Assembly (NCBI GenBank): GCA_001790205.1
Contig: MGBU01000002.1
Location: 1-33,741 of the forward strand
Direction: 5' to 3'
DNA from: Candidatus Rokubacteria bacterium GWA2_73_35
GTDB lineage: Bacteria; Methylomirabilota; Methylomirabilia; Rokubacteriales; CSP1-6
Length of the DNA: 33,741 nt
The notes under the pieces are model-generated. The model searched no databases. It saw only the letters and a list, made by a program, of their open reading frames with translations, and had not been told where the DNA came from. The position numbers were made by a program, and so were the translations under genes. Shown piece after piece: positions 1 through 33,741 of this stretch. Every line of letters begins with the position of its first letter. Position 1 is the first letter of the stretch.

Positions 1-77
1 CCCTCGCGGATCCGCGCGCGCAGCGCCTCCGCGATGCGGTGGTAGCGAGGCACCCTGCCGTTCGCTCTGCCGTTCAT
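1..77 (-). CDS. GntR-family transcriptional regulator, N-terminal fragment (gene runs off the left edge)
   Basis: Reverse complement of 77..1 reads MNGRANGRVPRYHRIAEALRARIREG, the typical start of a GntR winged-helix domain (YxxIAxxLRxxIxxG). Only 25 residues are visible. Confidence 0.6.
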   Translation of the reverse strand, partial: MNGRANGRVPRYHRIAEALRARIRE

Positions 78-240
78 GGCCCCCCGGTGTTCTAGAACTC
101 CCCCGGCCCACGCGCCCGGCGGGCGCGAGGACGGGAAAGAACGGGTTCGCGCCGCCCGCCTGGGCGGGGGGCCGCGACGCATCCATTGTAGGGCGCCGGC
201 GCGCGGCGGCGCAAGGGCCAGAGCCGCAGGGCCGCCCAGC

Positions 241-269
241 TTGACAGGAGGCGGTGGCTTCTCTATTTT
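241..269 (+). promoter_or_regulatory. Candidate sigma70-like promoter for the carbohydrate ABC operon
   Basis: TTGACA at 241-246, 17-bp spacer, TATTTT at 264-269, upstream of the ATG at 344. Perfect -35; -10 matches 4/6. Confidence 0.5.
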
Positions 270-343
270 TGGCGGGCGTTCCAGATGGTGACTGCTGTTC
301 CAGATACGAAACCGCGGTTCCCTGGCCCGCGAGGGAGGCCCCC

Positions 344-1675
344 ATGAGAAGGCTCGTCGCCGCCGCCGCCGGCGCCTGGTTCGTCGCGCTCCTCGCCGTC
401 CCGGTCCACGCGCAGCCGAAGACGGTGCGCATCTGGCAGACCGAGACCGAGCCCCAGACGCTCGCGATGCTCAACCAGATCGCCGCCGACTTCCAGAAGG
501 TCCGGCCCGACATCGAGGTGAAGATCGAGGGGCTCGCGTGGGGCGACCTCGAGAAGAAGCTGACCGCGGCGCTGGCCGCGGGGGCGCCGCCGGACGCCTC
601 GCACGGCCAGCCCATCACCTGCGCCGCGTTCGCCGCCAAGGGACTGCTCCGGCCCCTCGACGACCTGGTGGAGACGCTCGGCCGGGACAACCTCGTCGAT
701 GCCTTCCGCAACCTCTGCCGGCGCGAGGGCCGCTACTACGGGGTCGGGCACTCGCCGGCGTCCTCGGTCTTCGTCTACCGTAAGGACCTCCTCGCCCAGA
801 AGGGCCTCAAGGTGCCGCGGACCTGGGATGAGCTGATCCAGGTCGCCGACGCGCTCCGGGAGGTCAAGGACGGCCAGGTCGTCCGCTACGGCCTCACCAT
901 GACCGGCGCGCCCCTCTTCATCAACATCGGGGTCGGCGAGTTGCTCAAGACCAACAACGGCCGGCTCTTCGACGGGAAGGGGCGCCCGACCCTCACCGAG
1001 AAGCCCGTCATCGAGCTGCTCGACTTCTACAAGAAGCTGAACCGCGTCCTGCCGCCGGGCTGGACCGGGCACGGCTACCTCGACACGTTCGCCAACCTCG
1101 CCAACGGCAAGGCGGCGATGCTCTACCAGGCCTACGGGCGCGGCGTCGGGTACATCGAGAAGTACGCCGCCAAGGAGCTGGCGGACCCCGCGCACTTCGC
1201 CGTCACCGACAAGGTGGTCGGGCCCTCGGGCAAGACGCCGGCGGCCCAGCTCGACAGCGAGCCCTGGATGGTCTTCAAGAACGCCAGGAACGGCGCCGAG
1301 GCGGTGGAGTTCCTCAAGTTCTTCTTCAGGGACGACAACTACATCCGCTACCTCCACACCGTGCCGATCCACCTCCTGCCGATCACCAAGTCCGCCTACA
1401 AGAACCCGAAGTACGCCGACAACCCGACGATCCGCAAGTGGCGGTCGTGGGTGGACATGCAGGAGAAGTACTTCCGCAACGACTGGATCAAGCCGATCCT
1501 CGTCACCGAGTGGGACGACCTCCAGAAGCCCTACCTCCTGGAGGTCATGGGCTCCGGTATCCTGGTGGACATGGTGATGGACGCGGTGAAGGGCATGGCC
1601 TCGCCCGAGGCGGCCTCCAAGGCCCAGAAGCGGGTCGAGGAGCTGCTCGCGCGCGGCGGCTACCTCAAGAAGTAG
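344..1675 (+). CDS. Carbohydrate-type ABC transporter substrate-binding protein (MalE/UgpB-like)
   Basis: Signal peptide MRRLVAAAAGAWFVALLAVPVHAQ followed by KTVRIWQTETEPQTLAMLNQIAADFQKVRPDIEVKIE. Start placed at ATG 344 rather than 254 because the signal peptide begins there. Confidence 0.93.
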   Translation: MRRLVAAAAGAWFVALLAVPVHAQPKTVRIWQTETEPQTLAMLNQIAADFQKVRPDIEVKIEGLAWGDLEKKLTAALAAGAPPDASHGQPITCAAFAAKGLLRPLDDLVETLGRDNLVDAFRNLCRREGRYYGVGHSPASSVFVYRKDLLAQKGLKVPRTWDELIQVADALREVKDGQVVRYGLTMTGAPLFINIGVGELLKTNNGRLFDGKGRPTLTEKPVIELLDFYKKLNRVLPPGWTGHGYLDTFANLANGKAAMLYQAYGRGVGYIEKYAAKELADPAHFAVTDKVVGPSGKTPAAQLDSEPWMVFKNARNGAEAVEFLKFFFRDDNYIRYLHTVPIHLLPITKSAYKNPKYADNPTIRKWRSWVDMQEKYFRNDWIKPILVTEWDDLQKPYLLEVMGSGILVDMVMDAVKGMASPEAASKAQKRVEELLARGGYLKK

Positions 1676-1690
1676 CGGGAGCCTGCGAGC

Positions 1691-2617
1691 GTGACCGTCC
1701 ACGCGGGTGCGGCCGCGCGCGTCCGGGCGCGGCCGCGCCGGCGGCTCGGGCCGGCGGCCCTCGGCGTGCTGGGTGTGCTGCCGGCCCTGCTGCTGATCGC
1801 GGCCCTCATCGCCTACCCGGTCGGGTACTCGATCTGGCTGAGCCTCCTCGACAAGCACTCCTTCTTCCCCGCGGAGCGCTGGGTCGGGCTCGACAACTAC
1901 GTCTACCTCCTGCGCGACACCGAGTTCTGGGACAGCCTGTGGAAGGGCGTCGTCTACGCCACGGGCACCACCGCGCTCCAGCTCGTGGCCGGCGTCGTCG
2001 CCGCCCTCGTGCTGCACCAGCCCTTCGTCGGCCGCACGCTGGTGCGGGCCCTCGTGCTCTTCCCCTACATGATCCCGACCATCGTGGCCGTGATCGTGTG
2101 GCGCTGGCTGCTCAACGAGACCTACGGCCTCGTCGACTACCTGCTGGTCGCCTGGGGCCTGGTCCGGCAGCCGATCGTGTGGCTCGGCACCGAGCACGTG
2201 ATGACGTCGCTGATCGGCATGAGCGTCTGGCAGTTCACGCCCTTCGTGGTGATCAGCGTGCTGGCCCGCCTGCAGACGATCCCGCCCGAGCTCTACGAGG
2301 CGGCCCGCGTGGACGGTGCCTCGCCCTGGGGCCGCTTCCGCTGGATCACGCTCCCCCAGCTCCGGGCGGTCCTGTTCGTGGTGATCCTCCTGCGCTCGAT
2401 CTGGATGTTCACCAAGTTCGACACGGTGTGGCTCTGGGGCGAGGGCGCCGGCGCGGGCCGCGAAATCCGGACGCTCCCCGTCTACGCGTACATGCGCACC
2501 TTCACCTACTACCAGGCCGGGTACGGCGCCGCGCTCGCCGTCGTCATGCTGCTGATGCTGATGGCGGCCACGGTCGCGTACTTCCGGCTCTTCTGGCGCG
2601 AGGAGGAGGCGGCGTGA
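1691..2617 (+). CDS. Sugar ABC transporter permease (MalF/UgpA-like)
   Basis: Multiple TM segments and EAARVDGASPWGRFRWITLPQL (EAA loop). Follows the substrate-binding protein gene. Confidence 0.95.
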   Translation: MTVHAGAAARVRARPRRRLGPAALGVLGVLPALLLIAALIAYPVGYSIWLSLLDKHSFFPAERWVGLDNYVYLLRDTEFWDSLWKGVVYATGTTALQLVAGVVAALVLHQPFVGRTLVRALVLFPYMIPTIVAVIVWRWLLNETYGLVDYLLVAWGLVRQPIVWLGTEHVMTSLIGMSVWQFTPFVVISVLARLQTIPPELYEAARVDGASPWGRFRWITLPQLRAVLFVVILLRSIWMFTKFDTVWLWGEGAGAGREIRTLPVYAYMRTFTYYQAGYGAALAVVMLLMLMAATVAYFRLFWREEEAA

Positions 2618-3438
2618 GGCGCGTGACCCGCCTGGCGCTCTACGCGGCCGCGCTGGGGCTCGCGGCGCAGGCGATCTTCCCGTTCCTCTGGATGCTCTCG
2701 ACCTCCCTCAAGCCCCCGCGCGAGGTGCTGGCCACGCCGCCGGGCCTGGTGCCCGCCGCGCCGACGCTCGACAACTTCGTCCGCCTCCTCACCGAGACGG
2801 CGTTCATCACCTACTTCCGCAACAGCGTGCTGGTCGCGGGCCTGACCGTGCTCCTCACCACCCTGGTCGGGGCCGTGGGCGCGTACAGCCTCACGCGCTT
2901 CCGCTTCCCCGGGCGGGAGGCGGTCGCGAAGCTGATCCTCGCGACCTACATGTTCGCGCCGATCCTGATCGTGGTCCCGATCTACATCATGGCGCGGCGG
3001 CTCGGGATCGTGAACACGCACACGGCGCTCGTGCTGTCCTACACGTCGTTCAGCCTGCCGTTCGCGCTCTGGCTCCTGCGCGCGTTCTTCCAGTCGATCC
3101 CGCTGGACCTCGAGGAGGCCGCGCTGGTCGACGGCGCGGGCCGGCCGCGCGCGGTCGCCTACGTCGTCGCCCCGCTCGCGCTGCCCGGGCTGCTCGCGAC
3201 CGCGATCTTCACGTTCACGCTGGCGTGGAACGACTACATCTTCACCCTCATCCTGATCGCCTCGGACGAGCTCAAGACGTTGCCGGTCGGCGTGCAGGAC
3301 CTCTTCGCGGCCGCCGTGGTGGACTGGGGCCTCGTCATGGCGGCGGGGGTGCTGATCACGATCCCGGCGCTCGCCTTCTTCATGGCCGTGCAGCGCCACC
3401 TCGTGGCGGGCTGGGGGAGCGGAGGGCTCAAGGGATGA
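2614..3438 (+). CDS. Sugar ABC transporter permease (MalG/UgpE-like)
   Basis: GTG start at 2614 overlapping the previous stop (GTGA). EEAALVDGAGRPRAVAYVVAPLALPGL is the EAA loop; LAWNDYIFTLIL is typical of the family. Confidence 0.94.
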   Translation: MRRVTRLALYAAALGLAAQAIFPFLWMLSTSLKPPREVLATPPGLVPAAPTLDNFVRLLTETAFITYFRNSVLVAGLTVLLTTLVGAVGAYSLTRFRFPGREAVAKLILATYMFAPILIVVPIYIMARRLGIVNTHTALVLSYTSFSLPFALWLLRAFFQSIPLDLEEAALVDGAGRPRAVAYVVAPLALPGLLATAIFTFTLAWNDYIFTLILIASDELKTLPVGVQDLFAAAVVDWGLVMAAGVLITIPALAFFMAVQRHLVAGWGSGGLKG

Positions 3439-4217
3439 CGGTCACGCGGTACGTGTCGCCGGCGGTGGAGCGCGCCTTCGCCATCCTCGAGGCGCTGGCC
3501 GAGGCGCGCGAGATGGGGCTCAGCGAGCTGGCCCGGGCCCTGCGCCTCGGCAAGAGCTCCGTCTACCGCCTGCTCAACACGCTGGTCTCCACGGGCTACG
3601 TGGAGAAGCGCCCCGACAGCGGCCGCTACCGGTTGACCTACCGGCTCTCGCTCCTGGCCGGCGCCGCGTCCGAGCGCTCCGGCCTCGCGGACGCGGCGGC
3701 GCCGGTGCTGCGCCGGCTCGCCGCCGAGACCGCCGAGAGCGCCAACCTCGGCGTGCTGGAGGGCGGCGTGGTCGTGAACCTGCTCCGCGTGGAGGGTCCG
3801 CAGCCGCTCCGCCTCCACCTCGCCCTGCCCGGCGGCGTGCCGCCGCACGCCACCGGCCTCGGCAAGGTGCTCCTCGCCGCGCTCGGGCCCGCGGAGCTGC
3901 GGGCCCGGCTCGGCTCGGCGCCGCTCGCGCGCCTGACGCCCAGGACCATCCGGGACCGCCGGACGCTCCGCGCCGAACTGGAGCGCGTCGGGCGGCTGGG
4001 CTACGCGGTGGACGACGAGGAGTGCAGCCTCGGCCTGCGCTGCGTCGCCGCGCCCGTCCGCGACCGGTCCGGCGAGGTGATCGCGGCCGTGAGCATCGCC
4101 GCGCCGGCCCACCGGCTGCCGCGCGAGCGCGTGCCGGAGGTCGCGCGAACGGTGACGCTCGCCGGCCGCGAGCTGTCGCGTCGACTCGGCCACGGCGAAT
4201 GGAGGGCACGCGCATGA
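3435..4217 (+). CDS. IclR-family transcriptional regulator
   Basis: ATGA overlap at 3435. Contains VERAFAILEALAEAREMGLSELARALRLGKSSVYRLLNTLVSTGYVEKR and an IclR effector domain (DDEECSLGLRCVAAPVRDRSGEVIAAVSIAAP). Confidence 0.95.
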   Translation: MTVTRYVSPAVERAFAILEALAEAREMGLSELARALRLGKSSVYRLLNTLVSTGYVEKRPDSGRYRLTYRLSLLAGAASERSGLADAAAPVLRRLAAETAESANLGVLEGGVVVNLLRVEGPQPLRLHLALPGGVPPHATGLGKVLLAALGPAELRARLGSAPLARLTPRTIRDRRTLRAELERVGRLGYAVDDEECSLGLRCVAAPVRDRSGEVIAAVSIAAPAHRLPRERVPEVARTVTLAGRELSRRLGHGEWRARA

Positions 4218-5164
4218 CCGTCCGCTTCGGGTTCTCCCTGCAAGGACGCGGTGCCCTGGCCGACCGCGACACGCTCGGCACGCTCGCCCGCCGCGCCGAG
4301 GCGCTCGGCTACGACTCGATCTTCGTGACCGACCGCCTCGTCATCCCGGCGGCGGCCACGAGCGCGTACCCCTACTCCCCCACCGGCGCGTTCCCGCTCG
4401 GCCCGGACGAGCCGTGGCTCGAGGCCCTGACCGCGCTCATGTGGCTGGCGACGATCACGGAGCGCATCCGCGTGGGCACCAGCGTCCTCGTCGTCCCCTA
4501 CCGGAACCCGATCGCGACCGCCAAGGCGCTCGCCACCGCCGACCACCTCTCCGGCGGGCGGATCATCCTCGGCGCCGGCGTCGGCTGGTGGCGGGAGGAG
4601 TTCGCGGCGCTCGGCGTGCCCTTCGCGGAGCGCGCGGCGCGGACGGACGAGGCGCTCCGCCTGATGAAGGCGGTCTGGACGGGCGAGCGCGTGAGCTTCG
4701 AGGGGCGCTTCTGGCGGGTGCAGGACGCCGGCGGCACGCGCCCGCGCCCGGCCCAGCGCCCCCACATCCCCGTCTGGATCGGCGGCCACAGCGAGGGCGC
4801 GCTGCGCCGCGTGGTGGCCCTGGCCGACGGCTGGCACCCCCTCGGCCTGCGCCCGCCGGTCCTGCTCCACCCCGAGGAGCTGGGCGGGAAGATCCGCCGC
4901 CTCCGCCAGCTCGCCGAGGAGGCCGGGCGCGACCCGGCGACGCTCACCGTCGCCTTCAAGGCGCCGGTCGCGCTGCGCCGCGAGCCCGGGGGCCCGCGCG
5001 GCGTGCTCGCCGGCACCGCCGCGGAGGTCGCGGAGGACCTGACCCGCTACGTCGCCGCGGGCGTCGAGCACTTCGTGCTCGACTTCACCGAGCCGACGCC
5101 CGCCGGGATGCTGGAGACCCTCGAGCGCTTCGCCGCCGGGGTGCGGCCCCGCGTCGGGCGCTGA
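4214..5164 (+). CDS. LLM-class (luciferase-like, probably F420-dependent) oxidoreductase
   Basis: ATGA overlap at 4214. Contains ALGYDSIFVTDRL, GRIILGAGVGWWREEFAALGV and RPHIPVWIGG, as in TIGR03619-like LLM proteins. Confidence 0.92.
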   Translation: MTVRFGFSLQGRGALADRDTLGTLARRAEALGYDSIFVTDRLVIPAAATSAYPYSPTGAFPLGPDEPWLEALTALMWLATITERIRVGTSVLVVPYRNPIATAKALATADHLSGGRIILGAGVGWWREEFAALGVPFAERAARTDEALRLMKAVWTGERVSFEGRFWRVQDAGGTRPRPAQRPHIPVWIGGHSEGALRRVVALADGWHPLGLRPPVLLHPEELGGKIRRLRQLAEEAGRDPATLTVAFKAPVALRREPGGPRGVLAGTAAEVAEDLTRYVAAGVEHFVLDFTEPTPAGMLETLERFAAGVRPRVGR

Positions 5165-5177
5165 GGCGCCGCGCGCC

Positions 5178-6248
5178 TCAGGCCTGCGCGGCGAGCTCGC
5201 GGCTCAGGGCGATCAGGCGCTCGAGCCGCTCCCGCGCGGCGCCCGCGTCGATCGAGCGCGCCCCCAGCTCGACGCCCTCCTTGAGGTCGCGCGCCTTGGC
5301 GCCCGCGACGAGGGCCGCCGCCGCGTTCATCAGGACGATGTCGCGCCGCGGCCCCGGCTCCCCGCGCAGGATGCCGCGGATGATCTCGGCGTTCTGCTCG
5401 CGGTCGCCGCCGAGGAGATCGTGGATCGAGGCGCGCGGCAGGCCGAAGTCCTCGGGGCGCACGGCGAACGTCCGCACGACGCCCTCGCGGACCTCCGAGA
5501 CGCGGCTCTCGCCCGTGTTCGAGATCTCGTCCAGGCCGTCGGCGCCGTGGACGACGAAGGCCCGGTGCGTGCCGAGCTCGGCGAGCACGCGCGCGAGCGG
5601 CTCGGTCAGCGCGGCCGCGTAGACGCCGACCACCTGCGCGTTGGCGCCCGCGGGGTTCGTGAGCGGCCCGAGCATGTTGAACACGGTGCGGACGCCCATC
5701 TCGCGGCGGGCGGCCATCACGTGCTTCATCGCGGTGTGGAGCAGCGGCGCGTAGAGGAAGCCGATGCCGACCTCGTCCACGCAGCGCGCGACCTTCTGGG
5801 GCGAGAGGTCCAGGGCGACGCCGAGCGTCTCCACCACGTCGGCGGAGCCGCAGAGCGAGGAGACCGAGCGGTTGCCGTGCTTGGCCACCCTGAGCCCGGC
5901 GCCCGCGACGACGAAGGCCGTCGCCGTCGAGACGTTGAAGGTGCCCGCCGCGTCGCCGCCCGTGCCGCAGGTGTCGATCAGCATGTCGCGGTCGGTGCCG
6001 GTGAGCGCCGTGACGCCGTCGGGCTCGGTGCGGATGCGGACGGCCTTCTGGCGCATCACCTGCGCGAAGCCGATCAGCTCCTCGACGGTCTCGCCCTTCA
6101 TGCGGAGCGCGGTGAGGAACGCGGCGATCTGGGCGTTCGTCGCCGCGCCCGACATGATCGCCTCCATCGCGGCGGCGGCCTCGATGCGCGTCAGGTCCCG
6201 GCGGTCCATCAGCGTGCGGAGCGCCTCGGTGATGATCGGGCTCGTCAT
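5178..6248 (-). CDS. trpD: Anthranilate phosphoribosyltransferase
   Basis: Contains DTCGTGGDAAGTFNVSTATAFVVAGAGLRVAKHGNRSVSSLCGSADVVETLGV and FNMLGPLTNPAG, the TrpD signatures. SD-like ggaggga lies upstream. Confidence 0.95.
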   Translation of the reverse strand: MTSPIITEALRTLMDRRDLTRIEAAAAMEAIMSGAATNAQIAAFLTALRMKGETVEELIGFAQVMRQKAVRIRTEPDGVTALTGTDRDMLIDTCGTGGDAAGTFNVSTATAFVVAGAGLRVAKHGNRSVSSLCGSADVVETLGVALDLSPQKVARCVDEVGIGFLYAPLLHTAMKHVMAARREMGVRTVFNMLGPLTNPAGANAQVVGVYAAALTEPLARVLAELGTHRAFVVHGADGLDEISNTGESRVSEVREGVVRTFAVRPEDFGLPRASIHDLLGGDREQNAEIIRGILRGEPGPRRDIVLMNAAAALVAGAKARDLKEGVELGARSIDAGAARERLERLIALSRELAAQA

Positions 6249-6302
6249 CGTCTGTTCCCTCCAGCCGGCCTCGGTCCCGCTAGTATACGGCTCCGCCCCC
6301 GG

Positions 6303-6392
6303 GAACGAATCGCGGGGTCGAGCCGCGCCCCGGGTTCCCCGGGGCGCGTGCGAGCGCCGGGGGGCTTGGGGGGCCCGTCGAGGCCCCCCATG
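6303..6392 (+). repeat. Dispersed intergenic hairpin repeat, copy 1
   Basis: gaacgaatcgc...tcgagccgcgccccgggttccccggggcgcgtgcgagcg..ccggggggcttggggggc...ccccccatg. Inverted homologous copy at 13935-14025. Two internal hairpins: GCGCCCCGGG-ttc-CCCGGGGCGC and GGGGGGCC-cgtcga-GGCCCCCC. Confidence 0.85.
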
Positions 6393-6395
6393 TCT

Positions 6396-7083
<688 letters not shown>

Positions 7084-7106
<23 letters not shown>

Positions 7107-7818
7107 ACTCCTCGCCCAGGTACGCCTCGATGACCTTCGGGTGGTTCGCGATGGCGGCCGGCGGCCCCTCGGCGATCCGCTCGCCGAAGCTCAGCACGAG
7201 GATGCGGTGCGAGAGCGCCATGACCGCGCGCATGTTGTGCTCGATCAACAGGATCGAGACGCCGTCGGCGTGGATCCGGCCGATGAGCTGCACCATCGTC
7301 TCGGTCTCCGCCGGGTTGAGCCCCGCCATCACCTCGTCGAGCAGCAGGAGCGTGGGCTCGGTCGCGAGCGCGCGGGCCAGCTCGAGCCGCTTGCGCTCCG
7401 CGAGCGTCAGCCCGGCCGCGCGCACCCCCTGCTTGCCGGCGAGGCCGACCCGCTCGAGCACGGCCGCGGCGCGCGCGGCCGCCGCCGCCGGGTGCGCGTG
7501 GCGCGCGAGCGCGCCGACCTTCACGTTGTCGAGCGCGCTCATGCGGGGGAACGGCCGGACGAGCTGGAACGTGCGCGCCAGCCCGAGGCGGCAGATCGCG
7601 TGCGGCTTGAGCCCGACGAGCGGGCGGCCGCGAAAGCTCACGCTCCCGGCGTCGGGCCGGAGGAAGCCGGAGAGGAGGTTGAACGCCGTCGTCTTCCCCG
7701 CCCCGTTCGGGCCGATGAGCCCGAGCATCTCGCCCTCCGCCAGGGCGAAGCTCAGGTCGTGCACCGCCTGGAGCCCGCCGAAGCGCTTGCTGAGCCCCCG
7801 CGCCTCGAGCAGGCTCAT
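7084..7818 (-). CDS. livG: Branched-chain amino acid ABC transporter ATP-binding protein (LivG-like)
   Basis: Start MSLLEARGLSKRFGG at 7818; GPNGAGKTTAFNLLSGFLRPDAG; LLLLDEVMAGLNPAE. Confidence 0.94.
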
Positions 7819-8768
7819 GGCCGGGCCCGCCGGCGCGCGAGCGCCCGCGCCAGGCGCGGGTACGCGCCCTCGGGCAGGAAGAGCACGACGCCGATCAGCA
7901 GGAGCCCGTAGGCGATCAGGTGGGCGCCGTACAGCCCGCTCTGCCCGAAGTAGAAGCGCGAGAGCTCGCCGAGGGGCGTGAGGATGAAGGAGCCGAGGAT
8001 CGGCCCGAGCAGCGTGCCGGCGCCGCCCACGATCGGCCGGAGGATGATCTCGACCGACATCGGGATCCCGAACACCGCGTTCGGCTGGAGCGAGAACAGG
8101 TAGAACGCGTAGAACGTCCCGCCGAGCCCGGTGAGGAACGACGAGACCAGCATCGCCAGGAGCTTGTACCGCAGCGTATCCACCCCGAGCGCCTCCGCCG
8201 CGCCCTCGTCCTCGCGGATCGCGGCGAGGTAGGCGCCGAAGCGCCGGCGCTCGATGGCCCAGGCGACGCCGGTCGCGAGCAGCAGGAGGGCGAGCGCGAT
8301 GTAGTAGTAGGCCCGGTTGTCCTGGAACTGGAACTGGCGCGGGTCGCCCGTGAACGTGATGTAGAGCCCGAGCGCGCCGCCGAGCGCGTCGATGTTCGAC
8401 GCCGCGATCCGGCCCACCTCGGCGAACGCCACCGTCAGCAGCACGAAGTAGAAGCCGCGCAGGCCGAAGCGGAAGCCGAGGTAGCCGATGACGCCGCCGA
8501 GCACGGCCGCGAGCGCCGCGCCGGCGAACATCCCCACCCACGGCGTGAGCCCCAGCTCGTTCGAGAGCATCGCCGCCGTGTAGCCGCCCACGCCGACGAA
8601 GGCCGCGTGGCCCGCGGAGAGCTGGCCCGCGTAGCCCCCGACGATGTTCCACGCCTGCCCGAGGTACGCGTAGAAGAAGATCAGGATGAAGATCGTCACG
8701 GCGTACGAGCTCAGCACGGCCGGGAGCGCCAGCAGCACCAGGAGCGCGGCGAGCCCCCCCCACCTCAT
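7815..8768 (-). CDS. livM: Branched-chain amino acid ABC transporter permease (LivM-like)
   Basis: ATG at 8768: MRWGGLAALLVLLALPAVLSSYAVTIFILIFFYAYLGQAWNIVGGYAGQLSAGHAAFVGVGGYTAAM. ATGA overlaps at both ends. Confidence 0.94.
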   Translation of the reverse strand: MRWGGLAALLVLLALPAVLSSYAVTIFILIFFYAYLGQAWNIVGGYAGQLSAGHAAFVGVGGYTAAMLSNELGLTPWVGMFAGAALAAVLGGVIGYLGFRFGLRGFYFVLLTVAFAEVGRIAASNIDALGGALGLYITFTGDPRQFQFQDNRAYYYIALALLLLATGVAWAIERRRFGAYLAAIREDEGAAEALGVDTLRYKLLAMLVSSFLTGLGGTFYAFYLFSLQPNAVFGIPMSVEIILRPIVGGAGTLLGPILGSFILTPLGELSRFYFGQSGLYGAHLIAYGLLLIGVVLFLPEGAYPRLARALARRRARP

Positions 8769-9643
8769 GGCGCGCGCTTGCCGAAGAGCCCGGCGGGCCG
8801 GAACAGGAGGATCAGGATCAGCAGCGAGAAGCTCACCAGCTCCTTGAGCGAGGGGGCGAGGAAGACGGCGCCGAGCGACTCGGCGACCGAGACGAGGAGG
8901 CCCCCGATGAAGGCGCCGAGCAGGCTCCCCATGCCGCCGATGATCACGATGTTGAAGGAGGTGATCGAGAGCGAGAGCCCCGTGGCGGGCTGGAACGGCA
9001 GGAGCGGCGACACGAGCGCGCCGGCGGCGCCCACGCACGCCGCGCCGATGCCGAACGCCGTCGCGTACACCCGCCGGACGTCGGTCCCGATGACCAGCGC
9101 CCCGTACGGATTGTCGGCCGCGGCGCGGATCGCCCGGCCGAGGTCGGTGCGGAAGAGGAACAGCCACAGGAGCAGCGTCAGCAGCACCGCGACGCCGAAG
9201 GTGACGAGCCGGCCGACGTCCACGAACACCGGGCCCAGCCAGATCGTGGACGCCGCGAGCGGCGACCGCACGCGCTCGGGCTCGGGCCCGAACGCCATGA
9301 GGGCGGCGTTCTCGAGGACGAGCGCGACGCCGAGCATCAGGAGGATCTGCATCTCGTGCGGCGCGTCCACGATGCGCTGCACGAGCCCCCGCTGCACGGC
9401 GAGGCCGAGCGCGAAGAGCGCGACGGCGGAGATCACGAACCCCACGTACGGGTCGAGCCCGGCCCGCCGCGAGAGCAGGAGCGCGATGTACATCCCCCAC
9501 ACCATCATGTCGCCGTGCGCGAAGTTGATGACGCGCATGACGCCGAAGATGAGCGTGAGGCCGACGGCCATGAGGCTGTAGACGCCCCCGAAGAGGAGGC
9601 CGCTCAGCAGCCCCTGCGCGACGAGGACCGCGTCCAGGCTCAG
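8765..9643 (-). CDS. livH: Branched-chain amino acid ABC transporter permease (LivH-like), probable CTG start
   Basis: LSLDAVLVAQGLLSGLLFGGVYSLMAVGLTLIFGVMRVINFAHGDMM. No ATG/GTG/TTG upstream of the first TM helix; CTG at 9643 overlaps the preceding TGA as CTGA. CTG at 9637 is an alternative. Confidence 0.88.
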   Translation of the reverse strand: MSLDAVLVAQGLLSGLLFGGVYSLMAVGLTLIFGVMRVINFAHGDMMVWGMYIALLLSRRAGLDPYVGFVISAVALFALGLAVQRGLVQRIVDAPHEMQILLMLGVALVLENAALMAFGPEPERVRSPLAASTIWLGPVFVDVGRLVTFGVAVLLTLLLWLFLFRTDLGRAIRAAADNPYGALVIGTDVRRVYATAFGIGAACVGAAGALVSPLLPFQPATGLSLSITSFNIVIIGGMGSLLGAFIGGLLVSVAESLGAVFLAPSLKELVSFSLLILILLFRPAGLFGKRAP

Positions 9644-10905
9644 GCCTTCGGCCGCGGGAAGACGAACTTCCTCTCCGCCGACTCCTTGGGCCAGACGACC
9701 GTGGGCCGGAGCCCGAGGATCTGGATCATCGCCGGGATCGCGTTCGGGTTGTCGCCGAGCTCGTTGAACCGGACCGGCCCCGCGGAGACCATGAGCTGGC
9801 CTTGCCAGTCGGTCTTCTTCATCGCGGCGACGATCGCCTCGGCGTCGGTCGACCGGGCGCGCTCGAGGATGTCCGCGATGAGCATCATCGCGTCGTACGA
9901 GTAGCCGGAGTTCGTGTCGAAGGTCTTCCCGCCCGAGCGCTTCCGGTACTCCTCGGCCACGGCCCGCGTCTTCGGGTTCTTGAAGTCGGGCCAGGGCACG
10001 CTCGTCAGCACGTACTCGAGGTCCTCCTTGAGCGCCGCGAGCTGGCCCGCCTCGTAGAGCCCCGGGCTGCCGGGGCCCACGATGCCCATGATCTCGACCC
10101 GCTGCTTGCGCAGCTCGGGCAGCAGGAGCTGGGCGCTCGCCGGACGCGTGATGGGCGCGATGATGTCCGGCTTGAGCGCCTTCGCGCGCGACACCTCGGT
10201 GGAGAGGTCCGAGGGCGGCTCCGGCCACGGGATCACCTCGACGATGTCCCAGGCGGGCTTGGCCGCCTTGTGCGCCGCGACGAAGCCGCGGGCCTGGAGC
10301 TGGCCGAAGAGGTCGTTGGCGTGCATCACGACGATGCGCTTCGGCGAGACGCCGGCCTCCTTGAAGATCTCGCCGAAGTACTGCACGGCCTTGCGCCCGA
10401 ACGAGCTGCCCGTCGGGAAGTTCCGGTAGACGAACTGGAGCTTCTGCTGCCCCTCGCGCACCGACTTCGCCACGTTGGCGGTGATCGGGTCCGCCGCGGC
10501 GATGTCGATCAGGAACGGCACGCGCCGCTGCTGGACGACGGGCACCATGGCCGCCGCGTCGCCCGAGTTGAACGGCCCCTGGAGCATCTGCGCGCCGGCG
10601 TTGATCAGGCGCTCGGCCTCGGCGCGCGCCACGTCGCCCTTGGTCTGCGTGTCGCCGAGCAGCAGCTCGAGCTTCATCCCGCCCAGCGCCTTGATGCCGC
10701 CGGCCGCGTTGATCGCCTCGGCGGCCATCTGGGCGCCGACCCGGCACGCCTGGCCGGGCTCGGCGAGCGGGCCCGTCACCGGGTGGATGACGCCGATCTT
10801 GAAGGTCTTCGCCTGGGCCCGGAGCGGCAGCGGAAACCCGACGACGGCGGCGCCGGCCGCGGCCGTCTTGAGCAGCGTGCGACGGGTGACCCGGGTGCTC
10901 GCCAT
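9640..10905 (-). CDS. ABC transporter substrate-binding protein (periplasmic Leu/Ile/Val-binding type) with a Tat-like signal
   Basis: MASTRVTRRTLLKTAAAGAAVVGFPLPLRAQAKTFKIGVIHPVTGPLAEPG. SD AAAGGAGG upstream of the ATG at 10905. Confidence 0.94.
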   Translation of the reverse strand: MASTRVTRRTLLKTAAAGAAVVGFPLPLRAQAKTFKIGVIHPVTGPLAEPGQACRVGAQMAAEAINAAGGIKALGGMKLELLLGDTQTKGDVARAEAERLINAGAQMLQGPFNSGDAAAMVPVVQQRRVPFLIDIAAADPITANVAKSVREGQQKLQFVYRNFPTGSSFGRKAVQYFGEIFKEAGVSPKRIVVMHANDLFGQLQARGFVAAHKAAKPAWDIVEVIPWPEPPSDLSTEVSRAKALKPDIIAPITRPASAQLLLPELRKQRVEIMGIVGPGSPGLYEAGQLAALKEDLEYVLTSVPWPDFKNPKTRAVAEEYRKRSGGKTFDTNSGYSYDAMMLIADILERARSTDAEAIVAAMKKTDWQGQLMVSAGPVRFNELGDNPNAIPAMIQILGLRPTVVWPKESAERKFVFPRPKA

Positions 10906-10966
10906 GACGCAGCCTCCTTTGTGTACGCGGATCAACTCTGTTCCCTGTGTGTTCCCGGTTGCTCTG

Positions 10967-12052
10967 TCAGTTGGCCGTGTTTCCGGGAACGATCTCAGGC
11001 TCGATCGTAAACAGCTCGGGCTTCGAAGGATCGACGGTGATCCGCACCCAGTGCGTGTCGGGATCGCCGAACACCTCGACGCGGGTGAAGTTCTCGTAGA
11101 AGCGCCGGGTCTTCTTGCTGATGAGCGGCTTGTTCACGCGGAAGAGGTGCGTGTCGCCGTGCACGAACAGCACGGGCTTGGGGAACGACTCCATCTCGGT
11201 CACCAGCGCATCGACCAGCGCGTCATAGGCTGTGCCCTCGGCATCCTTCGGTATTCTACCGCCAGCACTCCGCACGTAGCGGCTCTTGAGGCTCTCGGTC
11301 CAATGGGACTCGAAGGCGACGTTCGCCTGGGTGAGGAGCACGAGCCCACGCACCTCAGGTGCTCTCGCCGCGGCGAACGCCTTCTTCATCCACGCAAGAT
11401 TCGCCGCCTTGCGCCCGGCGTGCTCGGCGTCCATCTCGGGCGTCCGGCCAAGATTGTCGTTGCTGCCCACGGTGTGCAGGGTCGCGAACACCACCCCGTT
11501 CGTGGTCCAGGTCAGGTTCTCGCGGTACTTGGCAAAGCCCTGGTCCTTTGCCTGGCTGTCCACCGGCATCGTCCGCTGCCCGAGGCTCCGTCCCTCCGGG
11601 AAGAACATCTCGCGCAGCTTGGCGAGCCGCTCGAGCGGATCGACCTTGCGGGCCTTGAGCAGGTGACAGTCGGTCCAGTCATTGTCGCCGGGCGTCAGCA
11701 CGAACGGGTGCGCCGAGCGCTGGAACGACGCGAGCACGCGCGCGAAGCTCTCGTCGGTGCAGGGCATGGAGATCCTGTCGGGGTTGCGGTTGTAGGGCCT
11801 CGGGTCCGCCTCGAAGTCGCCCACGTGGACGACGAAGGCCAGGTTCTCCCGGTTCATCACCGCGATCATCCGGTCGAACTCCTCCTGGTTGCGCTTCGAG
11901 TAGGCCGTATCGCCGATCGCCGCGAACTGGAACTTCTGGCTCTGCGCGTCGGCAACGCCGGCGAATGCAGAGAAAACGATGGCCACAGCGAGCGCAACCG
12001 GAAAGATCGTGAGGCGTCCCTGGGCGCTCAATTCCTTGATCATCTCAGGCAT
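10967..12052 (-). CDS. Secreted metallophosphoesterase (calcineurin-like)
   Basis: Signal peptide region AVAIVFSAFAGVADAQ, then FAAIGDTAY, HVGDFEAD, TPGDNDWTDCH and VHGDTHLF, resembling metallophosphatase metal-binding motifs. Start could instead be M at 12043. Confidence 0.8.
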   Translation of the reverse strand: MPEMIKELSAQGRLTIFPVALAVAIVFSAFAGVADAQSQKFQFAAIGDTAYSKRNQEEFDRMIAVMNRENLAFVVHVGDFEADPRPYNRNPDRISMPCTDESFARVLASFQRSAHPFVLTPGDNDWTDCHLLKARKVDPLERLAKLREMFFPEGRSLGQRTMPVDSQAKDQGFAKYRENLTWTTNGVVFATLHTVGSNDNLGRTPEMDAEHAGRKAANLAWMKKAFAAARAPEVRGLVLLTQANVAFESHWTESLKSRYVRSAGGRIPKDAEGTAYDALVDALVTEMESFPKPVLFVHGDTHLFRVNKPLISKKTRRFYENFTRVEVFGDPDTHWVRITVDPSKPELFTIEPEIVPGNTAN

Positions 12053-12690
12053 CTCCTTCGGTCACGACGACCGCGTGGGCCAAGTATGTCGGATCGGGCG
12101 ATCGCCCGCGGGGGTCCCGGCGCGGCGAGCCCGTCGAGGTAGAGCCGCTCGAGCTCGCGAACCAGCGCCTCGGGACCGAGCCGCCCCCGCGGGTCGTACC
12201 AGGCGTCGAGCGTGTTCAGCATGGCGAAGAGCGCGAACGCCGCGACGCTCGGGTCGACCCGGCGGAAGGCCCGCCGCCGCATCCCCTCGCGGATCAGGCC
12301 CCGCACGAGGTCGAGATACGCGCGCTCCCGGACGACGATGCGGCGGCGCCGCTCCGGCGACAGGTACGCCATCTGCCCGAAGAGGATCGCGAGGTTGTTC
12401 GGGTGCTGCCAGTGGAACCGCGCGTGGGCCCGCATGACGCCACGGAGCCGCGCCACCGGCTCGTCCGCGGCCGCCACCGCCCCGCGCGCGCCCGCGAGGA
12501 TGCCGGCCATCGAGTCGTCGCAAATCCGGAAGAGCAGCTCCTCCTTGTCCCGGACGTGATAGTAGATCCCGGGCTTCGACACGCGGGCGAGGCGCGCCAG
12601 CCGGCTCACGCTGGCGGCCGCGAAGCCGTCGGCCGCGAACAGCGCGGCGGCGCTGCGCATCACCCGGTCGAGGCGCGTCTTTCTGGGCAT
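12040..12690 (-). CDS. TetR/AcrR-family transcriptional regulator
   Basis: MPRKTRLDRVMRSAAALFAADGFAAASVSRLARLARVSKPGIYYHVRDKEELLFRICDDSM is a TetR HTH. Confidence 0.93.
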   Translation of the reverse strand: MPRKTRLDRVMRSAAALFAADGFAAASVSRLARLARVSKPGIYYHVRDKEELLFRICDDSMAGILAGARGAVAAADEPVARLRGVMRAHARFHWQHPNNLAILFGQMAYLSPERRRRIVVRERAYLDLVRGLIREGMRRRAFRRVDPSVAAFALFAMLNTLDAWYDPRGRLGPEALVRELERLYLDGLAAPGPPRAIARSDILGPRGRRDRRRCLR

Positions 12691-12699
12691 CGAAACTAT

Positions 12700-12713
12700 A
12701 CCGACCGGTCAGT
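12700..12713. promoter_or_regulatory. Probable TetR operator (near-perfect 14-bp palindrome)
   Basis: ACCGACCGGTCAGT (RC ACTGACCGGTCGGT), one mismatch from perfect symmetry, 10 bp upstream of the TetR start and abutting a TATAGT -10-like hexamer (12695-12700, minus strand). Confidence 0.75.
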
Positions 12714-12726
12714 TTTCATCGCCGCC

Positions 12727-12755
12727 CTTGTAGCCCAGGACGGGACGCCTGTCAA
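12727..12755 (-). promoter_or_regulatory. Candidate promoter upstream of the TetR gene
   Basis: On the minus strand TTGACA (12755-12750), 17-bp spacer, TACAAG (12732-12727), between the acyl-CoA dehydrogenase stop and the TetR start. Confidence 0.35.
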
Positions 12756-12773
12756 CCGGCCGCGCGGCGGGCG

Positions 12774-13922
12774 TCAGCCGCCGAGCAGCTCCTTGGCGAT
12801 GATCAGGCGCTGGATCTGGTTGGTGCCCTCGTAGATCTGCATGATCTTGGCGTCGCGCATGAAGCGCTCGACCGGGTACTCGCGCGTGTAGCCGTAGCCG
12901 CCGAAGATCTGCACGGCGTCGGTCGCGACCTTCATGGCCGCGTCCCCCGCCCAGCACTTCGCCATCGAGGCCTCGTAGGTGTTGCCGCGGATGCCGGCGT
13001 CCACCTGCCGGGCGGCGTGGTGCACCATGAGGCGCGCGCCGTGGACCTGCATCGCCATGTCCGCCAGCATGAACTGGATGCCCTGGAACAGGGCGATCGC
13101 CTGGCCGAACTGCTGCCGCTCCTTGGCGTAGCCGACGGCGGCGTCGAGCGCGGCCTGGCCGATCCCGACCGCCATCGCGCCCGTCGCGGGGCGCGTGATG
13201 TCGAGCGTCTGCATCGCGATCCTGAACCCCTCCCCCTCCCCGCCGAGCCGCTGCGCGACGGGCACCGCGCAGTCGGTGAAGTGGAGCGCGACGGTGGGCG
13301 AGGCGCGGATGCCCATCTTCTTCTCCTTCTTGCCGACGGAGAAGCCGGGCGTGTCCCGGTCCACCAGGAACGCCGTGACGCCCCTGGCGCGCTGCTTCGG
13401 GTCCACCGTCGCGAACACGACGAGCACGTCGGCGTGGTCGCCGTTCGTGCACCACTGCTTGGAGCCGTTGAGCACGTAGCGGTCGCCCCGGCGGACCGCC
13501 GTGGTCCTGAGGCTCGCCGCGTCGGAGCCGGCGCCCGGCTCGGAGAGCGAGTACGCCGCGAGCAGCTCCCCGGTCGCGAGGCGCGGCAGGTAGCGCGCCT
13601 TCTGCTCGTCGCTGCCGGCCAATAAGATAGGCAGCCCGCCGAGCGGCTGGTCGAGGAACTGGGTGGCGGTCGCCGCGCACGCCCAGGCGATCTCCTCGCT
13701 CACGAGCGAGAGCGCGAGGCAGCCCAGGTCGCTCCCGCCCCACGCCTCGGGCACCCAGATGCCGAACAGGCCCGACTCGAGGATGGCCTGCATCGACTCC
13801 TCGGGGTACTGCTCGGTCTCGTCGTAGTGGGCCGCGTGCGGCGCGATCCGCTCGCGCGCGATCTTCCGCGCGAGGTCGCGGATCGCCCGCTGGTCGTCGG
13901 TCAGGTAGAAGAGGTCGTTCAT
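12774..13922 (-). CDS. Acyl-CoA dehydrogenase
   Basis: [136 protein letters not shown]. Confidence 0.96.
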
Positions 13923-13934
13923 GGCCGTCTCCTT

Positions 13935-14025
13935 CATGGGGGGCTCCGGGCGCCCCCCAAGCCCCCCGGACGCTCGCACACGCCCCGGGGGACCCGGGGC
14001 GCGGCTCGATGGATGCGATTCGTTC
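13935..14025 (-). repeat. Dispersed intergenic hairpin repeat, copy 2 (inverted relative to copy 1)
   Basis: Reverse complement gaacgaatcgcatccatcgagccgcgccccgggtcccccggggcgtgtgcgagcgtccggggggcttggggggcgcccggagccccccatg aligns end to end with 6303-6392 with few mismatches. Confidence 0.85.
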
Positions 14026-15199
14026 AGATGATCCCGCGCGCCCGCAGATCCGCGAGCCGCGCCGGAGGATACCCGAGCACCCCGCCGTAGATCGTCTCAT
14101 TGTGCTCGCCGAGGCGGGGCGGGAAGCCGAGCGGCGGCGGGTCGCCCACGGGCGGCGCGGGCAGCGCGAGCTCGATGCCCGTGCGGGGGTCCCGGACGCG
14201 CACGAGCGCCGACGCGACGAGCGGGTCCGCCACCACGTCGGCGAGCGTGGCGACGCGCGCGACGGGGACGCCCGCCGCGCGCAGCTGCGCGAGCGCCTCG
14301 TCGGTCGCGAGCCGCGCGAAGCACTCCGCGAGCGCCCGGTGCAGGCGCGGCGCGTCGGCGACCCGCCCGGCGTTGGTCGCGTACGCGGGCCGGTCCACGC
14401 CGGCGAGCGCCGGGAGGCGCGCGAGCGCCGCCCACTGCGCGTCGTTGCCGACGGCCACGTAGACCCAGCCCTCGCGCGTCGCGAACACCGAGACCGGCGC
14501 GAAGAACTGGTGCGTGTTGCCCCGGCGCGTGACGCGCTCGCCCAGGCTCGCGCCGAGTACCAACGGCGCGACCAGCCAGGACACCGCGCTCCGCAGCATC
14601 GAGAGGTCGATCCGCGCGCCGCCGCCGCGGCGCGCGCGCCGGTAGAGCGCCTTCATCACCTCGCCGTAGCCGTGCTCGGCGGCGCCGAGGTCCACCATGG
14701 GCAGGCCGAACACGGTCGGCGGGCCCTCGGGCTCGCCGGTCAGCTCCATGAAGCCCGCGCGCGCCTGGAGGACCGGGTCGTACGCGGCCTCGTCGTGGGC
14801 GGGCCCGAAGCCCGTGATGCCGAGCCAGACCAGGTCCGGCACGGCCGCCGCGAGCGTCGTGTAGTCGATCCCGAGGCGGCCGTAGCTGCGCGGGCGCTGG
14901 TTCGTGGCGAAGACGTCCACGCGGAGGGCGCCGAGCAGCTCGAGCAGGAGCGCCCGGCCCTCGGGCTCCGCGAGGTTCAGCGTGACGGCCTCCTTGCCGC
15001 AGTTGTTCGGCAGGAAGTAGCTCCGCATGCCGGGCTCGCCGAGCACGTCGCGCCCGACGAAGCGGTTCGGGTCGGGGTGCGCGGCGTTCTCGACGCGGAC
15101 CACCCGGGCGCCGTCGCAGGCGAGCCGGTACGTGAGGAACGGCAGGACGGTGGCCTGCTCGAGCGAGAGGACGGTGAGGCCGTCGAGGGCGCGGCTCAC
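14024..15199 (-). CDS. CaiB/BaiF-type (family III) CoA-transferase
   Basis: GTG start at 15199 (GTGA overlap with upstream gene): [37 protein letters not shown]...; family III Asp in [14 protein letters not shown]. Confidence 0.9.
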
Positions 15200-16485
15200 G
15201 TCGTCGCGCGGCGGTCCACGACGCGCACCGCCTTGCCCGCGGGCCGCTCGAGCTCCCCGAGCGCGCAGAGCCGGACCTCGGGCGAGAGCGCGAGCCGGTC
15301 GTGCAGCGCGCGCCGGACCCGCGCCGCGACCGACGGGTCGCAGTCGGGCTCGGTCTCGACGTGGATGGTCATCCGCTCGCCGCCGCCCTCGGAGTCGAGC
15401 ACGATCCGGTACTCGTGGCTCACGCCGGCGTGCCGGAGCAGCACGGTCTCGACCTGGCGCGGGTAGAAGTTGACGCCCTTGAAGATGAGCATGTCGTCCG
15501 TGCGCCCGCGCAGCCGGTCCAGGCGCAGCGCCGTGCGCCCGCAGTCGCAGCGCGCGCGCGCGACGACGCGCGTCAGGTCGTGGGTGCGGTAGCGCACGAG
15601 CGGCAGCCCCGCGCGCGTGAGCGTCGAGACCACCAGCTCGCCCTCGGCGCCGTCGGGGCGCGGCGCCCCCGTCGCCGGGTCCACGATCTCGACGAAGAAG
15701 TGGTCCTCCCACACGTGGATCCCGGCGCGCGCGGCGCAGTCGATGCCCAGGCCGGGGCCGCCGGTCTCGGTCATGCCGATGATGTCGAACGTGCGGATCC
15801 GGAGCTCGCGCTCGATGCGCGCGCGCAGCTCGTCCGACCAGATCTCCGAGCCGAAGATCCCGACGCGGAGGGCGAGCGTGCCGAGGTCGAACCGCTCCTC
15901 GCGCGCCACCTCGAGGAGGCGCAGCGGGTACGTCGCGATCGCGGTCACGACGGTCGCCCCGAGGTCGCGCATGAGCGTGAGCTGGAGGGCGGTCCGGCCG
16001 GCGCCCGTCGGGATCACCATCGCGCCGAGCCGCTCGGCGCCGTAGTGGAAGCCGAAGCCGCCGGTGAAGAGGCCGAACGAGGGCGTGATCTGGATGACGT
16101 CGCCGGGGCCCACGCCGGCGGCGACGTAGCAGCGCGCCATCACCTCGCCCCACTGCTCGACGTCGGCGGCGGTGTACGGGTTCAGGATCGGGTGGCCCGT
16201 CGTGCCGCTCGACATGTGGATGCGGCGGTAGCCGTCCTCGCGCGCGCACGCGAGCCCGAACGGGTAGGCGTCGCGCAGGTCCGCCTTGGTGAGGAACGGC
16301 AGGCGCCGCCAGTCCTCGAGCCGCCGGAGGTCCTCCGGGCGGACGCCGCCGAGCCGGCGCGCGTGGGCGGGCGCGCGCAGGAGCCGCCCGAGCGTCGCGC
16401 GCATCCGCTCGAGGGCGAGCCGCTCCAGGGGCTCGCGCTCGAGCGCCTCGAGCGCCGGCTGGAACATCGGCAGAGGAGCGCCCAC
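15196..16485 (-). CDS. Phenylacetate-CoA ligase-like adenylate-forming enzyme (PaaK family)
   Basis: MSSGTTGHPILNPYTAADV, GSEIWSDELRARIERELRIRTFDIIGMTETGGPG, GRTDDMLIFKGVNFYPRQVETVLL. Confidence 0.93.
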   Translation of the reverse strand: MGAPLPMFQPALEALEREPLERLALERMRATLGRLLRAPAHARRLGGVRPEDLRRLEDWRRLPFLTKADLRDAYPFGLACAREDGYRRIHMSSGTTGHPILNPYTAADVEQWGEVMARCYVAAGVGPGDVIQITPSFGLFTGGFGFHYGAERLGAMVIPTGAGRTALQLTLMRDLGATVVTAIATYPLRLLEVAREERFDLGTLALRVGIFGSEIWSDELRARIERELRIRTFDIIGMTETGGPGLGIDCAARAGIHVWEDHFFVEIVDPATGAPRPDGAEGELVVSTLTRAGLPLVRYRTHDLTRVVARARCDCGRTALRLDRLRGRTDDMLIFKGVNFYPRQVETVLLRHAGVSHEYRIVLDSEGGGERMTIHVETEPDCDPSVAARVRRALHDRLALSPEVRLCALGELERPAGKAVRVVDRRATT

Positions 16486-16557
16486 GACGGGGCAGTGTAG
16501 CGTGCGCGGTCGGCCAGCGGCAATGCGCTACGATGAGGCGTTCGCCCCAGGCTCCCC

Positions 16558-17295
16558 ATGAGCGCGACATCCGGCGACGATCTCCTGGCGACCGCCGTCG
16601 CCGCCCACGGCGGCCCGGCGCGCTGGCGCGAGGTCCGCGAGGTCACGGCGAGGCTCCGCTCCGGCGGCCTGGCACTCGCCGCGCGCGGCCGGCCGCGGGC
16701 GTTCCGCGCCTACGAGGCGCGCATCCTGACGGCCGAGCCGCGCGTCGTGATCGCGCCCTACCCGCGCCCCGGGCTGCGCGGCGTCTTCGAGGCGCGCGCG
16801 GTGCGGATCGAGACCGAGGCGGGCGCGACGCTGGCCCGGCGCGAGGACCCCCGGGCGGCGTTCGCGGGGCTCCGCCGGGCGCTCTGGTGGGATCCCCTCG
16901 ACGCGCTCCACTTCGCCGGCTACGCGCTCTGGAACTACTTCACGCTGCCGTTCCTCCTCCTGCGCGACGGCTTCGTCCTCCGCGAGCTGCCGGCGTGGGA
17001 GGAGGCGGGCGAGCGCCGGCGCCGCCTGCACGTCACCTTCCCGCCGGACGTGCCGACGCACTCGCGGGAGCAGGTCCTCCACTTCGACGCCGCGGGGCTG
17101 CTGCGCCGCCACGACTACACCGCCGAGGTCTTCGGCGGCTGGGCCCACGCCGCGCACTACGCGACGGGCCATCGCGCCTTCGCGGGCCTCGTCGTGCCCA
17201 CGCGCCGCCGCGTCTACCCGCGCCGGCGCGACGGGCGGGCGCGGCCGTTCCCCACGCTCGTCTGGATCGACGTGGACGACGTCCGCCTCGCGTAG
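16558..17295 (+). CDS. Conserved hypothetical protein, about 245 aa
   Basis: MSATSGDDLLATAVAAHGGPARWREVREVTARLRSGG...; no catalytic motif recognised. Divergent from the CoA ligase, with coding-like composition. Confidence 0.75.
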   Translation: MSATSGDDLLATAVAAHGGPARWREVREVTARLRSGGLALAARGRPRAFRAYEARILTAEPRVVIAPYPRPGLRGVFEARAVRIETEAGATLARREDPRAAFAGLRRALWWDPLDALHFAGYALWNYFTLPFLLLRDGFVLRELPAWEEAGERRRRLHVTFPPDVPTHSREQVLHFDAAGLLRRHDYTAEVFGGWAHAAHYATGHRAFAGLVVPTRRRVYPRRRDGRARPFPTLVWIDVDDVRLA

Positions 17296-17303
17296 ACGGA
17301 GGC

Positions 17304-17329
17304 GCCGGGGCCATGTCGGGGCCCCCCAC
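17304..17329. terminator. Possible bidirectional terminator between convergent genes
   Basis: GGGGCC-atgtcgg-GGCCCC hairpin in the short gap between the plus-strand hypothetical and the minus-strand livF. Confidence 0.4.
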
Positions 17330-18055
17330 TCAACGGCCGGCGCGTCCGAGGCCCAGGTAGGCGCTCCGCACGCGCGGGTCGTCGGCGAGCGCGCGGCTCG
17401 CGCCCGCGACCGCCACCCGCCCCGTCTCGAGGACGTAGCCGCGCGCGGCCAGCCGGAGCGCGCGCCGCGCGTTCTGCTCGACCAGCAGCACGGCCACGCC
17501 GCCCTCGTTGATGCGCCGGATGGTGCGGAAGATCTCGCTCGCCAGCATCGGCGCGAGCCCGAGCGACGGCTCGTCGAGGAGCAGGAGGCGCGGCCGCGCC
17601 ATCAGCGCGCGGCCGATCGCGAGCATCTGCTGCTCGCCCCCCGAGAGCGTGCCCGCGAGCTGCGTGCGGCGCTCGCGGAGCACCGGGAACAGCTCGAAGG
17701 CCGCCTCCGCGCGCGCGCCGAGCTCGCGCCGCGCCGCCGTGTGCCCGCCCACGAGGAGGTTCTCGAGGACGCTGAACTCCGGGAAGATCTCGCGCCCCTC
17801 GGGCACGTGCGTGATGCCCGCCGCGACGATCGCGTCCGCGGGCGCGTGCGTGATGTCCCGCCCCTCGTACACGACGCGGCCGCGCGCGGGCCGCACGAGC
17901 CCGGAGATCGCGCGGAGCGCGGTGGACTTGCCGCTGCCGTTGGCGCCGAGGAGGGTGACGATCTCGCCCGGCTCGACGGTGAGCGACACGCCGTCGAGCG
18001 CGCGGCGCTTGCCGTAGTAGACGGCGACGTCCTCGAGCGCGAGCGTCGCGCTCAC
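17330..18055 (-). CDS. livF: Branched-chain amino acid ABC transporter ATP-binding protein (LivF-like, second cassette)
   Basis: GTG start at 18055 overlapping the livG stop. LLGANGSGKSTALRAISGL, LSGGEQQMLAIGRALMARPRLLLLDEPSLGLAP. Confidence 0.94.
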   Translation of the reverse strand: MSATLALEDVAVYYGKRRALDGVSLTVEPGEIVTLLGANGSGKSTALRAISGLVRPARGRVVYEGRDITHAPADAIVAAGITHVPEGREIFPEFSVLENLLVGGHTAARRELGARAEAAFELFPVLRERRTQLAGTLSGGEQQMLAIGRALMARPRLLLLDEPSLGLAPMLASEIFRTIRRINEGGVAVLLVEQNARRALRLAARGYVLETGRVAVAGASRALADDPRVRSAYLGLGRAGR

Positions 18056-18813
18056 GCCTCCTCGCTCCCCAGGTACGCCTCGATGACGGCGGGGTCGGCC
18101 GCGATCTCGCGCGGCGAGCCCGACGCGATCCGGCGGCCGTAGTTCAGGACGAGGACCCGGTCCGAGATCCCCATGACGAGCTCCATGTCGTGCTCGACGA
18201 CCAGGACCGTGAGCCCGCCCTCGTCGCGGAGGCGGCGGATCAGTTCCATGACCGCCTGCGTCTCCGTGGGGTTGAGGCCGCCCGCGGGCTCGTCGAGGAG
18301 CAGCAGCCGCGGCTCGGCAGCGAGCGCGCGCGCGATCTCGAGGCGCTTCTGGGAGCCGAGCGGCAGGCTGCCGGCCTCGACGCCGGCGACCTCGGCGAGG
18401 CCGACGCGCTCGAGGAGCGCGCGGGCGACGGCCCGCGCGCCCGCCTCCTCGCGCCACACCGAGGGGAGCCCGAGGGCTCCGCGCACGAGGCCGCCGCGCA
18501 GGTGGGCGTGCCGGCCGATCAGCACGTTGTCGAGCGCGCTGAGCTGCCGGAAGACCTCCGTGTTCTGGAACGTGCGGGCGATGCCCCGCCGGGCGATCCG
18601 GTGCGGCGGGAGCCTGAGCAGGTCCTGGCCGCGGAAGCGGACGCGCCCGGCGGACGGCCGGTAGAGGCCGGTGACGACGTTGAAGACGGTGGACTTGCCC
18701 GCGCCGTTCGGGCCGATCAGCGCGAAGATCTCCCGCTCAGCGACCTCGAAGCTCAGCGCGCTGAGCGCGGCGAGCCCGCCGAAGCTGATCGAGAGACCCT
18801 CGACGCCGAGCAC
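18052..18813 (-). CDS. livG: Branched-chain amino acid ABC transporter ATP-binding protein (LivG-like, second cassette)
   Basis: MLGVEGLSISFGGLAALSALSFEVAEREIFALIGPNGAGKSTVFNVVTGLYRPSAG; LLLLDEPAGGLNPTE. Confidence 0.95.
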   Translation of the reverse strand: MLGVEGLSISFGGLAALSALSFEVAEREIFALIGPNGAGKSTVFNVVTGLYRPSAGRVRFRGQDLLRLPPHRIARRGIARTFQNTEVFRQLSALDNVLIGRHAHLRGGLVRGALGLPSVWREEAGARAVARALLERVGLAEVAGVEAGSLPLGSQKRLEIARALAAEPRLLLLDEPAGGLNPTETQAVMELIRRLRDEGGLTVLVVEHDMELVMGISDRVLVLNYGRRIASGSPREIAADPAVIEAYLGSEEA

Positions 18814-18819
18814 GGAGCG

Positions 18820-19980
18820 CTACTCCGCCTTGAGCCAGTCCGTGAGCTGCTTGAAGCGGCCCTTCTCCACGCGCACCCAGAAGCCCTGCTTCTGCGTCTC
18901 GTGGTCCGCGCCGATCGAGAGCGGCGGCAGGATGCCGCTGTCGAACCCCTTGACGCCCTCGAGGGCCGTGACGAGCGCCGAGCGCGTCAGGGTGCGCCCC
19001 GCGCGCTTGGCGCCCTCGGTGAACAGCATCGCCGCGAAGTAGCCGGAGAGCGAGTAGCGGTTCGGCTCGTTCTTCGGGAAGTACTTCTGCATCTCCGCGC
19101 GGTAGCGCTTGAGCGCCGCCAGGTCGGACGCCACCGGGTCGGGCCAGAGTGAGAGCCCCTCGACGCCCTCGGCGGCGTCGCCCGCGAGCGCCAGGTATCG
19201 CTCGTCGGTGAGCGGCCCCGAGGAGACCGCGACGACCTTCGTCCAGCCGATCCGCTGCCGCTCCTTCAGCGCCTGCGCCGCGGGCCCGGGCGTCAGCACG
19301 AGGAACAGCACCTCGGGCTTCGCGGCCTGCAGCTTCGCGATCTGCGCGCTGACGTCCGTCACGCCGCGCTTGACGGATTCGGCGGCCACCATCTTCAGGC
19401 CGTGCGGCGCGAGGTTCTTCTCGAACGCGGTGAGGAAGGACTTGCCGTACTCGTCGTCCTGGTACAGCGTGGCGACCGCCTTGAACTTCCGCTGGCCGAC
19501 CAGGTAGTCGATCATCATCTTCGCCTGGCGGTCGTAGAGCAGCATGCCGTTGAACACCCACGGCCGGCCGCGGGTGACCGGCGAGCCCTGGAACGGGAAC
19601 AGGAGGGGCACCTTCTGCTCCTCGAGGTAGCCGAGCGTGGCGACGACCGGCGGGGTCCCCTGGGGCGCGATGATCGCGAACACCCGGTCCTGCTCCACCA
19701 GCTTCTTCGTGTTCGCGACGGCCTCCTGGGGCTTGTAGCCGTCGTCGTAGTAGATCGTGCGGATCTTCCGCCCGTTGATGCCGCCGGCGTCGTTGACGAC
19801 CTTGAAGTAGAGATCGACGCCGTACCGCGTCGCCTGCTCGCCCGTGAAGGCGAGCGGGCCCGAGAACGAGTTCGAGCCGCCGAGGACGATCTCCGAGTCC
19901 GTGACGCCCTGTTGCGCGAGCGCCGGCGGCGCCGCCGCCGCCACGAGGAGCGCGATCACGACTGCGAGCCCTGTCCTCAT
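18820..19980 (-). CDS. ABC transporter substrate-binding protein (Leu/Ile/Val-binding type, second cassette)
   Basis: MRTGLAVVIALLVAAAAPPALAQQGVTDSEIVLGGSNSFSGPLAFTG. SD GGAGGAGG is correctly spaced for the ATG at 19980; the ATG at 19986 is too close to the SD. Confidence 0.93.
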   Translation of the reverse strand: MRTGLAVVIALLVAAAAPPALAQQGVTDSEIVLGGSNSFSGPLAFTGEQATRYGVDLYFKVVNDAGGINGRKIRTIYYDDGYKPQEAVANTKKLVEQDRVFAIIAPQGTPPVVATLGYLEEQKVPLLFPFQGSPVTRGRPWVFNGMLLYDRQAKMMIDYLVGQRKFKAVATLYQDDEYGKSFLTAFEKNLAPHGLKMVAAESVKRGVTDVSAQIAKLQAAKPEVLFLVLTPGPAAQALKERQRIGWTKVVAVSSGPLTDERYLALAGDAAEGVEGLSLWPDPVASDLAALKRYRAEMQKYFPKNEPNRYSLSGYFAAMLFTEGAKRAGRTLTRSALVTALEGVKGFDSGILPPLSIGADHETQKQGFWVRVEKGRFKQLTDWLKAE

Positions 19981-20198
19981 ACGCATCCTCCTCCCGATGA
20001 GTGGTCCGACTGCCACTCGATCCAGTCCGTGAGTTGCCCGAAGCGACCTTCCCCGTACTGCGCGCCCGCGTCCGGGTCGCCTGCTCCGGCCCCGTCCGGG
20101 GCGGCGGCCGGCGGCGGCGCGCGCACCCCCCGCCGTCTTCGCGCGCGGCGACGGGCGCGTCCCGGTCGCGGCGAGCGCGAGCGCTCCTCGGTGCGCAT
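19977..20198 (-). CDS. Small 73-aa ORF whose C-terminal part resembles the end of the neighbouring substrate-binding protein (possible gene relic)
   Basis: ...GDPDAGAQYGEGRFGQLTDWIEWQSDHSSGGGCV. Stop TGA overlaps the SBP ATG (ATGA). GRFGQLTDWIEW compares with GRFKQLTDWLKAE at the SBP C-terminus. The N-terminal half is low-complexity Arg/Pro/Ala. Confidence 0.4.
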   Translation of the reverse strand: MRTEERSRSPRPGRARRRARRRRGVRAPPPAAAPDGAGAGDPDAGAQYGEGRFGQLTDWIEWQSDHSSGGGCV

Positions 20199-20211
20199 GC
20201 GCGGCTCTCTC

Positions 20212-21135
20212 CTATCGCGCCGGGGGCGTCCGCCGCGGCACGCGGCTCGCGATCCCGCCCGGCATGAACAGCATGCAGCCGATCAGGATCAGGCCGAAGA
20301 ACAGCGGCCGGTAGTTCTGGAAGGCGGCGAGCCAGTCGTACAGGAGCGTGATCACCGCCGCGCCGAGGATCGAGCCGGGGATCGAGCCGAGCCCGCCGAC
20401 GATGATCATGGCGACAAAGTCCACCGACAGGAACACGTCGAACGCGTCCGGCGAGATGAAGCCGACGACGAACGCGAACAGCCCGCCGGCCACGCCCGTG
20501 TAGAACGCCGAGACCGCGAACGCGAGCGTCTTGTACGCCGCCAGGTGCACGCCACTCGCCTGCGCGGCGATCTCGCTCTCGCGGATCGCGAGCAGCGCCC
20601 GCCCCGTCCGCGTCCGCGCGATGTTGACCGCGGCGGCGACCATCAGCGCGCCGACCGCGAGCACGAGGTAGTACTTGGCCGCGTCGCTCGCGAGCGCGAG
20701 CGGGCCGAGCCGCGCGACGGGCACGGCGAGGCCGTCGTTGCCCCGCGTGAGCCAGTCGAGGTTCAGGATCGCCTCGACCACCACGAACCCGAACGCGAGC
20801 GTGGCCATCGCGAGGTAGAGGCCCTCCAGGCGCAGGCACGGCACGCCGAGCGCCAGGCCGACGAGCGCGGTCGCCAGCCCCGCCAGCGCCAGCGTCAGCA
20901 CCACCGGCAGCGCCGGCTCCCGCACCGTGAGGACCGCGGCCACGTACGCGCCGACCGCGAAGAAGCCCGCGTGGCCGAACGAGAGCTGGTTCGTGTAGCC
21001 CGAGAGGAGGTTCAGCCCGATCGCCACGATCGCGTTCACCACGATCAGGCTCGTCAGGAACACGAAGTAGCGCGGCACCAGCAGCGGCCAGGCGAGCAGG
21101 ACCGCACCGCCCGCGACCAGCGCCGCCCGGCGCAT
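20212..21135 (-). CDS. livM: Branched-chain amino acid ABC transporter permease (LivM-like, second cassette)
   Basis: MRRAALVAGGAVLLAWPLLVPRYFVFLTSLIVVNAIVAIGLNLLSGYTNQLSFGHAGFFAVGAYVAAVL; RTRTGRALLAIRESEIAAQASGV. Confidence 0.95.
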   Translation of the reverse strand: MRRAALVAGGAVLLAWPLLVPRYFVFLTSLIVVNAIVAIGLNLLSGYTNQLSFGHAGFFAVGAYVAAVLTVREPALPVVLTLALAGLATALVGLALGVPCLRLEGLYLAMATLAFGFVVVEAILNLDWLTRGNDGLAVPVARLGPLALASDAAKYYLVLAVGALMVAAAVNIARTRTGRALLAIRESEIAAQASGVHLAAYKTLAFAVSAFYTGVAGGLFAFVVGFISPDAFDVFLSVDFVAMIIVGGLGSIPGSILGAAVITLLYDWLAAFQNYRPLFFGLILIGCMLFMPGGIASRVPRRTPPAR

Positions 21136-22013
21136 CACACCTTCCGCTGCCGGGCCCGCCCGAGCACGCCGCTCGGCCGGATCATGAGGATGGCGATCAT
21201 CAGGAGAAACGGCACCGAGTGCTTGATCCCCGCCGGCAGCCAGAGCGGCGCCAGGTTCTCCAGCACGCCGAGGAGCATGCCGCCCACGACGGCGCCCGGC
21301 ATGGACCCGAAGCCGCCGAGCACCGCCGCGGTGAACCCGTTGATGACCACGAGCCCCATCGAGGACGACAGGAAGACGACCGGGGCGATCAGCACGCCCG
21401 CGATCGCGCCGACGACGCCGGCGAGCACCCACGACGCCGAGTACACGCGCTCGACGCTGATGCCCATGAGCCGCGCGGCGCGCTGGTTCTGCGCCACCGC
21501 GCGCATCGCGCGGCCGAGCCGCGTCCAGCGGAAGAGCGCGCCGAGCGCCAGCATGAGCCCCAGCGAGCCGCCGATGATGCCCAGCGACACCGGCGCGACG
21601 CGCACCGGCCCCAGCACGAGCGGGCGGTTGTCGAAGAACGACGGGAACGGGAACTGGTCGTGCGTCCACACGAGGCCCGCCGCGGCGCGCAGCACGAGGG
21701 AGAGGCCCAGCGTGATGATGAGCACGTCGAAGTGGGTCGCCGAGATCGCGCGCCGGATGACCGCCCACTCGATGGCCCAGGCGAGGAGCGCCGCGGCGGC
21801 GACCGCCACGAGCAGGACGACGACCAGCGGCAGAGCGAGCGCTTCCCAGGCCGCCCAGCCCACGAACGTCGAGATCATCAGCATCTCGCCCTGGGCGAAG
21901 TTGAGCGTCCGGGTGGCGTTGTAGATGATGACGAGCGCGATGGCCATCAGCGCATAGATCGAGCCCGTGGCGAGCCCGCTCACGACGACGTGGATCAGCG
22001 CCGCCGTCGTCAC
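21135..22013 (-). CDS. livH: Branched-chain amino acid ABC transporter permease (LivH-like, second cassette)
   Basis: MTTAALIHVVVSGLATGSIYALMAIALVIIYNATRTLNFAQGEMLMISTFVGW; RWTRLGRAMRAVAQNQRAARLMGI. Confidence 0.95.
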   Translation of the reverse strand: MTTAALIHVVVSGLATGSIYALMAIALVIIYNATRTLNFAQGEMLMISTFVGWAAWEALALPLVVVLLVAVAAAALLAWAIEWAVIRRAISATHFDVLIITLGLSLVLRAAAGLVWTHDQFPFPSFFDNRPLVLGPVRVAPVSLGIIGGSLGLMLALGALFRWTRLGRAMRAVAQNQRAARLMGISVERVYSASWVLAGVVGAIAGVLIAPVVFLSSSMGLVVINGFTAAVLGGFGSMPGAVVGGMLLGVLENLAPLWLPAGIKHSVPFLLMIAILMIRPSGVLGRARQRKV

Positions 22014-23737
22014 GGGCGCCGGCCCCCCGTCACGCGCTCGACCTCGAACGTCTCCGCGTCGACCTCCACGCCGTAGTCGCGCCGCGCCGCAGCGCGCGAG
22101 AGCACGCCGTCGCGGACCTCCGCCGCGACGAGCTCGGCGGGCCGCTCGCGCGGGTCGCCGAAGCCGCCGCCGCCGCCGGCGCGCTGGCGGAAGCGCGTGC
22201 CGCGCGGGATCGCCACGACGTCCTTCGAGCGGGGCACGACCCGCGTCCCGTCCGGCAGCGTCAGCTCGATCGAGTTCAGCGCGCCGGGGCCGCCGCCGAA
22301 CAGGCCGAACGCGCGCGCCTCCTCGTCCACGCCGTCGCCGAAGACCACCCCGGTGACATCCTCGCCGTGCACCTCGAACTCGGTCTCGACGCCGAGGCCG
22401 CCGCGCCAGCGGCCGGGCCCCGCCGAGTCGGCCAGGTACTCGTGCCGCCGCAGGAGGTGCGGCGTGTGCACCTCGAGCATCTCGTAGTCCTGCGCGAGGA
22501 GGCCGCCCGCGGTGTTGATGAGGCCGATGTGGTCGTAGCCGTCCGTGCCCCGGACCGCGCCCGAGCCGCCCTTGAGCGCGAGGAACAGGATGTCCACGTA
22601 GCGCCGCCCGCGGCGAGGGTCCCGGCCCGTCACGGTCATGCCGAGCATCCGGTTCCAGCCCGCCGACACCCGGTCGGGCAGCGCCGGCGCCAGCGCGCGG
22701 AAGATCGCGTCCGAGTGCGGGCCCGCGAGCGTGTTGCCGAACGTCGTCGCGGCCGGGAACTCAGCGTTGAGGATCGTCCCCCGCGGGATGTGGACGCGCA
22801 CCGGGCGGAGGATCCCCTCGTTGTGCGGCAGGTCGGGGTCCACGAGCATCAGGAGCGTGAGGATCACCGCCGAGAACGACGACGCGTACGGCGCGTTCAC
22901 GAAGCCGACCGTCTGCGGGTCGGTGCCCGTGTAGTCGAAGGCGATGTCGCTGCCGCGCTTCGCGATCGTCACCACGATCCGGTGGCGGCTCCCCGGATGG
23001 TGGCCATCGTAGAACACGACGGACTCGCCGCGGTACGTGCCGTCGGGGATGCGCCGGAGCTCGCTCCGCATCCGCCGCTCACCGGCGTCGAAGAGGGCCT
23101 CGAGGTGGCGCTCGAGGGCCGCCGCGCCGTGGCGCCGGTAGAGCTCGAGCACGCCGCGCTCGCCGACGACGGTCCCGCCGATCTGCGCCTCGAGGTCCTC
23201 GGCCACGATCGGCAGGCGCACGTTCGCGAGCACGAGGTTCCAGACGTCGCGCCGGAGCTGCCCCCGCTCGACGACGCGGAGGGGCGGGATGCGGAGCGCC
23301 TCCTGCCACACCTCGGTCGCCCTCGGGTTGTAGCCGCCGGCCTGCGCGCCCCCGATGTCCGCCTGGTGCCCCTTCGTCGCCGCCCACGCGACCAGCCGGC
23401 CCTCGTGGAAGACCGGGCGGAAGACGGCGACGTCGTTGTTCTGGTTGCCGCCCGAGAACACGTCGTTGTGCAGGAACACGTCGCCCGGGTGCACGTCGCG
23501 GCCGAACGCCGCGATCACCGCGCGGCACGCCGGGGCGAGCGCGAAGGCGAGGATCGGGATGTACTCGGCCTGCTCGAGGATGCGGCCCTCGGCGTCGTAG
23601 AGGCCGGTGACGAAGTCGCGCGCCTCGCTGAGGATCGGCGAGCGCGTGGTGCGCAGGAGCGTGAGCCCCATCTCCTGGGTGATCGCCCGCAGCCGCCGCT
23701 GCAGCACCGACGCGAGCACGGGATCCGGCGCGTTCAC
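22010..23737 (-). CDS. hyuB: Hydantoinase B/oxoprolinase-family protein (HyuB-like)
   Basis: GTG start at 23737: VNAPDPVLASVLQRRLRAITQEMGLTLLRTTRSPILSEARDFVTGLYDAEGRILEQAEYIPILA...HPGDVFLHNDVFSGGNQNNDV...; GDPRERPAELVAAEVRDGVLS. Confidence 0.94.
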   Translation of the reverse strand: MNAPDPVLASVLQRRLRAITQEMGLTLLRTTRSPILSEARDFVTGLYDAEGRILEQAEYIPILAFALAPACRAVIAAFGRDVHPGDVFLHNDVFSGGNQNNDVAVFRPVFHEGRLVAWAATKGHQADIGGAQAGGYNPRATEVWQEALRIPPLRVVERGQLRRDVWNLVLANVRLPIVAEDLEAQIGGTVVGERGVLELYRRHGAAALERHLEALFDAGERRMRSELRRIPDGTYRGESVVFYDGHHPGSRHRIVVTIAKRGSDIAFDYTGTDPQTVGFVNAPYASSFSAVILTLLMLVDPDLPHNEGILRPVRVHIPRGTILNAEFPAATTFGNTLAGPHSDAIFRALAPALPDRVSAGWNRMLGMTVTGRDPRRGRRYVDILFLALKGGSGAVRGTDGYDHIGLINTAGGLLAQDYEMLEVHTPHLLRRHEYLADSAGPGRWRGGLGVETEFEVHGEDVTGVVFGDGVDEEARAFGLFGGGPGALNSIELTLPDGTRVVPRSKDVVAIPRGTRFRQRAGGGGGFGDPRERPAELVAAEVRDGVLSRAAARRDYGVEVDAETFEVERVTGGRRP

Positions 23738-25803
23738 GCCGGCTCCAGCACGAACGAGCCGTGGCGGTCGGTCTCCAGGCGCCACTCGGGCGGAACGACG
23801 ACCGTCGTGAGCGGCAGCTCGACGAGCGCCGGCCCCGCCAGGCGCGCACCGGCGCCGAGGCCCAGGCCGTCGTAGAGGTCCACCTCGCCGAACGCCCGCT
23901 CCGCCGCGAGCCACGCGCGCCGCCGGCCCCGGCGCAGCGTCCGGGCCGCGCCGCCGGCCGGCGCCTCCGGCAGGCGCGGCTTGTCCACGAGGCCCGTCGC
24001 CACGCCGCGGACGTTGACCAGCTCGAGCGGCGTGTCGGGCAGCGCGTAGCCGTACAGGCGGTCGTGCGCCTCGTGGAAGCGCTTGGCGACGCCGGAGAGG
24101 TCGGCGGCGTCCGCCTCCTCGGCGAGGAGCGGCACCGTGATCTCGTGGTACTGGCCGACGTAGCGGACGTCGCACGCGAGCGCCAGCGCGCGGCGCGCCG
24201 CGGGGACGCCCTCGCCGGCGAGCGCCGCGTGCCCGTCGCGGGCGAGCGCCGCGCACACGCCCCGCAGGCGGTCGGCGTCGAGCCCGTCCACCGGTACCAC
24301 GAGGGTCTGGACGAGGTCGTGGCGCAGGTCGGCGAAGAGCATCCCCGCGGCGCAGAAGATCGAGGAGTCGCGCGGCACGAGGATGCGCGTGATGCCGAGC
24401 TCGTGCGCGATGCCCGCGGCGTGGACCGGCCCCGCGCCGCCCGCGACCACGAGCGGGAGCGCCCGCGGGTCGTGCCCCCGCTCGACCGTCACGTGCCGGA
24501 TGCCCGCCGCCATGTTCGCGTCGATGACCTCGACGATGCCGGCCGCCGCGGCCTCGACCCCGAGGCCGAGCCGCGCGGCGAGCCCCTCCACCGCGGCGCG
24601 CGCGGCGCCGGGATCGAGGCGCAGCCGGCCGCCGAGGAAGCCCGCGGGGTCGAGGAGGCCGAGCAGGAGGTCGGCGTCCGTGCAGGTCGGCGCGCTCCCG
24701 CCCCGGCCGTAGCACGCGGGGCCCGGCGCGGCGCCGGCGCTCCGCGGGCCGACCCGCAGCAGCCCGCCGTCGTCGATCCAGGCGATCGAGCCGCCGCCCG
24801 CGCCGATCGTGTGGATCGCGAGCATCGGCAGGCCGAACGGGTAGCGCCCGATGCGGCCCTCGGAGGTGAGCATCGCCGCGCCGTCCCGGACCAGGCACAC
24901 GTCGAAGGACGTGCCGCCCATGTCCACGGTGAGGAAGTCGCGCAGGCCGTGCGTCGCCGCGTACGCCGTCCCGGCCGTGGGCGCCGCCGCGGGTCCCGAC
25001 AAGAGCGTGCTCGCGGCCGCCGCGCGCGCGGTCGCGGGCGCCGCGACGCCGCCGTTCGACTGCATCACGAGGAGCGTGCCGCGGAAGCCCGTCAGGGCCA
25101 GGCGCGTCGTGAGCCGCTCCAGGTAGCGGGCGAGCACCGGGCCCACGGCGGCGTTCAGCACCGTCGTGCTCACGCGCTCGGTGAACCGGATCTGCGGCAG
25201 GATCGCCGAGGAGCGCGTCACGTACGCGCCCGGCAGCGCCGCGGTCGCCAGGCGCGCGGCCGTGACCTCGTGCGCCGGGTTCGCCCACGCGTGCAGGAAG
25301 CAGACCGCGACGGCCTCGACGCCGACCGCGGCGAAGCGCGCGAGGGCGTCCTCGACGTCGCGGTCGTCGAGCGGCGCCACGACCGCGCCCGTGGCGTCCA
25401 CGCGCTCGGTCACGGGCAGCCGGAGCCAGCGCGGCACCAGCGGCTCCGGCGCGCGGTAACGGTTGTCGTACTGGGCCTCGCGGATCCCGCGCCGCATCGC
25501 GAGCGCGTCGCGGAAGCCGCGCGTCGTGAGCAGCCCGACGCGCGCGACGTCGCCGGTGAGCACGGCGTTCGTCGTGATCGTCGTGCCGTGGACGATCAGC
25601 TCCACCTCGGCGAGGAACTCGCCGAGGCTCCGGCCCTCGCCCGTCGCCATCTCGGCGAGCCCGGCGAAGAAGCCGTCGGTGGGGTCCGGGGGCGTGGTCG
25701 GGACCTTGACGGCCCGCGGCCGCCCGAGCGCGGGCTGCAGCAGGAAGTCCGTGAAGGTGCCGCCGACGTCCGCGCCGATCCGGTAGCCGGACTTCGCGAT
25801 CAT
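23734..25803 (-). CDS. hyuA: Hydantoinase A/oxoprolinase-family protein (HyuA-like)
   Basis: MIAKSGYRIGADVGGTFTDFLLQ, VHGTTITTNAVL, SGPAAAPTAGTAYAATHGLRDFLTVDMGGTSFDVCLVRDG, GAGGGSIAWID. Confidence 0.95.
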   Translation of the reverse strand: MIAKSGYRIGADVGGTFTDFLLQPALGRPRAVKVPTTPPDPTDGFFAGLAEMATGEGRSLGEFLAEVELIVHGTTITTNAVLTGDVARVGLLTTRGFRDALAMRRGIREAQYDNRYRAPEPLVPRWLRLPVTERVDATGAVVAPLDDRDVEDALARFAAVGVEAVAVCFLHAWANPAHEVTAARLATAALPGAYVTRSSAILPQIRFTERVSTTVLNAAVGPVLARYLERLTTRLALTGFRGTLLVMQSNGGVAAPATARAAAASTLLSGPAAAPTAGTAYAATHGLRDFLTVDMGGTSFDVCLVRDGAAMLTSEGRIGRYPFGLPMLAIHTIGAGGGSIAWIDDGGLLRVGPRSAGAAPGPACYGRGGSAPTCTDADLLLGLLDPAGFLGGRLRLDPGAARAAVEGLAARLGLGVEAAAAGIVEVIDANMAAGIRHVTVERGHDPRALPLVVAGGAGPVHAAGIAHELGITRILVPRDSSIFCAAGMLFADLRHDLVQTLVVPVDGLDADRLRGVCAALARDGHAALAGEGVPAARRALALACDVRYVGQYHEITVPLLAEEADAADLSGVAKRFHEAHDRLYGYALPDTPLELVNVRGVATGLVDKPRLPEAPAGGAARTLRRGRRRAWLAAERAFGEVDLYDGLGLGAGARLAGPALVELPLTTVVVPPEWRLETDRHGSFVLEPA

Positions 25804-26228
25804 CGGCGCGGCTCGCACAGCTCCGTGATCAGGCCGGTCGCCGGGTCGGGCTCGAGGAAGGCCACGCGGCCGTGCGCGCCCTCCACCGGGAAGCCCGGCA
25901 CGACGCACGCGCCCCGCGCGGCGACCTCGGCGAGCGCCCGGTCGAGGTCCTCCACGCGGAAGCACAGGTGGTGGACGCCCTCGCGGCGGGCGAGCGTCGG
26001 GCCGAAGCGCTCGACGACCGGACCCGTGTACTGCACGAGCTCGAGCGGCGCGCCGCCGACCTCGAGGAACGCCACGCGCACGCCGAGCGCGCTCTCCCAC
26101 CGCTCGCCGGCGCGCACGCCCGCGAGGCGCTCGAGCGAGGCCACCGCGCGCTCGAGGTCCTCGACGACGATCCCGATGTGCATGAGCCGCCCGAAGAGCG
26201 GGCCCGCTGTGGGCGCGTGTGGCTTCAT
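25800..26228 (-). CDS. VOC-superfamily protein, methylmalonyl-CoA epimerase-like
   Basis: MHIGIVVEDLERAVASLERL...VAFLEVGGAPLELVQY...GVHHLCFRVEDLDRALAEVAARG...GRVAFLEPDPATGLITELCE. Confidence 0.85.
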   Translation of the reverse strand: MKPHAPTAGPLFGRLMHIGIVVEDLERAVASLERLAGVRAGERWESALGVRVAFLEVGGAPLELVQYTGPVVERFGPTLARREGVHHLCFRVEDLDRALAEVAARGACVVPGFPVEGAHGRVAFLEPDPATGLITELCEPRR

Positions 26229-26716
26229 CGCGCCCGCGCCTCGAACCGGCACGCGGGCGCGCCCACCGCTGCGCACGCCGTCTCGACCGCCGCCGCCGGC
26301 CGGCCGAGCGCCAGCTCGGCGAGCCGCTCCACCACGCCGCGCGTGAGGTGGCACACGGGGCCCGCGGCCGGGCCGTAGGCCTCGGCGAGCGGCGAGTGCT
26401 CGACCCGCACCACCAGCGCGTCGGGCGCCAGGCGCTCGAGCGCGAACCGCCCCCAGCCGATCTCGCCGCCCATCGCGAGCAGCCGTCCCACCGCCTCCTC
26501 CGCCCCGCCGCCGAGCGCCCGGAGCGCCGCGCCGCCGCCCGCGCGCCCCCCCGCGACGAGGCACTCCGCGGCCCGCGCGCCGAGCGCGGCCTCGAGCGCC
26601 TTCTGGAGCGCCACGAGCGTCTCGGGGCGCACGAGGAGGTACCGCGAGGCGCCGTACGCGAGCCGGCCCGCGCCGTCGTCCCTGAGCCCGGCGAGTACGC
26701 GGTTCTCGCCGGTCAC
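26225..26716 (-). CDS. Stand-alone V4R (4-vinyl reductase / hydrocarbon-binding-like) domain protein
   Basis: GTG start at 26716: VTGENRVLAGLRDDGAGRLAYGASRYLLVRPETLVALQKALEAAL...CHLTRGVVERLAELALGRPAAAVETACAAVGAPACRFEARAR, V4R-like with the terminal ExxC...CxF pattern. Confidence 0.72.
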   Translation of the reverse strand: MTGENRVLAGLRDDGAGRLAYGASRYLLVRPETLVALQKALEAALGARAAECLVAGGRAGGGAALRALGGGAEEAVGRLLAMGGEIGWGRFALERLAPDALVVRVEHSPLAEAYGPAAGPVCHLTRGVVERLAELALGRPAAAVETACAAVGAPACRFEARAR

Positions 26717-27822
26717 TTGAGCGCCCTCGCCCACACGGCCGAGCGCCAGCCCTCCTCGAGGAGCGCGCGGATCTCGCGGCGGCTCAGGTCCCCGAGCCCG
26801 AGGGCCTCGAGCGCGCGGCCGCGGCCGGAGAGCTCGCGCCCGAGCAGCGCGCCGAACAGGAGCAGGAGCCCGCTGATGCCCGGCGTCGCGGCGCCGGCCG
26901 CGCGCGCCGCCGACTCGAAGAGCGCCAGGCCGAGCGCCACGTCCTCGGTGACCCAGCGGTGCTCGAACGTGAGGGTCTCGCTCCAGGCTCCGCGCGCGCC
27001 GAGCTTCTGCCGGGCGCCCGCGCCGCGGAGCCCCTCGGCCGCGCGCGCCTCGTCCTCGTGCGCCGCGAGCTCGTCGTGCGGCGCGGGATAGCCCCAGCCC
27101 CGCCGCGTCGCGAGCCGCTCGGCGTCGACGACGTCGATGAGCCGCCGCGCGCTCGGCGTCGGGCCCGCGGCGTGGACGTCGAAGCGGCCGGCGTCGATCG
27201 CGCCCGCGTTCAGCAGCACGAGCGGCGGGTGGATCACCGGTCCGGCGTTCGTCAGCGCGGCGTCGAGCACGTCGGCGCACGGCCGCACCGCCGGGAACAG
27301 CTCGGCGAACCGCGCGAGCGCCGCCTCGCGCTGCGAGGCCGGGAAGACGCCGACGGGCAGGGTGGCGGCGCGCACCGGCGCCGCCACGACGGCCGGCCCG
27401 GTCTTCCGGGCGACGTACGGCCCTCGGCCCGTCTCGCCGAGGGCCTGCGGCAGGGCGCCGCCGGCGCGGGCGATTTCGCGCGCCAGGACCCAGCTCCCGA
27501 GCGTGCCCGGGGTCAGCAGCACCGTGTGGTGAGCGGTCACGTGCGGCGCGAGCCGACGGGCGAGGTCCTCGTGGGTCGTCGCGGGCAGCAGGACGATCAG
27601 CACCTCGGCGCCGGCGACGGCCTCGCCGATGTCCGTGGTCGCGCGCTCGAGGCGCGCGCTCCCCTGCCGGCCCTCGGCGACGAGCTGGATCGTCGGGTCG
27701 TCGTGGAGCGGCCCGAGCGTCGCCGCCGTGCGCGTCCAGAGCCGCACCCGGTGCCCCGCGAGCGCGAGGTCCGCCGCGGTGGCGAAGCCGCCGTGGCTCC
27801 CGCCGAGGACGGCGACGATCAT
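26713..27822 (-). CDS. NAD(P)-dependent octopine/nopaline (opine) dehydrogenase family protein
   Basis: MIVAVLGGSHGGFATAADLALAGHRVRLWTR Rossmann fold; TNAGPVIHPPLVLLNAGAID matches the opine dehydrogenase NxxxHPPxxLLNAG pattern. Confidence 0.85.
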   Translation of the reverse strand: MIVAVLGGSHGGFATAADLALAGHRVRLWTRTAATLGPLHDDPTIQLVAEGRQGSARLERATTDIGEAVAGAEVLIVLLPATTHEDLARRLAPHVTAHHTVLLTPGTLGSWVLAREIARAGGALPQALGETGRGPYVARKTGPAVVAAPVRAATLPVGVFPASQREAALARFAELFPAVRPCADVLDAALTNAGPVIHPPLVLLNAGAIDAGRFDVHAAGPTPSARRLIDVVDAERLATRRGWGYPAPHDELAAHEDEARAAEGLRGAGARQKLGARGAWSETLTFEHRWVTEDVALGLALFESAARAAGAATPGISGLLLLFGALLGRELSGRGRALEALGLGDLSRREIRALLEEGWRSAVWARALK

Positions 27823-27862
27823 CGGCTCGCCTCGCCCGCGGCTGCGGCTCGCACGGCCACGA

Positions 27863-29056
27863 TCACCCGACGACCCCCGCGGCCCTGAGCTCGGCGATCC
27901 GCGCGCGCGAGTACGCGAGCGTCCCCGCGAGCACCTCGTCGGTGTGCTCGCCGAGCCGCGGCGGGGGCGCGGCCTCGAACGGCGGCGCGCCGTCCGCCTT
28001 GACCGGCGTGCCGAGCGTCGGCGTCGGGCCGTGCACGGGGTGGCGCATCTCGACGACCATCTCGCGGAGCCGCACCTGCGGGTCGGCGAGCACCTGGTCC
28101 AGCGGAAGGATCGGCGCCGCCGGCACGCCCTCGGCGTGCAGGCGCGCGAGCCACTCGCCGGTCGTACGGGCGCGGAAGACGGCCTCGATCAGCGGCTCGA
28201 GCGTCCCCCGGTGGCGGACGCGGTCACGGTTGGCCGCGAAGCGCGGGTCGTCGGTCCACTCGGGGCGCTCGACGGCGCGGCAGAAGCCCGCCCAGAAGTT
28301 CTCGGCGAACACCGCGACGATCAGGTGGCCGTCCTGCGTCGCGAGCGCCTGGTAGGGCACGACCGAGGCGTGGCGCGAGCCCAGCGGGCCGGGCACCCGG
28401 CGGTCCGTCCAGAAGTACTGCGCGACGTACGTGAGCAGCGAGACCTGGCAGTCGAGGAGCGAGAGGTCCAGGTGCGCGCCCGCGCCCGTGCGCTCGCGCC
28501 GGAGGAGCGCGCCCGCGACCGCGAACGCGCCGAAGAGGCCGCCGGCGAGATCGCCCATCGGCAGCCCCATGCGCACGGGCGGGCCGCCCGGCGCGCCGGT
28601 GAGCGACATCGCGCCGCCCATCGCCTGCAGCGCGAGGTCGAAGGCCGGCCAGTCCCGGTACGGCCCCTCCTGCCCGTACGCCGAGATCGAGCAGAGGACG
28701 ACGCGCGGGTTGACGGCGGCCAGCTCGGGGTACGCGCAGCCGAGCCGCTCGAGCACGCCGGGGCGGAAGTTCTCGAGGACGACGTCCGCCGCGCGGACGA
28801 GGTCGAGGAACACCTCGCGCCCCGCGGGCTTCGTCAGGTCGAGCGCGACCGACTTCTTGTTGCGGTTGACGGCGAGGAAGTAGGCCGACGCCCCGTCGGG
28901 GAGGAACGGCGGCCCCATCACGCGCATGGGGTCGCCGCCGCGCGGCGCCTCGATCTTGATGACCTCGGCGCCCTGGTCGGCGAGCAGCATGGCGCCGTAC
29001 GGCCCCGCGAGCATGCGGGAGAGGTCGAGCACGCGGACGCCCTCGAGAAGCCTCAC
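27863..29056 (-). CDS. CaiB/BaiF-type (family III) CoA-transferase
   Basis: GTG start at 29056: VRLLEGVRVLDLSRMLAGPYGAMLLADQGAEVIKIEAPRGGDPMRVMGPPF...; catalytic Asp in GLPMGDLAGG. Confidence 0.94.
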   Translation of the reverse strand: MRLLEGVRVLDLSRMLAGPYGAMLLADQGAEVIKIEAPRGGDPMRVMGPPFLPDGASAYFLAVNRNKKSVALDLTKPAGREVFLDLVRAADVVLENFRPGVLERLGCAYPELAAVNPRVVLCSISAYGQEGPYRDWPAFDLALQAMGGAMSLTGAPGGPPVRMGLPMGDLAGGLFGAFAVAGALLRRERTGAGAHLDLSLLDCQVSLLTYVAQYFWTDRRVPGPLGSRHASVVPYQALATQDGHLIVAVFAENFWAGFCRAVERPEWTDDPRFAANRDRVRHRGTLEPLIEAVFRARTTGEWLARLHAEGVPAAPILPLDQVLADPQVRLREMVVEMRHPVHGPTPTLGTPVKADGAPPFEAAPPPRLGEHTDEVLAGTLAYSRARIAELRAAGVVG

Positions 29057-31323
29057 GGCCGCCGCGCCTCGAGCGCGGCGCGCACGCGCGCCGGCGTGAT
29101 CGGCAGCTCGGTGAACCGGACGCCGATCGCGTCCTTGAGCGCGTTGGCCACGGCGGCGGCGACGGGGATCACGCCCGACTCGCCGAGGCCCTTGGCGCCG
29201 AACGGCCCCTCCGCGTCCACGCTCTCGATCAGCCGCACGGCGATGTCGGGCATGTCGTCGGCGCGAAAGAGCGCGTAGTCCATGAAGGACTGGGTGAGGA
29301 CCTGCCCCTCCTCGACGACGAGCCGCTCGCTGAGCGCGTAGCCGAGGCCCATGTGGATCCCGCCGTGGACCTGGCCCTCGGCGGCGCCCGGGTTGAGCGC
29401 GCGGCCCACGTCGTGGGCGGAGGCGATCTTCCGGACCTCGACCCGGCCGGTCTCCGCGTCCACGTCGACGAGCGCCGCCTGGACGGCCGAGGTGTACGCC
29501 GCCGACACGTTGCCCTGCAGATCCTTGTCGAGCATCGCCGTGGGCGGATCGTAGAACGCCTCGGCCACGAGCACGCGCCCGCCGCCCCGGAAGTGCCCGG
29601 TGCGCGCCACCGCGTCGTAGGCGAGGCGCCGCTCGGGGTCGCGCGTGACGAAGACCCACCCGCCGCGGAGGTCGAGGCTCGCCGCCGGCTCCTCGAGCTG
29701 CTCGGCCGCCATCCCGAGCAGCTCGGCGCGGACCTTCGCCGCGGCGAGCCGCGCCGCGTTGCCGGCGACGAACGTCGTCCGGCTCGCGTGGGTGCCGACG
29801 TCCCACGGCCGCACGCGCGTGTCGGAGCTGACCACGTCCACGCGCCCGAGCGGCACGCCGAGCGTCTCGGCGACGATCATCGCGAGCACCGTGTCCGAGC
29901 CCTGGCCGATCTCGCTCGCGCCGGTGATCAGCGTCACGGCGCCGAAGTCGTCGAGCTTGACGATCGCGCCGCAGCCGTCGGAGCGGTAGATCCGCGCGCC
30001 GCCGCCGACGTGGAACATGCCCGCGTAGCCGACGCCGCGCCGCCAGCCCGGCCTGAGCGGCGGGGGGTCGCGCCGGATCTCCTCGGCCGCCGCGTCGAGG
30101 CACTCGGTCATCGCGAACGACGTGAGCACAAACCCCTGCGGGTTCACGTCGCCGGGCTGGCTCGCGTTCCGCCGGCGCAGCTCGAGCGGGTCGAGGCCCA
30201 GGCGCTCGGCCAGGTCGTCCATCTGGGACTCGACCGCGAACGTGGACTCGGGGTTGCCGTAGCCGCGCATCGAGCCCGAGTAGGGGTTGTTCGTGTAGAC
30301 GATCGTCGTGTCGAGCCGCACGCTCGGCACGCGGTAGAGGCCCGCGACCGTCGAGAGCATCACGTAGGGCGTCGTCGAGCCCCACGAGGTGTACGCGCCG
30401 TTGTCGATCGTCACGTGGCAGTCCCGCGCGAGCAGGCGCCCGTCCCGGTCGGCGGCGGTGCGGAGCCGGATCGTGCACGGCTCGCGGCCCGGGCACGCGA
30501 CGAACTCCTCGACGCGGTCGAACTCGATCTTCACCGGCCGCCCCGCCCGCCGGGCCAGCAGCGCGGCGATCACGTCGATCGGGTAGAGGTCGAGCCCCCG
30601 GCCGAAGTTGCCGCCGACCGGCGGCTGGAGGACGCGCACCCGGTCGCCGGTGATCCCGAGCGCCGCCGCCAGGTCCCGCTGGTAGAGGAACGGCACCTGC
30701 GTGGTCGTCCACATCGTGAGGCCGCCGTCCGCGCTCCAGTCGGCGACCGCGACCATCGTGCCGAGGCACGCCTGCGTGACGAACGGCAGCCGGTACGTGT
30801 CCTCGACGACCGCCGCGGCGCCGGCGAAGGCGTGGTCCACGTCGCCGCGGGTGAACCGGTAGCGCAGCGGGTGCGCGTTGGTCCCGAGCTCCTCGTGGAC
30901 GAGCGGCGCGCCCGGCGCGAGGGCCGCGCGCGGGTCGAACACCGCGGGCAGCTCCGCGTACTCCACGTCGAGCAGCTCGAGCGCGGCCTCGGCGATCGCC
31001 CGCGTCTCCGCGGCGACCGCGGCGACCTCGTCGCGGACCGAGCGCACCCTGCCGCGCTTGAGGGCGGTCTGGTCCCCGGCGAAGCCGAAGGGGATCGGGT
31101 CGACGTCCTCGCCGGTGAGCACGGCCAGGACGCCGGGGAGCGCGCGGGCGCGGGCCGTGTCGATCGACACGATGCGCGCGTGCGGGAATCGCGCGCGCAG
31201 GATCCGGCCGTGCGCGAGCCGCGGCAGCTCGAGGTCGTGGAGGTAGCGCGTGCGCCCCGTCGCCTTCTCGGCGCCGTCGCGCCGGGGGACCGTCGTGCCG
31301 ATGACCTCGAACCCGGCGGCCAT
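29053..31323 (-). CDS. Molybdopterin-binding subunit of a xanthine dehydrogenase-family molybdenum hydroxylase
   Basis: MAAGFEVIGTTVPRRDGAEKATGRTRYLHDLELPRLAHGRILRARFPHARI...; QPPVGGNFGRG; GSMRGYGNPESTFAVESQMDDLAERLGLDPLELRRRNA; GPFGAKGLGESGVIPVAAAVANA with the catalytic Glu. Confidence 0.93.
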   Translation of the reverse strand: MAAGFEVIGTTVPRRDGAEKATGRTRYLHDLELPRLAHGRILRARFPHARIVSIDTARARALPGVLAVLTGEDVDPIPFGFAGDQTALKRGRVRSVRDEVAAVAAETRAIAEAALELLDVEYAELPAVFDPRAALAPGAPLVHEELGTNAHPLRYRFTRGDVDHAFAGAAAVVEDTYRLPFVTQACLGTMVAVADWSADGGLTMWTTTQVPFLYQRDLAAALGITGDRVRVLQPPVGGNFGRGLDLYPIDVIAALLARRAGRPVKIEFDRVEEFVACPGREPCTIRLRTAADRDGRLLARDCHVTIDNGAYTSWGSTTPYVMLSTVAGLYRVPSVRLDTTIVYTNNPYSGSMRGYGNPESTFAVESQMDDLAERLGLDPLELRRRNASQPGDVNPQGFVLTSFAMTECLDAAAEEIRRDPPPLRPGWRRGVGYAGMFHVGGGARIYRSDGCGAIVKLDDFGAVTLITGASEIGQGSDTVLAMIVAETLGVPLGRVDVVSSDTRVRPWDVGTHASRTTFVAGNAARLAAAKVRAELLGMAAEQLEEPAASLDLRGGWVFVTRDPERRLAYDAVARTGHFRGGGRVLVAEAFYDPPTAMLDKDLQGNVSAAYTSAVQAALVDVDAETGRVEVRKIASAHDVGRALNPGAAEGQVHGGIHMGLGYALSERLVVEEGQVLTQSFMDYALFRADDMPDIAVRLIESVDAEGPFGAKGLGESGVIPVAAAVANALKDAIGVRFTELPITPARVRAALEARRP

Positions 31324-31325
31324 GC

Positions 31326-32921
31326 TCAGAACGTCACCGGCTCCCGGTGCTCGCCGAAGACGTCCTTCATCGCCTGGCAGATCTCGCCGAGCGTCGCGTA
31401 CGCCCTCACCGATTCCAGGATCGGCTCCATCAGGTTGCCCGTGCCGCGCGCCGCGTCCCGGAGGCGCGCGAGCGTGCGCGCGGCCGCGGCGCCGTCGCGC
31501 GCGCCCCGGACCCGGGCGAGCCGGGCCACCTGCGCCTCGACCACCCGGGGGTCGAGCGCGTAGAGCTCCATCGCGCGGTCCGCCTCGGCGGCCTCCCCGC
31601 CGACGTGGCAGTTCACCGCGACCTTCGCCACCTCGCCCGAGGCCAGCTGCCGCTCGTAGCGGTACGCCTGGCGCGCGACCTCGGCCTGGAGCGCGCCGCT
31701 CCGGACGGCCTCGACGATCCCGCCCATCCGCTCGACCGCCTCGAGCTCCGCCAGGATCTGCCGCTCCATCGCGGCGGTCAGCGCCTCGACGTAGTAGGAG
31801 CCGCCGAGCGGGTCCACGGTGTCCGCGGCGCCCGCCTCCTCCGCGCAGATCTGCATCGTCCGGAGCGCCAGGAGCTGCGCCTTCGGCGAGGGGATCGTGT
31901 AGGCCTCGTCGTAGGTCGGCAGCGCGATCGTCTGCGCGCCGGAGAGCGCCGCCGCGAGCGCGATGTACGCGCCGCGCACGATGTTGTTCTCCGGCTCCTG
32001 CGCGGTGAACGCCGAGCCGCCGCCGCCGATCAGGCTCCGGAACATCCACGACCTCGGGTCCCGCGCGCCGAACCGCTCGCGCATCATGCGCGCGTAGAGC
32101 CGGCGGCCCGCGCGGAACTTCGCGACCTCCTCGAAGATCCTGCCCCACGCGGTGAAGTTGAACGAGATACGGGGGGCGAACTCGTCCACGCCCAGCCCCC
32201 GCGCCAGCATCAGCTCGACGTACGCGGCGGCGATCGCGAGGCCGTACGCCATCTCCTGCGCGGTCGTGCAGCCGGCCTCCCGGATGTGGTAGCCGCACAC
32301 CGAGACCGGGTTCGAGCGCGGGTAGCGCCGGGCCGAGAACTCGATGAGGTCGGCCACGAGCCGGAGCGAGGGCTCGACCGGGTAGATCCACGTGCCCCGC
32401 GCGACGAACTCCTTGAGGATGTCGTTCTGCGGCGTGGTGACGACGCGCTCGGGCGCCGCCCCCTGCGCCTCGGCGACGGCGTAGTACATCGCCGTGATCG
32501 GCGCCGCCATCCCGTTGATCGTGAGCGAGACGCTCACGCGGTCGAGCGGGATGCCCGCGAACGCCTCCTCCATGTCGGCCAGCGTGTCGATCGCCATGCC
32601 GACCCGCCCCACCTCGCCCTCCGCGCGCGGGTCGTCGGAGTCGAGCCCGAGCTGCGTCGGCAGGTCGAAGGCGACGTTCAGCGCGTCCTGGCCGTGCGCC
32701 ATCAGGTACTTGAACCGGCCGTTCGTCTCCTCCGGCGTGCCGAAGCCGACGTACTGTCGCATCGTGAAGAGGCGGTCGCGGTACATGCGCGGGTGGATGC
32801 CGCGCGTGTACGGGTACTCGCCGGGCCGGCCGATGTCGCGCTCGAAGTCGACGCCGGCCGTGTCCGCCGGCCCGTAGACCGGCTCGATCGGGAAGCCCGC
32901 GTGCGCTCTCGCGTCCCTCAT
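31326..32921 (-). CDS. Methylmalonyl-CoA mutase-family (B12-dependent acyl-CoA mutase) large/catalytic subunit, divergent active site
   Basis: [105 protein letters not shown]. Confidence 0.93.
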
Positions 32922-33328
32922 GGGCGACTCGCCTCCCTGGGATCGCTCGGCTCGCCCCGCCCCGTGAACGCGCCCACGATCTCCGGCAGGGGCGTCCCCA
33001 TCGGGAACACGCGCGCGACGCCCAGCCGGCGGAGCTCCTCCACGTCGCGCGGCGGGATGGTGCCGCCCACGACGACCTCGATCTCCGTGGCGCCCTCGCG
33101 CCGCAGCGCCTCGAGCACGCGCCGGGCGAGCGGCACGTGGGCGCCCGAGAGGATCGAGAGCCCGATCACGTCCACGTCCTCCTCGATCGCCTCCTGCACG
33201 ACCTCCTCGGGTGTGCGCTTGAGCCCCGTGTACACGACCTCGACGCCGGCGTCGCGCAGCGCCTGCGCGACGACCTTCGCGCCGCGGTCGTGCCCGTCGA
33301 GCCCCGGCTTCGCCACGAGGATCTTCAT
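32918..33328 (-). CDS. Cobalamin-binding (small) subunit of the acyl-CoA mutase
   Basis: [71 protein letters not shown]; DxHxxG motif (DGHDRG). ATGA overlap with the large subunit. Confidence 0.95.
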
Positions 33329-33344
33329 GCTCGGACGCGGGGCC

Positions 33345-33741
33345 TCACGGTGATAACACCCGGAACGCGGGCAGCCAGCGCGGCCCGCCCCCCGGGCCGT
33401 CGGCGACGCGGAGCGGCGCCAGCGCCACGGGCTGGCCGACGCGCACCGCGCCGGGCTCGGCCCCGGTGAGGACCGAGAAGACGCGGTGGCCGCCCACCTT
33501 GACGATCGCGAACACGCGCGGCCCCTCGAACCCCGCGGGCAGACCCGCCTCCTGCACGCTGAACGCGTGGACCGTTCCCTCGCGCGGCAGGTCCACCCAC
33601 TCGAAGCGGTCGGAGGCGCACTCGGGGCAGAATCCGCGCGGCGGCCACGCCGTCGCGCCGCAGCCCGCGCAGCGCGTCGTCGCGAGCCGGCCGTCGGCCA
33701 GGCGCGCGTAGAACTCGTGGAGCTTGGTCTGGTCCGCCGAC
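33345..33741 (-). CDS. DUF35-type Zn-ribbon/OB-fold protein, partial (5' end beyond the right edge)
   Basis: Reverse complement from the right edge reads [64 protein letters not shown]..., with CxxC...CxxC rubredoxin-like zinc ribbon followed by an OB fold. Confidence 0.82.

Follow-up and report, generated by a model that had tools for sequence, protein, structure and literature searches.

A conserved operon of uncultured Rokubacteria that probably encodes CoA-dependent breakdown of indole-3-acetate

The window analyzed here, the first 33,741 nucleotides of contig MGBU01000002.1 from the metagenome-assembled genome (MAG) of Candidatus Rokubacteria bacterium GWA2_73_35, carries 15 same-strand genes at 17330–33741 (−) (Table 1). 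Pfam and NCBIfam profiles confirmed the family assignments of a first-pass annotation made from the bare sequence, and its account of gene content, order, and minimal gaps held up: nine operon junctions overlap by 4 bp and the remaining gaps measure 2–40 bp, except between LivM and the substrate-binding protein (SBP), the sole wide junction (about 195–250 bp). The coupling of hyuB to livH at 22010–22013, previously read as ATGA, is in fact GTGA. Multiple internal promoters or terminators, named in that annotation as evidence against a single unit, did not appear: no sigma-70-like promoter was found in the operon, and the only two terminator-like sites lie on the opposite strand and are not above chance. 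The DUF35 gene is truncated by the contig end (131 aa versus about 142 aa in relatives). The structures nearest to the SBP are generic Liv-type SBPs, which give no ligand.

Table 1. Genes of the operon and of the adjoining downstream region, in transcription order.
Feature	Position (strand)	Profile or structure matches	Remarks
DUF35 / ChsH2-type Zn-ribbon OB protein	33345..33740 (-)	PF01796, PF12172	5' end cut; partner of upstream thiolase in relatives
B12-binding mutase small subunit (IaaG/H-like)	32918..33328 (-)	PF02310, TIGR00640	
B12 mutase large subunit	31326..32921 (-)	PF01642	candidate (2-aminophenyl)succinyl-CoA mutase
Mo-hydroxylase large subunit	29053..31323 (-)	PF02738, PF20256, PF01315	candidate indoleacetyl-CoA 2-hydroxylating subunit
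Family III CoA-transferase	27863..29056 (-)	PF02515 (456 bits)	candidate IaaL-type aryl-succinyl-CoA transferase
Opine-dehydrogenase-like NAD(P) oxidoreductase (ODH)	26713..27822 (-)	PF02317; 1BG6	
V4R-domain protein	26225..26716 (-)	PF02830	
VOC protein, methylmalonyl-CoA epimerase-like	25800..26228 (-)	TIGR03081 (62.5 bits, below cut-off of 114.95)	possible aryl-malonyl/succinyl-CoA epimerase
HyuA	23734..25803 (-)	PF01968, PF05378, PF19278	candidate 2-oxoindoleacetyl-CoA lactamase subunit
HyuB	22010..23737 (-)	PF02538	candidate 2-oxoindoleacetyl-CoA lactamase subunit
LivH permease	21135..22013 (-)	PF02653	
LivM permease	20212..21138 (-)	PF02653	
Liv-type substrate-binding protein (SBP)	18820..20016 (-)	PF13458	
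LivG ATPase	18052..18813 (-)	PF00005, PF12399	
LivF ATPase	17330..18055 (-)	PF00005	
PaaK-like CoA ligase	15196..16467 (-)	PF14535, PF00501; TIGR02155 (391 bits, under its cut-off)	candidate indoleacetate-CoA ligase (IaaB role)
Second family III CoA-transferase (CaiB2)	14024..15199 (-)	PF02515	kept 3' of ligase in relatives
Acyl-CoA dehydrogenase (ACAD)	12774..13937 (-)	Pfam	standard YEG motif (IYEGT), not IaaF

The search for the same gene set in other genomes, suggested in the first-pass annotation, found the gene order kept in the 23 relatives inspected; the arrangement is therefore not a product of chance. In relatives the cluster extends upstream (GntR-HyuA2-HyuB2-ACAD-MaoC-thiolase-3HCDH-amidohydrolase) and downstream (PaaK-like ligase-CaiB2-ACAD). 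The ligase follows LivF in most relatives, and the hydratase (MaoC), 3-hydroxyacyl-CoA-type dehydrogenase (3HCDH), and thiolase, with an invariant Cys89, lie upstream in most of them; two congeners lack MaoC and 3HCDH beside the thiolase. Alpha- and Betaproteobacteria carry a collinear cluster (HyuA-HyuB-IaaF-MutS-MutL-FAD-FeS-MoL-CoA-transferase), and plasmid searches returned no named full iaa cluster.

Among described systems the closest is the iaa operon, which serves anaerobic indoleacetate degradation in Aromatoleum aromaticum EbN1 and A. evansii and has been predicted for Desulfatiglans anilini and Ferroglobus placidus as well; so far, a few bacteria and a single archaeon are known to have pathways of this type. 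IaaF dehydrogenases have GGG at the position where most other dehydrogenases have YEG (PMC8360864). The dehydrogenase encoded upstream of DUF35 showed GGG in 17 of 17 relatives, among them two congeners on the same contig, as did the dehydrogenase of six proteobacterial clusters; by itself the motif is not exclusive, being present in a few further dehydrogenases (L190, L192, and L201). An IaaF-type gene is encoded by 44 of the 56 family relatives, including all 38 that hold the ODH-like gene, and each of the 27 relatives with a 2-aminobenzoyl-CoA-monooxygenase-type enzyme (NF006101) is likewise IaaF-positive. IaaF was not found in the assembly of the source MAG, which is 77% complete and whose operon-bearing contig ends before the place of the gene.

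The mutase large subunit retains the carboxylate-binding Tyr and Arg of methylmalonyl-CoA mutase (MCM)-type enzymes. Its best PDB match is 2-hydroxyisobutyryl-CoA mutase (4R3U), which likewise has separate large and small subunits; the active-site Ile90 and Gln208 of that enzyme are replaced by Tyr and Arg in the window mutase. A route for a lactam or N-heterocycle unrelated to auxin, caprolactam- or hydantoin-like and ending in ordinary methylmalonyl-CoA metabolism, would suit both these MCM-type residues and HyuAB, which is closer to caprolactamase and 5-oxoprolinase (6YRA, the solved structure nearest to HyuA) than to carboxylases. We nevertheless regard this as very improbable, given that the CapA and CapB scores (664 and 407 bits) fall far under the NCBIfam cut-offs (1000 each), that the mutase clusters with those of the GGG-dehydrogenase clusters and away from the other mutases of the genome, and that an IaaF-type dehydrogenase sits in the same cluster in relatives. 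The mutase forms one clade with the proteobacterial cluster mutases (support 100/100), and the window HyuB is sister, in a strongly supported clade, to HyuB encoded beside IaaF in Proteobacteria.

The operon contains HyuA and HyuB only, with no gamma subunit adjoining them, and thus fits the hydrolase branch, since a two-subunit arrangement without gamma is the one given for hydrolases (PMC5214803). This argues against a route in which HyuAB carboxylates in the manner of acetophenone or acetone carboxylase and thiolysis follows: HyuAB is distantly similar to the Apc subunits, but Apc scores lie far under the cut-off, making a carboxylating route barely credible. Caprolactam-type lactam degradation, acetophenone carboxylation, nicotinate-type fermentation, tropate or opine catabolism, and the ethylmalonyl-CoA and 2-hydroxyisobutyrate mutase pathways were all dropped on the mutase residues, the absent gamma subunit, and the GGG dehydrogenase.

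The substrate was initially listed as unknown, and no described pathway was thought to combine these genes. The gene set instead matches the published iaa operon and, with the adjoining IaaF-type GGG dehydrogenase, points to the plant auxin indole-3-acetate (PMC8360864, PMC9613470). We infer, with considerable confidence, that the operon encodes an oxygen-independent, CoA-dependent breakdown of this compound of the iaa type. The Liv system would import auxin, the PaaK-like ligase would form indoleacetyl-CoA, and the Mo-hydroxylase would convert it to the 2-oxindole, whose lactam HyuAB may open with ATP to give (2-aminophenyl)succinyl-CoA. The CaiB enzyme would then shift CoA onto the other carboxylate, and the B12 mutase would rearrange the product to (2-aminobenzyl)malonyl-CoA, which the VOC protein might epimerize if needed. 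The IaaF-type dehydrogenase, predicted to be encoded upstream past the contig end, would oxidize and decarboxylate this to 2-aminocinnamoyl-CoA, and the hydratase, 3HCDH, and thiolase/DUF35 would yield 2-aminobenzoyl-CoA, the end product of the iaa pathway (PMC8360864, PMC9613470), and acetyl-CoA. The chemistry guessed in the first-pass annotation (Liv import, Mo-hydroxylation, HyuAB lactam opening, CaiB transfer, mutase, and VOC protein) is essentially that of the iaa pathway. The pathway as published has IaaB attach CoA ahead of the hydroxylation and gives the CaiB enzyme, IaaL, a later step, that of a phenylsuccinyl-CoA transferase (PMC8360864, PMC9613470).

By published description, the Rokubacterial cluster shares with Aromatoleum a CoA ligase (here a candidate), a hydantoinase-type enzyme, IaaF with GGG, a B12 mutase pair, a CoA-transferase, and an ABC binding protein (PMC8360864, PMC9613470). 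It differs in the full Liv transporter embedded in the operon, the extra opine-dehydrogenase-like and V4R genes, the second HyuAB pair, and the lack of FAD and FeS genes beside the Mo subunit. A Mo dehydrogenase, a thiolase, and a GntR regulator, reported for the Aromatoleum operon in 2012, are further common elements; Rokubacteria have separate MaoC and 3HCDH genes in place of the Aromatoleum fusion. The Rokubacterial operon is very probably a conserved, slightly altered form of the auxin pathway in soil bacteria known only from metagenomes.

The Mo subunit is about 50% identical to MoL of a locus with FAD and FeS partners (L129), and the proteobacterial clusters carry all three subunits (large, FAD, and FeS) of the Mo enzyme. 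No match to an FAD or FeS partner gene was detected near the Mo subunit in the window or in the loci of the 23 relatives, and candidates elsewhere in the source genome were about equally distant, with none singled out. The missing partners speak against the iaa reading, as do the failure to find IaaF in the source assembly, the occurrence of GGG in other dehydrogenases, and the two congeners without MaoC and 3HCDH at the thiolase. The best PDB and NCBIfam match is the alpha subunit of 4-hydroxybenzoyl-CoA reductase (1RM6), at 627 bits versus the 995 required for that family; the reductase alpha subunit works with beta and gamma subunits, both absent at the window locus.

If the auxin reading is correct, most sampled members (44/56 relatives) of an uncultured soil and groundwater family possess a pathway devoted to the chief growth hormone of plants, and its first step requires no oxygen. 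The degradation of auxin in soils would in that case extend well past Variovorax and denitrifiers, and indole-3-acetate would offer a concrete substrate for cultivation or isotope probing of Rokubacteria.

The ODH protein has an Octopine_DH domain and keeps the His202/Asp297 pair of 1BG6 (CENDH fold); His198 and Asp294 are invariant in eight relatives. Outside the phylum, ODH always lies beside 3HCDH (54/54 external loci examined), and many of these loci adjoin indolepyruvate oxidoreductase (iorAB-like) genes or TRAP transporters. This pairing, together with the tolerance of IaaF for some other malonyl-CoA compounds (PMC8360864), would accommodate the same chemistry acting on a related substrate, either a different indole or oxindole acid with a substituent at position 3, or a feeder compound such as indole-3-lactate, which the ODH-like enzyme would oxidize before it enters the route. 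We consider this unlikely, as the (2-aminophenyl)succinyl skeleton for IaaL, IaaGH, and IaaF arises from indole-3-acetate, a feeder step would leave auxin as the core substrate, and the Rokubacterial loci gave no iorAB-like match. The same ODH-3HCDH pair also occurs in the iad loci for aerobic auxin degradation of Variovorax, which start with a Rieske dioxygenase and in which no B12 mutase, HyuAB, or Mo-hydroxylase was seen. Alongside indole-3-acetate breakdown by the iaa-type route, we tentatively suggest that ODH and its 3HCDH partner (with V4R) might form an undescribed auxin-linked module common to iad and iaa-type loci, for example by channeling indole-3-lactate, or an opine with an indole group, into the degradation of auxin, and that the Rokubacterial Mo-hydroxylase might borrow redox subunits encoded elsewhere. 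If the auxin reading is right, auxin loci of the aerobic and the anaerobic type would have this dehydrogenase pair in common.

Family assignments of the encoded proteins agreed with the single-strand gene order of the first-pass annotation, which runs on the minus strand from DUF35 through the B12-binding subunit, the mutase large subunit, the Mo-hydroxylase large subunit (MoL), a family III CoA-transferase, an opine-dehydrogenase-like protein (ODH), V4R, a methylmalonyl-CoA-epimerase-like VOC protein, HyuA, HyuB, LivH, LivM, the substrate-binding protein and LivG to LivF. Genes overlapped by 4 bp at nine junctions; the hyuB/livH overlap, previously given as ATGA, reads GTGA. Neither promoter-like sites nor terminator-like sites on the coding strand were found for the operon in the window. 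Contig C2, which the window covers in full, ends within DUF35.

Features of the window and of compared loci
Feature	Coordinates	Strand	Remark
Operon, DUF35 first to LivF last	17330-33741	-	Family assignments of encoded proteins
Acyl-CoA dehydrogenase with YEG motif	12774-13937		Within window
245-aa protein without Pfam match	16558-17295	+	Opposite strand, between LivF and ligase
Second Liv transporter with own binding protein, and TrpD-like phosphoribosyltransferase	5178-10905		After the cluster
AA_synth (PF06684) genes of two congeners	L040 7310-7855; L041 16693-17244		Between IaaF and thiolase
Probable iad-like auxin operon, Paracoccus saliphilus plasmid	L087 1163-14935		Leads directly into ODH, 3HCDH and TRAP transporter
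Further mutase genes in the window's genome (G000)	C264 4470-15987		L077, L003, L006-L008

The closest named relatives are Candidatus Rokubacteria MAGs, and a search for the gene set in other genomes, as the annotation had suggested, showed the order maintained in the 23 relatives inspected (gene calls from a simple codon-usage script), with a longer cluster wherever the contig extends far enough. Upstream, relatives encode GntR, a second HyuA-HyuB pair (in 16-17 of the 23), an acyl-CoA dehydrogenase, MaoC, thiolase (Cys89 of its CASG motif invariant), 3-hydroxyacyl-CoA dehydrogenase (3HCDH) and an amidohydrolase; downstream lie a PaaK-like ligase, a second CoA-transferase and an acyl-CoA dehydrogenase. 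The VOC-HyuA-HyuB segment is variable: besides the window, about five of the 23 carry it. Of 95 genomes from the phylum, 41 contained ODH at E <= 0.001, and 38/56 relatives of the family encoded a close relative of it. The second Liv transporter and TrpD-like gene stay beside the cluster in many relatives. Homologues of the 245-aa protein occur in two relatives; in most, the ligase directly follows LivF. At the AA_synth position of the two congeners, other relatives carry MaoC.

The annotation had considered the substrate unknown and the gene combination undescribed; judged by published descriptions, the set instead very probably corresponds to the iaa operon. According to a 2012 J Bacteriol abstract, genes for a Mo dehydrogenase, a hydantoinase, a thiolase, a GntR regulator and a fused hydratase/3-hydroxyacyl-CoA dehydrogenase reportedly belong to this operon. 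In Aromatoleum, it mediates anaerobic indoleacetate degradation through ligase IaaB, CoA-transferase IaaL, mutase IaaGH, dehydrogenase IaaF and binding protein IaaM, with 2-aminobenzoyl-CoA as end product (PMC8360864, PMC9613470). By contrast with Aromatoleum, the Rokubacterial operon embeds a full Liv transporter, and neither the window nor any of the 23 relatives showed FAD or FeS subunit genes beside the Mo subunit; ODH and V4R are additional to the genes named in the accessible part of the published iaa list. Our literature search found no report of an indoleacetate pathway in Rokubacteria, which is no proof of absence.

In IaaF orthologues, GGG replaces the YEG motif of most other acyl-CoA dehydrogenases (PMC8360864). 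The dehydrogenase upstream of DUF35 carried GGG in 17/17 Rokubacterial relatives, as did six proteobacterial homologues reached via ODH-bearing genomes, and together they formed one clade (support 95/90); the remaining cluster dehydrogenases, the window's included, carried YEG. GGG is not strictly exclusive to IaaF, as three other dehydrogenases of the test set, outside this clade, share it. IaaF was absent from the window's own MAG assembly (77% complete, fragmented) and present in all three congeners. In two betaproteobacterial genomes (L190, L201), another GGG acyl-CoA dehydrogenase outside the IaaF clade directly follows a Mo-hydroxylase-like gene.

Synteny extended to Proteobacteria. External loci were located through ODH, and their composition is thus biased towards ODH-bearing clusters. 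An alphaproteobacterial locus (L217) has the order HyuA-HyuB-IaaF-MutS-MutL-FAD-FeS-MoL-CoA-transferase, found whole or in parts in betaproteobacteria. At L129, genes for a tripartite-transporter receptor (TctC), V4R, ODH and 3HCDH come next, and the opposite strand carries ligase, VOC and HyuAB. In the mutase tree, the window's protein grouped with those of the proteobacterial clusters (support 100/100); the remaining mutases encoded in its genome, like plasmid-borne methylmalonyl-CoA mutase homologues, fell outside. By alignment, the window's mutase retains Tyr89 and Arg207, which in methylmalonyl-CoA mutase bind the substrate carboxylate, and does not retain the 2-hydroxyisobutyryl-CoA mutase pattern; a dicarboxylyl-CoA substrate would fit these residues. 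Predicted 2-oxoindoleacetyl-CoA lactamases cluster inside the hydantoinase branch (PMC5214803). HyuB of the window groups as sister (100/99) to the HyuB encoded beside IaaF, which makes the window's HyuAB a stronger candidate oxindole lactamase than the pair upstream. The mutase genes on C264 of G000 form a single run of four large-subunit genes, several small-subunit genes and a CoA-transferase, a putative second mutase-based pathway.

In the proposed route, import would precede formation of indoleacetyl-CoA and Mo-dependent 2-hydroxylation. HyuAB, judging by family and clade, would open the lactam with ATP, the CaiB enzyme would move CoA (from position and family), and MutSL would rearrange the carbon skeleton (from clade and residues). 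VOC might then epimerise the product; a methylmalonyl-CoA epimerase is reported to be active on benzylmalonyl-CoA (PMC8360864). IaaF, given the GGG motif of relatives, would decarboxylate oxidatively, and beta-oxidation, with genes in most relatives, would yield 2-aminobenzoyl-CoA. This product may be finished aerobically, because an NF006101-type bifunctional enzyme scored above cut-off in 27/56 relatives, every one IaaF-positive, and in 0/14 control genomes (Fisher p = 1e-4, a test ignoring relatedness). NF006101 is the salicylyl-CoA hydroxylase / 2-aminobenzoyl-CoA monooxygenase-reductase type, two activities that a match to this family model does not tell apart. No full-length copy was seen in the window's MAG.

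Elsewhere in G000, four FAD-type and six FeS-type genes are about equally distant from their L129 counterparts. As 12 Mo-hydroxylase large-subunit matches outnumber these partners in the incomplete assembly, several large subunits may lack dedicated ones.

ODH retains the catalytic His/Asp pair seen in 1BG6. Outside the phylum, a 3HCDH match accompanied ODH in 54/54 loci examined, many of them Variovorax iad auxin loci. At one of these, L133, the neighbouring Rieske subunit matches 7YLS (977 bits); agreement in length, organism group and publication leads us to regard 7YLS as the IadD structure. Oxidation of indole-3-lactate by ODH is our guess, prompted by adjoining indolepyruvate-oxidoreductase-like genes. 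These 54 ODH-3HCDH loci (L085-L088, L121-L170) span several phyla, with TRAP transporters, indolepyruvate-oxidoreductase-like genes or iad-type Rieske dioxygenase genes as frequent neighbours. The iad-like order at L087 is reductase, Rieske alpha/beta, ligase, thiolase, SDR, cyclase, SDR.
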